Of a stretch of 62,214 nt of DNA, positions 1 to 62,214 are shown in pieces. The notes beneath the pieces were generated by a model. The model did no database searches and had not been told where the DNA came from. It saw only the letters and a list, made by a program, of their open reading frames with translations. The stretch lies in contig LXYH01000058.1 of assembly GCA_001650895.1 (NCBI GenBank), positions 1-62,214 on the forward strand, given 5' to 3'. Position numbers and translations under genes: made by a program. Origin of the DNA: Rhodobacteraceae bacterium EhC02 (GTDB taxonomy: Bacteria > Pseudomonadota > Alphaproteobacteria > Rhodobacterales > Rhodobacteraceae). How positions within the stretch are numbered: position 1 is the stretch's first letter; each line of letters begins with the position of its first letter.

Positions 1-128
1 AAATTAGGACGCTAACCGGGTCAGTTCTCGGTGGAAATCAACACAAAACCAAACTGGACTCGAAATGCAGCAAAATCATGGCGGTGTCCAAAATAATGGA
101 CGCCTCTGGACAGTGAAGCAAGCTGAAG
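1..128. other. Left-edge non-coding stretch
   Basis: I see no supported gene here. It lies downstream of the leftward tRNA-Phe and contains only very short open frames. A small imperfect inverted repeat (TGTCCA and TGGAC, six bases apart, near 88-106) is visible but I can assign it no role. Confidence 0.4.
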
Positions 129-203
129 TGGTGCCCGGGGGCGGAATCGAACCACCGACACGAGGATTTTCAATCCACTGCTCTACCCCTGAGCTACCCG
201 GGC
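129..203 (-). tRNA. tRNA-Phe (GAA)
   Basis: Read on the minus strand the stretch folds as a full tRNA: 7-bp acceptor stem GCCCGGG/CCCGGGC, D-arm, anticodon loop TTGAAAA with anticodon GAA, T-arm with GGTTCGATTCC, discriminator A and an encoded CCA (129-131). It is 75 nt including CCA. It lies downstream of yacG in the same direction, an arrangement that I recall as common for Rhodobacterales. Confidence 0.96.
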
Positions 204-326
204 ACGGGAGAACGCAAGGCGTTCGGGTTGCAGCGTTCTAGGCGAGGTGCTGCGGGCTGTCCAGTGGGTTTGCGGAAAAATTTTGCCTTCTTCGCAAGAT
301 GGTTCCGCACGGCCTGTCGGTCCGGG

Positions 327-521
327 CTAATGCGGCTTTTTCGGCGCGTCGCGCAGGGCATCTTCCATGGCGTCAAGAGCTGCCTCGATATCGTCGGGAT
401 CCTGCGAGGGCACGGCATATGAGCCGCTGAACCAGCGCGCGAGGTCCACATCTGCGCAGCGCTTGGAGCAGAAGGGACGATAGGCAGGATCGGCCTTGCG
501 CTGGCAGATCGGGCAGGTCAT
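327..521 (-). CDS. yacG: DNA gyrase inhibitor YacG (zinc-binding)
   Basis: This 64-residue protein has the YacG zinc ribbon at its N terminus: CPIC at residues 3-6 and C-x3-C at residues 18-22 supply four zinc ligands. In Escherichia coli YacG binds GyrB and inhibits gyrase; that role is taken from the family. The tail is acidic and then basic. The ATG overlaps the TGA of the upstream RNase E/G gene by four bases (ATGA), so the two are translationally coupled and the start is secure. It is the last protein gene of the infA-maf-RNase-yacG run before tRNA-Phe. Confidence 0.93.
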   Translation of the reverse strand: MTCPICQRKADPAYRPFCSKRCADVDLARWFSGSYAVPSQDPDDIEAALDAMEDALRDAPKKPH

Positions 522-1549
522 CCGCGCGGCTCCAGCAGGGTTGTCAAAGGTTGGCGCACCCTTTGCCTTTGCAATTCGTAGTGGCCCAGCGGTGTCCAGC
601 CGGCCAGCACGGTTTCGATACTGTCCGCCCGGAATGCGGCCTTGATCGCCATCTCGAACGCGCGGCGGTCTTTCTTGGGCATCGGCGCCAGATCAAGCGT
701 GACCTGCCCCCCCAGTCCCCGCAGACGCAGCAGGCGCGGCAGATCACGACCCAGCGCGATATTGGCCTTCAGCGCCGCGGCAGGGCTGGTATCGGCGCCG
801 GTGTTCACATCCACGGCCACAAGGGCGCGGGTCGGTTCGATGAACGCAAAACCGCCGCCGGGCAGGGCCACGCGCGGATCCAGCAACGCATCGATCATGT
901 CCAGCACGCCATGGCTGGCGAAACCGCCCGGCTCGGTCACGATCACGGCCGGTTCGACCCAGTCGCGCCACGCCACCGCATGGGGGCCGTCGCCTTCGGT
1001 CAGGCATTCCGCCTCACCCTCGGTATCGGCCAGCACAGCCGCCGCCAGGTCCGCCGTTTCGGCGATATCCTCGGCGATATCCCCGGGGTCCGCCTCGGCG
1101 CAGCTTGAGCGCAGGATCAGCCCCATCTCGGTATCGCCCATCACGTCATGCGCGATGGCCAGAAGCGTGTCGCGCCGGTCCTCGTCCTTGATCGACCGGC
1201 TGACATTCAGGCCCGGCGCGTCGGGCGTCACGATGGCATAGCGGCTCTTGAACAGCAGCTTCTGGGTGACTGGCAGCGCCTTGCCTTCTTCGGCGTGGCC
1301 GGTCACCTGCACCAGCATCGTGTTGCCGGGGGCGATGCCCTTCACCTGGCGCAGGAAGGCGGTGCCATCCGGGGTGCGCAGGAAAAGCCCCCCCTGCCCC
1401 TTCACGGGGCGGTCCGCGACGGCGCGGTAGATCGCACCGGGACGCGGGTCATCCCCATCGATCAGCAGGTCCTCAAGACGACCATCCACGATGAGGGCGG
1501 CGGCCTCGCGCCCGTTCAGATGGTCCAGGATGATCTGGCGGCCCTTCAT
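518..1549 (-). CDS. Ribonuclease E/G family protein
   Basis: The protein has 343 residues and belongs to the short RNase E/G family found beside maf in Rhodobacterales. The two metal-binding aspartates of the catalytic core are recognisable in AVDVNTGAD (about residue 247) and [10 protein letters not shown] (about residue 286). The zinc-link CPxC motif and the long C-terminal scaffold of E. coli RNase E are absent, so it is much shorter than either RNase E or RNase G. I chose the ATG at 1549 because it forms a 4-bp ATGA overlap with the maf stop; an in-frame ATG five codons upstream lies inside maf. Expected role: endonucleolytic processing of rRNA or mRNA. The N-terminal S1 region looks reduced. 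Confidence 0.9.
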
Positions 1550-2124
1550 GCGCGGTCCTTCCAAAGGGGATAGCCCGCAGCCTGCAACAGGCCCGCGGTT
1601 TCGGCAAGCGGCAGACCCACCACGCCGGTGAAGGATCCGTTGATCCAGGGGATGAACGCCCCTGCCGGACCCTGAATCGCATAGCCGCCCGCCTTGCCCT
1701 GCCAGTCATTAGTTGCAAGGTATGCGTTCAGCTCCTCGTCCGAGAGGCGCTTCATCTGCACCGTGGTCACGACGTCGCGTTGCCAGACCCGATCACCGCG
1801 CCGCACGGCAACCGCCGTGATCACGCGGTGACGCCGCCCCGACAGGGCCAGCAGGAACTCAGCCGCCTGCCCGACAGACTCGGGCTTGCCCAGAATCCTG
1901 CGCCCCAATGCCACGGTCGTATCGGCACACAGAACGATGTCATCGGCCCCGGCCTGCACAGCGCGCGCCTTTTCCAGCGCCATGCGCGCGCAATAGGGGC
2001 GGGGCAATTCGGCCTTGGTCGGGGTTTCGTCGATATCGGGCGGACGGATGTCATCAGCGACAACGCCGATCTGCGCCAGCAGTTCCCTGCGGCGCGGACT
2101 GCCGGATCCGAGGATAAGTTTCAC
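1546..2124 (-). CDS. maf: Maf-family nucleoside triphosphate pyrophosphatase
   Basis: The 192-residue protein opens with the Maf signature [10 protein letters not shown]. The family's later blocks follow: ADTTVALG near residue 68, GKPES near 79, [11 protein letters not shown] near 94 and [10 protein letters not shown] near 142. Maf enzymes hydrolyse non-canonical or modified nucleoside triphosphates to monophosphates in the cytoplasm. The gene lies 11 bp after infA and overlaps the RNase E/G start by four bases, so it is read as part of the infA-maf-RNase-yacG operon. Confidence 0.94.
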
Positions 2125-2135
2125 TTTAAAAACAG

Positions 2136-2354
2136 TTACTTGAAGCGGTAATTGATCCGACCCTTGGTCAGATCATAGGGGGTCATTTCCACCTGAACCT
2201 TGTCGCCTGCCAGAACGCGGATGCGGTTCTTGCGCATCTTGCCTGCCGTGTGTGCGATGATCTCATGGCCATTTTCAAGCTCGACCCGGAACGTCGCATT
2301 CGGCAGGAGTTCTTTCACGACACCGGGAAATTCGAGCGTATCTTCCTTGGCCAT
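2136..2354 (-). CDS. infA: Translation initiation factor IF-1
   Basis: The 72-residue product is a complete S1/OB-fold IF-1: it begins [11 protein letters not shown], carries the conserved core with [20 protein letters not shown] and ends [11 protein letters not shown]-1 occupies the ribosomal A site during initiation. The open frame extends eight codons further upstream, but the ATG at 2354 is preceded by a GGAG ribosome site at correct spacing and matches the family N terminus. It heads the operon infA-maf-RNase-yacG. Confidence 0.97.
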
Positions 2355-2438
2355 GGTCTCTCCTTCGTCAATCATCCCGCCAATCTGCGGGACAGGCGCT
2401 TAAATGGTCCGATCCGCGCAGATTTTCAAGGGGAATCT

Positions 2439-3332
2439 CTAGGCGGCGGGCTTTTGCGCCCGGCGCGCCACGGCAGGCGCCTGTTCGGCCCAATGCGTCA
2501 GGTTCAGGACATGGCCATCGGCCCTCACATCGCGCACCTTTTGCAGATCGACATCAGCATAGGTCCAACCGGGGCGGTTCAGCTTGCCTTCGGCGATCAC
2601 CCCGTTGGGGGGAAAGCCGCGATCGGGCGGACCAAAAACACCCCCCGCGCCGGTGTTCTGCTCGACCGCGTAAAGGCGGGACGCATCCCCGACAAGCGAT
2701 GCCATGACTGTCACGCACTGGCTTTCCAGCGCGCGGGCCATGGCGCCGATACGGACGCGCCAGTAGCCTTCCAGCGCTTCGGTGCAACTGGGGATCAGCA
2801 GGATCTCGACACCGCGTTCCGCCAGATCCCGCGCCAGCAGGGGGAATTCGCAATCATAGCAGATCAGGATGCCGATGCGGCCCAGGTCCGTGTCGAAGAC
2901 GCGCAGCGGCCCTGCCGCGCCCTCGGCCCCCGCAACACCCCATTCCTCGCGTTCGAACCGGGTCATGATCTGCTTGTCCTGCACCCCGATCAGGCCTTCG
3001 GGCCCGAAAAGCCCCGCGCGGTTCACCACGGTGCCCTTTTCGATCACCGGGGCCGAGGCGGACAGGATATGCACACCAAAGCGCGCAGCCAGCGCGGCAT
3101 GCAGGTTATAGCTGGCCCCGACCCGGCCAGCGACCGCACGGATCGATCCCTTCAGATCGCCGGCCACCTTGGCCCCGTCGAGCGAGGCAAGCTCCATCGC
3201 GCCATATTCGGGAAAGACCAGAAGGTGCGCGCCGGCCTGCGCGGCCTCGCCGACCCAGGCGGTCAGCTTGGCCTCGTAGTCGGACCAGTCCTGGAACCAG
3301 TCCAGCGGATAGGCGGATGTTGCGATTTTCAT
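2439..3332 (-). CDS. Carbon-nitrogen hydrolase (nitrilase superfamily)
   Basis: This 297-residue protein has the nitrilase-superfamily Glu-Lys-Cys triad in order: E42 in FPEYG, K120 in QDKQ, and C161 in CYDCEFP. Members cleave amides, ureas or nitriles through a thioester; the substrate is not determined by the sequence. It follows the GNAT gene (89 bp) in the same direction. As I recall, GNAT and carbon-nitrogen hydrolase domains are fused in one polypeptide in some bacteria, so the pair probably works together. The set lies between infA and the low-Mr phosphatase gene, inside an otherwise housekeeping run. Confidence 0.88.
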   Translation of the reverse strand: MKIATSAYPLDWFQDWSDYEAKLTAWVGEAAQAGAHLLVFPEYGAMELASLDGAKVAGDLKGSIRAVAGRVGASYNLHAALAARFGVHILSASAPVIEKGTVVNRAGLFGPEGLIGVQDKQIMTRFEREEWGVAGAEGAAGPLRVFDTDLGRIGILICYDCEFPLLARDLAERGVEILLIPSCTEALEGYWRVRIGAMARALESQCVTVMASLVGDASRLYAVEQNTGAGGVFGPPDRGFPPNGVIAEGKLNRPGWTYADVDLQKVRDVRADGHVLNLTHWAEQAPAVARRAQKPAA

Positions 3333-3421
3333 GCTCTGGCGCCCCCAAGCCGTTTGTCAGTCTCCATGTTGCCGCAAAGCCGTGGCGGGTTCAAACGCAT
3401 TGCCCGCAGGGGTTGTCGGCC

Positions 3422-4006
3422 CTAGAGGGTCCTGATCCAGAATTGCAGCGGCTTTTCGGTCTCTTCGGCCTCGCCGATATCCTTCCAGCGAAACCGCGCC
3501 ACCACCCCGGCCAGCGGGTGATAGCCACGTTTGCGCCAGAACGGATCCAGCGCGCCATAGGTTGCGGGGCGCATCGGGTGATCCTCGGGGCGGATCACGC
3601 CGCAAAAGGCCGATTTCGCAAGGCCAAGTGATCGCGCGTGATCTTCGCGCAGGTCGAAAAACCGGTGCCCGATGCCCTGTCCGCGAAAATCGGGCAACAG
3701 AACCGATTCGGCACAATAGAAGATTTGGTCCAGCCTTTCGCCGGTGCCATCGAAAGCGGCGGCGAAATCGTCGGCATGATCCTGCATCGGCATGCCGGTA
3801 GCCGCCCCGACAAGGCGATCACCATCGAAGGCCCCGACCACGACCGCGCGGGGATTGTCGCGATAGACTGCCAGATACGCGCGCTCATAGGCCAGATCAC
3901 CATCATAGAGATAGGGCCAGTCGCGGAACACCGCGATCCTGAGGCGGGCCACATCATCAAGTGCCGCGTCCAGATCCGCCCCGGTCAGGGCCGCGACCCG
4001 GATCAT
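3422..4006 (-). CDS. GNAT-family N-acetyltransferase
   Basis: The 194-residue protein has the GNAT acetyl-CoA pyrophosphate loop RGQGIGHRF near residue 109, preceded by the strand CAESVLLPDF. The C-terminal half (WRKRGYHPLAG) fits the last GNAT motif. It should acetylate an unidentified amine in the cytoplasm. Its ATG overlaps the stop of the NTF2-like gene by four bases (ATGA). The carbon-nitrogen hydrolase follows, so an acetylation/deamidation pair acting on the same small molecule is plausible, but that is inference. Confidence 0.85.
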   Translation of the reverse strand: MIRVAALTGADLDAALDDVARLRIAVFRDWPYLYDGDLAYERAYLAVYRDNPRAVVVGAFDGDRLVGAATGMPMQDHADDFAAAFDGTGERLDQIFYCAESVLLPDFRGQGIGHRFFDLREDHARSLGLAKSAFCGVIRPEDHPMRPATYGALDPFWRKRGYHPLAGVVARFRWKDIGEAEETEKPLQFWIRTL

Positions 4007-4410
4007 GCCGAAACCTGCGCCACCCAGTCAGCAAGGTTGTAATAGGTCACGACCCGCGTGATCTTGCCATCCGACAGGCTGAAGAAGGATCCCGCCGGCA
4101 GCCGGTAGCCCTGCCCTTTCGCCTGCGGCAAACCGGGGTCGGTTTCCAGGTAGGTGCCGTTCACGATGAATTCGGCCGCCGCGCGCGTGCCTGCCGGATC
4201 GGTGAAAATCACCATCTCCGTCAGGTTTTCGCGGTAGCAGCGGCTCATGTGGTCGCAGAATTCCGCGAAAGCCGCCTTGCCGCGACGCACCTTGCCCTCG
4301 TTGACGTGATGGGCCACGTCATCGGCGAGGCAGGCCAGCATGCCTGCTGTATCGCCTGCGTTGAAAGCGTCAAAATAGGCCTGAATGGTGGCGCGGGCCG
4401 AGTCTGTCAT
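4003..4410 (-). CDS. NTF2-like (SnoaL/ketosteroid-isomerase-type) protein
   Basis: The 135-residue protein has the cone-like alpha+beta NTF2 pattern: an N-terminal helix with YFDAFNAGDTAGMLACLADD, VAHHVNEG, and a final strand region DGKITRVVTYYNLADW. Such proteins are small isomerases, cyclases or ligand binders; the substrate is unknown. I chose the ATG at 4410 because GGAGG lies seven bases upstream; the alternative ATG two codons earlier is only one base from that site. Its stop overlaps the GNAT start, so translation is coupled. Confidence 0.82.
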   Translation of the reverse strand: MTDSARATIQAYFDAFNAGDTAGMLACLADDVAHHVNEGKVRRGKAAFAEFCDHMSRCYRENLTEMVIFTDPAGTRAAAEFIVNGTYLETDPGLPQAKGQGYRLPAGSFFSLSDGKITRVVTYYNLADWVAQVSA

Positions 4411-4506
4411 GATCATACCTCCGGTTTGGCCAAGACCTAGCAGGGTGGCGCGGCGCCTCCAAGTGGCAGGGCGGCGCTTTGGGCACCGCCCGCGACCCAT
4501 GCCCCG

Positions 4507-5358
4507 TCAGAGGGCCGCCAGCGCCGCGGCAACCGACACCGACAGGGGCGTGGCCGGGCGGCCGATCAGCTGCGCCAATGCGCCGCTGTCATCGGTCAGG
4601 GCCCCCAGATCGCGCGCCTTCGCATCCGCGTCGGCAATCGCCGCCGCCATCGGCGCGGGCAGACCGAAGGACACCAGAGTGTCGCGATACGTCGCCTCAT
4701 CCATATCGACATAAGGGATGTCCCGCCCGGTCTGGCGCGACACTTCGGCCGCCAGTTCTGCCAGCGTATGCCCCTGCCCGCCCAGTTCGCATGTCTTGCC
4801 AGCCATGCCTGCATCCAGGGCCGCCACGGCCAAGGCCTCGGCATAATCGGCGCGCGGCGCGGTGGACAGCACCGCATCACCCGCCGCACCGATCAGCGCC
4901 CCCGCCTGCAGGGCCGCACCCAGCGATCCGGTGTAATTCTCGGTATACCAGCCATTGCGCAGGATCGTGCCCGGAATGTCCGACGCCGCCAGCGCCGCCT
5001 CGGTGGCCACGTGATCCGGGGCCAACATCAGGGGCGACGCCGCCCCTTTCAGGATCGAGGTATAGACGATCCGCCCAACCCCCGCCGCCTTGGCCGCGTC
5101 AATGACATTGCGATGCTGCCCCGCCCGGTCGTTGAAATCGCTGGATGAAACCAGCACCAGCACATCCACCCCGGCCAGCGCCGCGCGCAGCGTCTCGGGG
5201 TGATGATAGTCGGCCTGCCGCAAGGGCACACCCAGATCCGCCCCGCGATCAAGGTCGCGCACCAGCGCAACAAGATCGGCAACCGGTTCACGGCGCAGAA
5301 TGGCGGAAACAGCAAGACGGCCAAGCTGGCCGGTCGCACCTGTGATGGCAATCGTCAT
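4507..5358 (-). CDS. QorB-like NAD(P)-dependent quinone reductase (NmrA/atypical SDR)
   Basis: The 283-residue protein starts with a Rossmann fold, ITGATGQLGRLAV, and has the NmrA/QorB-type pattern with SSSDFNDRAGQH, VYTSIL and LRNGWYTENY. E. coli QorB (YtfG) reduces quinones with NAD(P)H. The gene is divergent from an HxlR regulator across 98 bp, the same arrangement as ytfG/ytfH in E. coli, which supports this assignment. The ATG at 5358 is chosen because AAGGA precedes it; in-frame ATGs upstream lack a ribosome site. Expected role: detoxification of quinones or related electrophiles. Confidence 0.85.
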   Translation of the reverse strand: MTIAITGATGQLGRLAVSAILRREPVADLVALVRDLDRGADLGVPLRQADYHHPETLRAALAGVDVLVLVSSSDFNDRAGQHRNVIDAAKAAGVGRIVYTSILKGAASPLMLAPDHVATEAALAASDIPGTILRNGWYTENYTGSLGAALQAGALIGAAGDAVLSTAPRADYAEALAVAALDAGMAGKTCELGGQGHTLAELAAEVSRQTGRDIPYVDMDEATYRDTLVSFGLPAPMAAAIADADAKARDLGALTDDSGALAQLIGRPATPLSVSVAAALAAL

Positions 5359-5456
5359 CGTCACGTCCTTTTTCATATGTTGACCCGGCACAGATGGCAG
5401 CCTAACTTACGAAAAGGAAGTACCTACATATTTGTTAGTATTGAGCAGGATCGCAC

Positions 5457-5882
5457 ATGACACCCGCAGAACTCGCACAACGGCTGCGCGACGGCGCTCT
5501 GAAGCCCGACGTGATGTCGCAGAACTGCCCCTCGCGGCGCATCCTGCAACATGTGACCAGCCGGTGGGGCACGCTTGTCCTGGTGGCGCTGGAACCGGGG
5601 ACGCAGCGATTTTCAACGTTGCGCCGCAGGATAGGCGGGATCAGCGAGAGGATGCTGGCGCAAACGCTGCAACAGCTGGAATCGGATGGTCTTGTGCATC
5701 GCCACGCCCATGACGTGGTCCCGCCGCATGTGGATTACACGCTGACCCCACTGGGCCGCGATCTGGCCCCACGGCTTTTGTCATTGGCCATCTGGATCGA
5801 GGACCATCTGGCGGACCTGCTGCAATCCGCCCCTACTGCAGGCGCGTCGGCGGCCCCCACAGGCGGGTCAGGTGATCGATGA
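5457..5882 (+). CDS. HxlR-family transcriptional regulator (QorR/YtfH-like)
   Basis: The 141-residue protein has the HxlR winged helix: NCPSRRILQHVTSRWGTLVLVAL, then RFSTLRRRIGGISERMLAQTLQQLESDGLVHR and the wing HVDYTLTPLGRDL. The N-terminal Cys before the first helix (residue 24) is at the position used for redox or quinone sensing by several relatives; a sensing role is inference. It faces the QorB-like gene across 98 bp, so it likely controls that gene and itself. Its 3' end overlaps the convergent phosphatase gene by 50 bp. Confidence 0.9.
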   Translation: MTPAELAQRLRDGALKPDVMSQNCPSRRILQHVTSRWGTLVLVALEPGTQRFSTLRRRIGGISERMLAQTLQQLESDGLVHRHAHDVVPPHVDYTLTPLGRDLAPRLLSLAIWIEDHLADLLQSAPTAGASAAPTGGSGDR

Positions 5883-6294
5883 TCTGGTCGCGGGTCTGCC
5901 TATAGGCATTCAGCTTGACCTCGCGGCTTTCGCCCAGGCCGGTCGGGTCCATGATCGGCCAGTATTCGACGTCCAGGTGATAGATCCGGGTCAGTTCCAG
6001 CGCGCGGCGCTGACTGGCCGGGGACAGCGCCACCACCAGGTCGAAGGATGACAGATGCTCGCCCCATTCCTCCATCTCGTCGAAGGACCGGCTGCGATGG
6101 CGCGACAGCTCCACCCCGATTTCCTGGCAGACGGCAATGGCGAAGCCGTCGATCTCCATGTCGTTGTAGACGCCGACCGATTGCACATAGGTCTCGGCGC
6201 CGTAGAATTTCTTCATGATGCCCTCGGCCATGGGCGATCTGACCGCGTTGTGATCGCAGCAGAACAACACGGACTGGGGCAAGGGCGCTGGCAC
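5833..6294 (-). CDS. Low-molecular-weight phosphatase / arsenate-reductase-type protein
   Basis: The 153-residue protein has the low-Mr protein-tyrosine-phosphatase P-loop C-x5-R as CDHNAVRSP, with the likely nucleophile C13 and R19, and a DP motif in IMDPTG near residue 115. Family members dephosphorylate phosphotyrosine or reduce arsenate; the sequence does not decide between these. The start is GTG at 6294, preceded by GGAGG at seven bases. It lies five bases after the UPF0262 gene. It overlaps the 3' end of the convergent HxlR gene by 50 bp, which fits the view that the 2.4-5.9 kb genes arrived later. Confidence 0.87.
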   Translation of the reverse strand: MPAPLPQSVLFCCDHNAVRSPMAEGIMKKFYGAETYVQSVGVYNDMEIDGFAIAVCQEIGVELSRHRSRSFDEMEEWGEHLSSFDLVVALSPASQRRALELTRIYHLDVEYWPIMDPTGLGESREVKLNAYRQTRDQIIDHLTRLWGPPTRLQ

Positions 6295-6298
6295 CGCG

Positions 6299-6778
6299 TC
6301 AGCCTCCGAAATGCAGGACGCAGACCAGCGTGAACAGGCGGCGCGCGGTATCGGTATCGATCACCGCCTTGCCCTCCAGCCGTTCCTGCAGGATACGCGC
6401 GCCTTCATTGTGGATACCACGCCGCGCCATGTCGATCGTCTCGATCTGGCTGGGCGGCATGTTCTTGACCGCATCGAAATAGCTTTCGCAGATGGCCCAG
6501 TAATCCTTGACCACCTGGCGGAACGGACTCAGCGACAGGTGGAATTCGGCCGCCTTTTCGCCCGCCTCCGTGCTGATGTCGAAGACAAGGCGCTTCTCGC
6601 GGATCGCAAGGCCGACACGATAGGGGCCGGCGGGGGCCACCCTGTCATCGCGGGCGGGAAGTTCGAAGGAATTGTCTTCCAGCAGGTCGAACATGGCCAC
6701 CTTGCGCTCCTGCTCGATCTCGGGGGTCGGCGGCGGCAGGTTTGAATCGTCAAGTTCGATGTCGCAGATACGTGTCAT
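6299..6778 (-). CDS. UPF0262 family protein
   Basis: The 159-residue protein matches the UPF0262 family by its start MTRICDIELDD and the core RVGLAIREKRLVFDIS, LSPFRQVVKDYWAICESYFDAVK and ARRLFTLVCVLHFGG. The biochemical function is unknown. It is conserved after hisD in Rhodobacterales as far as I recall. I chose the ATG at 6778; the 29 upstream in-frame residues look like non-coding translation. It is probably in one operon with hisD upstream and the phosphatase downstream. Confidence 0.88.
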   Translation of the reverse strand: MTRICDIELDDSNLPPPTPEIEQERKVAMFDLLEDNSFELPARDDRVAPAGPYRVGLAIREKRLVFDISTEAGEKAAEFHLSLSPFRQVVKDYWAICESYFDAVKNMPPSQIETIDMARRGIHNEGARILQERLEGKAVIDTDTARRLFTLVCVLHFGG

Positions 6779-6895
6779 GGGCAAGGTCCTGTTCCTGCCC
6801 CTGACTAGCGCAGGCCGCGCCCTGGCACAATCGGGCATCTGCGGGATGTCGCTGCGTCGCAGCAAAACCGCATCACATCCCGACCGGTGCCAGGA

Positions 6896-8197
6896 TCACT
6901 CGTTCAAACGGTTCAGCCGCGCCCGCACACTCAGACCATGCGCCTCAAGGCTTTCCGAAATGGCCAGCGTCTCGGCGGCAGGTCCGATCGCGCGCAGCGC
7001 CGCCGGGGTCATCCGCGCCAGCGTGGTGCGCTTGACGAAATCCATGACCGACAGACCGCTTGAAAACCGGGCCGAGCGCGCAGTGGGCAGGACATGGTTC
7101 GGCCCGCCCACATAGTCGCCAATCGCCTCGGGCGTCCAGGCGCCCAGGAAAATCGCGCCCGCATGGGTGATCTTCGCCGACAGTGCGTCCGCATCGGCCA
7201 CGCACAGTTCCAGATGCTCGGGCGCGATCCGGTTCGACAGCGCCGCCGCCACATCCAGGTCAGGCACGGTGATGATGGCGCCATAGTCGCGCCAGCTTGG
7301 CCCCGCGATCGCGCGCCGCTCCAGCGATGCCAGGTTGCGCTCGACCGCCGCCGCCACAGCCTTTGCCATGGCCGGGCTGTCGGTGATCAGGATGCTTTGG
7401 GCGCTTTCGTCATGTTCGGCCTGTGACAGCAGGTCCAGCGCGATCCAGTCGGGATCATTGTCCTGGTCCGCGATCACCAGGATCTCGGACGGACCCGCGA
7501 TCATGTCGATGCCCACCTTGCCGAAGACCCGCCGCTTGGCCGCCGCCACATAGGCATTGCCGGGGCCGGTGATCTTGTCCACGGGCGGGATGGTTTCTGT
7601 CCCATAGGCCAGCGCCGCCACCGCCTGCGCGCCGCCGATGCGATAGATCTCGTCCACCCCTGCAATTCGCGCCGCCAGCAGCACCAGCGGATTGGCCACC
7701 CCGTCGGGCGTCGGCACCACGATGGCCAGCCGCTCCACCCCCGCCACCTTGGCGGGGATCGCGTTCATCAGCACCGATGAGGGGTAGGAGGCCAGCCCCC
7801 CCGGCACGTAAAGTCCCGCCGCCGAGACCGGCGTCCAGCGCCAGCCCAGCATCGCACCTTCGGGATCGGTCCAGCTGTGATCCTGCGGCATCTGGCGCAG
7901 GTGGTAGGCGCGGATGCGTTCCGCCGCCAGTTCCAGTGCGGCGCGCTCATGGTCGGGCACCGACGCCACCAGCGCCTCCACCTCGGCTTCGGAAAACCGC
8001 AAGGTTTCGGGCGTCAACTCCAGCCGGTCGAACCGCGCGGTCAGCTCGATCAGCGCCGCATCGCCGCGCGCGCGCACATCGGCGATGATGCCGGCGACGA
8101 CATCGTCCACATCGACGCTATCCTCGCGCTTGGCACCCAGCAGGGCGGCAAAGGCGGTTTCGAAATCGGGGTCGGTGGCATTCAGAAATACGGGCAT
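6896..8197 (-). CDS. hisD: Histidinol dehydrogenase
   Basis: The 433-residue protein is a full-length HisD, which oxidises L-histidinol to L-histidine with two NAD+. Family landmarks are GLYVPGG near residue 128, the signature IDMIAGPSEILVIAD, LSQAEHDE, and the catalytic Glu-His in RIAPEHLELCV. The ATG is preceded by GGAGG (TGGAGGGACC). It lies within the murA-DUF2948-hisD-UPF0262 block, away from other histidine biosynthesis genes. Confidence 0.97.
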   Translation of the reverse strand: MPVFLNATDPDFETAFAALLGAKREDSVDVDDVVAGIIADVRARGDAALIELTARFDRLELTPETLRFSEAEVEALVASVPDHERAALELAAERIRAYHLRQMPQDHSWTDPEGAMLGWRWTPVSAAGLYVPGGLASYPSSVLMNAIPAKVAGVERLAIVVPTPDGVANPLVLLAARIAGVDEIYRIGGAQAVAALAYGTETIPPVDKITGPGNAYVAAAKRRVFGKVGIDMIAGPSEILVIADQDNDPDWIALDLLSQAEHDESAQSILITDSPAMAKAVAAAVERNLASLERRAIAGPSWRDYGAIITVPDLDVAAALSNRIAPEHLELCVADADALSAKITHAGAIFLGAWTPEAIGDYVGGPNHVLPTARSARFSSGLSVMDFVKRTTLARMTPAALRAIGPAAETLAISESLEAHGLSVRARLNRLNE

Positions 8198-8276
8198 GGT
8201 CCCTCCAGGCTCTGGGGCGGGACATAGCTTTGCGCGCCCACCGGCTCAACCCCCTGACACAAACAAGCGCGCCCCG

Positions 8277-8311
8277 CTTCTTCTTGCCGCAAATATCCCC
8301 GCCGGAGGCGC
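8277..8311. repeat. Possible dispersed intergenic repeat
   Basis: The hisD-DUF2948 gap (8198-8335) contains CTTCTTGCCGCAAATATCC followed by CCGCCGGAGGCG. I remember near-identical intergenic sequences from many Rhodobacteraceae genomes, but only one copy is present in this window, so its repeat nature rests on memory. Confidence 0.35.
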
Positions 8312-8335
8312 ACCCCTCCACCGGGCGTTCCCGCC

Positions 8336-8812
8336 TCAGATATCGTGCCCCGGCATCTTGCGTGACGGGGCCACATAGGGGCGCGTGACATCCTTCAGCG
8401 CGACCTCCAGCGCCTCGACGCGCAGACGGATCGCGCCGTCGCCCGCCAGGATCAGGTCCAGTTCGCCCGCGGCATCGTCCCCCGGATGCCATTCCAGCGA
8501 CAAGAGCGACAGCACCAGGTCGGGATCGCGCCGGTCCACCCCGTTCGAGGCGACGCCCAGAACGTTTTCCACCACCAGCAGCGATTGCACGCGCTCGACG
8601 GGGCGACCGCGCTTTTTCGCGGCCTCCACATCTTCCCAGCGAAACCGGTTCAGCAGCAGGCCGAAGCGATGCTGCCCCGGACGCCATGTCATTTCCGTCG
8701 CGGGAAAGACCGCATCCTGCGCCAGCGCTGAAATCACCTTGAGGTCTTCGGCCTCGATCGCGCCCAGGTTCAGCGGTGTTTCACGCGCATCCTCGAACCT
8801 GGCGTCGGTCAT
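8336..8812 (-). CDS. DUF2948 family protein
   Basis: The 158-residue protein fits DUF2948: [28 protein letters not shown] at residues 14-41, [14 protein letters not shown] near 48, and the final [23 protein letters not shown]. The function is unknown; the protein appears cytoplasmic with no signal peptide. Its ATG overlaps the murA stop by four bases, so it is translationally coupled to cell-wall synthesis. Confidence 0.88.
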
Positions 8813-10077
8813 CGGCCCGATACCCGCTCGATCCGCGCGCCGACCGCGCCCAGCTTTTCCTCGACCCGCTCATAGCCGCGGTCCAGGTGGTAGACGCGGT
8901 TCACGATGGTTTCACCCTCGGCCGCCAGCCCCGCCAGGATCAGCGAGACCGATGCCCGCAGATCCGTCGCCATGACGGGCGCGCCCTTCAGGCGGTCCAC
9001 GCCCGTGACCCTGGCCGTGCCGCCATGCACATCGATCTTGGCCCCCATGCGCATCAGCTCGGGCGCATGCATGAACCGGTTTTCGAAGATCTTTTCCTCA
9101 AGCACCGACACGCCCTCGGCGGTGCAGAGCAGCGCCATCATCTGCGCCTGCAGGTCGGTGGGAAAGCCCGGGAAGGGTTCCGTCGTCACATCCACGGCCC
9201 GCACACGGCCGTTCCCGCGGGTCACCTTCAGGCCCAGCGCCGTTTCCTCGATGCCGATGCCCGCCGCATCCAGCTTTTCGCAAAAGGCGCCGACAAGGTC
9301 GATCCGCCCGCCCAGCAATTCCACCTCGCCACCGCAGATCGCGGGGGCCAGCATGTAGGTGCCCAGTTCGATCCGGTCCGTCACCACCGGATGAGTGGCC
9401 CCATGCAGGCGGTCAACGCCCTGGATTGTGATGGTCGATGTCCCCTCGCCTTCGATCTGGGCACCCATCTTGCGCAGGCATTGCGCCAGATCCACGATCT
9501 CGGGCTCGCGCGCGGCATTCTTCAGAACGGTCGTGCCCTTGGCCAGCGTCGCGGCCATCAGCGCGTTTTCCGTGGCCCCCACCGACACGAAGGGGAAATC
9601 GACAATCCCGCCCTTCAGCCCGCCGGGTGCCTTGGCATGCACATAGCCTTCGCGCAGGTCCAGTTCTGCCCCCATCGCCTCCAACGCCTTCAGATGCAGA
9701 TCGACAGGCCGCGCGCCGATGGCGCAGCCCCCCGGCAACGACACGACCGCATGGCCGTCGCGCGCCAGCATCGGCCCCAGCACCAGGATCGAGGCGCGCA
9801 TCTTGCGCACGATGTCGTAATCGGCGGTGTGGTTGTGAATGTCATGGCTGGACATCGCCAGCACCTTGCCATCCTGCATCGAGGTGACCTCGGCCCCCAG
9901 CGACTGCAGCAGCTGCGTCATGGTGCGGATGTCCGACAGGCGCGGCGCATTGGTCAGCGTCAGCGGCTCTTCCGACAGAAGCGTCGCCGGCATCAGGGTC
10001 AGGCAGGCATTCTTGGCGCCGGCGATCGGGATCTGCCCTTTCAAGGGGCCATTGCCCGTCACGATGATCGAATCCAT
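8809..10077 (-). CDS. murA: UDP-N-acetylglucosamine 1-carboxyvinyltransferase MurA
   Basis: The 422-residue enzyme transfers enolpyruvate from PEP to UDP-GlcNAc, the first committed step of peptidoglycan synthesis. The N terminus [24 protein letters not shown] carries the conserved lysine of the AKNA motif (K22). The catalytic, fosfomycin-targeted cysteine is C118 in PGGCAIG, so no resistance-type Cys-to-Asp change is present. The open frame begins 16 codons earlier, but the ATG at 10077 gives the family N terminus. It follows a 58-aa gene by 13 bases. Confidence 0.97.
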
Positions 10078-10090
10078 TAGCCTGCCCTTT

Positions 10091-10267
10091 TCACTCGTTC
10101 TGTTGGTCTTGCCCCGGCGCATCATCCCCGGCCGCCGGCTGCTGTGCCGCCCGCGCCCGTGCCTGTGCCTTGCGCCGTGCCATATTGGCCTTGAGCGCGG
10201 CCTTCAACCGCTCTTCGCGCGTCCCGCCCTTCGCAGGCGATGTCTTGCCGGGGTTTCTCCGCTCCAT
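10091..10267 (-). CDS. Small basic hypothetical protein upstream of murA
   Basis: A 58-codon frame begins with ATG at 10265-10267, preceded by AGGAAGG, and stops with TGA at 10091-10093. It encodes a lysine/arginine/alanine-rich protein ([10 protein letters not shown] start, [20 protein letters not shown] core). The sharply charged helical core, the good ribosome site and the 13-base spacing to murA argue for a real gene; I recall similar short proteins before murA in Rhodobacterales. The function is unknown. No signal peptide or membrane segment is visible. Confidence 0.78.
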
Positions 10268-10380
10268 TTTGCCTTCCTACAGCACGGCGCAAATTGCGTC
10301 CAGATTGCGCTTGCACCCTGCGGAATTTGAGTCTAATCACCCGCCCACGGTCAAGGGCGCGCCCCTCCGACCAGACGGAT

Positions 10381-10455
10381 GCTGTGGTAGCTCAGTGGCA
10401 GAGCACTCCCTTGGTAAGGGAGAGGTCGAGAGTTCAATCCTCTCTCACAGCACCA
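10381..10455 (+). tRNA. tRNA-Thr (GGT)
   Basis: Full cloverleaf: acceptor stem GCTGTGG pairing with TCACAGC with one G-T pair, D-arm GCTCAGTGGCAGAGC, anticodon stem CTCCC/GGGAG around TTGGTAA (anticodon GGT), T-loop TTCAATC, discriminator A and encoded CCA. It is 75 nt long. It sits at the edge of the accessory segment that follows. Confidence 0.96.
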
Positions 10456-10668
10456 TCAAAATTGCGTAACATACCGAAGCTCAAACACCTTTCTTGCGTG
10501 CTCGATTTTCAATCCCCCTCGCAATCCACCTGCCGAACCCTCAGATCAAAATGCGACCATGGATCTGCTTCCCTGCCTTGCATTTGGGATGTTGATACGG
10601 GAGCCTGTCCGATAAATGCTTTGAAGGGACGCGGAATGCTTGATCACCCATTTTCGGTTCTTGTGTAG
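10456..10668. other. Gene-free junction after tRNA-Thr
   Basis: No supported gene. The base composition drops relative to the left flank, and the stretch ends at an IS3-type terminal sequence. I looked for a duplicated tRNA-Thr 3' end (an attachment-site copy) further right in the window and did not see one. Confidence 0.4.
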
Positions 10669-10745
10669 TAGCCCCCTGAAAGTAGTCCACCAACTGGGAT
10701 AGTTTTGTCCCACAAATTGGAGGATCAGCGATGGCTGGGAAACTA
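10669..10745 (+). mobile_element. Left-end remnant of an IS3-family element
   Basis: The stretch with GCCCCCTGAAAGTAGTCC, then CCACCAACTGGGATAGT and an ATGGCTGG start at 10731, closely resembles the left end of the IS3 element at 16751-16830 (same CCACCAACTGGGATAGT and ATGGCTGG at matching spacing). Only the terminal repeat, the leader and five codons of the first frame remain. The frame is then cut at the TA target of the IS5 element starting at 10746. Confidence 0.75.
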
Positions 10746-11595
10746 GGCTCCAGACTCATTGATGATCAAAGCCAGAACAAGACGGTTGCGGCGAGAGCGA
10801 TGGCTGAGAGGAAGACCTTCGGGCATCTGTCGTAGCGAGTGGCAACCCGGCGCCAGTCCTTCAGGCGACCAAACATAATTTCGATCCTGTTACGGCGTTT
10901 GTATCGACCCTTGTCGTATTTGACGGGCTTTGTTCGTGATTTTCGGCCAGGGATGCACGCCTTTATGCCCTTGTTTTGCAAGCCTTCACGGAACCAGTCG
11001 GCATCATAACCTCTGTCGGCCAGAAGCCATTGCGCAGGTGGAAGGCTGTTCAGCAATGCCGCTGAACCAGTATAATCGCTTGTCTCGCCTGCGGTCATGA
11101 AGAAGCTAATCGGGCGGCCGTTTTCATCAGTGACGGCATGCAATTTGGTGTTCATGCCGCCCTTGGTTCGGCCAATCAGACGACCGCGCCCCCCTTTTTC
11201 ACCCCAAGGCTTGAAGCTGTGCGGTGTGCTTTGAGATAGGTCGCGTCGATCATCACAGTCTTTGGAACTGCCCCCTCGGAGGCCAACCCTTCCATGATCC
11301 GCGCAAAGACGCCCATGTCGCCCCACCGCTTCCATCGGTTGTAGAGGGTCTTCGCTGGCCCGTACTCCTTCGGTGCGTCGGACCACCGCAAGCCATTGCG
11401 ATTGATGAATATTATTCCACTCAGAACGCGCCTATCATCCACGCGCGGCTTGCCATGGCTCTTTGGAAAGAACGGCCGAAGCCGCGCCATTTGTTCGTCC
11501 GTCAGCCAGTAAAGATTGCTCATAATGCCCCCAAAATTTGGGAGTGTGAATCATGCAAGCCTGACAGCCTCAAGCGGATTAATGGGTCTGGAGCC
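10746..11595 (-). mobile_element. IS5-family (IS427-type) insertion sequence, complete
   Basis: The 850-bp element is bounded by 15-bp inverted repeats, GGCTCCAGACTCATT at the left and GGCTCCAGACCCATT at the right (read inward), with one mismatch. Both ends are flanked by the dinucleotide TA (10744-10745 and 11596-11597), the target duplication typical of the IS427 group. It carries one transposase split over two frames on the minus strand and has inserted into an older IS3 remnant. Confidence 0.92.
10766..11523 (-). CDS. IS5-family transposase (two frames joined by -1 frameshift)
   Basis: The first frame (11176-11523, 115 residues) has the N-terminal helix-turn-helix region, MSNLYWLTDEQMARLRPFFP, and the first catalytic Asp in MIDATYLKAH. 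The second frame, open from 11386 to 10766 but meaningful from about 11199, has the second Asp in LLADRGYDAD and the Glu in RIEIMFGRLKDWRRVATRYD. The DDE triad is therefore complete. On the coding strand a run of five A and six G (11189-11199) lies where the frames must join, so programmed -1 slippage is expected, as known for IS427-type elements. The element looks intact and potentially active. Confidence 0.92.
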
Positions 11596-11740
11596 TAAAG
11601 GTGGCTGAATGCCTTAGTCATTTCATTCGTCAAATGGGAGGATGACAGACTCACGTTGTTGGCAATGCTGATGGCGTCAGATAGAATTCGATAACATTAG
11701 CTTTTGAGCTGTCAAAAAATCGGAAAAATTTGAGATGTAA

Positions 11741-11772
11741 TGAGCGAGCCCCCTTTAATGGGACCTCGCTCA
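11741..11772 (-). terminator. Probable terminator of the AT-rich operon
   Basis: Perfect 8-bp arms TGAGCGAG (11741-11748) and CTCGCTCA (11765-11772) enclose a loop that can extend the stem by a few G-C pairs. Read on the minus strand the hairpin begins 28 bases after the last gene of the operon and is followed by a T-rich tract containing a run of five T after about 20 bases. Confidence 0.6.
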
Positions 11773-11800
11773 CCTTTACTCATTAATAGCCTTGCGGGAA

Positions 11801-12130
11801 TTAAGTGAGCGGTGTAGCCCCCGTTTCCATGCGGATTATTTTTCCATCTTTGAGCATGCAAACCAGCATCACGGCTTCTTTGGTATCATCGGGGTAGGAC
11901 ATGAAATCATGAGAAACCAAAATCTCATCATTTTCATAAACACAACGAGATGCATCGTTCACAAACTTTGGGTTCCCCATCATACCAACGACCATCGATG
12001 CCCATTCATCTTTTGTGAATTTGTTACCTGATTTATGAAATACAATTTCTGCATCTTCATGAATAAGTGCAACATAACCCTCGACATCCCGGTCATCCAT
12101 GACTTTTGTTAGTTTCTGGTATAACGACAT
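11801..12130 (-). CDS. SnoaL/NTF2-like small protein (island operon, last gene)
   Basis: The 109-residue protein reads as NTF2-like: MSLYQKLTKVMDDRDVEGYVALIHEDAEIVFH (residues 1-32) is the usual first helices and strand, and the C-terminal strands CMLKDGKIIRMETG match the fold's end. Members are small isomerases, hydrolases or binding proteins; the ligand is unknown. The ATG at 12130 follows a G-rich leader and lies two bases after the cupin gene stop. The open frame extends 21 codons upstream into the cupin gene, which I exclude. The gene is AT-rich; 12001-12060 contains only 18 G/C in 60 bases. Confidence 0.78.
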   Translation of the reverse strand: MSLYQKLTKVMDDRDVEGYVALIHEDAEIVFHKSGNKFTKDEWASMVVGMMGNPKFVNDASRCVYENDEILVSHDFMSYPDDTKEAVMLVCMLKDGKIIRMETGATPLT

Positions 12131-12132
12131 TT

Positions 12133-12480
12133 CTATTCCCCCCATGCTCCGGCAAACTCGTACACGACCGCTCTTTTTCCACCGACGCACCATGCGTCAT
12201 GATTTGGCGAAATCGCATATGCATCACCAGCAGAATATGTGGCCTCCGAGCCATCGTCGCAAACACAATGAATGGTGCCTTCAACGATGATACCAGTGTG
12301 CGTTGCTTGGCAGCTATGCGTACCCACAACTGGTTTGATGTCCTTCGACCATTTCCACTCTGGTGCGAGTGTGAGCTTCATCACACGCTGACCGAGAACG
12401 TTAACAGCCTCCATACGTGCATTTGGCATATCCTTTGATTCATCGGCTTGAGTTGCGAAGCTTTTTACTTCAATTGGCAT
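12133..12480 (-). CDS. Cupin-domain protein (island operon)
   Basis: The 115-residue protein looks like a single small cupin barrel: GTHSCQATHTGIIVEGTIHCVCDDGSEATYSAGDAYAISPNHDAWCVG has the two-motif pattern with candidate metal ligands H and H in the first motif and H in SPNHDAW. Such proteins bind metal and act as oxygenases, isomerases or sensors; activity is not determined. I chose ATG 12480, preceded by AAGGAAA. It is separated from the DUF4242 gene by 87 bases and followed after two bases by the SnoaL-like gene. Confidence 0.8.
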   Translation of the reverse strand: MPIEVKSFATQADESKDMPNARMEAVNVLGQRVMKLTLAPEWKWSKDIKPVVGTHSCQATHTGIIVEGTIHCVCDDGSEATYSAGDAYAISPNHDAWCVGGKRAVVYEFAGAWGE

Positions 12481-12567
12481 TGTAGATTTCCTTTTCGGGG
12501 GCATTTTGATCCTGTTGAAACAGTCTCGATCCCAACGTTAGTGTTATTCATTAGGTGAGTTTTAGAT

Positions 12568-12855
12568 TTAGCTAACAACAGAAGTGTTGTGCTTTATCAC
12601 AGTAGCAATTTCAGATATCTCACTGGCAGGAACACCCGATCTTTCAGAATGCTCTTTGATCAAATTTTCGCTATCCGAATTGTAAATACAAAAAATAGCA
12701 TCGCCAACAACATAGCTCTGCTCTTGCATAATGTTCTTCCCCTCGGAGCGCATCGCTTCCAGAACTTCTTCTGAGCCTTTGCCTGCATTGTTCAATTCAT
12801 GTTTCGGAATGCTTCCTGCGCCTTCCATTTCACGTCTAATTAGAAACTTTTTCAT
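12568..12855 (-). CDS. DUF4242-type small protein (island operon)
   Basis: The 95-residue protein fits DUF4242, a small ferredoxin-like fold: MKKFLIRREMEGAGSIPKHELNNAGKGSEEVL, then IMQEQSYVVGDAIFCIYNSDSENLIKEHSERSGVPASEISEI. One relative, SCO4226 of Streptomyces, is reported to bind nickel; whether this one does is unknown. The ATG at 12855 follows an AAAGAGAA leader. The product has no signal peptide, unlike the exported proteins of the same operon. Confidence 0.78.
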   Translation of the reverse strand: MKKFLIRREMEGAGSIPKHELNNAGKGSEEVLEAMRSEGKNIMQEQSYVVGDAIFCIYNSDSENLIKEHSERSGVPASEISEIATVIKHNTSVVS

Positions 12856-12938
12856 GGGATTCTCTTTCAAGTATGATAGTTGTGTGTTGTTGACCATCCC
12901 CGGTTACAGACATGGTAATTGGTTCAAGCATTGGCCTA

Positions 12939-13310
12939 TTATAACGTCTCTATAACCTCGCCGTTTATAACCAACACTTCGCCGTACTTTGCCATAATTT
13001 CGAAGAAACCGGGGGCATCAGGCCAGGACCCAGCAGCATCGAGATGCTGACCAATCCCTTCTGGGCGTACGTAAACTTCGTTTATTGAAAAAAGTACGTT
13101 TCCAGTGATCCCATCGTCAGGGTTTGCAAAATTTACCAGCTCATCAGATTTTGAAACATAGTAGTGAACTAATTGAATCTTGCTATCATCATAACTGTGA
13201 TTATCACGCATCCACTTTGCATGCGTTTTGATTTCAGCATCTACATTGGATACGACATCCGCTGGGACTTTCACGTTTAAGTTGAAGGTCCTTTGTCCAT
13301 TTTTAACCAT
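12939..13310 (-). CDS. Unrecognised small protein, intact member of a paralogous pair
   Basis: The 123-residue protein is cytoplasmic, with no signal peptide. I do not recognise the family. It is clearly a paralogue of the gene at 13911-14285: both share HAKWMR-x2-HSYD-x-SKIQLVHYYVSK, then LFSINEVYV/LYSINEVYV, EGI-x-QH and the C terminus NGEVIETL. The alternating strands and helices and the length suggest a dimeric alpha/beta barrel, but this is a guess from pattern. The start is ATG 13310, with GGAAAG about a dozen bases upstream. A nonsense codon in the sister gene leaves this as the only unquestionably intact copy. Confidence 0.72.
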   Translation of the reverse strand: MVKNGQRTFNLNVKVPADVVSNVDAEIKTHAKWMRDNHSYDDSKIQLVHYYVSKSDELVNFANPDDGITGNVLFSINEVYVRPEGIGQHLDAAGSWPDAPGFFEIMAKYGEVLVINGEVIETL

Positions 13311-13381
13311 TTCAATTCTGCTTTCCGTATTATGTTGAACTTAGTTGTCGGGTGAAAGTTTCTACACTCATTGGTGTGATC

Positions 13382-13855
13382 TCAATCGGCAGCGACTACG
13401 TGGTACATTTGCTGACCTGTACTCAGCATGCCTGTTACAGTCCCAACAAATTTCTGGCCGACATATGGCTCATACTTACCACTGCCAGCGGTTAGTGAAC
13501 CCACGTACTCAAGTTGTGGAGTGATCTCGCCAAAATAAATGGCCAAATCACCATCTGGATCCATCATACTACAAACGCCCACGCCTCCGAATGGCGCACC
13601 TTCAGCAGTCAGTGCTACTGTCTGATTGCATTCGGCCGTTACCAGTGTTGGGAAGCCTTCGGGCGCTTCTGACCAATCCCATAAATCGGTTGAGCTATTG
13701 ATTATGATCGATCCAGTTGTGCCTTCCATCATCTGAGAAGAAGACGGTGCGTTCGCAAGGCCTGCCATGTTCCAAAGTTGCGAGTGACCATCTGCGAGAA
13801 CAGCACTAGAGCTGCATACAAAGAGTGCCGCAACAATTTTAGTAATTTTGATCAT
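13382..13855 (-). CDS. Exported protein of unknown function (island operon)
   Basis: The 157-residue protein begins with a clear Sec signal peptide, MIKITKIVAALFVCSSSAVLA, with likely cleavage after LA-D at about residue 22. The mature part is rich in small residues and beta strands (GTTGSIIINSSTDLWDWSEAPEG; LEYVGSLTAGSGKYEPYVGQKFVGTVTGML). It has two Cys, in TAECNQ and GVGVCSM, that could form a disulfide. I do not recognise the family. AGGAACGAC precedes the ATG. With the diheme cytochrome it forms the periplasmic part of the operon. Confidence 0.72.
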   Translation of the reverse strand: MIKITKIVAALFVCSSSAVLADGHSQLWNMAGLANAPSSSQMMEGTTGSIIINSSTDLWDWSEAPEGFPTLVTAECNQTVALTAEGAPFGGVGVCSMMDPDGDLAIYFGEITPQLEYVGSLTAGSGKYEPYVGQKFVGTVTGMLSTGQQMYHVVAAD

Positions 13856-13910
13856 GTCGTTCGTTCCTATATTCCTAGATTTTCTCTATTTGGATCTGTT
13901 GCGCTGTGTC

Positions 13911-14285
13911 TTACAGCGTCTCAATGACCTCACCATTGGCGATCAGGACACTTCCAAACTCGGTGATCGTGCCGACAAAGGATTGAAAGTTTTTCCAGCT
14001 TTGTCCTGCAGCCATATGTTGATCTATGCCTTCAGCCATCACGTAGACTTCGTTGATGGAATAGAGAACTCGACCGGTTGTGCCTTGAGTTGGGTCAGCG
14101 ATGTTTACAAGCTCATGTGCTTTTGAGACATAGTAGTGCACAAGCTGTATCTTGCTTTCGTCATAACTATGGGCTTCACGCATCCACTTAGCATGATCGG
14201 ACAGGGAAGCTTCAACTTCGTCCACTGAATCCGCAGGTACGGATAGGGCGAAATTAAAGGTTCGTTATTGGAGTTGTACGTTCAT
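13911..14285 (-). pseudogene. Paralogue of 12939-13310 with an in-frame stop at codon 7
   Basis: Reading from the ATG at 14283-14285, which has AGGATAA upstream, gives MNVQLQ, a TAA stop at 14265-14267, and then RTFNFALSVPADSVDEVEASLSDHAKWM in the same frame, continuing to the normal C terminus NGEVIETL. The intact sister reads MVKNGQRTFNLNVKVPADVV at the same place, so the stop lies within the true gene. A GTG at 14225 could restart translation of 104 residues lacking about 20 N-terminal residues. It is therefore either a recent pseudogene, a gene with an alternative start, or a sequencing error. Everything after the stop is well conserved, so decay must be recent. Confidence 0.7.
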
Positions 14286-14319
14286 CTTGTTTATCCTAAA
14301 TTCTGGTGATTTTGAGACC

Positions 14320-14604
14320 TTAACTGCATGCAAAAACTTCACCTTCTTTCGCATCCAGCATAGTCATTGGTAGTTCCGTCGCTGCTTGAGAGCGGATGGC
14401 TGCGATTTTTTCCTTCGCTTGAGCGGCCGCCTCTGAATTAGTAAAGTGAGAAATAACTGATAGATTATTCTCTCCGGTGCGAACCATTTGTACTTCAGTA
14501 GCGCCAACACTCATGATCATTGGGACAAATTTACTCTGCCCAATCTCATCCATTTCAGTTGTCCATTCCTGCGTCGACCAGTTAGATATCATTATATAAG
14601 ACAC
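14320..14604 (-). CDS. Unrecognised small cytoplasmic protein (island operon)
   Basis: The 94-residue protein begins with GTG at 14604, preceded by AAGGAAAG at about six bases. The pattern MSYIMISNWSTQEWTTEMDEIG, then VGATEVQMVRTGENNLSVISHFTNSEAAAQAKEKIAAIRSQ, resembles a small ferredoxin-like dimeric alpha/beta barrel of the antibiotic-biosynthesis-monooxygenase kind. No diagnostic residues confirm it. It lies 27 bases after the cytochrome c gene, so it is probably co-transcribed. Confidence 0.68.
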   Translation of the reverse strand: MSYIMISNWSTQEWTTEMDEIGQSKFVPMIMSVGATEVQMVRTGENNLSVISHFTNSEAAAQAKEKIAAIRSQAATELPMTMLDAKEGEVFACS

Positions 14605-14631
14605 GTTCGCTTTCCTTGAATTTTAAAGGAT

Positions 14632-15483
14632 TTAACCGTTAGGGAGGGCAGGCAACGATCGGAGATACATGATCACTGCATCAAGATCGTTCTGGGTCAT
14701 TCGGGCAAAGTTGATGTATGGCATTGGTGGCATCATCGGTATGTCCCCTGGACGTACGCCCCCAGCAATCATGCCGATAAGTTCCGCGTCGGAGTATTCG
14801 GACAGACCGGTTGGTGTGATGTTGGGGGCGACTGAGACGCCCCAAGGGCCATGGAATTCGTAACCACCGGCCCCAAGATGTGTATCGAACATCGGTCCTT
14901 GAGGTCCGAATGTGGTGTGACATTCAATGCAATGTGCCACCGGACCAGCGAGGTATTCGCCGTATGCAACGGTCACACTGGGGGCTAGAGCTTCAACAGT
15001 GTCGATGGGCGGTCCATAAGAGTCTGGTAGTGGAATATTGTAGACGCTTTGTCCTGGATCATGCTCCACGGCTGGCACTTGCCGGAGGTACATGACGATG
15101 CTCATCAAATCATCATCCGATAGACCACGATACAGACCGATTGGCATCGGTGGTCCAATGACAGAGCCGTCTGGCCGCATACCCTCTCTAATAGCGCGAG
15201 CGAGTTCGGCGTCAGTCCACTCTGCTATCCGGCTTCCAGGTGTTATGTTCGAGGCCACAGCAGTGAACGCTGCATTTTGCTCGATGAGCATGCCACCAAG
15301 ATAGAGCGAAGGAATGGGGCCATCAGGACCTTGAGACGTGTGGCAGTTACCGCAGGCGGCTGGGCCTTCTACCAGATAGGTGCCTCGCTCTAGCGATGGT
15401 TCGGCACTGGCAAAATTTGCCATGTTCAGGGCTAAAACTCCGGTCAGGACCCCTATACGTGCCTTGTTATGATTATATCGCAT
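14632..15483 (-). CDS. Exported diheme c-type cytochrome (island operon, first gene)
   Basis: The 283-residue protein has an N-terminal signal peptide (hydrophobic core GVLTGVLALNMANFASA, cleavage near residue 27) and two cytochrome c domains: CGNCH at residues 44-48 and CIECH at residues 185-189. Candidate axial methionines lie in GPPMP (about 113) and MPPMPY near the C terminus. It resembles the small cytochrome subunits that take electrons from periplasmic dehydrogenases (alcohol or nicotinate dehydrogenase type). No partner dehydrogenase gene is present in the operon. GAGGT lies about nine bases before the ATG. It is the first gene of the leftward operon and is divergent from an HxlR regulator. 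Confidence 0.9.
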   Translation of the reverse strand: MRYNHNKARIGVLTGVLALNMANFASAEPSLERGTYLVEGPAACGNCHTSQGPDGPIPSLYLGGMLIEQNAAFTAVASNITPGSRIAEWTDAELARAIREGMRPDGSVIGPPMPIGLYRGLSDDDLMSIVMYLRQVPAVEHDPGQSVYNIPLPDSYGPPIDTVEALAPSVTVAYGEYLAGPVAHCIECHTTFGPQGPMFDTHLGAGGYEFHGPWGVSVAPNITPTGLSEYSDAELIGMIAGGVRPGDIPMMPPMPYINFARMTQNDLDAVIMYLRSLPALPNG

Positions 15484-15497
15484 CCGCAGCGTACCTC

Positions 15498-15513
15498 TAT
15501 GATCAACGTCATA
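15498..15513. promoter_or_regulatory. Candidate operator between cytochrome c gene and HxlR gene
   Basis: The 101-bp divergent gap contains the inverted repeat TATGA (15498-15502) and TCATA (15509-15513), six bases apart, 15 bases before the cytochrome start. It is the clearest dyad in the gap, so it is the best guess for an HxlR binding site. The arms are only five bases, so the call is weak. Confidence 0.35.
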
Positions 15514-15584
15514 AACATGCTTGCATCGGCTCCCATCGCGATCTAGTCTAAAGATTGAAGTGGTTTTCGAGAGAGGATGAAACG

Positions 15585-16046
15585 ATGCTTGATCAGTCCG
15601 TTGAACAAGAAATGTGTCCCATCGCGTTGGCTTCGTATCTATTTTGTGACAAGTGGATACCTATCATTATTAGAGACATCGCTCTTTTTGATCGACGCAC
15701 ATTCAATGATATGTTGAAAAACAACCCTGAAAATATTTCGTCAGGTTCTTTGTCGTCTCGCTTGCAGAGACTTCTCCATTTGCAGATGTTGGAAGTGACG
15801 GACCACAGCGCGCATTCTCAGAAAAAAATCTACAGCTTGACCGAATCTGGAGTTGGGTTTGTTCCCGTTGTTTTTAAGATGGCGTCTTGGGCTGCGGAGT
15901 TCCGAAATCCATCTCCAGTGGTGGTGGAAATGACTCAGCCATATATCGATGGCGACACTGATTCTATAAATTCATTTTTGAAAAATCTTCGAGATATTCA
16001 CATTCACAAAACCACCGTTCCTCAGCCGTTTTGGTGGAAAAGTTAA
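15585..16046 (+). CDS. HxlR-family transcriptional regulator of the island operon
   Basis: The 153-residue protein has the HxlR winged helix: EMCPIALASYLFCDKWIPIIIRDIALF, then FNDMLKNNPENISSGSLSSRLQRLLHLQMLEV and the wing KKIYSLTESGVGF. The Cys just before the first helix is conserved with the other two HxlR proteins of this window and could sense electrophiles. The ATG at 15585 follows GAGAGGATG at good spacing; the frame also reads from a TTG ten codons earlier without a ribosome site. It is divergent from the cytochrome-led operon and probably controls it. The gene is AT-rich like its neighbours. Confidence 0.87.
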   Translation: MLDQSVEQEMCPIALASYLFCDKWIPIIIRDIALFDRRTFNDMLKNNPENISSGSLSSRLQRLLHLQMLEVTDHSAHSQKKIYSLTESGVGFVPVVFKMASWAAEFRNPSPVVVEMTQPYIDGDTDSINSFLKNLRDIHIHKTTVPQPFWWKS

Positions 16047-16194
16047 AGGCGCTCATGTCGCGGAGTTTGTGCAAGCTTCTGGTGGCGCGATGGAGCTTTT
16101 GTGGATTTTTATTTCTTAAAGGCTTTGTAAATATCAGGTTCGTGGAAGTTTTGAAAACAACGACAGCGAAAATTTTGATCAGTATGTCGCACTG

Positions 16195-16283
16195 GGCTCC
16201 AGACTCATTGATGATCAAAGCCAGAACAAGACGGTTGCGGCGAGAGCGATGGCTGAGAGGAAGACCTTCGGGCATCTGTCGTA
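16195..16283 (-). mobile_element. Truncated copy of the IS5 element (terminal 89 bp)
   Basis: The 89 bases are identical to 10746-10834, the transposase 3' end and terminal repeat of the complete IS5 element, in the same orientation. Similarity then falls off (about 14 of the next 20 bases match) and is lost. The rest of the element is missing. The pair of direct repeats brackets 5.4 kb that contains the AT-rich operon. Confidence 0.9.
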
Positions 16284-16320
16284 CCGAACGGCAATCCTGC
16301 GCGCTGTTCGGGATGCCGCT

Positions 16321-16581
16321 TCATGTCGCCACCTCCGGTCCATGGATGCGGTGGCGTTCGACCTCGACGCGGGCAAGAAAGTCTTCTTCGGTTTCCTGAT
16401 CGCCCCGGTGCAGTGTCACACCCAGGAAACCTTTCATGCCCAGCACATAGGCAATCACAGGCTTGCCCTCGCCCGGCCCCTCAGGCGTAGGCGCAACTGA
16501 CCGGATGATCAGAACGGTTGGCCCTTCGTTGTGGCTTGGGGCTTTGTCCTCAAGCGACTTCAATCGTTGATGCAGCCTCAT
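16321..16581 (-). CDS. Hypothetical protein (possibly phage-related)
   Basis: The 86-residue protein starts with a coiled-coil-like MRLHQRLKSLEDKA and continues GPTVLIIRSVAPTPEGPGEGKPVIAYVLG, with the acidic segment ETEEDFLARVEVERHRIHG. I do not recognise it firmly; I have an impression of similar small proteins near phage or transposon genes in Rhodobacterales. Its ATG overlaps the stop of the preceding truncated gene by four bases. GC content is back to the host level here, so it is not part of the AT-rich operon. No signal peptide is visible. Confidence 0.55.
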   Translation of the reverse strand: MRLHQRLKSLEDKAPSHNEGPTVLIIRSVAPTPEGPGEGKPVIAYVLGMKGFLGVTLHRGDQETEEDFLARVEVERHRIHGPEVAT

Positions 16582-16750
16582 AGTGTCACCCCGCGACCAA
16601 CTGCTGCAGATAGAATGGCCTTCGCGGTTGCTACATCACCCCGCTCCCAAGCCATTGTCACTCGTTCTGCGGGGGAGGCGTCCAATCGGCCCTGAATATT
16701 GCCAGATGCGCGCAACCGCTCGCCAATGGAATTGAGATGGGCTAGTGGAG
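16578..16750 (-). pseudogene. 3' remnant of a hypothetical gene cut by the IS3 element
   Basis: From the IS3 left end, the minus strand reads PLAHLNSIGERLRASGNIQ, then GRLDASPAERVTMAWERGDVATAKAILSAAVGRGVTL, and stops. The open frame continues upstream only through the IS terminal repeat, so the native N terminus has been removed. The stop is translationally coupled (ATGA) to the 86-residue gene. The family is not recognised. Confidence 0.6.
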
Positions 16751-16813
16751 TGCCCCCACTGAAGTGGTCCACCAACTGGGATAGTATTATCCCGATTTCA
16801 GGAGGACCACGAG

Positions 16814-17091
16814 ATGGCTGGAAAGAGAGACAAGCCCGAAGAGATCGTGCTGAAGCTGCGGCAGGTTGAAGTCTGCAAGGACAGGGCAACTCGATCGCTG
16901 ATGCTGTTCGGCAGATCGGTGTAGCGCAGCAGACCTATTATCGATGGCGCAAAGAATATGGTGGCATGAGCCGTGATCAGTTGAAGCGGCTGAAGGAGTT
17001 GGAGACCGAGAATGCCCGGCTCAGGCGTGCCGTGTCGGACTTGACGCTGGACAAGATGATCCTGACCGAGGCCGCCCGGGGAAACTTCTGA
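16814..17091 (+). pseudogene. IS3 transposase orfA, frameshifted
   Basis: The frame starts MAGKRDKPEEIVLKLRQVEV and then loses register near 16872. A single missing base turns the expected reading (LQGQGNSIADAVRQIGVAQQ) into a frame that ends at a TAG about 16 codons later. After restoring the base, the normal helix-turn-helix and leucine-zipper region follows, TYYRWRKEYGGMSRDQLKRLKELE and then RLRRAVSDLTLDKMILTEAA, to TGA at 17089-17091. OrfA supplies DNA binding, so this copy is probably unable to transpose on its own. Confidence 0.8.
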
Positions 17092-17123
17092 GCCCTTCCC
17101 GCCGCCGTCAGTGCATAGATCAT

Positions 17124-17939
17124 GTGCGGCAGGCCCTTGGCGTGTCTGAGCGCCGGGCTTGCCGCACCCTCGGGCAGCATCGTTCCACGCAGCGCAAGGT
17201 TCCCTGTGGCCTGCCGGACGAAGAGCAACTGACCGATGACATCCTTGAGCTGGCGCGAGAGTTTGGGCGCTATGGATATCGCATGATCACCGGGATGCTG
17301 AACAACAGCGGCTGGCATGTGAACCATAAGAGGGTCGAACGGATCTGGCGGCAGGAGGGGCTGAAAGTCCCGCAAAAACAACCCAAGAAGGGACGGCTCT
17401 GGCTGAATGATGGGTCGTGCGTCCGGCTGCGGCCAGAACGCCCAAACCACGTTTGGTCCTATGACTTCGTCCAGGATCGAACCCACGACAGGCGGATCTT
17501 CCGTACCCTCAATATCATCGATGAGTTCACGAAGGAGGCCCTGGTCATCCGTGTAAAACGCAAGCTCAATTCAACCGACGTGGTCGACGCTCTGACTGAC
17601 TTGTTCATCTTGCGCGGCCCGCCCGCGTTTATAAGGTCCGACAATGGCGCGGAATTTATCGCCAAGAAGGTGCGCACCTGGATTGACGCGGTAGGCGCCA
17701 AGACGGCCTTCATCGCACCAGGATCTCCATGGGAGAACGGCTATTGCGAAAGCTTCAATGCCCGCTTCCGGGACGAGCTTCTGAACGGTGAGGTCTTCTT
17801 CTCGCTACGCGAGGCCCAGATTCTGATCGAGAAGTGGCGCCGCCACTACAACACAGTCAGACCGCACAGCGCTCTGGGATATCGTCCACCAGCACCCGAA
17901 AGCATCGTCCCGATAGACCAGAGACCGACCATGCACTAA
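17124..17939 (+). CDS. IS3-family transposase orfB (DDE integrase domain)
   Basis: The 271-residue frame carries the retroviral-integrase-like core: first Asp in WSYDFVQD, second in FIRSDNGAEF, and Glu in SPWENGYCESFNARFRDELL, with the terminal YNTVRPHSALGYRPPAPE. The frame is open further upstream through LSPSRRRQCIDH, overlapping the end of orfA in the -1 register. That is the usual arrangement for making an OrfAB fusion by frameshifting. The GTG at 17124 is therefore only a nominal start. The frame itself is intact. Confidence 0.88.
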   Translation: MRQALGVSERRACRTLGQHRSTQRKVPCGLPDEEQLTDDILELAREFGRYGYRMITGMLNNSGWHVNHKRVERIWRQEGLKVPQKQPKKGRLWLNDGSCVRLRPERPNHVWSYDFVQDRTHDRRIFRTLNIIDEFTKEALVIRVKRKLNSTDVVDALTDLFILRGPPAFIRSDNGAEFIAKKVRTWIDAVGAKTAFIAPGSPWENGYCESFNARFRDELLNGEVFFSLREAQILIEKWRRHYNTVRPHSALGYRPPAPESIVPIDQRPTMH

Positions 17940-17942
17940 CAT

Positions 17943-20345
17943 TCAAACTGGACCACTCAATGGGGGCAGACCAGCGGCGGCGAAAGCCTGAAGCGCGGCT
18001 TCCATCTCGACCAGCGTGTCGGCTGCTTCGATCCCGGCGACAAGGTCCACGGTATCCGATCCGTCAAGATCGCCGACCACGGGCAGTTCGGCCTCGAATG
18101 TTCCGGTATTGCCCGCAGGGTCCGTGGCTGCGATGACCATTGCTACGCTTCCGGTGCCCTCAAGGGCCAGAATATCCGCGAAGGGTACGCTGAACTGGAA
18201 ACCGCCCGCCTCGGTGGTGACAGCCTCGTAACTCCGGCTGCCAAGGGCAAGGGTTACCTGCGTACCCGCAGCGACGCCCGCGACAGAACCATCGATCAGC
18301 GCAGGCCCGCCCTCCAGCGCGGCCACCTCGGCCGCATCGATCCGGGCCGGCAAGGGATCGGACAGTGTGATGACCGGCGCGACAGTATCCAGCGTGAAGC
18401 TCAGCGGCGCAGAGGCTTGCGACACATTGCCGGCGGCATCGGTCTGGCGCACCTGCAGCGTGTTGGCCCCCTCTGCGGCGGTAAAGCTCGCGGCCCAGGT
18501 CGCGCCGACATCGGTCGAATAGCTGACGCTGGCCCCCGCCTCGACGCCGGTCAGGGTGACCGCGCCATTGGCGGTGATGCCCGCGCCGGTTCCGGTGTCG
18601 CTGACCAGCGCAACGGCCGGGGCGGCCGGGGCTGTGGCATCGACGCTTACCGTCAGCGCCGCCGAGGCAGACCCCAGCGGACCACCATCGACACTGGCGC
18701 GCGCCGAGATCTGCTGTGCACCGTCCGCCGGGACGTCCGCGAAGGTGACCGACCATGCACCAAGGCTGTTGACCTCTGCGGTTTCGACAAGATCACCGAA
18801 ACTGACCGAAACATCCGAACCGGCACGCCCGGTCCCCGAGATCGTGATCCCCGCAGCGGCGTCCGCGGCATTGACCGCCTCGGACGCGGTGGTGATCACC
18901 GGGCGCAGGGGCGTGCTGTCGGCGATGGTCTGCGCCACATCGACGGTCTCGCCCGCTTCCACCGCGTCGACGATCGCGCCCTGAACGGCGCCTTGCACCT
19001 GCTCGATATCCGCCAGATCACCACCTGCCCGCAGCGCATCGTTGACCTGCGTCAGCACCTGGGACAAGGCGGTGGCCTGCCCGGGCGCGACCGAGGCCCC
19101 CAGAACCGCGTCAAGCACCACGGGATCGGCAAGCGAGACCACGCCATCCGCATCCGCCCCGATCTGCTGGGCCAGCGCCGTGATGGCGGCTGCGGCATTG
19201 CCGCCCGCCGCCGTGGTGACGTTGATGATCGCGGCAAGCTGCGCCGCCGCCTGCAACTGTGTCAGGCTGCCGGCACCGCCCGCCTCGGCCAGAGCCACCG
19301 GGTCATTCGCCAGCAGATCCCCGTTCAGCCCGAGTGCCTGCGCGACCTGATCGGCCGCCTGCCCTGCCGTCAGCCCGGCATCGCTGCGCAACAGGCTATC
19401 GATCAGCGTCGTCAGGGGTGTGACGACCGATGCCCCATCAGGTGCGGTCAGGGTGCCGGTAAAGGGCTGGCCCGTCGACAGGTCGATCGGGCGCAGCGCG
19501 GCAAGCCCTGCATCCTGCGCAATGGCCGCGGCAGAGGGCGTGCCCGCCACAAGCCCGCCCTGCCCCGTCAGCAGGTTGACATCGAAGGCGCCGCTGGCGT
19601 CGGTGGTGGTATAGACCTCGCCACTGTCCCAGATGCCGTTTGCATTCAGGTCGCGGAACACGAAGGCATCGACAAGATAGCCGTCGATCACCGGAATCAT
19701 CTGGGCCGGAACCGGCCCCGGTGCGGGCGTCCCGGGCCCTGTCACCAGACCGGGGGCGGCAGGGGGCGGGCTGAGCATGGCACCACCACCGCCACCACTG
19801 CCGCCAGCGACAGCGGCGATCCCAAGGGCAAGTCCGCCACCCAGCGCCAGACCGGCCAGGTCCAGGCCGGCCGCGCCGCCTGCCCCGGCCATCAGATCCG
19901 CAATCACATCTTGCGAGATGATGATGCGGCCATCCGGCTGGACCGTGACCTGATCGGCCGGAACGCTCAGGGTGCTGCCGTCGTCGAAACGCAGAACCAC
20001 CGAGCCGTCGGCCTGCCTGCTGGCGCCGACCAGGCCGGGCAGGGATTGCACAAGGGACACCTCGCCCGCCGCCTGGGCCATCATGGGCAACAACAGCACC
20101 ATGCCGCCAAATCCCGCCGTGATGGCGGCGCGATTGCGCGCCACCCAATCGCGAAGGAACCGGCGACGGGCTGCGGGACCCGCCGGTACCGAGACCCGGT
20201 TCGCGGCGGAACATATCCCGTCCCGATCGCCTGTCCCGCCATCGTCCGTCATGCGGAACGCCCCGACCCAGGGCAAGACGGTCCCGCGATCCACGACAGC
20301 GTGAATGTCGCGTTCTGACCGGAAACTGGAAAAACTGATACCCAT
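17943..20345 (-). CDS. Large Ig-repeat surface protein, 3' end replaced by IS3
   Basis: The 800-residue reading frame has an N-terminal hydrophobic segment (GFGGMVLLLPMMAQAA, residues about 80-95). A region reading VVLRFDDGSTLSVPADQ and ending in RIIIS recalls BapA-type adhesin prefixes. Next come a Gly/Pro-rich linker, an SdrD-B-like segment (FVFRDLNANGIWDSGE, about 230-245) and repeated bacterial Ig-like domains from about residue 490 (ISGTGRAGSDVSVSFGD; LTGVEAGASVSYSTD; TDPAGNTGTF). The last eight residues and the stop come from the IS3 right end. A C-terminal secretion or anchoring domain, if there was one, is therefore lost. ATG 20345 (AAGG nine bases upstream) is preferred over a GTG two codons earlier. 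It is likely a non-functional, truncated type I-secreted adhesin. Confidence 0.78.
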   Translation of the reverse strand: MGISFSSFRSERDIHAVVDRGTVLPWVGAFRMTDDGGTGDRDGICSAANRVSVPAGPAARRRFLRDWVARNRAAITAGFGGMVLLLPMMAQAAGEVSLVQSLPGLVGASRQADGSVVLRFDDGSTLSVPADQVTVQPDGRIIISQDVIADLMAGAGGAAGLDLAGLALGGGLALGIAAVAGGSGGGGGAMLSPPPAAPGLVTGPGTPAPGPVPAQMIPVIDGYLVDAFVFRDLNANGIWDSGEVYTTTDASGAFDVNLLTGQGGLVAGTPSAAAIAQDAGLAALRPIDLSTGQPFTGTLTAPDGASVVTPLTTLIDSLLRSDAGLTAGQAADQVAQALGLNGDLLANDPVALAEAGGAGSLTQLQAAAQLAAIINVTTAAGGNAAAAITALAQQIGADADGVVSLADPVVLDAVLGASVAPGQATALSQVLTQVNDALRAGGDLADIEQVQGAVQGAIVDAVEAGETVDVAQTIADSTPLRPVITTASEAVNAADAAAGITISGTGRAGSDVSVSFGDLVETAEVNSLGAWSVTFADVPADGAQQISARASVDGGPLGSASAALTVSVDATAPAAPAVALVSDTGTGAGITANGAVTLTGVEAGASVSYSTDVGATWAASFTAAEGANTLQVRQTDAAGNVSQASAPLSFTLDTVAPVITLSDPLPARIDAAEVAALEGGPALIDGSVAGVAAGTQVTLALGSRSYEAVTTEAGGFQFSVPFADILALEGTGSVAMVIAATDPAGNTGTFEAELPVVGDLDGSDTVDLVAGIEAADTLVEMEAALQAFAAAGLPPLSGPV

Positions 20346-20410
20346 ATGCACTTACCTTGCTGCAGACAAACTGGACCGGGCCAAGGCTAGAGAGTGACCG
20401 GCGCCAACTC

Positions 20411-20428
20411 TTCCCCCAGATGGGGGAA
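20411..20428. promoter_or_regulatory. 18-bp palindrome upstream of the surface-protein gene
   Basis: TTCCCCCAGATGGGGGAA is a palindrome with 8-bp arms and a two-base centre, 66 bases upstream of the surface-protein start and about 270 bases before the TRAP operon. The size and symmetry suit a dimeric regulator binding site; the regulator is unknown. The rest of 20346-20699 holds no supported gene. Confidence 0.5.
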
Positions 20429-20699
20429 TGCGCGACGAAATTCCGCATCTTTGTCCGGCCTTGTCGCCGGTCGGGCCTGACAGGCCCGTGGGCAAGGGCC
20501 CAATCCTTGTGCATCTGCGTGCTGGCGTCAGGGGGCCGGCGCCGCATGGCAGCCATTCTGCCGATTTTCTGCACGCGCATCATGAAGTTTGATCCGTTGC
20601 ATCAAGAAAACTATTGCCTCTTTCGTCACATCGCTGTCTTTTGTGTGGCAACCCCGCCGTCACCAGGCCGGGGGCAAACCAACTCGGAGGAGAATACCA

Positions 20700-21785
20700 T
20701 TGGAACGTCGTAAGTTTCTGAAAGGCGCCGCAATCGCCGGTGCCGGAGCAGCCTTGGCGGCACCCGCCGTTGCCCAGGGCGGCAAAACCCTGACCATCGT
20801 CTCGACCTGGCCGCGCGACTTTCCGGGTCTTGGCATCTCGGCACAGCGCCTTGCAGCCAACATCACCGAACTGTCGGATGGCGCACTGACCACCGAATAT
20901 TTTGCCGCAGGCGAACGCGTTGGCGCGTTTGACGCCTTTGACGAAGTGGCCTCGGGCAACTCGCAGGCCTATATCGGCGCCGACTACTACTGGACCGGTA
21001 AGCACCCGGGCTATGCCTATTTCACATCCGTGCCCTTCGGCATGAGCACGCAGGAATGGACCGCATGGATCCGCTTCGGCGGCGGCCAGGAACTGTGGGA
21101 CGAACTGGCAGGCTCCTTCGGTCTGAAGGCCCTCGCTTGCGGCTCGACCGGCACACAGGCCGGCGGCTGGTTCAACAAGGAAATCGAATCGGCAGACGAC
21201 CTGAAGGGTCTGAAGATGCGTATTCCGGGCCTCGGCGGCACCGTGATGTCCAAGCTGGGCGCCTCGACCGTGTCGCTGCCGGGCGGCCAGATCTACGAAA
21301 ACCTGGTGTCGGGCGCGATCGAAGCAACCGAGTGGGTGGGTCCGTTCAACGACTACTTCATGAAGTTCTATGAGGCCGCCAAGATCTATTACACCGGCGG
21401 CATGCACGAGCCGGGCGGCGGTCTGGCCTTCGGCATGAACGCATCCTGGTGGGGCAGCCTGAGCGATTGGGAAAAGTCCGTGCTGGAAGCAGCTTGCGCC
21501 AAGGAGCACGAACTGTCGCACTCCGAAGCCATGGCGAAGAACGGCGAATACCTGGGCAAACTGATCAACGATCACGGCGTCGAAGTGAAAACCTTCAACG
21601 ACGACGTCTGGGATGCCTTCGGTGAAGCCGCAGCGGAAGTGTTCGCGGAAGTGCGCGATCACTCGGATCTGGCGAAGAAGATCGACGACAACTTCCAGGA
21701 GAAGCTGCGCGAGATCGGTGGCACCATCGCGAAGTTCGAAGGCAACTTCCTGAACCAGCGCAACCGTATCCTCGGCCTCGGCTGA
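20700..21785 (+). CDS. TRAP transporter substrate-binding protein (DctP/TakP type), Tat-exported
   Basis: The 361-residue protein begins with a TTG codon directly after a strong GGAGGAG site; no ATG fits this frame and spacing. The N terminus MERRKFLKGAAIAGAGAALA is a twin-arginine signal. The mature protein has DctP-family features: VSTWPRDFPGLG, LKGLKMRIPGLGG-V, and NLVSGAIEATEWVGPFND. These closely resemble TakP-type receptors for alpha-keto or hydroxy acids; the true ligand is not known. It captures the substrate in the periplasm for the permease encoded by the next two genes. A stable hairpin follows the stop, which would favour higher expression of this subunit. Confidence 0.92.
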   Translation: MERRKFLKGAAIAGAGAALAAPAVAQGGKTLTIVSTWPRDFPGLGISAQRLAANITELSDGALTTEYFAAGERVGAFDAFDEVASGNSQAYIGADYYWTGKHPGYAYFTSVPFGMSTQEWTAWIRFGGGQELWDELAGSFGLKALACGSTGTQAGGWFNKEIESADDLKGLKMRIPGLGGTVMSKLGASTVSLPGGQIYENLVSGAIEATEWVGPFNDYFMKFYEAAKIYYTGGMHEPGGGLAFGMNASWWGSLSDWEKSVLEAACAKEHELSHSEAMAKNGEYLGKLINDHGVEVKTFNDDVWDAFGEAAAEVFAEVRDHSDLAKKIDDNFQEKLREIGGTIAKFEGNFLNQRNRILGLG

Positions 21786-21807
21786 GAGTGAACGGATAGA
21801 CTGAACA

Positions 21808-21837
21808 CAAGCGGGGCACTTCAGTGTGCCCCGCTTG
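21808..21837 (+). terminator. Intercistronic hairpin after the binding-protein gene
   Basis: A perfect 12-bp stem, CAAGCGGGGCAC (21808-21819) and GTGCCCCGCTTG (21826-21837), with loop TTCAGT. There is no T-run, so it is more likely a partial terminator or an mRNA-stabilising structure that raises binding-protein yield over permease. Confidence 0.7.
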
Positions 21838-21934
21838 ATGTGTTGATCAGCGCCGGCATGTCGCGAAATCCGCAGGCCATCCTGCGCGTTCAACGTGGAT
21901 GCGGGTTCGGAACCACAACCTACAGGGGGAAAGC

Positions 21935-22933
21935 ATGGCACAGACAATGACAGCCGCTCAGGCTGCGGGCCATGGAAGAGCAGCGCCGGGGATCCGGCTT
22001 CTTGGGTGGATCATCCTGGCCCTCATGGCGGCCTTTTTGATCAACAACGTGCTCAACGTCGGCTATGGCACACCGGTTCTGACAGCCGCACTCGGTGACA
22101 TGTCCCAGGCCGGGGCGATCGTGCCCATCGGCATCTATGCCGTCTGCCTTGGAATCGCCATTGCCTTTGTGCTGGCCACGGGATCGACCGTTCTGCGCAC
22201 GGACGGGCAACGCCTGCACCGTTTCAACCTCTATTTCATTCGCGCCTGTTTCTGGGCCGTGCTGTTCGTCGGGATCGCCGATGCGACCATCGCGCAGCTT
22301 CGGGTCGAGAACCTGCTGCCGATGTTCTTCTCCGAGGAAACGACACGCGCCATGGGCCGCTCGGCCTGGGTTGGCCCCTATATCCACATGCCGCTTGTCG
22401 CACTTGGCTTTGTCGTGGCCCTGTTCACGCGCACGCTGGGGTTCACCTGGCTGACGCTGATGATCGTGGTGGCCGAATTGCTGATCGTGTTCCTGCGGTT
22501 CGTCTTTTCCTACGAGCAGGCGCTGATGGGCGATCTTGTGCGCTACTGGTATGCGGCGCTGTTCCTCTTCGCCTCTGCCTATACGCTGTTCGACGAGGGT
22601 CACGTGCGGGTCGACGTGTTCTATGCCGGTTTCACCCAGCGCAAGCGGGGCGCGGTCAATGCCGTGGGATCGCTGTTCCTGGGTATCACCACCTGCGCGG
22701 TCATCCTGGTGATCGGGCTGAATGGCAAGACGGCCATCATCAACTCGCCCGTGTCGAATTTCGAAATCACCCAGACCGGTTCGGTCGGCATGTTCATCAA
22801 GTACCAGATGGCAGCCTTCCTTGCGGTCTTCGCGATCAGCATGATCATCCAGTTCGTAAGCTACCTGTTTGAAGCAGTGGCTGATTACCGGGAAGAACCC
22901 GGTCATCGCGATCATCAACCCATTGCCCACTGA
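21935..22933 (+). CDS. TRAP transporter small permease subunit, enlarged (DctQ type)
   Basis: The 332-residue membrane protein has about eight hydrophobic segments, where a standard DctQ has four in 160-220 residues. The DctQ-like part is the C-terminal half (LVRYWYAALFLFASAYTLFDEGHVRVDVFY, then VNAVGSLFLGITTCAVILVIG). The N-terminal half adds further helices (IRLLGWIILALMAAFLI; LYFIRACFWAVLFVGIADAT). The ATG at 21935 follows AGGGGGAAAGC. It ends eight bases before the large permease gene. It anchors the TRAP complex in the inner membrane. Confidence 0.88.
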   Translation: MAQTMTAAQAAGHGRAAPGIRLLGWIILALMAAFLINNVLNVGYGTPVLTAALGDMSQAGAIVPIGIYAVCLGIAIAFVLATGSTVLRTDGQRLHRFNLYFIRACFWAVLFVGIADATIAQLRVENLLPMFFSEETTRAMGRSAWVGPYIHMPLVALGFVVALFTRTLGFTWLTLMIVVAELLIVFLRFVFSYEQALMGDLVRYWYAALFLFASAYTLFDEGHVRVDVFYAGFTQRKRGAVNAVGSLFLGITTCAVILVIGLNGKTAIINSPVSNFEITQTGSVGMFIKYQMAAFLAVFAISMIIQFVSYLFEAVADYREEPGHRDHQPIAH

Positions 22934-22941
22934 GGACCGAC

Positions 22942-25599
22942 ATGGAGCTTCTATTTCTCGCAGTTCTGCTGCTGATCATGGCCTGGGCCCTTGGCTCGGG
23001 CTATCCGGTCGCCTTCGCGCTGCCTGGTGCAGCCATCATCTCGATCGGTCTTGCCGCTGGCGCAGGTTATCTGTTCGGCGGCGGCACCGACGCCTATTTC
23101 CACTCGGGCGGGCCGTCGCAATGGCTGTCTGCGGGGGTGACCAACCTCCGAGGGGTCTATTGGGAGGTGGATCGAGATACGCTGATCGCCATTCCATTGT
23201 TCATCTTCATGGGCATCATGCTGCAGCGCTCCAAGATCGCCGAGGATCTGCTGGTCACGATGGCCAAGCTGTTCGGCCCGGTGCCGGGCGGTCTGGGCAT
23301 TTCGGTGGTCTTCGTGGGTGCGCTGCTTGCGGCGACAACGGGGATCGTGGGCGCCACCGTGGTGGCGATGGGCCTGATCTCGCTGCCTGCGATGCTGCGC
23401 AACAACTATTCGCCTTCGCTGGCCTCGGGGACGATCGCGGCCTCTGGTACGCTGGGGCAGATCATCCCGCCCTCGATCGTGCTGATCATCCTGGCCGACC
23501 AGCTGGCTTCGGCCACCGATCAGGCCTCGACCATGCGCAAGCTTCTGCACAAGGAAGCGACGGGCGAGCTGTCGATGCCGTCGGTCTTCGACGTCTCCTC
23601 GACCAGTGCGGGCGAGATGTTCCTGGGCGCGCTGGTGCCGGGCATCCTGCTGGTGCTGATCTACATGGCCTACATCCTGTGCTATGCCATCCTGAACCCG
23701 AAAAAGGCGCCTTCCGTCCCGCGTGACGAGGAATTCAGCCTCGCGTTCTGGGGCAATGTGGCGCTGACCCTGATCCCGCCGCTGACCCTGATCTTCCTGG
23801 TGCTTGGCTCGATCATCGCGGGTGTCGCCACCGTGAACCAGGCAGGGGCCATCGGCGCCGCCGGGGCCATGATCATGGCGGGCTACAGGCTGGGCGACAA
23901 CGGTCCGCGCACCTTCGTGCCCGCGATCATGGCGCTGGTCGGTCTGGCCATCATCGCCTTCGCCCTGGCCAATTACCCGATGAACCTCAAGGCGGCATCG
24001 ACGCCAGAGGACATGACCGGCATCTATATCGGCATCTTCGGCACCGGCTTGATGATCATCTCGCTGATCTGGTCCGGCCTGCGGATCATGCGGATCGAGG
24101 ACACGCTGACCGGTGTGATGCTGGAAACAGCCAAGACGACATCGCTGGTCTTCGTTATCCTTCTGGGTGCCGCGATGCTGACGGCGGCCTTCCGTGCCTT
24201 CGGCGGTGAAGAACTGGTGCGGGACTTCCTGACCGGCCTGCCCGGCGGGTTCTGGATCCAGTTCCTGATCGTGATGCTGGTGATCTTCCTTCTCGGCTTC
24301 TTCCTCGATTTCATCGAGATCGCCGTGGTGGTGGTGCCGATCGTGGCACCGATCCTGCTGGCTGATCCCACCGCCAATATCACGGCCGTATGGCTGGGCG
24401 TGATGATCGGTCTGAACATCCAGACATCCTTCCTGACGCCACCGTTCGGATTTGCGCTGTTCTATCTGCGCGGGGTCGCCCCCGCCGCCGTGAAGACGAT
24501 GCAGATCTACAAGGGTGTGGTCGCCTTCATCACGCTGCAGTTGATCGCCTTGCTGATCGTGGGACTTTACCCGCCGCTGGTGAACTATCTTCCGAACCGG
24601 TCAAGTTACCTGTCGGAAACCTCGCCACCGCCGCGCAACCCGCGCCTGCAATATTGCATGGATGACTATGTCCTTGCCGGCATGCAGTCGGACGGCGCAC
24701 GCACCAACAACGCGATTGCAGCACTGGCCGCGCTTGACCTTTCGTCGCTTCCCGACGATCTGGCCCGCGACCTGCGCCGCGCCGCGGATGACGCTGGCGG
24801 CTTCTCGGATGCCGTGGCCCAGATCCCGGTGACCATCGCCGCGGTTCAGGCTGCTGCGGGGGATTACCGCCCGGTGCAGGAACAGGTGCGCAGCATCGAA
24901 AAGCGCGTGCGCGACCTGCAAGCCGATCTGGACGACGTGAATCGTGAAATGGGCCGCGTCCGCGAGGCCATCAGCGAAGAGCGCGGCCGCCGGATGGAGA
25001 TCCGCAAGGCCGAGCTTGAGGCCGCGATTGCAGCGCTTCAGGCCCAGATCCCCGAAAACTGGGATCCGGTGCATGACACGTTCAAAGAGCTGACCGATGC
25101 CGAGGAAACGGCACGTGTAACGATGCGCCGCATCGGCGACAGCAGCTTCGAGGCCGTGGCCGAGGTGGTGGCCGTGCTGAACGGGACCCCCGCCTTCAAC
25201 GCCCTGGGCGAGCCGCTGCGCGGTCTGCGTGCGGCCGTGGAAACCGGCGAGCCCGAGGCGACAGCCGCCGCACTCGACGAGCTGGCAACCCAGTTCCGTG
25301 AAGTGGAAGGGGCCGGTGACATCCGTTCGGATCTGGGTGCGGCACGCCGCGTTCTGGAACGGACGCCGGATGACCGCGAAAAGGCGCTGGAGGAGTTCGA
25401 CAGCGCCCTGGCCGAGTACGAGGCACAGGCCACGTGGCGCGCCGCGGCAACCACAGCGGTCCTGCCCGGGCTTCAGGCCTTCCTGAACGACACCAAGACG
25501 ACCCTTGGCGTCCGGTTCGAGCCAAGCCTGACACGCGATCAGGGTATCTTCCTTGCAAGCTGCACGGCAAAACATCGCAGCCTGTCGCTGAGCTTCTGA
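22942..25599 (+). CDS. TRAP transporter large permease (DctM) with C-terminal coiled-coil extension
   Basis: The 885-residue protein has a DctM membrane domain over residues about 1-550: GIVGATVVAMGLISLPAMLRNNY, then SGTLGQIIPPSIVLIILADQ, FLDFIEIAVVVVPIVAPIL and NIQTSFLTPPFGFALFYLRGVAP. A typical DctM has about 430 residues. Here the membrane domain itself is longer, and a soluble tail of about 330 residues follows (about 555-885). The tail contains a strong coiled coil near 644-705 (VQEQVRSIEKRVRDLQADLDD, then EMGRVREAISEERGRRMEIR) and more charged helices. The DctM domain is the ion-coupled transporter; the tail should face the cytoplasm or periplasm depending on helix number and has no assigned role. 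It starts eight bases after the small subunit. Confidence 0.92.
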   Translation: MELLFLAVLLLIMAWALGSGYPVAFALPGAAIISIGLAAGAGYLFGGGTDAYFHSGGPSQWLSAGVTNLRGVYWEVDRDTLIAIPLFIFMGIMLQRSKIAEDLLVTMAKLFGPVPGGLGISVVFVGALLAATTGIVGATVVAMGLISLPAMLRNNYSPSLASGTIAASGTLGQIIPPSIVLIILADQLASATDQASTMRKLLHKEATGELSMPSVFDVSSTSAGEMFLGALVPGILLVLIYMAYILCYAILNPKKAPSVPRDEEFSLAFWGNVALTLIPPLTLIFLVLGSIIAGVATVNQAGAIGAAGAMIMAGYRLGDNGPRTFVPAIMALVGLAIIAFALANYPMNLKAASTPEDMTGIYIGIFGTGLMIISLIWSGLRIMRIEDTLTGVMLETAKTTSLVFVILLGAAMLTAAFRAFGGEELVRDFLTGLPGGFWIQFLIVMLVIFLLGFFLDFIEIAVVVVPIVAPILLADPTANITAVWLGVMIGLNIQTSFLTPPFGFALFYLRGVAPAAVKTMQIYKGVVAFITLQLIALLIVGLYPPLVNYLPNRSSYLSETSPPPRNPRLQYCMDDYVLAGMQSDGARTNNAIAALAALDLSSLPDDLARDLRRAADDAGGFSDAVAQIPVTIAAVQAAAGDYRPVQEQVRSIEKRVRDLQADLDDVNREMGRVREAISEERGRRMEIRKAELEAAIAALQAQIPENWDPVHDTFKELTDAEETARVTMRRIGDSSFEAVAEVVAVLNGTPAFNALGEPLRGLRAAVETGEPEATAAALDELATQFREVEGAGDIRSDLGAARRVLERTPDDREKALEEFDSALAEYEAQATWRAAATTAVLPGLQAFLNDTKTTLGVRFEPSLTRDQGIFLASCTAKHRSLSLSF

Positions 25600-25620
25600 C
25601 GCGACAGACATCGCCACAAA

Positions 25621-25654
25621 AAAAACCGCGCCGGATCACTCCGGCGCGGTTTTT
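25621..25654. terminator. Bidirectional terminator
   Basis: AAAAACCGCGCCGG (25621-25634) pairs perfectly with CCGGCGCGGTTTTT (25641-25654) around ATCACT, leaving a T-run on both strands. It separates the rightward TRAP operon from the leftward acetoacetyl-CoA synthetase gene and should stop both. Confidence 0.92.
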
Positions 25655-25682
25655 CTTTGTGCCTGTGGCGGCGCAGGCTGGA

Positions 25683-27641
25683 TCAGGCCGCCCCGCGCGC
25701 CGCGGCATAGGCGATGAATGCGTCGAAACTTTGCGGGTTCGCCATGGAATCGCGGTTCACGACCTTTGCGGGATCTCCCCCCAGCAGCAGCTTTTTCACC
25801 GGCACCTCCAGCTTCTTGCCCGACAGCGTGCGCGGCACCTCGGCCACTTGCATGATCTCATCGGGCAGGAACCGCGCCGAGACCGATTGCCGGATCGCAT
25901 CGCGGATCTGGCCCCGCAGCACGTCATCCAGCACCAGCCCCTCACGCAACACGACGAAGAGCGGCATGAAACTGTCGCGGCCCAGGAATTCCAGGTCGAT
26001 CACCAAGCTGTCCAGAACCGCGTCCAGCCCCTCGACCGCGCGGTATATCTCGGAACTGCCCAGCCGCAGCCCCCGCCGGTTGATCGTGGCATCGGACCGC
26101 CCATAGATCACCGATCCGCCGTCAGCCGTGAACTCGATCCAATCGCCATGCCGCCAGACACCGGGATAGGTGTCGAAATAGCTGTCATGCAGGCGGGATC
26201 CGTCATCGTCGCCCCAGAAATAGAGCGGCATGGACGGCAGCGGTTCGGTGCAGACCAGCTCGCCCACCTGACCGATCACCTCCTGCCCCGCCTCGTCAAA
26301 GGCGCGCACGGCGTTGCCCAGGGCGCGGCACTGCATCTCGCCCGCGCGCACCGGCATCATCGGATTGCCGCAGACAAAAGCCCCGGCCAGATCAGTGCCC
26401 CCGGAAATAGGTGCAAGCCACAGATCGCGGTTCACCTCGCCATAGATCCAGTCATAGCCTTCCTGGCTCAGCGGTGATCCCGTTGCGCCCACGGACCGCA
26501 GGGCCGAAAGGTCAAGCTCTGCCCCCGGACGGATACCCGCTTTCTGGCAGCCCATGAAAAACGCAGCCCCCGCCCCGAAATAGGTCAGCCCCTCGCGCGC
26601 CACCATGCGCCAGGCCTCCAGCATGTCGGGATGATTGGGGGCGGCATCGAACAGAACGACAGCAGCCCCCTGCCCCAGTGCGGTCCATTGCGCGTTCCAC
26701 ATGATCCAGCCGGATGACGTGATCCAGCAGAACCTGTCCTGCGCGCTCAGGTCCTGATGCAGCGATTGCTTTGCCGCCTCCAGCATCACACCGCCATGGC
26801 CATGCACGATGGGCTTGGGGTTGCCCGTCGTTCCCGATGAATAGACGATCCACAAGGGATGCGAGAACGGCACCTGCCGGATCACGGGCACCTGCGGCGC
26901 CGCCTCCATCACCGCCCAGGGCGTCCAGCCCTGCGGCACATCGCCCAGCGTCGGCACCATCACGCGATGCTCCAGGGTCGGCAAGCCCGCAGCGATACCG
27001 GCCAGAATCTCGCGCCGGTCGATGCGCTTGCCCGCATGGACATAGCCATCCTGCGCGATCAGTACCTTCGGTTCGATCTGACGGAACCGGTCAAGGATCG
27101 CCACATGCCCCATGTCGGGCGCACAGAGCGACCAGACCGCCCCCAACGAGGCCGTCGCAAGGAAAGCCACAAGCGCCTCGATCGCGTTGGGCAGAACCGC
27201 GACCACCCGGTCGCCCTGCCCCACGCCCATGTCGCGCAACGCAGCCTGTGCCGCACCGACGCGCGCTTGCAGCTGGCCCCAGGTCAGCACCTGCCGCCCG
27301 AAGGTTTCGGATTGCAGGATCACAGCATCCTCCGCGCCGCGCGTCGCGGCATGGCGCAGGATCTGGGCGGCGAAATTCGTCTCGGCGCCGGGAAACCAGT
27401 CGGCGCCGGGCATCTTGCGTTCGGGCAGAACCTCGGACCAACCTGCGATGGGCAGATCGAAAAAGCCGATGATCGCGGTCCAGAACCCGTCCAGATCGGT
27501 GACGGACCATTCCCAGAGCGCGTGATAATCCGCGAATTCCAGCCCCCGCTCGGCCTTCAGCCAGCGGATGAACTGCGCCAGCCGCGCGGCATCTGCCCGC
27601 GCGGCATCGGGTTCCCACAGGATGGGGCGCGCCTCGGTCAT
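25683..27641 (-). CDS. Acetoacetyl-CoA synthetase
   Basis: The 652-residue protein activates acetoacetate with ATP and CoA. It has the AMP-forming ligase P-loop IVYSSGTTGNPKPIVHGHGG near residue 270, the family-specific PGADWFPGAETNFAAQILRH near residue 80, GRSDATINRRGLRLGSSEIYRAVE, and the C-terminal SGKKLEVPVKKLL with the catalytic lysine. ATG 27641 follows GGGAGG; the frame extends 15 codons upstream without reason. In Rhodobacterales this enzyme feeds ketone bodies and polyhydroxybutyrate breakdown into central metabolism. Confidence 0.9.
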   Translation of the reverse strand: MTEARPILWEPDAARADAARLAQFIRWLKAERGLEFADYHALWEWSVTDLDGFWTAIIGFFDLPIAGWSEVLPERKMPGADWFPGAETNFAAQILRHAATRGAEDAVILQSETFGRQVLTWGQLQARVGAAQAALRDMGVGQGDRVVAVLPNAIEALVAFLATASLGAVWSLCAPDMGHVAILDRFRQIEPKVLIAQDGYVHAGKRIDRREILAGIAAGLPTLEHRVMVPTLGDVPQGWTPWAVMEAAPQVPVIRQVPFSHPLWIVYSSGTTGNPKPIVHGHGGVMLEAAKQSLHQDLSAQDRFCWITSSGWIMWNAQWTALGQGAAVVLFDAAPNHPDMLEAWRMVAREGLTYFGAGAAFFMGCQKAGIRPGAELDLSALRSVGATGSPLSQEGYDWIYGEVNRDLWLAPISGGTDLAGAFVCGNPMMPVRAGEMQCRALGNAVRAFDEAGQEVIGQVGELVCTEPLPSMPLYFWGDDDGSRLHDSYFDTYPGVWRHGDWIEFTADGGSVIYGRSDATINRRGLRLGSSEIYRAVEGLDAVLDSLVIDLEFLGRDSFMPLFVVLREGLVLDDVLRGQIRDAIRQSVSARFLPDEIMQVAEVPRTLSGKKLEVPVKKLLLGGDPAKVVNRDSMANPQSFDAFIAYAAARGAA

Positions 27642-27712
27642 GGTGATCCTCCCTTGATCGTCTGCTGCGCAAGCTTCCATGCCCACGCCCGACGTTCAAG
27701 AGGCTGATGCCA

Positions 27713-28672
27713 TCACTTGCCCTGCAACATCGCCTCGATCAGCCGCTGCACGCGCAGCGCCTCTTCCAGCGTGGCCAGACGGTGCGGACGGCCTGCGATC
27801 ATCGCCTCCAGATCGTCAAGCTGCGCCCGCAGGCTGGTGCTGCGCGGATCAAGGTTCGTGGGGGTCACACGTTCGAACGCCCCCCCGTCCGAGGTGGACA
27901 CCGCATAGAAATCCGCAACGCGGTGGCTGCGCAGGCTGCCCTTGACCGTGAATTCCTGCCGGTCTGGCTGTGCCCCGCCGACGCTGGCCAGCACGGACAC
28001 CGCCTGACCGGCAGCATTCTCAAGCCGCGCCAGCATATGCGTTTCGCAAAGCGTCGGATCAGCCGGATAGGTTGGCCGCGCCCAGACCAGCGACAAGGGG
28101 CCGAGGATGCGCTCGGAAAAGAACAGGAAATGCGAGATCACCTCGCGGGTCATGCCGCCCTCGTCGCGCAGGCGCAGCCAATCGGCGGCCTGCTGCCAGG
28201 CGCGCGGCCATGCGCCATAGGTCACGACGATATCGACGCCCGCCAGATCGCCCATCGCGCCCGATCGCGCCTCGGCCGAGATATCGGTCAGCGCGGCCCC
28301 GGCCGCCTGGGTGAAATTGACCGCCGCCGGCACGCCGGACGCGGCGATCCGTTCCACAAGATCGGCGCTGGCCGCGATATCGACACCCAGCGGCTTTTCG
28401 AGGAACAGCGCCTTGCCCAGCGCCGCTGCGGCAAGGGCGTATTCCTTGCGCGGCCCCGGCGGGCAGGCCAGATAGACCACATCGGCCCCCGAGATCGCAG
28501 CCGCGGCGCTGTCGCAGATCGTGGCACCGGGCGCCATGTCACGTGCAAGGGCCGCGTTGTCCGCATTCGGATCCCACAGGAAGGCCGGATCGTAGCCGGG
28601 ATGCAGTTGCATATGCTCCAGCATCCGCCGTCCCATGATACCCAAACCGATGATTGCCGCCTTGATCGCCAT
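27713..28672 (-). CDS. Gfo/Idh/MocA-family oxidoreductase
   Basis: The 319-residue protein has the N-terminal Rossmann motif AIIGLGIMGRRM and the family's EKP motif (LFLEKPLGVDI, about residue 93). The EKP lysine is the usual catalytic residue. Members oxidise or reduce sugars, inositols or related compounds with NAD(P); the substrate cannot be read from the sequence. It follows acetoacetyl-CoA synthetase in map order but is transcribed first, 71 bases before that start, so the two may share a transcript. Confidence 0.85.
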   Translation of the reverse strand: MAIKAAIIGLGIMGRRMLEHMQLHPGYDPAFLWDPNADNAALARDMAPGATICDSAAAAISGADVVYLACPPGPRKEYALAAAALGKALFLEKPLGVDIAASADLVERIAASGVPAAVNFTQAAGAALTDISAEARSGAMGDLAGVDIVVTYGAWPRAWQQAADWLRLRDEGGMTREVISHFLFFSERILGPLSLVWARPTYPADPTLCETHMLARLENAAGQAVSVLASVGGAQPDRQEFTVKGSLRSHRVADFYAVSTSDGGAFERVTPTNLDPRSTSLRAQLDDLEAMIAGRPHRLATLEEALRVQRLIEAMLQGK

Positions 28673-28885
28673 GCGCTGTCCTCTTTGTCAGTCCACCGGT
28701 CCCGATGTCCCGGCGCGCCACGCTATCGCGCCGCGCGTTGCACGACCAGAGCAAAGCGGTTTTTCGCCGGGGCAAGGGCGCCGATCCAACCGGCGCGCCG
28801 ACCGTTTCGGTAGACTTCACGGCGCTTGCCTGCTATCGCGCGCACCTGTCCCGCCGAGGTCGGGACGCACAAGGGTGATCCGGGC

Positions 28886-30094
28886 ATGAAACGCATTCGA
28901 CTGTGGAAACTGAAACGCGAGTTGCGCCGCGCCCTGCCGAAGACGCTGGAAACCCTCGCCGAACCGTTCCGCTACCTGACATTCGTGCCGCTTTATGACT
29001 TTCGCAAATCGCGGCTGATGCGCGTGACGCAAGGGGCGCTGCCGCAGGGACGCGAAATCGCGGTCTATCTCATCTTCGCGCCGGACGGTGTGCAGGGATC
29101 GCATCTGCACATGCTGTCCGAACTGGCGCGCGCCGGCATCAGCCCCCTGGTGGTGTCCAACCTGCCGCTGTCGGATGCAGATCGCGCGTCCCTTTGCGCC
29201 TGCGCCTGGCGCGTGACCGAGCGTCCGAATGTCGGCTATGACTTCGGCGGCTACCGCGATGGCATCCTGTCCATCGCCGATCTACTGCCCACACTCGACC
29301 GGCTGTGGATCCTGAATGATTCCGCCTGGCTGGTGGACCAGACGCCCAGCTGGTTCGACGAGGCACGCGCCATGGGGCGGGACTTCGCGGGGTCGGTGTC
29401 GAAATTCGGGATCCGGAAGGTGGACATCGAGGATCATGGACGCATCACATGGGAGATCGACCACGGGCACCGGAAGTACCATCTTGCCTCGAACACATGG
29501 AGCCTTGGCCCAGCCATTCTGCGAGATCCCGGTTTCATGACATTCTGGAAGCGGCTCCAGATCCGAGACAGCAAGTACTATACCGTGCGCCGGGGCGAGA
29601 TCGGCTTTTCCCGTTGGGTCATCGACCGTGGATTTTCACATGGCACCACCTTAAGCGTGGAGACACTCGATGTTGACCTCGCGCGCCTTGATGACGATGA
29701 ACTCGACGCTGTCACGAAGAACCTGCTGGTTCTCGAGGAACGGCTAGAACCTACCAGAGGGCGGGTGCTGCAGATCGACAGACACAGTGAAGCAGGCCGG
29801 CGGGCCCGCATTTCCCTGTGCCTGGCAACGACCGCGCGGCACGGCAGCATCGTTGCGCTGCCTTTCTACAATCTGACACATGAACAGCTGCATTTTTTCA
29901 AGAAATCGGTCCTGAATGCGTCAGAAAGCACGGCCCGAACAGCCTTGGGTATTCTGCAGCTGCTGCCAGGCCAAACCGGAGAGATGATCCGGCATGAAGC
30001 ACTTGCAATGGCGACACGTATCCATGGCCCCATTCCAGAAGCCGGGCCCGGCACCGGACACAGGGCAATGCAGCATGAGGGCGATAGGCAATGA
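28886..30094 (+). CDS. RgpF-like (rhamnan synthesis protein F) surface-polysaccharide protein
   Basis: The 402-residue protein has the RgpF pattern: GREIAVYLIFAPDGVQGSHLHMLSELARAGISPLVVSNLPL, then ERPNVGYDFGGYRDGILSI and LWILNDSAWLV, then SWFDEARAMGRDFAGSV. RgpF family proteins build rhamnose-containing polysaccharides. The C-terminal third (from about 300) is less recognisable. I chose ATG 28886 with AAGGGTG upstream. The gene is divergent from the Gfo/Idh gene and converges on a GT2 gene, which places it in a surface-glycan cluster. Confidence 0.82.
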   Translation: MKRIRLWKLKRELRRALPKTLETLAEPFRYLTFVPLYDFRKSRLMRVTQGALPQGREIAVYLIFAPDGVQGSHLHMLSELARAGISPLVVSNLPLSDADRASLCACAWRVTERPNVGYDFGGYRDGILSIADLLPTLDRLWILNDSAWLVDQTPSWFDEARAMGRDFAGSVSKFGIRKVDIEDHGRITWEIDHGHRKYHLASNTWSLGPAILRDPGFMTFWKRLQIRDSKYYTVRRGEIGFSRWVIDRGFSHGTTLSVETLDVDLARLDDDELDAVTKNLLVLEERLEPTRGRVLQIDRHSEAGRRARISLCLATTARHGSIVALPFYNLTHEQLHFFKKSVLNASESTARTALGILQLLPGQTGEMIRHEALAMATRIHGPIPEAGPGTGHRAMQHEGDRQ

Positions 30095-30127
30095 CACGGC
30101 CGCCGGCAAGTCATGCCGGGACAGCAT

Positions 30128-30982
30128 TCAGCACGGCCGACCGGCAATCGACCGGACCGTTGCCGACAAACGGGCCCATTCCTTTGCACGCTTGCGGGCA
30201 GATAGCAGCACAAGCGGCGACACGGCCCCGAGGATCGCATCCAGCAGCGCCTTTGTCCTTCCCCAGCGGACGCCATGCTTGACAGAGGCATAGACCCGCG
30301 AACGCCCCAGGTGATGCCCCTTGATCCTGGCGACCTCAACGGATCTGGCAGATGAAACCCCGCCGGCGTGCATCACCTCTGCCTGTGGCACATAGAAAAG
30401 CGGGCCGATGTCCCGGCGCAGCCGCAGGGACAGATCGTCGTCTTCGTAGTAAAGAAAGATATTCGGATCGAACCCACCAATCCGTTCGAAATTCTGCCTG
30501 GACATGAAGATGGCCGATCCGACCAGAACAGGCAGCACCCCTTCATCCGAAAGACCTTTTCTGGATAGCCATTCATGTCGGGGCAAAAGGTTGCTGCGGC
30601 GCTTGAAATGCAGCGACCCGTCCTCATGCGTGATCCGCGGATTGAAACCAGAGGCTTCGGGATGGCGGCGTGCCGCAGCCAGCAATGCGTCAATCGCGCC
30701 GGGGCGCAATATCGCGTCAGGGTTCAGGAACAACAGATGTTCGGTTTCGGCAACGGCCGCCCCAGCATTGCAGGCAACCCCGAAGCCAAGGTTCCGTTCA
30801 AGTGCGACAAGACGGGCAGAGTGGTGTTCGGCCAACTGCCGCAGGCTGTCCTGATCGCGAGACGCATTGTCGACGATGACAACCGGGGTGCCGGATGGCA
30901 CGGATGACAACATCGCGGGCAGGACGGCTTCACTGTTGAATGACACAGTAATGACCGTTACCTGACCTTGCCCGGTTGTCAT
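30128..30982 (-). CDS. Glycosyltransferase family 2
   Basis: The 284-residue protein is a GT-A fold family 2 transferase: VTVITVSFNSEAVLPAMLSSV, VVIVDNASRD, then ERNLGFGVACNAGAA and the acidic LFLNPDAILRPG near residue 90. It resembles rhamnosyltransferases by the GFGVACNAG motif. The C terminus has a weakly hydrophobic helix. The ATG at 30982 is chosen because AAAGGACGAG precedes it; upstream in-frame codons lack a site. It converges on the RgpF-like gene with a 33-base gap. Confidence 0.88.
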   Translation of the reverse strand: MTTGQGQVTVITVSFNSEAVLPAMLSSVPSGTPVVIVDNASRDQDSLRQLAEHHSARLVALERNLGFGVACNAGAAVAETEHLLFLNPDAILRPGAIDALLAAARRHPEASGFNPRITHEDGSLHFKRRSNLLPRHEWLSRKGLSDEGVLPVLVGSAIFMSRQNFERIGGFDPNIFLYYEDDDLSLRLRRDIGPLFYVPQAEVMHAGGVSSARSVEVARIKGHHLGRSRVYASVKHGVRWGRTKALLDAILGAVSPLVLLSARKRAKEWARLSATVRSIAGRPC

Positions 30983-31174
30983 GTGTTTCTCGTCCTTTCT
31001 TGTGTCGCCGGATCCTGGCGGATCGCGTCGGACCTTGCCCCAATCGTCACGGCGGGGCAATGGGGGCGGATCCGCTTACGCCTCTGCCCGGCCTTGCAAC
31101 GGCGGCCAAGACCTGACAGGTTGCAGCCCTGAAATCGCCCGGCATGGAACCGTGGCATCCCTGAAGGCAGTCAG

Positions 31175-31915
31175 ATGGACCCGGTCAATATTCTCTGCGT
31201 TAAATGGGGCACGAAATATGGCCCCGACTACGTGAACAAGCTGGCCTCGATGGTGTCGCGGAACATGTCGCGCCCCTATCGCTTCGTCTGCCTGACCGAT
31301 GACGTCACGGGCATCGACCCATCCATCGAAACCCATCCCCTGCCGGCCATCGGCATTCCCGAATTCGACGCCGCCACCGGCTGGACCCGGCTTCATGGCT
31401 GGCTGAAGGTCACGGTCTTTGCCGCGCCCCTTTACGACCTGACCGGTCCCACCCTGTTTCTGGACGTGGACATCGTGATCACCGGTCCGCTGGATCCGTT
31501 CTTCGATCCACCGGGCGAGTTCATCGTGATCAAGGAGTGGGACAAGCGCGACGAGACGGGCAATACCTCGGTCTTCCGCTACACGGCTGGCGCGCATGGC
31601 GACCTGATCGCGCATATGGCCGGATCGCTTGACAGCGCGCAGAGCGATTACCGCAACGAGCAGGAATTCGTGACCTCGTATTTCTCGCGACAGGGCAAGA
31701 TGAGCTACTGGCCCAAGGGCTGGTGCGTCAGCTTCAAGCGTCACTGCATGCATCGTGGGATCATGGGGTTCTTCAAGCCCGCACGCATCCCCGAGGGGGC
31801 CAGCGTCGTGGTGTTTCACGGCAAGCCGAACCCGCCTGACGCAATCATCGGGCGCAGCGGCAAGTGGTATCGCCGGGTGCTGCCGGTCGCCTGGGTCGAT
31901 GAGCTGTGGCGCTGA
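31175..31915 (+). CDS. Glycosyltransferase (GT8-like, DxD)
   Basis: The 246-residue protein begins INILCVKWGTKYGPDYVNKLASMVSRN (approximately, from residue 4) and has YRFVCLTDD and the metal-binding LFLDVDIVITGPLDPFF (DxD, about residue 97), which is GT8-like. HGKPNPP near the C terminus matches the conserved HxxGxxKP-type end of such enzymes. The acceptor is unknown. It is 15 bases before the Kdo kinase gene in the same direction, so a lipopolysaccharide or surface-glycan role is likely. Confidence 0.78.
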   Translation: MDPVNILCVKWGTKYGPDYVNKLASMVSRNMSRPYRFVCLTDDVTGIDPSIETHPLPAIGIPEFDAATGWTRLHGWLKVTVFAAPLYDLTGPTLFLDVDIVITGPLDPFFDPPGEFIVIKEWDKRDETGNTSVFRYTAGAHGDLIAHMAGSLDSAQSDYRNEQEFVTSYFSRQGKMSYWPKGWCVSFKRHCMHRGIMGFFKPARIPEGASVVVFHGKPNPPDAIIGRSGKWYRRVLPVAWVDELWR

Positions 31916-31930
31916 GGCATAGGGCGCGAC

Positions 31931-32677
31931 ATGGCGGACATCACAACAGCCCGGAACGGTGGCGAGGTCATCTGGCATGATGCGGAACTTGTGCCAACCT
32001 TCGAGAATGGCCTCTTAGATCCCGACTGGCTGGCGCATACAGGGCGGCTGACCGGCAGTTCGACCGGGCGCAACACCGCATGGTTCCTGCGCCACGATGG
32101 GCGCGACATGGTGCTGCGGCATTACTGGCGTGGCGGCATGGTGGGACGGATCGTCAAGGATCTTTATCTGCGCGAACCCGTTGATCGCAGCCGTGCGATG
32201 CGCGAATTCACCCTGCTGGACTGGATGCATGGCCAGGGTCTGCCGGTGCCGCGCCCGGTGGCCGCGCGTTTCAGCCCATTTGGCCCCTGGTACCGCGCCG
32301 ATCTGCTGATGGAGCGCATCCCCGACACCCGTCCGCTGGCCGATTGTCTGGCAGAAGGACCTCTATCGGACAGGGACTGGATGCGGATCGGGGCCGTGAT
32401 CGCCCGGTTTCACAAGGCCGGCGTGTATCATTCCGACCTGAACTGCCGCAACATCCTGCTGGATGGCGCGGGCGGCATCTGGCTGATCGATTTCGACAAA
32501 TGCGAACGTCGTCCGCAGGGGGGCTGGGCGCAAGAGAATATCCGCAGGCTGGAACGCTCGCTGATCAAGGAGAAGGGCAAGGTCCCCGGCCTGCACTGGA
32601 CCGACAGGGATTGGCAGGCCTTGCTGGTAGGGTATCGTGTCATCTCCGCTCCGCCTGACATAAAGTTTGACGCATGA
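31931..32677 (+). CDS. kdkA: 3-deoxy-D-manno-octulosonic acid kinase (KdkA-type)
   Basis: The 248-residue protein has the KdkA/WaaP kinase pattern: LVLRHYWRGGMVGRIVKD-like (about residue 60), the catalytic loop YHSDLNCRNILLD (H-x-D-L-N, about 163) and the metal-binding LIDFDKCE. KdkA phosphorylates Kdo in the inner core of lipopolysaccharide at the inner membrane. It overlaps the next gene by four bases (ATGA). It supports an outer-membrane lipopolysaccharide with phosphorylated Kdo. Confidence 0.9.
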   Translation: MADITTARNGGEVIWHDAELVPTFENGLLDPDWLAHTGRLTGSSTGRNTAWFLRHDGRDMVLRHYWRGGMVGRIVKDLYLREPVDRSRAMREFTLLDWMHGQGLPVPRPVAARFSPFGPWYRADLLMERIPDTRPLADCLAEGPLSDRDWMRIGAVIARFHKAGVYHSDLNCRNILLDGAGGIWLIDFDKCERRPQGGWAQENIRRLERSLIKEKGKVPGLHWTDRDWQALLVGYRVISAPPDIKFDA

Positions 32678-33408
32678 GACATGCCTCCCCATCAGGGTCG
32701 ATGCCTTTTCCCGCAAAACCGCTTGCGCTGGCAGATCTGGCACCAATGGCCAACGGGCAGGATCGGCTTGTCTATCATCACCCGGACTATCCCGATCTTC
32801 TGTTCAAGGCGCCGAAATCGCTGCATGCGGCACTTGGCCAAACCGAGGGCACGGCGATCCGGCTTGTTCTGTCTGATCTTGGCAACTTCCGGCGGCTGAT
32901 GCTGAAACTGTCCCCGCAGACCCTGTGGCACCCGTTCTTCAAGGAAAGCGATTGCTATCTGCGCGCGCGCCTGAGCGGCATCGCCACGCAGGATCTGCCG
33001 ATCCCCAACCTCTACGGATTTTGCGATTCAGACATCGGCCCGGTTTTGGCCGTCGAACGGATTGCCCTGCCCGGCCAGATCCTGGGCCGGACGCTGAAAT
33101 CCATGGCCGCCGCAGGGCCTTTGGAGCCTGCGACGATTGCCTTGCTGGACCAGTTCGCGGCGCGCATGTTCCACCATGGGCTGGTGGCGGGCGACATGAC
33201 GGCGGCGAATATCGCGCTTGGTCAACGTGGCGGCGCGGATCAGTTCGTACTGATCGACGGTTTCGGCGACATCCACGCGATCCCGTTCCGCTCTGCCTCG
33301 GCCAGGCTGAACCGCATCGCGATGATCCGCAGCTTTCACAAGATGGCGGGCCGTATCGGGCTGGGTTTCGACGCGGCGCGGCTGCGCTTCAGCGCCTCGT
33401 CTCGCTGA
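32674..33408 (+). CDS. YrbL-like kinase-fold protein
   Basis: The 244-residue protein fits the PhoP-regulated YrbL family: LADLAPMANGQDRLVYHHPDYPDLLFKAPK at the N terminus, then LYGFCDSDIGPVLAVERI, and a degenerate kinase loop in GLVAGDMTAANIALG with VLIDGFGD in place of DFG. The biochemical role of YrbL is not firmly known; the kinase fold is clear. It is translationally coupled to kdkA by ATGA, so the two likely act on related envelope substrates. Its end overlaps the convergent phosphatase gene by 20 bp. Confidence 0.8.
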   Translation: MRHASPSGSMPFPAKPLALADLAPMANGQDRLVYHHPDYPDLLFKAPKSLHAALGQTEGTAIRLVLSDLGNFRRLMLKLSPQTLWHPFFKESDCYLRARLSGIATQDLPIPNLYGFCDSDIGPVLAVERIALPGQILGRTLKSMAAAGPLEPATIALLDQFAARMFHHGLVAGDMTAANIALGQRGGADQFVLIDGFGDIHAIPFRSASARLNRIAMIRSFHKMAGRIGLGFDAARLRFSASSR

Positions 33409-34033
33409 TCCGGTCCCACAGCGTCAGCCGGGCGAATTCCGCCGTGATCGCGACCGGATCATAGCGTGTGGCGATCCAGTCCTCGAAACCGATGCCGCTG
33501 GCCGTGTGATCGGCCTCGAAGGCCGCGACCATCCGGTCCAGCACGCCCGTCGACGACCAGCTCCAATGCCCGAAACGCCGCGACAGCATGGCGGCGGCCT
33601 CAGCCGCCGGGCGGCCCTCGATCGCCAGCAGATAGATGGCGCTGGCCAGCCCCGTGCGATCGGCGCCTGCACGGCAATGCAGCAGGAACGGTTTTTCGAT
33701 GCGCCGCAACAGCGCGATCAGGGCCAGCACCCGGTCGGGCGTTGGCAGGCGATGCGCGCTCATGTTGAAGCTGTGAAACCGCAGCCCCAGCGCGGCGCAG
33801 GCGTGGCGCTCTGCCCGGTACGGCGCGCCCCCGTCGCTGCCGCGCAGATAAAGAACCGAGACAAGGCCCTGCGCCTTCATGCGCGCCAGCCGGCGACGGT
33901 CAGGCTGGTTCGACCGGAACACGCCGGGCGCCACGGTGGCGGCATTCGCCCAGATCAGGCGTATCACGCCCTGGTCTATCCAGAAATTGTGCAGCCGGTC
34001 ACTCAGGCGGCTCAGGCGGTCCTGCTCAGGCAT
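33389..34033 (-). CDS. Dual-specificity/tyrosine phosphatase-like protein
   Basis: The 214-residue protein has the cysteine phosphatase P-loop HCRAGADRTG with nucleophile C120 and R126, and an upstream YLRGSD segment. It resembles the DSP-like phosphatases found with envelope lipid enzymes. The substrate may be a phospholipid, sugar phosphate or protein. Its start overlaps the end of the acyltransferase gene by eight bases, so the two are coupled; 20 bp of its 3' end overlaps yrbL. The position between a Kdo kinase set and an acyltransferase suggests a role in lipid A or core metabolism. Confidence 0.84.
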   Translation of the reverse strand: MPEQDRLSRLSDRLHNFWIDQGVIRLIWANAATVAPGVFRSNQPDRRRLARMKAQGLVSVLYLRGSDGGAPYRAERHACAALGLRFHSFNMSAHRLPTPDRVLALIALLRRIEKPFLLHCRAGADRTGLASAIYLLAIEGRPAAEAAAMLSRRFGHWSWSSTGVLDRMVAAFEADHTASGIGFEDWIATRYDPVAITAEFARLTLWDRISETRR

Positions 34034-34934
34034 CTGGTGCGCCGCCCTTCCAGCGGCGGTGAATCCAGAACCACTGGTCGATATTCTGCTCGATCCGGGC
34101 CTGCAGGCTGTTGTTCAGGGCCTGCGTCATCTCGACAGCGGTCGAATGGGGGATCGGCGCTTCGAACACCGCGTCGAAAGACAGCCCGTCCTTGCGCCGG
34201 ATGCCATAGCAGGGCACCAGCAGCGCATCGTACTTGAGGGCCATCTCGGCGGCGGACAGGGCCGTCATCGCGGTCTGGCCCATGAAATCCAGCGGCTCGC
34301 CCTTGTGCATGTGCTGGTCGATCAGCATGGCCACAGTGCCGCCGCCGCGCAAAAAGCGCACCATCTCGCCGATGCCGCGCCGCCCCCTTTCGAACAGGGG
34401 TGTGCCGATGGTGCTGATGTTGCGCAGGTAATAGCCGTTGAAATACGGGTTGTTCAGCGCCCGGTAGATGCCGCCCACGCGAAACCCATGCGCGATGGTG
34501 CCTGCACGGATCACGTCGTAATTGCCGAAATGCCCCGACACCAGGATGATCGGCCGGTTCTGCGCCTTGGCCTGCAGCATCGCGTCCCAGCCCGGCCCGC
34601 TGACCGGTGCTGCAAGCGCACGCTTGCGCAACCCCTTGGGCGACAGCAGTTCCATCGCCATGCGCCCGATGTTGCGCGATGTGGCCGCTGTCACGGCAGC
34701 GCGCTGCGCCTCGGGCATGGCCGGAAAGATCAGCCGCAAGTTATCCTCGATCCGCCTGCGGTAACCCGCCAGCGGGGCCACGAGGCGCGCAAAGACAAGG
34801 CCCCCCAGCCGGACCCGCAACCCGTAGGGCAGCAGCTTGAGTGCGCCGACGAAGGCCAGAAAGACACCGTATGGCGCAAGATCGGACATCCGGGCCGCAA
34901 GGTCCCGGAACCGTTCCTGATTGTCGCTCGCCAT
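34026..34934 (-). CDS. Lauroyl/lysophospholipid acyltransferase (LpxL/HtrB family)
   Basis: The 302-residue protein has the LpxL family's H-x4-D/E catalytic motif as SGHFGNYD (H135, D140), followed by GIYRALNNPYFN and LIDQHMHKGEPLDFMGQTA. An N-terminal hydrophobic helix (about residues 20-36) should anchor it in the inner membrane. It probably transfers an acyl chain to lipid A or a related lipid. The motif has Asp where the best-known members have Glu. The ATG at 34934 follows AGGAGAG; more than 60 upstream in-frame codons are rejected. It is coupled to the downstream phosphatase. Confidence 0.86.
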   Translation of the reverse strand: MASDNQERFRDLAARMSDLAPYGVFLAFVGALKLLPYGLRVRLGGLVFARLVAPLAGYRRRIEDNLRLIFPAMPEAQRAAVTAATSRNIGRMAMELLSPKGLRKRALAAPVSGPGWDAMLQAKAQNRPIILVSGHFGNYDVIRAGTIAHGFRVGGIYRALNNPYFNGYYLRNISTIGTPLFERGRRGIGEMVRFLRGGGTVAMLIDQHMHKGEPLDFMGQTAMTALSAAEMALKYDALLVPCYGIRRKDGLSFDAVFEAPIPHSTAVEMTQALNNSLQARIEQNIDQWFWIHRRWKGGAPDA

Positions 34935-35090
34935 GGTCTCTCCTGCCCGCGGGATCACCGGAAGCGGCCCCAGCGGACCGCCCTGCCCTGACATACTACC
35001 GGACCGGCAGCGGGGTAAAGCCTCCGTCAGGGGGAACCGGCTTTGCCGCGCAACCAGTGGCGCGGCAGAATTGGGCGGCACCGAAAGGAA

Positions 35091-35120
35091 ATGGCACGCC
35101 AGCCTGCGCTGGCGTGCCAT
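35091..35120 (-). terminator. Terminator of katG
   Basis: ATGGCACGCCAG (35091-35102) pairs perfectly with CTGGCGTGCCAT (35109-35120) around CCTGCG. Read on the minus strand it begins 23 bases after the katG stop and is followed by a short T/C tract (TTTCCTTTC). Confidence 0.75.
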
Positions 35121-35142
35121 CCCCGGTATTGCCGTCGTGCCG

Positions 35143-37806
<2,664 letters not shown>

Positions 37807-39198
37807 ATGGAGATGATGGACACCCTATTGCTGTCGCGGATCCAGTTCGCGGCGAATATCTCGTTCCATATCCTTTTTCCCACGATCACCATCGCCCTTG
37901 GCTGGGTGCTGGTCTTTTTCAAATGGCGCTATGCCCGGACCAATGAACAGGTCTGGATGGACGCCTATTTCTTCTGGGTCAAAGTCTTCGCCCTGTCCTT
38001 TGCCATGGGGGTCGTGTCCGGCATCACCATGTCGTTCCAGTTCGGCACCAACTGGCCCGGCTTCATGGAAAGCGTCGGCAATATCGCGGGGCCCCTGCTG
38101 GCCTATGAGATCATGACCGCCTTCTTCATGGAGGCCGTGTTCCTTGGCATCATGCTGTTCGGCTTCAGCCGCGTGCCGGGTTGGGCACATACCGGGGCGA
38201 CCGTTCTGGTCGCCGTGGGCACAACCATGTCGACCTTCTGGATCCTGGTGCTGAACAGCTGGATGCACACGCCCCAGGGCTTCGAGATGCGTGACGGCGT
38301 GGCCCATGCCACCGACTGGTTCGCGATCATCTTCAACCCCTCGATGCCCTACCGCCTTGTGCATGTGCTGCTGGCCTCGGGCCTGACCGTGGGCTTCCTG
38401 ATCGCGGGCATGTCCGCCCTGCGCTGGGTCATGGGCGAACGCAGCGCGGAAGTGCGCAAATCGCTGCGCCTTGGCGTGATCATGGGCGCCTCGATCATCC
38501 CGCTGCAGATCTATGCCGGTGACATGCACGGGTTGAACACGCTGGAATACCAGCCTGCGAAAGTGGCCGCGATGGAGGGCAACTGGGAAACGCAAGGCAA
38601 TGTGCCCCTGCTGCTGTTCGCACTGCCCGACGAGGAGGCGCGCGAGAACCGGTTCGAGATCGGCATTCCCTCGGGCGCAAGCCTTATCCTGACCCATCGT
38701 CTGGACGGCGAGGTGCCGGGCCTGAACGATTTCGTGGCCGAGGGCGGGACCGTCCTGCACCCGCCCGTCAATGCCGTCTTCTGGTCCTTCCGCGTGATGG
38801 TGGGTACCGGCATGGCGATGCTGGTGCTGTCCTGGGCGGCGCTGTTCCTGATGCGCCGCGGCCGGGGCATCGAAGGGCTGCCGCGCCCGGTGGTCTGGGC
38901 CTTCCTGCCGATGGCCTTCTCGGGCTGGCTGGCGACACTGGCGGGCTGGTACACCACCGAAATCGGGCGTCAGCCCTGGCTGGTGACCGGTGTCCTCAGC
39001 ACCGATGCCGCCGTGGGTGACGTGCCGCCCGCGCTGGTCGCCTCGACGCTGGTGGCCTACCTGGTGATCTACGCAGCGTTGCTGGTCGCCTATGTCAGCG
39101 TGCTGGTCTACCTGGCCCGCCGCAAGGCCAAGGGGGCGTCCGTCCCCGAGGCAGGCCGCCCGATCAGCGGCGCGATCCAGTCCATCCCGGCGGAGTGA
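37807..39198 (+). CDS. cydA: Cytochrome bd-type ubiquinol oxidase subunit I (CydA/CioA)
   Basis: The 463-residue membrane protein has the CydA layout: RIQFAANISFHILFPTITIALGW with heme b595 ligand H21, HTPQGFEMRDG near residue 155, and GWYTTEIGRQPW near the C terminus. The periplasmic Q loop is short, as in the cyanide-insensitive oxidase (CioA) branch rather than the long-loop E. coli type. It oxidises quinol and reduces oxygen to water in the inner membrane without proton pumping. ATGs at 37807, 37813 and 37816 compete; the true start is uncertain by a few codons. It shares an operon with cydB. Confidence 0.94.
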   Translation: MEMMDTLLLSRIQFAANISFHILFPTITIALGWVLVFFKWRYARTNEQVWMDAYFFWVKVFALSFAMGVVSGITMSFQFGTNWPGFMESVGNIAGPLLAYEIMTAFFMEAVFLGIMLFGFSRVPGWAHTGATVLVAVGTTMSTFWILVLNSWMHTPQGFEMRDGVAHATDWFAIIFNPSMPYRLVHVLLASGLTVGFLIAGMSALRWVMGERSAEVRKSLRLGVIMGASIIPLQIYAGDMHGLNTLEYQPAKVAAMEGNWETQGNVPLLLFALPDEEARENRFEIGIPSGASLILTHRLDGEVPGLNDFVAEGGTVLHPPVNAVFWSFRVMVGTGMAMLVLSWAALFLMRRGRGIEGLPRPVVWAFLPMAFSGWLATLAGWYTTEIGRQPWLVTGVLSTDAAVGDVPPALVASTLVAYLVIYAALLVAYVSVLVYLARRKAKGASVPEAGRPISGAIQSIPAE

Positions 39199-39203
39199 CC
39201 ATC

Positions 39204-40217
39204 ATGATGACCCTCCTTGGTGATCCCGCCGTCTGGCTGCCCGTGGTCTTTGCCGCGCTGATGGGCCTGTCGATCCTGATCTACGTGGTGCTGGACGGCT
39301 TCGACCTGGGCGTGGGGATCCTTACCCCCATCGGGACCGAGGCCGAGAAAGACCGCATGGTCGCCTCGATCGGCCCCTTCTGGGATGCGAACGAAACCTG
39401 GCTGGTGATGGCAGTCGGCCTGCTGCTGGTCGCCTTCCCGGCGGCCCATGGCACCATCCTGACGGCGCTTTACCTGCCCGTGGCGATCATGCTGATCGGC
39501 CTGATCCTGCGCGGCACGGCCTTCGAATTCCGCGCCAAGGTGGCGCTTCCCAAGAAAAAGGCGTGGAACATGGCGTTCTTCGCAGGCTCGATCATGACCT
39601 CGATGGCGCAGGGCTACATGCTGGGCCTCTATGTCATGGGTCTGGACAACAGCTGGTCCTCGCAGGCCTTCGCGCTTCTGACAGCCGTATTCCTGACCGT
39701 CGGCTACAGCTTCATCGGCGCCTGCTGGCTGATCCTCAAGGCCGAGGGGGCGTTGCAGCTGAAAGCGGTGAAATGGGCGCGCGGCGGGATATGGGGCGTC
39801 GTGCTGGGTGTAGGCGCGATCTCGCTTGCCACCCCGCTGGTCAGCCCACGCATCTGGGAGCGGTGGTTCTCGATCCCCGAGTTCTTCCTGCTCGCGCCCC
39901 TTCCGCTGATGTCCGCGGCGCTGATCCTGGGTATCTGGGTGGTCCTGCGGCGACTGCCCACGGTCAACGACAGCTTCGCATGGTTGCCCTTTGCCGGGGC
40001 AAGCGCGCTGTTCGTGCTGGCCTTCACGGGCCTTGCCTATTCCTTCTACCCCTATGTGGTGCCGGAAAAACTGACGATCTACGATGCCGCATCGGCCCCG
40101 GAAAGCCTGATGATCATCCTTGTGGGTGCGCTGATCGTGATCCCGGTGATCGCGGGCTATTCGGCGCTGGCCTATTACATCTTCCGCGGCAAGGCCCGCG
40201 ACCTGCGCTACGACTGA
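39204..40217 (+). CDS. cydB: Cytochrome bd-type ubiquinol oxidase subunit II (CydB/CioB)
   Basis: The 337-residue membrane protein has the CydB start with VVLDGFDLGVGIL near residue 30, FPAAHGTILTALYLPVAIML, and LRGTAFEFRAK. It pairs with CydA to hold the heme b595/d site. The frame also reads from a GTG at 39195 that overlaps the cydA stop. I prefer ATG 39204, eight bases after GGAG. I see no cydX-like small gene after it; the next gene converges and overlaps by ten bases. Confidence 0.93.
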   Translation: MMTLLGDPAVWLPVVFAALMGLSILIYVVLDGFDLGVGILTPIGTEAEKDRMVASIGPFWDANETWLVMAVGLLLVAFPAAHGTILTALYLPVAIMLIGLILRGTAFEFRAKVALPKKKAWNMAFFAGSIMTSMAQGYMLGLYVMGLDNSWSSQAFALLTAVFLTVGYSFIGACWLILKAEGALQLKAVKWARGGIWGVVLGVGAISLATPLVSPRIWERWFSIPEFFLLAPLPLMSAALILGIWVVLRRLPTVNDSFAWLPFAGASALFVLAFTGLAYSFYPYVVPEKLTIYDAASAPESLMIILVGALIVIPVIAGYSALAYYIFRGKARDLRYD

Positions 40218-40681
40218 TCCAGCCCCCGCAGCGGCGGCGCATCCCGCGTCTGGGCCGTCACGCTGCGGGCCGTGATCTGCTTGCCAGTCCTCGCATCGAC
40301 CAGAACCGGCGCGATCGGCGCGCCGGTCTCCTTCGAGACCAGCGTGACCGAAGGTTCGCCGGGCGGCGGCACATGCGCATTCGCCCAAGCGATCAGCGAC
40401 ACCAGGACCGGATAAAGCGCTTTGCCGCGCTCTGTCAGCCGGTATTCATGCCGCAGCGGGCGTTCCTGATAAGGCTCGCGGCGCAACACGCCCGCCGCCT
40501 CCAGCTTGCGCAACCTGTCCGCCAGAATATGGCGCGTGATGCCAAGCCGTTCCTGCATCTGTTCGAACCGTCGAATACCCAAAAAGCAATCACGCAGCAC
40601 CAGCATGGTCCAACGGTCGCCCACGACGGACAGACCACGGGCAACCGGACAGGCATCGCTTTCAAGATCGTTCCATTTCAT
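40208..40681 (-). CDS. HxlR-family transcriptional regulator
   Basis: The 157-residue protein has the HxlR winged helix: SDACPVARGLSVVGDRWTMLVLRDCFLGIRRFEQMQERLGITRHILADRLRKLEAAGVLRREPYQ. It has a C-terminal extension of about 50 residues (VTLVSKETGAPIAPVLVDARTGKQI). Cys11 precedes the first helix, as in redox-responsive relatives. ATG 40681 gives the family N terminus. It is divergent from the MATE exporter, which it probably regulates, and converges on cydB. Confidence 0.88.
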   Translation of the reverse strand: MKWNDLESDACPVARGLSVVGDRWTMLVLRDCFLGIRRFEQMQERLGITRHILADRLRKLEAAGVLRREPYQERPLRHEYRLTERGKALYPVLVSLIAWANAHVPPPGEPSVTLVSKETGAPIAPVLVDARTGKQITARSVTAQTRDAPPLRGLDQS

Positions 40682-40839
40682 GCCCGGATCATAGCAATGA
40701 TTGACAGGTTCCAAAAGAGAACTTAGCACAGTTCCAAATCAGAACTCACTCGGTGACGCCCTGTGATGACCCGGTGACGACCCTGTCACGCAGCGCGCAA
40801 AGGGGCAGCCTTGCACAAGATCATGGAACGCGCAGACGG

Positions 40840-42282
40840 ATGGACGCACAGCCCACAGCGGTGGCAAGGCTGATGCGCACCGCCGCCGCGCCCACCTTGC
40901 CCCCCGAGGCCGCAGCCCGCGCGCAAGCCGCCCGGATGCACCTGCTCCTCGAAGCGCCGATCGCCCCGACCCTGGCCAGGCTGGCCGCCCCCAATGTCCT
41001 GGCGATGTTCGTGCAGGCCGCGCAAAGCATCGCCGAGGCTTATTTCGCAAGCCTTCTGGGACTGACGGCCCTTGCCGGGCTGGCGCTGGTCTTTCCGCTG
41101 GTCATGCTGACGCAGATGCTGTCGGCGGGGGCCATCGGCGGCGCGATCTCTGCCGCCATTTCCCGCGCGCTGGGGGCGGCAAACCCCGCACGCGCCGCAG
41201 CGCTGACCCTCACCGCCGGGCTGATCGCCATCGGCCTTGCGCTGGTCATGGCGCTACTGGTCGCCGTCTTCGGCGCGCGGTTCTTCACCCTGCTCGGGGG
41301 CGGGCCCGATACGGTCGCGGCGGCCACGCAATACGCGATGGTGTTCTTTCCCGGCTGCGTGGCAATCTGGCTCTGCAATGCAGCACTCAGCGTGATCCGG
41401 GGCACCGGCAACATGACCCTGCCCGCGACGCTGCTGCTTCTGGTCTCGGCGATCTCGGTCCCTCTGGCGGGTGGTTTCGCGCTGGGATGGGGGACGCTGC
41501 CCGCACTGGGCATGACGGGTCTGGCGCTGGGTCCGGTCGTGGCCTTCGCGGTGGGCGCCTGCATCGCCATCGGCCATATCGCCATGGGCCGGGCAGGTTT
41601 CACCCTTGCAGGCGCGGCACAACGGCTTGACCCCGGCATGTTCCGCGACATCCTGGGCGTCGGCGCGATGGCCTCGATCAACACCGTCCTGACCACCGCC
41701 ACGATCATCATGATGACCGCCCTTGTCAGCCGCTTCGGCGAGGGCGCGCTGGCAGGCTACGGCCTGGGCGCGCGGCTGGAATTCCTGATGATCCCGGTGA
41801 TCTTCGGGATCGGTGCCGCGATGACCGCCATGATCGGGGCCAATATCGGTGCAGGCCGCACCGACCGCGCACTGCGTGTGGCATGGACGGGCGCGGGGGC
41901 GGCAGCGGGCATCGTCGGCAGCATCGGCCTTGGGCTGGCCGTGTTTCCGGACCTCTGGCTGGGCATGTTCCTTGATCCCGCGAATACCGCCGCCCTTGAT
42001 GCCGGACGCAGCTATTTCCGCCTTGTCGCACCGTTCTATGCCTTTTTCGGACTGGGCCTTGCGCTCTATTTCGCGTCGCAGGGGGCGGGCCGGATGCTGT
42101 GGCCGGTGCTCAGCAGCCTTGCCCGCATGGCCGTCGCACTCGGCGGCGCGGTGCTGCTGATGCGCACCACCGATTTGGGGGTGGATGGTGTCTTTCTGGC
42201 CATCGGGATGGCCATGCTGGTCTATGGCATGGTGATCGCGCTGGCCATCTGGCTGGGTGGCTGGACAAGAAAAGAGCCGTGA
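40840..42282 (+). CDS. MATE-family efflux protein
   Basis: The 480-residue membrane protein has the twelve-helix MATE layout in two similar halves, with PIAPTLARLAAPNVLAMFVQAAQSIAEAYFASLLG at the start and RLEFLMIPVIFGIGAAMTAMIGANIGAG at the start of the second half. It should export drugs or metabolites by cation antiport. The frame opens at GTG 40753, but ATG 40840 is closer to the conserved domain; the site before it is weak, so the start is uncertain. It faces the HxlR gene across about 160 bases. Confidence 0.9.
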   Translation: MDAQPTAVARLMRTAAAPTLPPEAAARAQAARMHLLLEAPIAPTLARLAAPNVLAMFVQAAQSIAEAYFASLLGLTALAGLALVFPLVMLTQMLSAGAIGGAISAAISRALGAANPARAAALTLTAGLIAIGLALVMALLVAVFGARFFTLLGGGPDTVAAATQYAMVFFPGCVAIWLCNAALSVIRGTGNMTLPATLLLLVSAISVPLAGGFALGWGTLPALGMTGLALGPVVAFAVGACIAIGHIAMGRAGFTLAGAAQRLDPGMFRDILGVGAMASINTVLTTATIIMMTALVSRFGEGALAGYGLGARLEFLMIPVIFGIGAAMTAMIGANIGAGRTDRALRVAWTGAGAAAGIVGSIGLGLAVFPDLWLGMFLDPANTAALDAGRSYFRLVAPFYAFFGLGLALYFASQGAGRMLWPVLSSLARMAVALGGAVLLMRTTDLGVDGVFLAIGMAMLVYGMVIALAIWLGGWTRKEP

Positions 42283-42413
42283 AGCCAGCCTGCGTTGCGG
42301 ATGTCGCAGGGGCATACCCCACCGCCTGCCCAGTCTCCATGAACGCGGCGGCAGTCAAACGCGGCTGGACCGGACCCAAGCCTCGTGCAGTATCCAGCCA
42401 TCCGAAGGCGGGC

Positions 42414-42431
42414 GGCGCGTTTTGACGCGCC
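42414..42431. terminator. Short hairpin between MATE and dabA
   Basis: GGCGCGT (42414-42420) pairs with ACGCGCC (42425-42431) around TTTG in the convergent gap, 12 bases before the dabA stop codon on the map. There is no clear T-run, so termination is only possible. Confidence 0.4.
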
Positions 42432-42443
42432 ACCCCTGCCCTG

Positions 42444-44825
42444 TCATGCCGCCTGTGACACCCGCTCGCTGACCGACAGGTCAACCCAGGCGCCACCCTC
42501 GTAGCGCAGGACCTCGCCCTTGGCCGCATCGGTCGCCATCAGCGCCAGCCAGCCATTGTCGAACAGGGCCTTCACGCCGGGGCGACTATCCAGAATATCA
42601 AGGATCGCCTGCGCCGGGGCCTCGATCATCACGGTCAGGCGCAGCGGATCATGCTGCAACGCCTCGCCATCATGCACCGACTGCCAGGGCAGACCGGCGC
42701 GCAACATCCCGCCGTTGCCTTCGATCACGCCGATCCCGCCGGTCACGTTATGCAGCAGCTTGTTGCCCGCCCCGTAAGCCTGCGGCGCCACGGACGAGCC
42801 GTAATACTGCAGCGAGATCCAGCTGGCCACCACTACCGGGGCGGTCAGGATCAGCTCCAGCACGCCAAAGCCCGCGTCAGCCTGCCAGACATAATCATGC
42901 AAGAACGCCCGGCCGCCCAGGTCGATCCCGACAGTGTGACGGCGCGGCGCGGCGATGAAGGCCGCACAGCCCGCAAGGCCCCATTCCGGGCGCAGTTCCG
43001 ACCAGTCGCCGCCGCGCAGGGCCAGCGCCTCGGGCGCCTCCGCGCGCGGCAGACGCGCCGCACGCTCGGCCCGCGCCAGCCGCCCGGCCTGGTCCAGCGC
43101 CGCCCGCAGCCGCGCAAGATCGGCGGCATGATCGGGCAGGGCCTGATCCTCATAGAGCGTCACCCGGTCCGACACCGTGTCATGCAGCCCCGCGACAAAG
43201 CGCGTATCGGCCGGGATCTCGATCCCCTTGGAAATCAGCCCCGCGCGCACCGCGCTGTCGTTCAGAAGCCCCGCCAGCAACCGCGCGTTCACATCGCCCG
43301 CATGGCCCCCGCAGGCGCCGCATTGCAGCGCGCTGGCGTGGGGCGCGTTCGTGACGCCCGCGCCATGCCCCGCGATCAGAACCAGCCGCGCAAAATCGCG
43401 GGTCAGCGACATGGCCGACAGGATCGTGACCGCCGCCCCGATCCGCGCCTCGAGCGGCAGATCGGTGGTCGGTGCGGGCCCAGCGGGCGCGGCCTTGGCG
43501 CGCGTGGCGGTATCCTTCAGCAGCTTGGCGACATAGAGCGGGCCCGCCGCCTCGACAAAGGCGAAGGCCGACACGGATGCCATGCGGAACCGCCCCCAAG
43601 CACGGGTGGCCCGAGCCGCGATGCGCGCACCCAGATCGTCATCCACCGCGCCCGAGGACCGGCTTTCGACACCCGGCTGCAGCAGAACCGGCGCGCGTGC
43701 CTCGACCACGTCCGAGGCAAATCCCCGATGCGCCGCCGCCAGGCCGAAGAAGCCCGCGAAACCGATGGTACGGATGCCCGCGTCACTCGCCTCCAGCGCC
43801 CGGCGGAACACTTCTGACCGCACGTCGATGCAGAAGGCCGCCTGGATCGCCGGTGCCTGATCGCTGTCCACTGCCGCCGCATCCACGGCACCAGCGGCCA
43901 GCCGCGTCAGCAGCCTGCGCTCCTCGGACCGCTCAAGCGCGTCCTGCAAGGCGGCGTCGATCAGATCGTCCCGATCCGGTTGCGCGGGCACGGCATAGGT
44001 CGCAAGCGTGTCCGCCCAAGAGGCCTCGATCTGGTCGCGATGCGCCTCGAACAGGATCATGTCCCAGAGCAGGCGGATGGTCAGGCATTCGAACAGCACG
44101 CCGTCCCGCGCGCCATCCCGCTGGGCCAGCCAATCCAGATGCCTTGCGTATTGGCCCCAGCCTTCCAGATCCATCAGCAGACGGTGGAAATAGTCCGGCG
44201 CGCTGTCGGGCGTGACGCCCAGCGCCCGGCAGGCCTCGGCAAAGGCCGCGCGCGGGTCATGCGGCAGAACAGACACCCGCAGGCAGCTGTCCCGCAGACC
44301 GGCAATCCCCGGCACCAGGTCCCGGCTGGCAAAGGCCCGCCAAGAGGCATAGGCCGATCCCTCCAGCGCGGGCCACAGCGCCTGCCCCTGGTCGAAATGC
44401 GCCGCCGCCCATGTGGCGATCCGGTCGCGCGCCAGATCGGCCCAATCACGCCCGGCCGCGCGTGCAGCAAGGTCAGCCGCCGTCGGATAGGCCTGCGGCC
44501 TCGGCGTGTCCTGGGTCGCGGCCTGCGCCAGATCTGCGGGCTTCAGCCCATGGGCGCGCGCCGCCGTCTGCAGCGCGGCCGGATCGATCCGGCCCTGTGC
44601 GATCAGGTCGGCATAATCGGCACGGTCGCGGAAGATGCGCAGCCCGCCCACGCGGCCCAGGATCGCCGCCGTCTGCGCCCGGTCCTGTCCCGCCTGTCCC
44701 AGGAAGGGATTGACGGCCACGGTGGCGGCCAGCGGAAAGGCCGGCGGGATCATTCCGGCCGCGCCTTGGGCCAGGGCGAAAAGTTCAAGCTCGGGTCCGG
44801 TAAAGGTCAGGGAAGGAGCGTTCAC
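42444..44825 (-). CDS. dabA: Inorganic carbon transporter subunit DabA
   Basis: The 793-residue protein belongs to the DabA (formerly DUF2309) family, a zinc-containing carbonic-anhydrase-like partner of the DabB membrane subunit. The beta-carbonic-anhydrase-like zinc ligands are recognisable: C332 and D334 in FCIDVRSE, H487 in IAGHGAG and C502 in LQCGACGG, with the same 15-residue H-to-C spacing known for Halothiobacillus DabA. It converts imported CO2 to bicarbonate on the cytoplasmic face, driven by the cation gradient through DabB. It lies four bases after dabB. Length agrees with the family. Confidence 0.94.
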   Translation of the reverse strand: MNAPSLTFTGPELELFALAQGAAGMIPPAFPLAATVAVNPFLGQAGQDRAQTAAILGRVGGLRIFRDRADYADLIAQGRIDPAALQTAARAHGLKPADLAQAATQDTPRPQAYPTAADLAARAAGRDWADLARDRIATWAAAHFDQGQALWPALEGSAYASWRAFASRDLVPGIAGLRDSCLRVSVLPHDPRAAFAEACRALGVTPDSAPDYFHRLLMDLEGWGQYARHLDWLAQRDGARDGVLFECLTIRLLWDMILFEAHRDQIEASWADTLATYAVPAQPDRDDLIDAALQDALERSEERRLLTRLAAGAVDAAAVDSDQAPAIQAAFCIDVRSEVFRRALEASDAGIRTIGFAGFFGLAAAHRGFASDVVEARAPVLLQPGVESRSSGAVDDDLGARIAARATRAWGRFRMASVSAFAFVEAAGPLYVAKLLKDTATRAKAAPAGPAPTTDLPLEARIGAAVTILSAMSLTRDFARLVLIAGHGAGVTNAPHASALQCGACGGHAGDVNARLLAGLLNDSAVRAGLISKGIEIPADTRFVAGLHDTVSDRVTLYEDQALPDHAADLARLRAALDQAGRLARAERAARLPRAEAPEALALRGGDWSELRPEWGLAGCAAFIAAPRRHTVGIDLGGRAFLHDYVWQADAGFGVLELILTAPVVVASWISLQYYGSSVAPQAYGAGNKLLHNVTGGIGVIEGNGGMLRAGLPWQSVHDGEALQHDPLRLTVMIEAPAQAILDILDSRPGVKALFDNGWLALMATDAAKGEVLRYEGGAWVDLSVSERVSQAA

Positions 44826-44829
44826 AGCA

Positions 44830-46380
44830 TCATCCTTTCGAGGCGCGCCACTGGCCGATCATCCGGTCCGTCAGCGCATTGAGGTAAAGTCCGTTCATCA
44901 GGTGCACCCGCAGGCCCATGGCGGCCGGGTGACCCGCCCAGAGCGGGAATGTCGCCTGCGCCACCGACGCCAGCCCGAAGCTGCCGACAGCCAGCACCAG
45001 CGTCGCCCAGATCAGCCCGTCCGCCGGGGGCGGCGCGGGCAAGGTGCCCGCCGACAGGGCCGTGATGCCCGCCTGCAATCCGAAATAGGCCAGCGTGGCC
45101 GCGCCCGACATGGCGACGGTGCGGATCGTCAGCGGCCAGGGTGCCAGGTCCGCCAGACCCTGCGCGATCAGATAGGCCACGCCGAAGATCAGGATCGCGC
45201 CCAGCGCCACGGTCTGCACCGGCTTGTCCATGATCCCGAACATCAGGCCCACGACCGCGTAGATCGCAAGCGCCAGACCAAAGGCCCGCCCCACCGCGCG
45301 CAGATCGGGGATTGCCACGGGGCCGGGGCGCCGGATGCGGCCCACCTGTTCCACTGCGCCGCCCGAGGCAAGGAACGCGTGCGCCTTATACAGCGAATGC
45401 GCCACGATATGCAGCAGCGCCAGCGGAAACAGCGCAAGGCCGATCTGCAGCACCATGAAGCCCATCTGCGCGCAGGTCGACCAGGCCAGCGCGGTCTTGA
45501 CCGAAGGTTGCGTCAGGGCCACCGCAGCGCCAACCAAGGCGCTGAAGCCACCGATCAGCGCCAGAAGCGCCAGCACGCCGGGCGCGGCCAGCAGCACATC
45601 GGCAAAGCGGATCAGCAGGAAACCACCGGCGTTCACTACGCCCGCATGCAGCAGGGCCGATACGGGCGTCGGGGCCTCCATTACCTCGGTCAACCAGCCA
45701 TGGGTCGGGATCAAGGCGGATTTGAACACCGCCGCCACCGCCAGCAGCAAGGCCGCCAGCCACAGGGTCGCGGGTGTCTGGCCCGCCTGCACCGCTTGCG
45801 CGATCGCCGCGATATCGCCGGTGCCGAAGGCCTGGATCATCAGAACCGCGGCCAGCAGCAGGGCCGCCGTGCCAAGGATCCCGCTGACCGTCTTCTTGCG
45901 CGCGGCGCGCTGCGCCCGCGGCCGGTCGGGATAGAACAGGATCAGGCGGTGCAGTCCCAGCCCCACCATCGCCCATGCCAGCACCAGCTGCACCAGGTTG
46001 CCGGCACTCACCAGCAGCAGCACCGCGGCCAGCGTTGCCGCCATCATCGCCATGAAACCGCTCTGCCCCGCTTCGCCGTCCAGCGCCTTGCGCGAGAACC
46101 GCAGCACGATCCATCCCACGAAGGACACGGTCAGCAGCATCGCGACCGAGACGATGTCGACCCTTGCGGCAAAGCCAAGTGCCAGAATCCCCGGCAAGCC
46201 GAGGGTGACCGGCCCCCCGACCGCCAGCAGCACCGCAGCTCCAAGGGCACAGGCCATCGCCAGAATGGCGGCCCATTCGGGCAGATGCAGACGGACGTGC
46301 GCGCGGCCCACCGGGCGCAGCGTCAGATCAAGGGCAACCAGGGCAAGCGCCAGGGGCGCGAGATAGGCAAGAAGGGTCAT
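44830..46380 (-). CDS. dabB: DabB: NuoL/MrpA-like membrane subunit of the inorganic carbon transporter
   Basis: The 516-residue protein has some 13-14 hydrophobic segments and the antiporter-like core: VLAWAMVGLGLHRLILF, then KSALIPTHGWLTEVMEAPTPVSALLHAGVVNAGGFLLIRF (the signature of the NuoL/NdhF family, about residue 230), and LYKAHAFLASGG. With DabA downstream it forms a bicarbonate/CO2 accumulation system in the inner membrane. ATG 46380 follows GGAGAGC; an ATG six codons upstream is rejected. A LysR gene diverges 96 bases away. Confidence 0.93.
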   Translation of the reverse strand: MTLLAYLAPLALALVALDLTLRPVGRAHVRLHLPEWAAILAMACALGAAVLLAVGGPVTLGLPGILALGFAARVDIVSVAMLLTVSFVGWIVLRFSRKALDGEAGQSGFMAMMAATLAAVLLLVSAGNLVQLVLAWAMVGLGLHRLILFYPDRPRAQRAARKKTVSGILGTAALLLAAVLMIQAFGTGDIAAIAQAVQAGQTPATLWLAALLLAVAAVFKSALIPTHGWLTEVMEAPTPVSALLHAGVVNAGGFLLIRFADVLLAAPGVLALLALIGGFSALVGAAVALTQPSVKTALAWSTCAQMGFMVLQIGLALFPLALLHIVAHSLYKAHAFLASGGAVEQVGRIRRPGPVAIPDLRAVGRAFGLALAIYAVVGLMFGIMDKPVQTVALGAILIFGVAYLIAQGLADLAPWPLTIRTVAMSGAATLAYFGLQAGITALSAGTLPAPPPADGLIWATLVLAVGSFGLASVAQATFPLWAGHPAAMGLRVHLMNGLYLNALTDRMIGQWRASKG

Positions 46381-46446
46381 GGCGGGCTCTCCTGTCAAAG
46401 CTGCCAGTCAGGTAGCACCGTCGCAAAACACTAAAAAATTCATTGT

Positions 46447-46476
46447 TTTTATAAAACCGTTCTGTTTTATAAAACC
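46447..46476 (+). promoter_or_regulatory. Tandem TTTTATAAAACC repeats before the LysR start codon
   Basis: TTTTATAAAACC occurs at 46447-46458 and again at 46465-46476, an 18-bp period; each copy contains the palindrome TTTTATAAAA. The second copy ends at the base before the LysR ATG (46477), leaving no Shine-Dalgarno site. The region is starkly AT-rich in its setting. It may be the LysR binding site, the divergent promoter, or both. Confidence 0.6.
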
Positions 46477-47343
46477 ATGGCCGACCTCAACTATCATCAC
46501 CTGCGGTATTTCCGCGAGATTGCCCATATGGGCAACCTGACCCGCGCGGCGGAACGGCTGAACCTGTCGCAATCGGCCCTCTCGATCCAGTTGCGCCAGC
46601 TGGAGGATCGGCTGGGCCATCCCCTTTTCACCCGCAGCGGGCGCAGCCTGATCCTGACCGAGGCGGGCCGGATCGCACTGGATCACGCCGATCGCATCTT
46701 CGGCGCGGGCGAGGAACTGATCGCGACCCTGCGCCAGACCGGCGAGGTGCAGCAACCCCTGCGCGTGGGCGCGCAATCCACCCTCTCGCGGAATTTCCAG
46801 CTGGCTTTCCTGCGCCCCGTCCTGACCGGCGGCGAGACCGAGATCATCCTGCGCTCGGGCAGCAGCGCCGTTCTTCTCGAGGCGTTGACCGCGCTGGCGC
46901 TGGACGTGGTTCTGACCAACGAGCCCCCGCATCGCGACGGCGGCGCGGATCTGGTGACGCATCGCATCTCGGAACAGCCCATCGGGCTTTACGGTACCGC
47001 CGCGCGCATGGCGCCCCATGCGACACTGGCCGATCTTCTGCGCAACGAGCCGGTGATCCTGCCGACCGAAAGCACGATCCGCAGCGGATTCGACAGCCTC
47101 GTGGCCCGGCTGGACGTGACGCCCCGGATCGCGGCAGAGGTCGATGACATGGCCATGGTCCGCCTTCTGGCGCGCGAAAACATGGGGCTGGCCATCGCAC
47201 CCGCCGTGGTTCTGACCGATGAAATCCGGGCAGGCCTGCTGCAGGCCGCCCCCTATGAGCTGGACATCATCGAAGGTTTCTACGCGGTGACCGCACGGCG
47301 CAGTTTTCCGCATCCCTTGCTGCGGACGCTTCTGGACAGCTGA
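46477..47343 (+). CDS. LysR-family regulator, probable regulator of dabBA
   Basis: The 288-residue protein has the LysR helix-turn-helix (LNYHHLRYFREIAHMGNLTRAAERLNLSQSALSIQLRQLEDRLGHPLFTRSGR) and an effector-binding domain (LRVGAQSTLSRNFQLAFL; LVARLDVTPRIAAEVDDMAMVRLLARENMGLAIAP). It is divergent from dabBA with a 96-base gap, and LysR-type regulators are often found next to dab genes. It likely responds to inorganic carbon status; this is inference. The ATG lies directly after an 18-bp-periodic repeat and lacks an upstream ribosome site. Confidence 0.9.
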   Translation: MADLNYHHLRYFREIAHMGNLTRAAERLNLSQSALSIQLRQLEDRLGHPLFTRSGRSLILTEAGRIALDHADRIFGAGEELIATLRQTGEVQQPLRVGAQSTLSRNFQLAFLRPVLTGGETEIILRSGSSAVLLEALTALALDVVLTNEPPHRDGGADLVTHRISEQPIGLYGTAARMAPHATLADLLRNEPVILPTESTIRSGFDSLVARLDVTPRIAAEVDDMAMVRLLARENMGLAIAPAVVLTDEIRAGLLQAAPYELDIIEGFYAVTARRSFPHPLLRTLLDS

Positions 47344-47462
47344 GGCCGCGCAGGTGTCGGCACAAGGCGCGCGGAATTGTCTGCCAGACGCCTGCGGCCT
47401 ATAAGATGGAACGACACAGCGGCCGGCCCGGGCCGCATCACCAATCCCGCAGCAGGGAAAGA

Positions 47463-48566
47463 ATGCTTATGGACAGACGGTCATTCCTCAAGGCAACGGC
47501 CATGGGCGCGGCAGCCGGGACCGTCGCGGCACTTGCGGCACCGGCGCTGTCCCAAGGCCGCATTGCCTGGCGGATGCAGGCCAGCGCCGTTCCCACGGCG
47601 GCAGATGACACGGCAGAGGCGCAAAGCCTGGCCGCGCGGATCGACACGCTCAGCGAGGGACAGTTGACCGTTGAATTGGTCGCGCCCGCGCCGTCCGCAG
47701 CCCCCGGCGCGGCGCTGGATGCGGTGATCGCCGGGCGCGCGCAGATGGGGCACGGCCCGGTAAATGACTGGCAGAACAGATCCGGGGCGCTGCCCTTTCT
47801 GGCCGGCATGCCCTTCGGCCTGACCGCGCCCGAGATGGCGACATGGCTGCAGACCCCCGAGACCCAAGCGCTGGCGGATGCGGTGCATGCGCCCTTCGGG
47901 GTCAAGGTCTTTCCGTGCGGCGACACTGGCCCGCAGTCCGGCGGCTGGTTCCGCACCGCCCTTGCGGGGATCGAGGATCTGCAGGGCCTGCGCCTGCTGA
48001 GTGCCGGGCTTTCTGCACAGGTCTGGCGCATGATGGGCCTGTCACCTGTTGCCATGGCGGCGGATGAAACACTGGCGGCCTTGCTGGCCGGCGCGCTGGA
48101 CGGGATCGAATTTGCCGGTGCCGCGCGGGATCTGGACATGGGGTTCCACGCGGCCTGCAAGCATTATTACGCCATGTCATTTACCCGACCAGCAACAGCC
48201 CGTGGGCTGATCATCGACAAACAGGCCTATCTTGACCTGCCCCAATCCCTTCAAGCCGTCCTGCAGCGCGCCTGCGCCGAGGCACATCGCGACAGCCTGG
48301 CCAGAAGCACCGCACGCGACACGGCGGCACGGCAAAGCATGACGGCATCCCATGGCGTGGCACTCCATCCGGTCTTTCCCGACAGCGTCCTGCAAGCGGG
48401 CGGCAAGGCCGCGTCCGAAATCATCCGGGCGCTGCGCGACAGCACCGATCCCCTGGTGCGACGCACCGCCGAAAGCTATCTGGTGGCGCTTGGGTCCATG
48501 CCACCGCAGGCCGATGGCGCCGATGCGGCCTATCTTGCCGCACGGGCGCGTTTCCTGCTGATCTGA
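47463..48566 (+). CDS. TRAP-type substrate-binding protein without permease genes, Tat-exported
   Basis: The 367-residue protein has a twin-arginine signal, MDRRSFLKATAMGAAAGTVAALAAPALSQG. The mature part follows the DctP/TakP plan (LPFLAGMPFGLTAPEMATWL; GDTGPQSGGWFRTALAGIEDLQGLRLL; MSFTRPATARGLIIDK). Compared with the binding protein at 20700, the usual PxR motif (KMRIPG there) is replaced by RLLSAG, so the ligand may differ. No DctQ or DctM gene is adjacent. ATGs at 47463 and 47469 both follow the AGGGAAAG site; I take the first. Confidence 0.8.
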   Translation: MLMDRRSFLKATAMGAAAGTVAALAAPALSQGRIAWRMQASAVPTAADDTAEAQSLAARIDTLSEGQLTVELVAPAPSAAPGAALDAVIAGRAQMGHGPVNDWQNRSGALPFLAGMPFGLTAPEMATWLQTPETQALADAVHAPFGVKVFPCGDTGPQSGGWFRTALAGIEDLQGLRLLSAGLSAQVWRMMGLSPVAMAADETLAALLAGALDGIEFAGAARDLDMGFHAACKHYYAMSFTRPATARGLIIDKQAYLDLPQSLQAVLQRACAEAHRDSLARSTARDTAARQSMTASHGVALHPVFPDSVLQAGGKAASEIIRALRDSTDPLVRRTAESYLVALGSMPPQADGADAAYLAARARFLLI

Positions 48567-48727
48567 GGATCGCGAAAGGCAACGCCGCGTGCCCGGCTTT
48601 CGGGCAGATCGGCGGGCTTGTGGAACGCGATGGCGCACGGCAAGGGCCGCGCCCCCCGATTTCTCTTGTGCCGCGTCCTGCAAGGCCGCAGATCTATGCA
48701 CAACAGCATGAACGCGGATGCATGATC

Positions 48728-49342
48728 ATGACGGACAGGCCCCGGACAGCCGCAGGCATGGGCCATAACGCGCCCCCCGAGCCTGTCAGCCTCTGGCACA
48801 AGCACATGTGGGAACGTGCGCGCGCCGAACAGGCCGCCAAGCGCCCGCCCATGGCCGTTGTCCGCATGCAGATGGCGCGCGCGGCCGAACTGGGGATGGG
48901 TTATGCCGATTACGCCGCCTTGCATCGCACGGCCGGGCGCGATCCGGCCGGGTTGATCTTTACCCCTGCCGCCTTGAACCTGCGCCTTGCGCGGCGGCTG
49001 GTGCTGCCCGATGCGGTGCGCGCACATCTGGCGCGGCTGCGCGATTGTCACCTTCTGGCGCTCGCCCCGGAAGGCGAAGCCCCGGAGGCGTTTCTCGAGG
49101 AATTGCGCGATGTCTCGGACTTGCCCTTCGCCACGGCGGCCGCCATGCCCTCGGCGCAGAGTTCCTGGTCAGGCCTGGTGCAGGCGATCCGGTCGGCGCT
49201 TGATCCGCTCAGGCTGCCGGGTTCGGCGCTCGCGCTGATCGGCGCATTGCCCGCCGAGGAACGGATTTGCGCAGGGCTGTGCACGGCGGGACGGCTGGCT
49301 GGCGTGCTGGACAGCAACACCTATTTCCGCCCCGCCGGCTGA
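48728..49342 (+). CDS. Conserved-looking hypothetical protein
   Basis: I do not recognise this 204-residue protein. It has no signal peptide or membrane helix. The N-terminal part reads MGHNAPPEPVSLWHKHMWERARAEQA and is strongly helical and basic. A middle segment (GYADYAALHRTAGRDPAGLIFTPAALNLRLARRLVL) is followed by an acidic and then hydrophobic C-terminal half. ATG codons at 48722 and 48728 compete and neither has a strong ribosome site. It follows the orphan binding protein in the same direction after about 155 bases. The reading frame has normal host-like codon use, so it is probably real. Confidence 0.6.
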   Translation: MTDRPRTAAGMGHNAPPEPVSLWHKHMWERARAEQAAKRPPMAVVRMQMARAAELGMGYADYAALHRTAGRDPAGLIFTPAALNLRLARRLVLPDAVRAHLARLRDCHLLALAPEGEAPEAFLEELRDVSDLPFATAAAMPSAQSSWSGLVQAIRSALDPLRLPGSALALIGALPAEERICAGLCTAGRLAGVLDSNTYFRPAG

Positions 49343-49346
49343 TGCG

Positions 49347-50213
49347 TCAGTTCTGATCCGGCGCGATCTTGTCCTGGGTGCGCAGATCGAAATCACTGGC
49401 GTCGTGACGCTCGTGCAGTTGCAGCGCCGGATCACCGAAGGCACGGTTCACCATGCGCCCCCGCTTGACCGCAGGCCGCGCGTCGATCTTCTCGGCCCAG
49501 TCCATGACATGGGTGTAGGAAGTCACGTCCAGGAATTCCGCCGCCTCGTAAAGCCGGCCCAGCACCAACTGGCCATACCAGGCCCAGATTGCCATGTCCG
49601 CGATCGTATAGTCATCCCCCGCCATATAGGCGTGATCGGCCAGGTGCCGGTCCAGCACATCCAGCTGGCGCTTTGTCTCCATCGCGAAACGGTCGATGCA
49701 ATATTCGAACTTCTCGGGCGCATAGGCGTAGAAATGGCCGAAACCGCCGCCCAGATAGGGCGCACTGCCCATCTGCCAGAACAGCCATGACAGGCACTCG
49801 GTCCGCGCCGCATGATCGGTCGGCAGGAAGGCCCCGAACTTTTCCGCAAGGTAAAGCAGGATCGCACCGGATTCGAAGACGCGCTGCGGGGTGGCGCCAC
49901 TACGATCCTCAAGCGCGGGGATCTTCGAGTTGGGGTTGATCCCCACGAAACCGCTGCCGAACTGGTCGCCTTCGTTGATGCGGATCAGCCAGGCATCATA
50001 TTCCGCCCCTGTATGCCCTGCGGCCAGCAGTTCCTCGAGCATCACGGTGACCTTGACCCCATTGGGCGTGGCCAGCGAATAAAGCTGGAACGGATGTTTT
50101 CCGACCGGCAGGTCCTTGTCATGGGTGGCCCCCGCGATGGGGCGGTTGATATTGGCGAAACGGCCGCCGTTGCCGGGGGTCCAGGTCCAGACTTTGGGAG
50201 GGGTATAGGTCAT
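49347..50213 (-). CDS. yghU: YghU-type glutathione-dependent disulfide-bond oxidoreductase
   Basis: The 288-residue protein matches the Nu-class glutathione transferase YghU: the N-terminal extension YTPPKVWTW-x6-GRFANINRPIAGATH, the thioredoxin-like domain with PNGVKVTVMLEELLAAG, the SNAIL-type motif as FESGAILLYLAEKFG, and helical C-terminal domain with GDDYTIADMAIWAW. Such enzymes bind two glutathiones and reduce disulfides of organic substrates. It is a stand-alone gene that converges on the hypothetical gene to its left. Confidence 0.9.
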   Translation of the reverse strand: MTYTPPKVWTWTPGNGGRFANINRPIAGATHDKDLPVGKHPFQLYSLATPNGVKVTVMLEELLAAGHTGAEYDAWLIRINEGDQFGSGFVGINPNSKIPALEDRSGATPQRVFESGAILLYLAEKFGAFLPTDHAARTECLSWLFWQMGSAPYLGGGFGHFYAYAPEKFEYCIDRFAMETKRQLDVLDRHLADHAYMAGDDYTIADMAIWAWYGQLVLGRLYEAAEFLDVTSYTHVMDWAEKIDARPAVKRGRMVNRAFGDPALQLHERHDASDFDLRTQDKIAPDQN

Positions 50214-50300
50214 GGGTCACTCTCGCTTTGCGTTGGTCTGCGGGGAACCTAGTCCATGGCGCGGGCAGACACACCCCCCTTGCGGGACAGAGTTTCGTGA

Positions 50301-50747
50301 TCAGTCGCGCCGCTCGCGTTCGGGGTGCCAGTAGCGTTGCATCATCAGATAGGTGAACGAGGCCGACCATGTGATCAGCAGGAACCCGTTCAGCGCCTCA
50401 AGCCCGACGATCATGCGGATGGGGCCGTAGGGATGGATTTCGCCGATACCCAGCGTGGTATAGCTGGTCAGGGAAAAATAGAAATAATCCAGCGCGGTCC
50501 CCTCGAAGACACCACCGATACCGCCAAATCCTTCGAATTGCAGCAAGACCGCATAGGCCACCGCGTAAAGGCCGATTTCAAGGATATGGCCGATCATGCA
50601 GGCGATGATCACCACAAGAACCCGCTGGCGTGCCCGGATCGGCAGATCGGGCAGCAGCTTGCCGGTGATGCGCAGCACCTCGTAATGGATCAGCACGGTT
50701 GCGCCCAGAAGAAACAGCGCAACAAGGATGATCGTCAGAAGGATCAC
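50301..50747 (-). CDS. Small two-TM potassium channel-like membrane protein
   Basis: The 148-residue protein has an N-terminal membrane helix (ILLTIILVALFLLGATVLIHY), another at about residues 45-68 (VLVVIIACMIGHILEIGLYAVAYAVLL), a pore loop with SLTSYTTLGIGEIHPYG resembling a channel selectivity filter (T-x-G-x-G), and a last helix (GLEALNGFLLITWSASFTYLMM). The filter has GIGE where potassium channels carry GYGD/GFGD, so ion selectivity is uncertain. No cytoplasmic sensor domain is attached. Confidence 0.78.
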   Translation of the reverse strand: MILLTIILVALFLLGATVLIHYEVLRITGKLLPDLPIRARQRVLVVIIACMIGHILEIGLYAVAYAVLLQFEGFGGIGGVFEGTALDYFYFSLTSYTTLGIGEIHPYGPIRMIVGLEALNGFLLITWSASFTYLMMQRYWHPERERRD

Positions 50748-50787
50748 AAGGGCCTTCCCTCAGACAAGGATGCCGCGCCCTGCCTTG

Positions 50788-52671
50788 TCACTCGGCCCAT
50801 TCCCAGGGGCGGGTGAAGGCCCCTAGCACATGGCCGACCTCGTCGTCATGCACGACACCGGTGCGGCTGACACGGGCGACCAGACCACGTTTCTTGTCAT
50901 CGACCACCTCGATGACGCTGGCGTTCAGCCGCGCCTCCTCCAGCGCCGCATTGTAGACGCGGGTGATGGCGCGCTTGCGCAGATCGGGCTTGAAGACCTT
51001 GCCGACGGCCGTCTTGGGCAGTTCCGGCAGCACTTCGACGAATTTCGGCAGGGCCGCGCGCTCGTGCACGTGGATCTTGCAATGCTCGACCAACTCGGCC
51101 CCCGTCACCGTGCCACCCGCGACCAGTTCAACATAGGCGCAGGGCAGTTCGCCCGCATGGGCGTCGGGCTGGCCGATGGCACCGGCAAAGGCCACATCCC
51201 TGTGCGCCAGCAGCGCCTCCTCGATCTCGGCGGGGTCGATGTTGTGCCCACCGCGAATGATCAGGTCCTTGGCGCGACCCGTGATCCACATGTAGCCATC
51301 GGCGTCGATCCGGCCCAGATCGCCGGTCCGCAGGAACCGGTCGTAGTGGTAAAGATCGCGGTTCTTGTCTTCCTCGGTATAGGTGTTGCCGGCCCAGACA
51401 CCGGGGTTGGCGATGCAGATCTCGCCCACCTCGTCGGCCGCACATTCCACCGGCGCACCATCGACGGTCTTGAGGATCTTGACCTCGGTATAGGGAAAGC
51501 GGATGCCGACCGATCCCACCTTCTTTTCGCCGTCCACAGGGTTGACCGACACGAGGCAGGTGGCTTCGGTCAGACCGTAGCCTTCCACGATGGTCACACC
51601 GGTTGCAGCCTCGAAGCGCTTGAACAGTTCCAGCGGCAAGGGCGCCGAGCCCGAGAACGAGGTCTTGACCGTGGATACATCCGCATCGACCGGGCGCTGC
51701 ATCAGCGCCGAAATGGCCGTGGGCACGGTGATGATGAAGGTGATCTTCCAACGCTCGATCAGCTTCCAGAAATTGTCGAACACGCCCTCGCCGCGATACC
51801 CCGCAGGTGTCGGGAACACCACATGCGCACCCGAATAGATCACGGCCATCATGATCACGTGGCAGGCAAAGACGTGGAACATGGGCAAGGGGCAGATCAC
51901 GTTGTCTTCGGGCGTGTAAAGCAGCGTGCCGCCCAGCCAGCCGTTATAGATGATCCCCGAATAGCGATGCTGCGCGACCTTGGGCATGCCGGTGGTGCCG
52001 CCGGTATGGAAATAGGCGGCAACCCGGTCACCCGCGCTGTCGGCAAAGGCCAGCGTCTTGGGCTGGCGCGCCAGTTCGGCGTTGAAATTCTTGACATCGG
52101 CATGATGGTTGCCGGGGTTCTTGGGGCGCACAAGCGGCACGATCCAGGATTTCGGCGGAGTCAGGTAGCGATTGAGATCAACCTCAAGCACCGTGTGCAC
52201 GCCGGGGGCATGGCGCACCGCTTCGGCGGTCTTTTGCGCCACGTCGGTCTTGGGGAACGCCTTGAGCGTGACGACGACCTTGGCCTTGGTCTCGCGCAGG
52301 ATGGCGCCGATCTGTTCAGGCTCAAGCAGCGGATTGATCGGGTTGATGATCCCCGCAATGGCACCGCCGAGGATGGTCAGAACCGTCTCGTTGCAGTTGG
52401 GCAGGACGCAAGCGACCACATCGCCCTCACCGATGCCGAGGCTGCGGAACAGGTTCGCCGCCTGACAGGTCTTTTCATGCAGCTGCGTCCAGTTGAGTGT
52501 TTCGGCCTTGTCGGTCGGACCGCTGAGCAGCTGGAACGTGACGGCCTTGCCAAGAGGGACCTTGTCACGCGTCTGGCTCAGCATCTGATAAAGGGTCTTG
52601 GGCACGTCGCGTTCGGCCCATGGCATCTCGGTTTCAAGCGCGATCGTATCTGCGACAGATGCAAAACCCAT
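50788..52671 (-). CDS. Acyl-CoA synthetase (AMP-forming)
   Basis: The 627-residue protein has the ANL-family P-loop YFHTGGTTGMPKVAQH near residue 230, VEGYGLTEATCLVSVNP (A5), LRTGDLGRIDADGYMWITGRAKDLIIRGGHNIDPAEIEEAL (A7-A8) and the catalytic lysine region LPKTAVGKVFKPDLRKRA. It should activate a carboxylic acid, probably a fatty or aryl-alkanoic acid, as its CoA ester. GGGGAGGACC precedes the ATG. It is transcribed away from the MarR pair, and no other beta-oxidation gene is adjacent. Confidence 0.88.
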   Translation of the reverse strand: MGFASVADTIALETEMPWAERDVPKTLYQMLSQTRDKVPLGKAVTFQLLSGPTDKAETLNWTQLHEKTCQAANLFRSLGIGEGDVVACVLPNCNETVLTILGGAIAGIINPINPLLEPEQIGAILRETKAKVVVTLKAFPKTDVAQKTAEAVRHAPGVHTVLEVDLNRYLTPPKSWIVPLVRPKNPGNHHADVKNFNAELARQPKTLAFADSAGDRVAAYFHTGGTTGMPKVAQHRYSGIIYNGWLGGTLLYTPEDNVICPLPMFHVFACHVIMMAVIYSGAHVVFPTPAGYRGEGVFDNFWKLIERWKITFIITVPTAISALMQRPVDADVSTVKTSFSGSAPLPLELFKRFEAATGVTIVEGYGLTEATCLVSVNPVDGEKKVGSVGIRFPYTEVKILKTVDGAPVECAADEVGEICIANPGVWAGNTYTEEDKNRDLYHYDRFLRTGDLGRIDADGYMWITGRAKDLIIRGGHNIDPAEIEEALLAHRDVAFAGAIGQPDAHAGELPCAYVELVAGGTVTGAELVEHCKIHVHERAALPKFVEVLPELPKTAVGKVFKPDLRKRAITRVYNAALEEARLNASVIEVVDDKKRGLVARVSRTGVVHDDEVGHVLGAFTRPWEWAE

Positions 52672-52886
52672 CTCGGTCCTCCCCTGGGGACCGCGATGGC
52701 GGCCCGTACCTCATCCTCGGTGGATAATGTGGAAGGGATTTCGTCAGGATACAAGAGCGAGGCTGCCAAGATGGCGTGACGTCAGGGCTGAACGGGGCCG
52801 AATTCGTGCGGGGCCAAACTCCGCATTTCTGCAGGAAACCACGGACGACCCCATGCGCCCCCACAAGCGCAAAGGCAGGCAGCACC

Positions 52887-53468
52887 CTACCCCTTGCGAG
52901 CTGCCACAACACGGACCACCCGGCCTGCAAGGCCTGCGATCAGTGACAGAACCAGACAGGCCATCGCTGCCGTCAGCAAGGCGAACTTGACCGCCGCCGC
53001 ACCGGAATAGGCCAGGGCCAGAATCTGCGGGATCGCCTCGGGCCGGGTCAGCGTCCCGAAGGACAGCAGGTTCTCCAACGCGTCGAAACCGGCCCCCGCC
53101 ACGCCAAGGATCGCCGCGGCCACACCCAGCCGCCAGCCCCAGTCGCCCGCGCGGTTGATCTTCCCCCCCAATCGCGCCGCAAGCAGCCCAAGGAACACGG
53201 CAACCGCCATCACCGCAGCGATGAACCCGAAGTCGATGAACTGGGTCTGCCAATAGATCGGCAATGTCCCGGCGTCGCGCATATGCGCATAATAGCCCTC
53301 GATGACCTGTGCATCGAAAGCCAGCTGTCCGGTTGCATAGTCGACAGGGTGGCGTGATGCCGCATAGCTGGCGTCCAGCCGGGCCTTGATCCATTGAAAT
53401 CCAGCAAAAGCAAGGGCCGAGGCCGCCAGATGGGCGACCAGCGGCATGCGGGTAACGACCGAAAACAT
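52887..53468 (-). CDS. Four-helix membrane protein of unknown function, MarR-divergent
   Basis: The 193-residue protein has about four hydrophobic helices: VAHLAASALAFAGFQW, FIDFGFIAAVMAVAVFLGLLAA, WRLGVAAAILGVAGAGFDALENLL, and FALLTAAMACLVLSLIAGLAG. The D-x2-EN motif at the end of the third helix is distinctive, but I do not recognise the family. I chose ATG 53468 because GGAG lies six bases upstream; ATG 53480 has no site. Its upstream region carries a perfect operator-like dyad shared with the divergent MarR gene, so expression is probably MarR-repressed. Confidence 0.7.
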   Translation of the reverse strand: MFSVVTRMPLVAHLAASALAFAGFQWIKARLDASYAASRHPVDYATGQLAFDAQVIEGYYAHMRDAGTLPIYWQTQFIDFGFIAAVMAVAVFLGLLAARLGGKINRAGDWGWRLGVAAAILGVAGAGFDALENLLSFGTLTRPEAIPQILALAYSGAAAVKFALLTAAMACLVLSLIAGLAGRVVRVVAARKG

Positions 53469-53483
53469 ACGATTCTCCATTTT

Positions 53484-53511
53484 ACATTCCACGGAATGTT
53501 TTTTACATTCC
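53484..53511. promoter_or_regulatory. MarR-type operator with three ACATTCC half-sites
   Basis: ACATTCCACGGAATGT (53484-53499) is a perfect dyad with 7-bp arms and a two-base centre; a third half-site ACATTCC follows at 53505-53511. It lies between the divergent membrane-protein and MarR genes, 5 bases before the MarR ATG. The geometry suits binding by a MarR dimer with autorepression. Confidence 0.75.
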
Positions 53512-53516
53512 TTGTT

Positions 53517-54005
53517 ATGCAAAGCAATCAGAAAACGCAGCAGCCGCCTCCTCCCGCTCGTTTCGGCCAGCAATTGGGCATCGTGACGTCACTTTATCGT
53601 GGGCTGATCGAACGACTTCTGGCGCCGCATGATGTGACTTGGGCGCAATTTGCGCTTCTGCTTCATCTGGCGCGGCAGGGCAGGCCCAGCCGGATCTCGG
53701 ATATCGCCCATGCGATCGAGGTCACCCAACCGGCTGTGACCAAGGTGGTGCAGAAGTTCCTCAGGCAGAACCTTGTCGAGATCGCGCGCGATGACCAAGA
53801 CGCCCGCAACCGGCCCGTGCGCATCACCGCACTCGGGCTGGATCGTCTCGCGGCGATCCAGGGCTCCTTCGGCCCCATGTTCAATGACTTGCTGGCAGGC
53901 TGGTCCGAGCAGGACCTTGAGCGGCTGATCATTGACCTGACACGGATCACCCAAAGGCTGACCGAGATGAACAAATCAGCGTCAACTCGCGATGAGGCAG
54001 AATAG
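53517..54005 (+). CDS. MarR-family transcriptional regulator
   Basis: The 162-residue protein has the MarR winged helix: VTWAQFALLLHLARQGRPSRISDIAHAIEVTQPAVTKVVQKFLRQNLVEIARDDQDARNRPVRITALG. The DDQDARNRPVRIT wing is the classic D-x-R-D-x-R-like segment. The ATG at 53517 lies five bases after the last operator half-site and has only a weak ribosome site (TTCCTTGTT precedes it), so translation is probably poor. It likely represses itself and the divergent membrane protein. Confidence 0.88.
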   Translation: MQSNQKTQQPPPPARFGQQLGIVTSLYRGLIERLLAPHDVTWAQFALLLHLARQGRPSRISDIAHAIEVTQPAVTKVVQKFLRQNLVEIARDDQDARNRPVRITALGLDRLAAIQGSFGPMFNDLLAGWSEQDLERLIIDLTRITQRLTEMNKSASTRDEAE

Positions 54006-54046
54006 CTTGACGCCAGCGTCCCTTGTCCCGGCAGCCCCCGCCGGGG

Positions 54047-54511
54047 TCAGCCGCCGAGTATATCGCCCAAGGTGTCGCGCATGGCATAGATCGTCGATGC
54101 GATCACCAGCGCGCCGACGATCATCATGATCGCATAGGCGAAAAGCTGGATGCCGATGGCGGCGGCGCCAAGGCCGATCCCCGACAGCGCGGCGCGCTTG
54201 TGTTCATGCCGGATCAGGCTGGCCACGCCAAGCACCACTGCAAGTCCGGCAAGCACGCCCACGGCGACCGCAAGATGATCGTCGATGGTGCGCGGGATCG
54301 CGACAGGGCCCAGTTGCGGTTGCCCGGCGACGGAACGCGCGGCGGATTTGGCGATCTCGGCTGCCAACTCACCGATGCTGACGCCGGCCGATTGCTGCGG
54401 GGCGAAGGGCCCGGCCCAGAACAGCACAAGCGTCAGGACAAGCGCGGCGGCACCGGCGGCAAAGCCGGACCAGCCAAGCGGCGCGCGGGTGTCGATCGAT
54501 GTGTCGGACAT
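54047..54511 (-). CDS. Hypothetical membrane protein
   Basis: The 154-residue protein has a hydrophobic N-terminal helix after a short leader (WSGFAAGAAALVLTLVLFWAGPFAP), an amphipathic middle (VSIGELAAEIAKSAARSVAGQP) and two more membrane segments (LAVAVGVLAGLAVVLGVASLI; LSGIGLGAAAIGIQLFAYAIMMIVGALVIAS). I do not recognise the family. ATG 54511 has GGAG nine bases upstream. It lies 41 bases after the MarR gene on the map but is transcribed toward it. Confidence 0.7.
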   Translation of the reverse strand: MSDTSIDTRAPLGWSGFAAGAAALVLTLVLFWAGPFAPQQSAGVSIGELAAEIAKSAARSVAGQPQLGPVAIPRTIDDHLAVAVGVLAGLAVVLGVASLIRHEHKRAALSGIGLGAAAIGIQLFAYAIMMIVGALVIASTIYAMRDTLGDILGG

Positions 54512-54696
54512 GCTGTGCGGCTCCAATTTTCAGCCCCATGGCGATAGCGGCGTTTTGTGGCACCAATAAGACCGGCTTCGCCCACAAGCTGCGCCACAGG
54601 GGCCCAATCGTTAAATATTGCCTAACGCACCCGGCCAAGCCCTTGAAATCGCTTGATCTGCAAAATGTCCCATCGTGGGACGGCCCCCGACAGCCC

Positions 54697-54724
54697 AAAA
54701 ACAGAAGGCCGCCCGAAGGCGGCC
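54697..54724 (-). terminator. Terminator of the LysM/BON gene
   Basis: GGCCGCC (54707-54713) pairs with GGCGGCC (54718-54724) around CGAA. On the minus strand the loop becomes TTCG and the stem is followed by TTCTGTTTTT. It begins 23 bases after the LysM gene stop. Confidence 0.88.
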
Positions 54725-54746
54725 CCTGCCCGTCTTTTGCTGCCGA

Positions 54747-55175
54747 TCAGGCGGACTTGCCGCCCGGGATCCGCAGGACCTGGCCGGGATAGATCTTGTC
54801 CGGATGGGTCAGCATCGGCTTGTTGGCCTCGAATATCTCGGGATAGCGGTTGGCGCTGCCCAGCGTCTTCTTCGCGATAGCCGACAGGGTGTCACCCTTC
54901 TCGACGGTGTGGAACACGGCATCGTCGGCCTCGGCCGCTTCGACCTCGGCCACGCCCTCGACGTTGCCGACGGCCAGGATGACCTTCTCGCGCTCCTCGC
55001 TACTCAGGCTGCCACCCGACACGGTGACCTTGTCACCTTCGACGGTGATTTCGGCGCCTTTGGTATCCAGGCCCAGGTCGGCCACTTCCTTTTTCAGCGC
55101 TTCGGCGCTGGGGGCAGCATCCCCGCCACCCGCAACCTTCTTGCCGGATTTCTTCCAGAAATTGAATAGTCCCAT
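54747..55175 (-). CDS. BON-LysM protein (Kbp/YgaU type)
   Basis: The 142-residue protein starts MGLFNFWKKSGKKV, then has a BON domain (about residues 25-82; ALKKEVADLGLDTKGAEITVEGDKVTVSG) and a C-terminal LysM domain (about 88-138; FHTVEKGDTLSAIAKKTLGSANRYPEIFEANKP, YPGQVLRIP). This is the arrangement of E. coli Kbp (YgaU), a cytoplasmic potassium-binding protein. No signal peptide is visible, which agrees with a cytoplasmic role. A clear terminator follows. Confidence 0.9.
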   Translation of the reverse strand: MGLFNFWKKSGKKVAGGGDAAPSAEALKKEVADLGLDTKGAEITVEGDKVTVSGGSLSSEEREKVILAVGNVEGVAEVEAAEADDAVFHTVEKGDTLSAIAKKTLGSANRYPEIFEANKPMLTHPDKIYPGQVLRIPGGKSA

Positions 55176-55272
55176 CTGTCTGTCCTTTCACTCACCCGTC
55201 CCCTCCCGTGCAAGAGGGCACTCATAACGCGGTGAACCTTTCGACAGAGTGAGACCGCTGGCAAGCACTAAT

Positions 55273-57066
55273 TCACGCCGCATGCGCCCCATCGGTGAAC
55301 TGAAGCCGCGCCAGACGGGCGTAAAGCCCGCCTTCGGCCACCAGCGCGTCATGGGTGCCTTGCGCCACGATGCGCCCACCATCCAGCACGACGATGCGAT
55401 CTGCCTTCTTCACGGTCGCCAGCCTGTGCGCCACGATGATCGTGGTGCGCCCCTGCGACAGGGCATCGACGGCCTGCTGCACGGCGCGTTCGCTTTCGGC
55501 ATCCAGCGCCGATGTCGCCTCGTCCAGCAGCAGCACGGGGGCATCGCGCAGGATGGCGCGGGCAATGGCGATGCGCTGCTTCTGGCCGCCCGACAGCATC
55601 ACGCCGCGTTCGCCGACCTGCGCGTCATACCCGTCGGGCAATGCCATGATGAAATCATGGGCCGCCGCCGCCTGCGCCGCCGCCTCGACCTCGGCATCGC
55701 TGGCCTCGGGGCGGCCGAAGCGGATGTTCTCGCGCGCGGTGGTGGCAAAGATCACCGGATCCTGCGGCACCAGCGCCATGTGGCGGCGGAAGTCCTCGCG
55801 CCGCATGGCATCCAGCGCCACGCCGTCCAGCAGGATGCGCCCCGCGCTGGGATCGTAAAAGCGCAGCAGCGTCTGAATGATCGTTGTCTTGCCTGCGCCC
55901 GACGGGCCCACCAGCGCGACGGTCTCGCCTGGTTCGATCACCAGGTCGACATGATCCAGCGCCGGGATCTCGGGCCGGGCAGGATAGCGGAAACTGACGC
56001 CCTCATAGGCGATGCGCCCGCGCACGGGCGACGGCAGCGGCAGGGGCGCAGCCGGATCCTTGACCGGATCATCCGTATTCAGCAGTTCGGCCAGACGTTC
56101 CGTGGCGCCCGCCGCGCGCTGCAATTCGCCCCAGATTTCCGACAGCGCGCCCACGGCGCCCGCGACCATCACCGCATAGATCACGAACTGGATCAGCGCG
56201 CCCGCGGACATGGCACCCGCGCGCACGTCCCGCGCGCCCATCCACAGCACGCCGACGATCCCGGTGAAGACCAGAAAGATCACGATCACGGTCATCAGGG
56301 CGCGGGTATTCACCCGCTTGCGCGCCGCGTCGAAGCTCAACTCGGTCACGTCGCCGAAGGCGCGGCGCGTGGCCTCTTCATGGGTGAAGGCCTGCACGGT
56401 CTGCACGCTTGACAGCGCCTCGGAGGCATTGCCTGAGCTGGCCGCGATCCAGTCCTGGTTCTCGCGGCTGAGCACGCGCAGACGCCGCCCCAGCACAAGG
56501 ATCGGCACGATCACCGCCGGCACGATCAGCAGCACCAGCCCCGTCAGCTTGGACGAGGTGAAGAGCATCAGCACCAGCCCCCCCATGAACAGCAGAAGGT
56601 TGCGCAGCGCGATCGAGATCGACGAGCCGATGACCGACTGGATCAGCGTCGTGTCGGTGGTGATCCGGCTGAGGACCTCGCCGGTCATGATGTTTTCATA
56701 GAATGCCGGGGACATGCCCAGAACGCGGTCGAACACCGCCTTGCGGATATCGGCCACGACCCGTTCGCCCAGCCGCGTGACCAGCAGGTAACGCAGCCCG
56801 GTGCCCAGTGCCAGCAGACCCGCGATGCCCAGCGCCGCCGTGAAATACAGATCCAGCAACGCGCCGTCCTCGGCGTTGAAATTGTCCACGACCCGGCGCA
56901 CCGCCAGCGGCAGCACCAGCGAGACGCAGGCGGTCAGCACCAGCGCCAGAATGGCCGCGACCAGCAGCGGGCGATAGGGCCGCAGGAATGGCCAAAGAGC
57001 GGCCAGCGCGCCGATATGTTTCGATTTCGCGCGTTCCTGTTCGGCTGTGATCCCCGGTGCGGCCAT
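55273..57066 (-). CDS. ABC exporter, fused membrane and ATPase domains (MsbA-like)
   Basis: The 597-residue half-transporter has a six-helix membrane domain (about residues 25-310, with LWPFLRPYRPLLVAAILALVL at the start) and an ATPase domain: Walker A GPSGAGKTT, signature LSGGQKQRIAIARAIL, Walker B VLLLDEATSALD and switch His in VAHRLATV. It should export a lipid or drug as a homodimer. ATG 57066 is chosen because AAGGAAAAG lies upstream. It is divergent from a NitT/TauT-type ABC importer with a 216-base gap. Confidence 0.9.
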   Translation of the reverse strand: MAAPGITAEQERAKSKHIGALAALWPFLRPYRPLLVAAILALVLTACVSLVLPLAVRRVVDNFNAEDGALLDLYFTAALGIAGLLALGTGLRYLLVTRLGERVVADIRKAVFDRVLGMSPAFYENIMTGEVLSRITTDTTLIQSVIGSSISIALRNLLLFMGGLVLMLFTSSKLTGLVLLIVPAVIVPILVLGRRLRVLSRENQDWIAASSGNASEALSSVQTVQAFTHEEATRRAFGDVTELSFDAARKRVNTRALMTVIVIFLVFTGIVGVLWMGARDVRAGAMSAGALIQFVIYAVMVAGAVGALSEIWGELQRAAGATERLAELLNTDDPVKDPAAPLPLPSPVRGRIAYEGVSFRYPARPEIPALDHVDLVIEPGETVALVGPSGAGKTTIIQTLLRFYDPSAGRILLDGVALDAMRREDFRRHMALVPQDPVIFATTARENIRFGRPEASDAEVEAAAQAAAAHDFIMALPDGYDAQVGERGVMLSGGQKQRIAIARAILRDAPVLLLDEATSALDAESERAVQQAVDALSQGRTTIIVAHRLATVKKADRIVVLDGGRIVAQGTHDALVAEGGLYARLARLQFTDGAHAA

Positions 57067-57282
57067 GCATCTTTTCCTTCTTGTCCTGCGACAGCGGTTT
57101 AAGCCCTGGGGCGGCGCGGGGCAAGCGGCAGTCCTGTCGCGGGTCATTTGTCCGCGACCCTGCGACTTTAGCGGGTTGATTTCCGGGGGCGATCCCGCAC
57201 TATGGACGCCCCGGCGGGGTCAAGCGACGGCACTTTGTCAAGCCGCACCCGCCGCAGGACAATCATGTGGGGAGGAGACCCG

Positions 57283-58296
57283 ATGACCACTTTGACACGC
57301 CGCGGGGCCATGGGCCTTCTGGGTGGGGCAGCCGCCCTGCCGATGCTGGGCCGTCCGGCCCTGGCCAATACCAAACTCAACATCGGCGCGCTGAACTTCA
57401 CCAGCCATGCCGCCAGCTTCGTCGCCTATGAGCGCGGCTATTTCGCCGCCGAGGGCTTTGACGTCGAGTTCAAGTTCTTCCAGGCCGCACAGCCGATGGC
57501 GGTGGCCATCGCCTCGGGCGATGCGGACTATGCCGTCACGGCAATCTCGGGCGGGTTGATCTCGCTGGCGGAAAAGGGCGCGGTCAAGGTGATCGGCGGC
57601 TCGCTGTCCGAGGAAAAGGGCATCGACGGCCAGAAGATCCTTGTCTCGGACGCGGCTTACCAGGCGGGTCTGACCAGCCCCGCGATGCTGGGTGGCAAGA
57701 AATTCGGCGTGACGCAGGCGGGATCGTCCTTCCACTACATGGGCTCCAAGATCGCCGCCGCCGAAGGCGTCGAGGTGGAATTCGTGCCCCTGCAGAAGGT
57801 GGGCGCGGTGATCGGTGCGCTGAAGACCGGGCAGATCGACGCCTGGACCATCGTGCCGCATATCGCCAAACCGCTGGCCGCCGGACCCGAGGTGCACATC
57901 ATCGGCGATGTGGCCGATTACCTGCCCGACTACCAGGTCACGACCATCTTCACCTCGCAGACCAACGCCAGCGCCGAACGCGCCAAGACCGAAGCCGTGC
58001 TGCGCGCCCTGTCGAAAGGGGCGGCCGATTTCAACGCGGCACTGGTCGACAAGACCACATCCGAGCCCGAGATGGAGGAGATGGTCAAGCTGATCCACAA
58101 ATACGTCAACGCCGACAAACCCTATGAGGCGGCACGCGGGTCGATCATCAACGGCGCGATGCGCCTGAATGCCGATGCCGCGCTGAACACGACCTCGGTC
58201 AAGGATCAGCTGGACTGGTTCATCGCCGAAGGCCTGGTCAAGGACAGCATCACGATGGATGTGCTGGTCGATCCGTCCTACGTGCAGACGATGTAA
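57283..58296 (+). CDS. ABC transporter substrate-binding protein (NitT/TauT family)
   Basis: The 337-residue protein has a twin-arginine-like signal (MTTLTRRGAMGLLGGAAALPMLGRPALA) and an NMT1/TauA-type receptor domain (IGALNFTSHAASFVAYERGYFAAEGFDVEFKFF; KKFGVTQAGSSFHYMGSKIAAAEGVEVEFVPL). It delivers a small organic substrate, unidentified, to the ATPase and permease that follow. GGGGAGGAG precedes the ATG. The three genes form an operon with a 62-base gap to the ATPase gene. Confidence 0.9.
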   Translation: MTTLTRRGAMGLLGGAAALPMLGRPALANTKLNIGALNFTSHAASFVAYERGYFAAEGFDVEFKFFQAAQPMAVAIASGDADYAVTAISGGLISLAEKGAVKVIGGSLSEEKGIDGQKILVSDAAYQAGLTSPAMLGGKKFGVTQAGSSFHYMGSKIAAAEGVEVEFVPLQKVGAVIGALKTGQIDAWTIVPHIAKPLAAGPEVHIIGDVADYLPDYQVTTIFTSQTNASAERAKTEAVLRALSKGAADFNAALVDKTTSEPEMEEMVKLIHKYVNADKPYEAARGSIINGAMRLNADAALNTTSVKDQLDWFIAEGLVKDSITMDVLVDPSYVQTM

Positions 58297-58358
58297 GCCA
58301 AGGGGCGCATGACAACCGGGCGGCGCGTGACCCGCGCCGCCCCTCGGGAACAGCAACG

Positions 58359-59126
58359 ATGGATCTTCACCTTGACCGCATCTCGCACCGCTACGGCGCG
58401 GTCGAGGTCCTGTCCGACATCAGCCTGACGATCCCGCAGGGCCGGATCGTCTGTATCGTCGGGCCGTCAGGCTGCGGCAAGTCCACGCTTTTGCGGATGA
58501 TCGGCGGGCTGGAACGCCCCGACGCAGGCGCGGTGCTGCAACAGGGCGACGCACCCGACGGATGCCTGAACCCGCTGACCTTCGTCTTCCAGGATTTCGC
58601 GCTGCTGCCATGGCGGTCCGTTGCGGGCAACGTCGAACTGGTGCTCGAGGATCATACCCTGCCCCGCGACAGGCGCGACCGGATCGTGGCCGATGTGCTG
58701 GCACGCACCAAGCTGTCGGATTTCCGCGATGCCCTGCCCAAGCAACTGTCGGGCGGCATGAAGCAGCGCGTGGCGATCGCGCGCGCGCTGGCCGTGAACC
58801 CTGCGGTGATGCTGATGGATGAGCCTTTGTCGGCGCTGGATGCGCAGACGCGCGAATTGCTGATGGACGACCTGATCGCGCTCTGGACCCGTGCCCCCTT
58901 CACCGCCGTCTATGTCACGCACAACCTGGCCGAGGCGGTGCGCCTGGGTCACCGGATCGTGGTGCTGTCGCGCCGCCCCGGCCGCATCCGCGAGGTGGTC
59001 AGCATCGACACGCCGCTGGCCGACCGTCGCGCGGGCGATCCCGCGCTCGAGGCGCATCAGGCGCGGCTCTGGCAATTGATGCGCGACGAGGCCGAGGCCG
59101 CCGACAAGGAGTTGAGCGATGTCTGA
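58359..59126 (+). CDS. ABC transporter ATP-binding protein (NitT/TauT family)
   Basis: The 255-residue ATPase has Walker A VGPSGCGKSTLLRM, Q-loop FVFQDFALLPWRSVAGNV, signature LSGGMKQRVAIARALA, Walker B VMLMDEPLSALDAQTRE and switch His VYVTHNLAEAVRLG. The NitT/TauT-type ending RPGRIREVVSID agrees with its partners. It overlaps the permease start by eight bases. It energises uptake at the inner membrane. Confidence 0.93.
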   Translation: MDLHLDRISHRYGAVEVLSDISLTIPQGRIVCIVGPSGCGKSTLLRMIGGLERPDAGAVLQQGDAPDGCLNPLTFVFQDFALLPWRSVAGNVELVLEDHTLPRDRRDRIVADVLARTKLSDFRDALPKQLSGGMKQRVAIARALAVNPAVMLMDEPLSALDAQTRELLMDDLIALWTRAPFTAVYVTHNLAEAVRLGHRIVVLSRRPGRIREVVSIDTPLADRRAGDPALEAHQARLWQLMRDEAEAADKELSDV

Positions 59127-59946
59127 CATGCCGATGGCAAGCCGGTCGCCTACGTCCGACGGATCGCGCCCCGTTCCGTTCCGGGGCGGCGGCTTCAAGC
59201 CGGTGCGCGTCCGCTACCTGGGCGCCGTGGTGATCGTGGTGCTGATCGCGCTGATCGAATGGGGCACGCGGACGGGGGTCATCTCGAACCTGACGCTGCC
59301 GCGCCCCTCGGACGTGCTGGGGACGTTCCGCGACCTTTGGGTTTCGGGGCTGTTGTGGGAGCATCTGCTGCCGTCGCTGTCGCGCCTGGCGGTGGGATCT
59401 GCGCTTGGCGTCAGTGCGGGCATCGCGGTCGGCGTGATGATCGGCCTTTTCAGCCTTGCGCGGGCGGGGCTTGTGCCGCTGGTGGCGGCGATCTTTCCGA
59501 TCCCCAAGATCGCGCTGCTGCCGCTGTTCGTGATCTGGTTCGGCATCGACGAGGGGTCGAAATATGCCCTCATCGCCTTTGGCACCTTCACGCCCACGGT
59601 GGTGTCGACCTATGGCGCGGTCGACAACGTGGACCGCACCCTGATCCGCATGGGGCAAAGCTTCGGCCTGGGCTGGTGGTCCATCGTGCGCAAGATCGTG
59701 TTGCCGGGGGCGCTGCCCGGCATCCTGTCGGGCCTCAGGATCAGCCTGTCGATCGGGATCATCCTGCTGGTCGCCGCCGAGATGCTTGGCGCGCGCTACG
59801 GCATCGGGGCCTATATCCTTGAGGCCGGATCGCTTTATGACCTTGAGCGGCTGTTCGCGGGCGTGGTGATCCTGTCGGCGCTGGGGGTACTGACCTCGGC
59901 CGCCATCGGCTGGGCGGAGCGGCGCCTGCTAAGCTGGCGCGTCTGA
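59119..59946 (+). CDS. ABC transporter permease (NitT/TauT family)
   Basis: The 275-residue membrane protein has six hydrophobic helices and the EAA loop that contacts the ATPase, MGQSFGLGWWSIVRKIVLPGALPGILSGLRI. The segment LPRPSDVLGTFRDLWVSG after the first helix is typical of SsuC/TauC relatives. Its start overlaps the ATPase gene by eight bases. It is the last gene of the importer operon; a convergent hairpin follows. Confidence 0.92.
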   Translation: MSDMPMASRSPTSDGSRPVPFRGGGFKPVRVRYLGAVVIVVLIALIEWGTRTGVISNLTLPRPSDVLGTFRDLWVSGLLWEHLLPSLSRLAVGSALGVSAGIAVGVMIGLFSLARAGLVPLVAAIFPIPKIALLPLFVIWFGIDEGSKYALIAFGTFTPTVVSTYGAVDNVDRTLIRMGQSFGLGWWSIVRKIVLPGALPGILSGLRISLSIGIILLVAAEMLGARYGIGAYILEAGSLYDLERLFAGVVILSALGVLTSAAIGWAERRLLSWRV

Positions 59947-59977
59947 CGGCCATCACCCTCAAGGTCAGTATTCGCAG

Positions 59978-60010
59978 AACGATGAAGGACGGGCGCGCCC
60001 TTTCATCGTT
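59978..60010. terminator. Convergent hairpin between importer and FAH-type gene
   Basis: AACGATGAAGG (59978-59988) pairs with CCTTTCATCGTT (ending 60010) with one bulged base, around a GC-rich centre. It lies between two converging transcription units (59946 and 60038), where a bidirectional terminator is expected; it has no long T-run. Confidence 0.6.
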
Positions 60011-60037
60011 CCCCAAATACCCGGTCGCGCCCGCGCC

Positions 60038-60943
60038 TCAGGGCCGGACGATCCGATTGCGCAGGACGCCGATCCCCTCGATCTCAAGCTCGAACACATC
60101 GCCGGGGGAAAGGCGCCGGCCGGTTTCCAGACCGCAGCCGGTGCCGACGGTGCCCGACCCGATGACCTCGCCGGGATAAAGCGTTTCAGAGGCCGATATG
60201 TGTTCGATGATCCGCGCAAAGCCGTGATGCATGGCGCGCGAATTGCCCCCGCCCCAGCGGTCGCCGTTCACCCGCAGTTCCATGTCCAGTGCCGCGGGAT
60301 GGGCGATCTCGTCCGCCGTCACGATCCAGGGGCCGAGGATGTTGCCGGTGTCGAAATCCTTGCCCTTGGCGGGGCCAAGCTGTCCCGGCATCTCGCGCAT
60401 CTGGGCATCGCGGGCGCTGACATCGTTCAGGATCGTGTAGCCCCAGATGTGACCCGGCGCATCGGCGGCAGCGATGTCCTTGCCGCCCTTGCCGATGACG
60501 ATGGCCATTTCCAGTTCGACATCCAGATGTTCGGCGTAGGATGGCCAGATCACATCCTGATCCGCGCCGATAAAGGACATCCGGTTGCCCTTGTAATAGA
60601 TCGGCTGGTCATACCAGACCGGCGGGATGGCAAAGGCGCGGCCCGTCATCTTTTCTGCCTGGGCGAAGGAATTGACCAGATGTTCCTCGAAGACCAGACA
60701 GTCGCGGTATTGCACGGGCCGGATCGGGCAGCGCATCTGCGCATCGCCCAGCGCGATCACCGCGCGTCCTGCGGGGTCCGCCAGGGCTGCGCGCACGGCG
60801 TCCAGCCCATCGTCCCCGGCTTCGACCAGTTCGACCATGTCGCGCAGCATCAGCCCCGCGGCGCGCAGGTCCAGCAGGCGGTCCGCGTCGATGACGGCCA
60901 CGGGTTTTTCCACATCCGCGTGGAATACGGTTCCCAGTTTCAT
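60038..60943 (-). CDS. Fumarylacetoacetate hydrolase family protein
   Basis: The 301-residue protein has the FAH fold: FAIPPVWYDQPIYYKGNRMSFIGADQDVIWP, LDVELEMAIVIGKGGKDI (acidic metal ligands), YTILNDVSARDAQMREM, KGKDFDTGNILGPWIV and ISASETLYPGEVIGSGTVGTGCGLE. Members hydrolyse C-C bonds or decarboxylate/tautomerise oxo-acids in aromatic catabolism. It follows a cyclase-family gene by seven bases in the same direction, and a TRAP permease lies upstream of that. Together they suggest uptake and breakdown of an aromatic or cyclic acid. Confidence 0.9.
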   Translation of the reverse strand: MKLGTVFHADVEKPVAVIDADRLLDLRAAGLMLRDMVELVEAGDDGLDAVRAALADPAGRAVIALGDAQMRCPIRPVQYRDCLVFEEHLVNSFAQAEKMTGRAFAIPPVWYDQPIYYKGNRMSFIGADQDVIWPSYAEHLDVELEMAIVIGKGGKDIAAADAPGHIWGYTILNDVSARDAQMREMPGQLGPAKGKDFDTGNILGPWIVTADEIAHPAALDMELRVNGDRWGGGNSRAMHHGFARIIEHISASETLYPGEVIGSGTVGTGCGLETGRRLSPGDVFELEIEGIGVLRNRIVRP

Positions 60944-60950
60944 GGCGTCC

Positions 60951-61727
60951 CTACTCCTCGAATATCGCGACGGCGCGGGTAAAGCCCGCCGATCCGCCCT
61001 TCAGTTTGACCGGAAAGCAGCTGATGGTGAAGCCCGTCGCGGGCAGGCTTTCAAGGTTGCTCAGCTTTTCCATGTGGCAATAGCCGATGTCGATCGAGGC
61101 GCGGTGCCCCTCCCAGATGATGGAAGGATCGTGGGTTTCGGCCCATTTCTTTGCCGTATGCGAAAACGGTGCATCCCAGGACCAGGCATCGGTGCCGGTG
61201 ACCCGCACGCCACGTTCCAGCAGATACATCGTCGCCTCGCGCCCCATGCCGCAGCCGCTGTCCACGTAATCGGGCTGGCCGTATTTCGCACCGGCAGAGG
61301 TGTTGATGACAACGATATCCAGTGGCTGCAGCTCATGCCCGATCCGGGCCAGTTCGGCCGCGACCTCGGCGGCGCTGACCAGATGGCCGTCGGGCAGGTG
61401 CCGGAAGTCCAGCTTGACGCCGGGGTTCATGCACCAGTCCAGCGGCACCTCGTCGATGGTGATCGCGCGCTTGCCGCCGTCCATCGTCGAATGGTGATGA
61501 TATGGTGCATCCAGATGGGTGCCGTTGTGGCTGCTGATACGCAGCATCTCGACGGCCCAGCCATCGCCGCCGGGCAGGTCATCGACCGTCAGGCCCGGAA
61601 AGAAGCCCGCGATCTGCCCCGCAGTCATCTTGTGATCCAGATAGTCGATCTGCGGCAACATGATCGGCGGATCGCTGGCGACCCCCGCCTCGAGCGGGAT
61701 GGAGATATCGACGAACCTGCGTGCCAT
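60951..61727 (-). CDS. Cyclase-family metal-dependent hydrolase (kynurenine formamidase-like)
   Basis: The 258-residue protein has the PF04199 cyclase motif SSHNGTHLDAPYHHH, giving metal ligands H67, H71, D73 and H77. GTDAWSWDAPFSH and FPVKLKGGSAGFTRAVAIFE complete the family pattern. Family members hydrolyse formylkynurenine, isatin or related amides and lactones; the substrate is not identified. It probably forms one operon with the FAH-type hydrolase after it and the TRAP permease before it. Confidence 0.88.
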   Translation of the reverse strand: MARRFVDISIPLEAGVASDPPIMLPQIDYLDHKMTAGQIAGFFPGLTVDDLPGGDGWAVEMLRISSHNGTHLDAPYHHHSTMDGGKRAITIDEVPLDWCMNPGVKLDFRHLPDGHLVSAAEVAAELARIGHELQPLDIVVINTSAGAKYGQPDYVDSGCGMGREATMYLLERGVRVTGTDAWSWDAPFSHTAKKWAETHDPSIIWEGHRASIDIGYCHMEKLSNLESLPATGFTISCFPVKLKGGSAGFTRAVAIFEE

Positions 61728-61753
61728 GATGCACCCTCCTGTGGCTTGCTGTT

Positions 61754-62214
61754 TCAGCGCCCCGGCACAAGACCGATGGCGATGACGGGAAAGACAATGA
61801 CCAGCGCCAGCACCGCCAGCATGATCAGCGCGAAGGGGGCAGCCCCCTTGAAGATGTCGGCCAGCGTGATCGCGGGATCATCCAGCGTGGCCTTGATCAC
61901 ATAGACGGATATGCCGAAGGGCGGCGTCAGCAGCCCGATCTCGACGGCCAGCACGGTGACGATGCCGAACCAGACCAGATCGACGCCCATCGGCACCACC
62001 ACCGGCAGCATCAGCGGCACAAGGATCAGCATGATCGAGGAGCTGTCGAGGATCATGCCCAGCGCGATCACGATCAGCACATAAAGGATCATCAGCCCCC
62101 AGAAGCCCAGATCGGCCCCCGCCGCCCATGCCCCCAGCCCCGCCGGCACACCCGACAGGGCCAGCATCCGCGAATACATCTGCGCCGCGATGATCAGGAA
62201 GCAGACGGTGGCCG
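61754..62214 (-). CDS. TRAP transporter large permease (DctM), C-terminal part, cut by window edge
   Basis: At least 153 residues of the C-terminal part are visible: the frame is open to the right edge and the N terminus is outside. It has LGMILDSSSIMLILVPLMLPVVVPMGVDLVWFGIVTVLAVEIGLLTPPFGISVYVIKATLDD, the DctM signature over GLLTPPFG. Downstream are the cyclase and FAH-type genes at short distance, so the TRAP system likely feeds their substrate. No C-terminal extension is present, in contrast to the TRAP permease at 22942. Confidence 0.9.
   Translation of the reverse strand, partial: ATVCFLIIAAQMYSRMLALSGVPAGLGAWAAGADLGFWGLMILYVLIVIALGMILDSSSIMLILVPLMLPVVVPMGVDLVWFGIVTVLAVEIGLLTPPFGISVYVIKATLDDPAITLADIFKGAAPFALIMLAVLALVIVFPVIAIGLVPGR

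Follow-up and report, generated by a model that had tools for sequence, protein, structure and literature searches.

An HxlR-linked module of small-barrel proteins in an AT-rich block of a Rhodobacteraceae genome: a candidate system for reactive aromatic or quinone-type electrophiles

What does an AT-rich operon of small proteins do when it lies beside a divergently transcribed HxlR-family regulator and between insertion sequences, and does it belong together as a unit? The window (the whole 62,214 nt stretch of Rhodobacteraceae bacterium EhC02 analysed here [GenBank:LXYH01000058.1]) contains such a block at 11598-16194, which an earlier note had read as a mobile module sensing an electrophile or quinone-like compound through HxlR and handling it by electron transfer to the respiratory chain. 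The eight leftward open reading frames listed in that note are all present, as is the divergent HxlR frame (Table 1). The AT-richness it reported (18 G/C in 12001-12060) extends to the block as a whole, with 46.1% GC compared with 65.0% for the window outside 10744-17990 and a minimum of 61.6% among 916 other 4597-nt intervals. Tetranucleotide comparison with the host window likewise sets the block apart, its composition-corrected distance of 0.304 exceeding that of all 93 other intervals (maximum 0.199).

Table 1. Features of the block and its flanks, in window coordinates
Feature	Position	Strand	Remarks
tRNA-Thr	10381..10455	+	Same-genus conservation stops at tRNA 3' end
Complete IS4/5-family element	10744..11597	-	20-nt inverted ends, two overlapping transposase frames
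Strong hairpin, likely terminator	11730..11790	-	Downstream of operon
SnoaL/NTF2-like protein	11801..12130	-	Start per relatives; Pfam matches below cut-off
Cupin, 115 aa	12133..12480	-	Start used by relatives; Pfam match below cut-off
DUF4242 / SCO4226-like protein	12568..12855	-	Family match
par copy B, intact, 123 aa, predicted dimeric alpha+beta-barrel	12939..13310	-	
Exported 157-aa eight-stranded barrel, probably dirigent-like	13382..13855	-	Model and hallmarks
par copy A	13911..14282	-	Early in-frame TAA
94-aa protein p94	14320..14604	-	No family match
Exported diheme cytochrome c	14632..15483	-	CGNCH at residue 44, CIECH at residue 185
Operator-like motif ATCTAGTCTANANNTTGAAGY, 21 nt	15541..15561	+	Between HxlR and operon
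HxlR/DUF24 regulator	15585..16046	+	ATG start set by comparison with relatives; Cys-Pro-Ile from residue 11
IS remnant, 108 nt	16195..16302	-	Orientation as left copy

The frames of the block are unlikely to be spurious because their dN/dS ratios against relatives are low: NG86 estimates, which cover the seven genes named here, range from 0.03 to 0.26 for the cytochrome, par A, par B, cupin and SnoaL genes and reach 0.36, from few changes, for p94, while dS is saturated in the exported 157-aa gene (pS 0.77, pN 0.16). These values indicate that purifying selection acts on most of the block's genes. The cupin frame stays open to 12504. The early stop noted previously in one paralogue is genuine, the par profile covering 13914-14282 with a single TAA, and par copy A is probably inactive or N-terminally truncated. 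The operon was expected to end in a terminator, and a strong terminator-like hairpin does lie downstream of it (-28.9 kcal/mol, z -6.5, with 0 of 200 shuffles equally good); a consensus terminator scan did not report it, probably because no T-run follows immediately. A promoter scan returned 6 sites, against 7.2 in shuffles. Apart from the cytochrome, no redox enzyme was seen in the block, nor any transporter.

The left insertion sequence, whose two frames match DUF4096 (IS4/5-family) and a DDE transposase, has a 97% copy elsewhere in the genome, and the right one comprises about 108 nt of one IS end, 95% identical to the left element. The supposed pair of direct IS5 copies is thus correct in orientation and in its intact left member but not on the right, and because so little of that copy is present there is no intact composite transposon, which rules out this vehicle. 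IS3-type ends also flank both sides, with an rve transposase at 17124-17936, and an adhesin-like neighbour gene is shorter than in its nearest relative. In Loktanella the module sits between tRNA-Phe repeats: a 52-nt sequence found 24.5 kb further along the same strand repeats the tRNA-Phe end at 94% identity, two integrase genes lie inside, and the Loktanella module is likely on a tRNA-Phe-linked genomic island; IS elements are therefore not the general vehicle. A corresponding integration at tRNA-Thr in the window was considered but not borne out. Same-genus conservation does stop at the end of this tRNA, and in genome G906 two copies of a 49-54-nt repeat enclose about 19 kb and an integrase gene; but the tRNA end is not repeated in the window, and the tRNA of G907 is followed by about 9 kb at 68% GC. 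Carriage by plasmids or phages was rejected, since par has no match in plasmids, phages or viral contigs. The exported barrel has none in plasmids or viral contigs, and the plasmid relatives of the cupin (15 records) and HxlR (18 records) are all distant, under 60% identity. As judged from sequence context, the module has been horizontally acquired and is mobile, and the mobile-module idea is borne out by a conserved, horizontally moving gene set in relatives.

How far does that set hold together? HxlR, par, the exported barrel, cupin and SnoaL form a core found in the window and in four of eight other close par loci, including Loktanella (91% DNA identity from HxlR through the exported gene). 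The full core occurs in none of six distant par loci (L021-L025, L027; L026 coincides with L010), where only L021 has a further core gene (SnoaL) and a single-sequence tblastn did not find par again in L025. Conserved co-occurrence, which the earlier note had proposed as a check, holds among close relatives and not among distant loci. Three of the eight close loci (L005; L006, a 4-kb contig; L011, at a contig start) have par without the barrel, and genomes G857 and G780 each carry both at separate loci. By counts that include the own genome and come from overlapping samples, par occurs in 1 of 7 genomes of the genus (of the remaining six, three fall short of 85% completeness), 1 of 198 in the family (single-protein query), 3 of 390 in the order (one weak), 5 of 385 in the class (one weak) and 1 of 398 in the phylum; par is rare, and is not always part of the module. 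The composition is a mosaic in which accessory genes vary and come from small-barrel families. This mosaic make-up, the operator-like site and the probably dirigent-like character of the exported protein are new relative to the first reading. The gene set is not described in the titles and abstract openings of the literature searched, and no open-licence PMC paper contains both 'dirigent' and 'HxlR'.

Structure prediction assigns the par paralogues a dimeric alpha+beta-barrel fold, with 14 PDB matches at E <= 0.001 in Foldseek and weaker ones that include 4-methylmuconolactone methylisomerase and polyketide cyclases. They resemble ABM and other dimeric alpha+beta-barrel proteins in this predicted fold but carry a conserved signature of their own (H-A-x-W-M-R..H-S-Y-D..K-I-Q-L-V-H-Y-Y-V-S-K); their sequences match nothing significantly in Pfam, NCBIfam or PDB, and no ABM family in Pfam/NCBIfam. 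Many His, Tyr, Trp, Asn and Glu residues are invariant in par, partly through kinship because the nine aligned sequences share 59-87% identity with the first. The DUF4242 gene is present in one of five complete modules, L008 and L010 having a DUF3764-like gene in its place; its product scores 12.8 bits against an NCBIfam nickel-binder cut-off of 125, and SCO4226, the namesake of its family, binds nickel (PMC4186839).

The exported 157-aa protein has a signal peptide, judged by eye, and a model (mean pLDDT 77.9, residues 1-28 below 50) with eight strands. C76 in strand 3, C95 in strand 4 and a G-S/T-G-K motif after strand 6 (G124/G126/K127) are invariant in all seven aligned sequences, window included; these go down to 19% identity, and a frame-split Loktanella copy was left out. 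The same features mark bacterial dirigent-like proteins, 42 of 49 surveyed having Cys in strands 3 and 4 and the glycine motif ending strand 6 being described as conserved (PMC9344732); a quinone-methide-stabilising role has been proposed for dirigent proteins (PMC7450108, PMC9344732). In the published descriptions considered here, bacterial dirigent-like genes adjoin terpene synthase, P450 and oxidoreductase genes, not HxlR, par, cupin or SnoaL. The exported barrel also differs from them in its Pfam Dirigent score, which is below cut-off in all homologues scanned (best 12.8 bits vs 29.1, E 0.097, from one of the seven sequences; the window protein had no match). A fold search gave no significant match (0 of 414 at E <= 0.001): PloI4 chains came first (E 0.04) and PyrI4 at rank 44 (E 0.59), both of which we take to be AOC-like barrels, with beta-galactosidases in between and, in the best 50 of the 414, no title naming a dirigent protein or allene oxide cyclase. 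The barrel profile met only a chance antibody match among PDB sequences. Divergent relatives in two genomes also adjoin SnoaL, one of them near DUF3764-like, ABM and YdhR genes. Though under the Pfam cut-off, the protein is probably a dirigent-like barrel.

Handling of the compound by electron transfer, as in the earlier interpretation, is not supported in that form. The 283-aa cytochrome and p94 (found beside the cytochrome only, among the loci compared) occur in two of five complete modules, those of the window and Loktanella, and two plasmid-borne homologues with examined surroundings stand without the module; electron transfer is therefore not core, a core role for the cytochrome is ruled out, and it is accessory. 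It is related to membrane-dehydrogenase cytochrome subunits over two stretches (best 26-140, E 2.9e-24), such as those of fructose and quinone-dependent alcohol dehydrogenases, from which it differs in having two haem motifs within its length and, as already noted from the letters, no dehydrogenase subunit in the block. In PchFC and PinAB, flavocytochromes acting on p-cresol and pinoresinol, a cytochrome c is partner in phenol oxidation via quinone methides (PMC12607616), but the flavoprotein subunit is absent from the block.

The regulator matches the Pfam HxlR domain with 39.7 bits (cut-off 20.8). HxlR proteins respond to varied signals, which counts against an electrophile reading. The claim that this one senses an electrophile or quinone-like compound fares well as to its kinship, YodB being its only solved relative at E <= 0.001 and its Cys-Pro aligning with the MCP of YodB; the electrophile itself we only infer. 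The N-terminal Cys is kept in L007, L008, L009 and L010. Counted from the starts adopted for this comparison, the window protein has Cys only at positions 11 and 21, and those of L008 and L010 only at 12; because none of these three has a Cys near the C-terminus, a YodB-type C6-C101' disulfide would have no partner. In YodB, C6 is S-alkylated by quinones, and targets of the YodB/CatR regulon are an azoreductase, a nitroreductase and thiol-dependent dioxygenases (PMC10458429). YodB and CatR of Bacillus subtilis are thus alike in family and N-terminal Cys, whereas none of these targets was seen in the block. A B. subtilis HxlR formaldehyde sensor forms a Cys11-Lys13 crosslink (PMC7835342), but the window protein has Cys-Pro-Ile with no Lys two residues after the Cys, and formaldehyde-type sensing was rejected.

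In three whole genomes with this HxlR type, exact sites of the motif number one, one and two and lie only at the module, except that the second one in G469, the genome to which L010 belongs, precedes a physically separate par operon. Allowing as many as 3 mismatches adds no site in these genomes; three of the four sites had served to derive the motif. L007 and L009, where HxlR is more distant (41-43%), lack the motif, and of the 8 exact matches in viral contigs none is accompanied by a module gene in the surrounding stretch retrieved. The motif is a candidate operator, which HxlR presumably binds.

The reading we prefer, tentatively and with somewhat less than even confidence, is a self-regulated, horizontally acquired module against, or for converting, a putative small reactive aromatic or quinone/quinone-methide electrophile. 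HxlR would occupy the motif until alkylation of its Cys by the electrophile releases the operon. In the periplasm, the dirigent-like barrel would take up the reactive compound and steer its cyclisation or coupling, and the cytosolic par, DUF4242, SnoaL and cupin proteins may isomerise, cyclise or oxidise what comes in; in the window and Loktanella only, the diheme cytochrome could pass electrons from periplasmic oxidation to the respiratory chain. A more elaborate version is a long shot: an 'oxidant plus dirigent' device, travelling as an exchangeable mosaic on tRNA-linked islands, in which the cytochrome would take electrons from phenol oxidation in the periplasm, the barrel hold the quinone methide or phenoxy radical so formed and guide it to cyclise or couple, the cytosolic barrels finish the product and HxlR report electrophile that escapes.

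Somewhat less probable than our preferred reading is a catabolic or tailoring cassette. Its small proteins would finish converting one particular non-toxic metabolite, such as an algal polyketide, oxylipin or lignan-like phenol, with the first steps encoded elsewhere and HxlR sensing the metabolite without alkylation. The resemblance of par, SnoaL and the barrel to cyclases and isomerases of polyketide and aromatic pathways agrees with this, as do the varied accessory genes, but no synthase, ring-cleaving dioxygenase, CoA ligase or transporter was seen in the block or in the 24.5-kb Loktanella stretch (frames read by eye, most without family search), and the regulator retains its thiol-sensor Cys. 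We consider it unlikely that the barrels merely sequester a toxic lipophilic compound or a metal such as nickel without catalysis. Dirigent and cupin barrels do bind ligands, and the SCO4226 kinship fits; against it stand the sparse occurrence of DUF4242, its distance from the nickel-binder cut-off and the invariant par residues, allowing for kinship. Defence against phages or competitors by cargo at tRNA hot spots is very improbable: the tRNA-linked island and neighbouring integrases would suit it, but par has no relative in phage records or viral contigs, nor the barrel in viral contigs, and PADLOC returned nothing credible, its two hits, to restriction/endonuclease models, having E about 0.01. 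That the block is a decaying leftover, shuffled by IS elements and no longer functional in this strain, is the least probable, since the early stop in par A, the IS remnant, the IS3-type ends and the shortened neighbour are set against seven other operon frames and HxlR that are open, low dN/dS where computed, an intact motif and hairpin, and a second, intact par to match the broken copy.

The electrophile module that we favour would be a compact, testable system in which otherwise unnamed protein families come with a regulator and with candidates for both operator and chemistry. HxlR and its 21-nt site offer a simple entry point, the inducer being likely the substrate or its reactive form, and the substrate, once found, would give a function to par, to a probable bacterial dirigent-like group and to the DUF3764-like genes.

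The block at 11598-16194 is, we are nearly certain, a real module. Its GC content of 46.1%, against 65.0% for the window outside 10744-17990, confirms an earlier note that it is far more AT-rich than its surroundings. Pfam matches above cut-off were obtained for the cytochrome, the SCO4226/DUF4242 protein and HxlR, and below cut-off only for the cupin and SnoaL/DUF4440 proteins; p94, both copies (A and B) of a paralogue family that we give the working name 'par', and the exported 157-aa protein had no significant Pfam match, and NCBIfam and PHROGs added nothing significant for these four. A strong hairpin lies 3' of the last operon gene. Another HxlR gene, at 40310-40690 (Pfam E 8e-27), lies far from the block.

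Scanning genome contigs with the intact par as query recovered 8 loci at 59-87% identity, in which gene presence was scored by tblastn (E <= 1e-4). The gene set put forward in the earlier note proved to be partly conserved: a core of HxlR, par, exported barrel (the 157-aa protein), cupin and SnoaL is complete in four of these close loci but in none of six distant par loci (L021-L025, L027), where no other core gene was found except one SnoaL, in L021. A DUF3764-like gene accompanies the core in all four full loci: L008 and L010 have it in the barrel-cupin interval, L007 and L009 immediately ahead of the cupin. In the window, the barrel-cupin interval holds par copy B and DUF4242 instead. The cytochrome and p94 are confined to the window and L008 (2/5 complete modules). 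In Loktanella the barrel gene is spread over two frames (L008:6424-6895; 97% then 88% identity to the window protein), either a real feature or a sequencing error. Many small genes, some named by eye only, surround par at L005:2908-12301 (Rhodobacteraceae record AG-390-B07), including a YdhR-family gene, a cupin, a SnoaL-like gene and a weak DUF6854 match. Judged by their names, several source organisms of the module loci are presumably marine.

Features of the block in the window, and gene content of the eight par loci
Feature or locus	Coordinates or source	Description
Complete IS4/5-family element, left border	10744-11597	20-nt inverted ends, two transposase frames
Operon, eight ORFs	15483 to 11801	leftward
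HxlR gene	from 15585	rightward
L004		par, barrel, cupin
L005		par, cupin, SnoaL of another type
L006		par and DUF3764-like gene
L007	record titled Piscirickettsiaceae MAG	core complete
L008	Loktanella sp. PT4BL	core complete
L009	Alphaproteobacteria MAG	core complete
L010	Rhodobacterales LSUCC0387	core complete
L011		par alone, near contig start

Comparison of the regions upstream of HxlR revealed ATCTAGTCTANANNTTGAAGY common to the window, L008 and L010, the candidate site in L008 having arms ACTTCAAT/ATTGAAGT. Scanning locus by locus located a second site in L010, upstream of a separate par operon. It departed at one position from the pattern applied at that stage, and the best matches in 20 base-shuffled versions of L010 carried 4 to 6 mismatches. 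The motif is absent from L007 and L009. The motif was derived from three of its four sites, leaving the fourth as the independent one. Five whole genomes were scanned at <=3 mismatches with the reversed motif as control: zero-mismatch sites number one in the window's own genome, one in Loktanella and two in LSUCC0387, each of them at the module, and at that threshold no other site occurs in these genomes (control matches 0, 1 and 7). The genomes carrying L004 and L005 (G912, G913) have one and three 3-mismatch sites, respectively, fewer than the control (8 and 8).

Nearest relatives differ by part of the module among the loci compared. Over the barrel-to-HxlR DNA (13389-16046), window and L008 share 91.2% identity across 2661 nt, a match that stops where the barrel gene stops; for the cupin-SnoaL part the longest match is with L010 (80.9%, 670 nt), the cupin alone being about as close in L008 and L009 (80-81%); and for par copy B the closest locus is L004 (81.6%, 374 nt). 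In Loktanella the module and two phage-integrase genes sit between tRNA-Phe (775719) and a 52-nt, 94% copy of its end on the same strand (C3:751160). The parts read inside these repeats have 49-50% GC, against 60% beyond the tRNA and 54% in the 660 nt beyond the other repeat, which leaves the island less sharply bounded on that side. Directly after tRNA-Ser in L004 comes an integrase gene; a second copy of this tRNA was sought there and not found. Further along this segment (L004:4021-11479) are the genes for par, cupin and barrel, together with two related proteins of 128 aa that we read as terminase-small-subunit-like and that gave no Pfam match.

The earlier note placed the block between direct copies of IS5 sequence; the orientation is indeed the same, but only the left copy is complete, the right border being a 108-nt end of the same IS4/5-family element. 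Outside both borders lie the ends of a further element, with an rve transposase, which we take to be IS3-type. In same-genus genomes the match to the window stops at the 3' end of tRNA-Thr, and in G907, the closest of them over this stretch, homology resumes at window 17979 beyond a segment of about 9 kb with 68% GC. An adhesin-like gene, whose window copy carries a Big_13 domain, encodes 802 aa in the window (17943-20351) versus 1580 aa in G907 (L041:3055-7797); the IS-flanked block lies in the place that the rest of this gene and other DNA, together about 9 kb, would occupy. The simplest reading of this alignment, from one relative, is that the block replaced local DNA, cutting into the adhesin-like gene. 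No par was found in the six other genomes of the genus that were searched, three of them <85% complete. Within the genus this tRNA-Thr serves as an integration site: in G906 a 19-kb integrase-bearing segment, prophage-like by eye, separates it from a 49-54-nt duplicate of its end (L040, about 273-19373).

That the module handles an electrophile (quinone or quinone-methide), in the form proposed, is our leading reading, held tentatively at slightly below even odds. The gene set, operator-like site, families, selection on most genes and mobility are observed parts of this mechanism, in which HxlR would bind the operator-like site, an electrophile would act as signal, the barrel would act dirigent-like, the small proteins would be enzymes and the cytochrome would play a part too. 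Among solved structures, YodB alone is related to the regulator at E <= 0.001 (E 3.8e-5), and the two align at Met-Cys-Pro. PMC10458429 describes S-alkylation of YodB C6 by quinones and joining of C6 to C101' by diamide. The window HxlR keeps the Cys of Met-Cys-Pro, but with Cys only at 11 and 21 (only at 12 in L008 and L010), alkylation would be possible and the YodB-type disulfide would not. It also differs from the formaldehyde sensor HxlR of B. subtilis, which PMC7835342 describes as forming a Cys-Lys crosslink, in being without the crosslink Lys. Related background is given by PMC12607616 (a cytochrome c partner in phenol oxidation through quinone methides), PMC4186839 (nickel binding by SCO4226) and PMC7450108 (a proposed quinone-methide-stabilising role of dirigent proteins); among the literature matches listed (open-licence PMC papers), no description of this gene set was found.

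A model of par (9-sequence alignment, mean pLDDT 80.9) matched dimeric alpha+beta-barrel proteins (14 matches at E <= 0.001), with 4-methylmuconolactone methylisomerase and polyketide cyclases among the weaker matches. For the exported protein the model (5 sequences, pLDDT 77.9) predicts an eight-stranded barrel; PloI4 chains are its best fold matches (E 0.04 and worse), PyrI4 ranks 44, both of which we take to be allene-oxide-cyclase-like barrels, and no dirigent protein is named among the titles of matches listed. Residues invariant in 7 aligned sequences are M1, D57, P65, E66, P69, C76, C95, D99, G102, D103, G124, G126 and K127, the model placing C76 in strand 3, C95 in strand 4 and G124 where strand 6 ends. 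Bacterial dirigent-like proteins, as surveyed in PMC9344732, likewise have Cys in strands 3 and 4 (42/49), and their strand 6 ends with a conserved glycine motif. Because these hallmarks are present but the Pfam Dirigent cut-off is not reached, the exported protein is probably dirigent-like, not a filed family member. Barrels were found in 3/385 genomes of the class search (own genome counted), all three carrying par too; the other two (G780, G857) are small-genome members of one genus in which a barrel of 19-20% identity adjoins a SnoaL gene, with DUF3764-like, ABM, YdhR and another SnoaL gene nearby in G780. A par relative in G780 (L024:6854-7285) has an apparent signal peptide, judged by eye, and par-type barrels may therefore also work in the periplasm.
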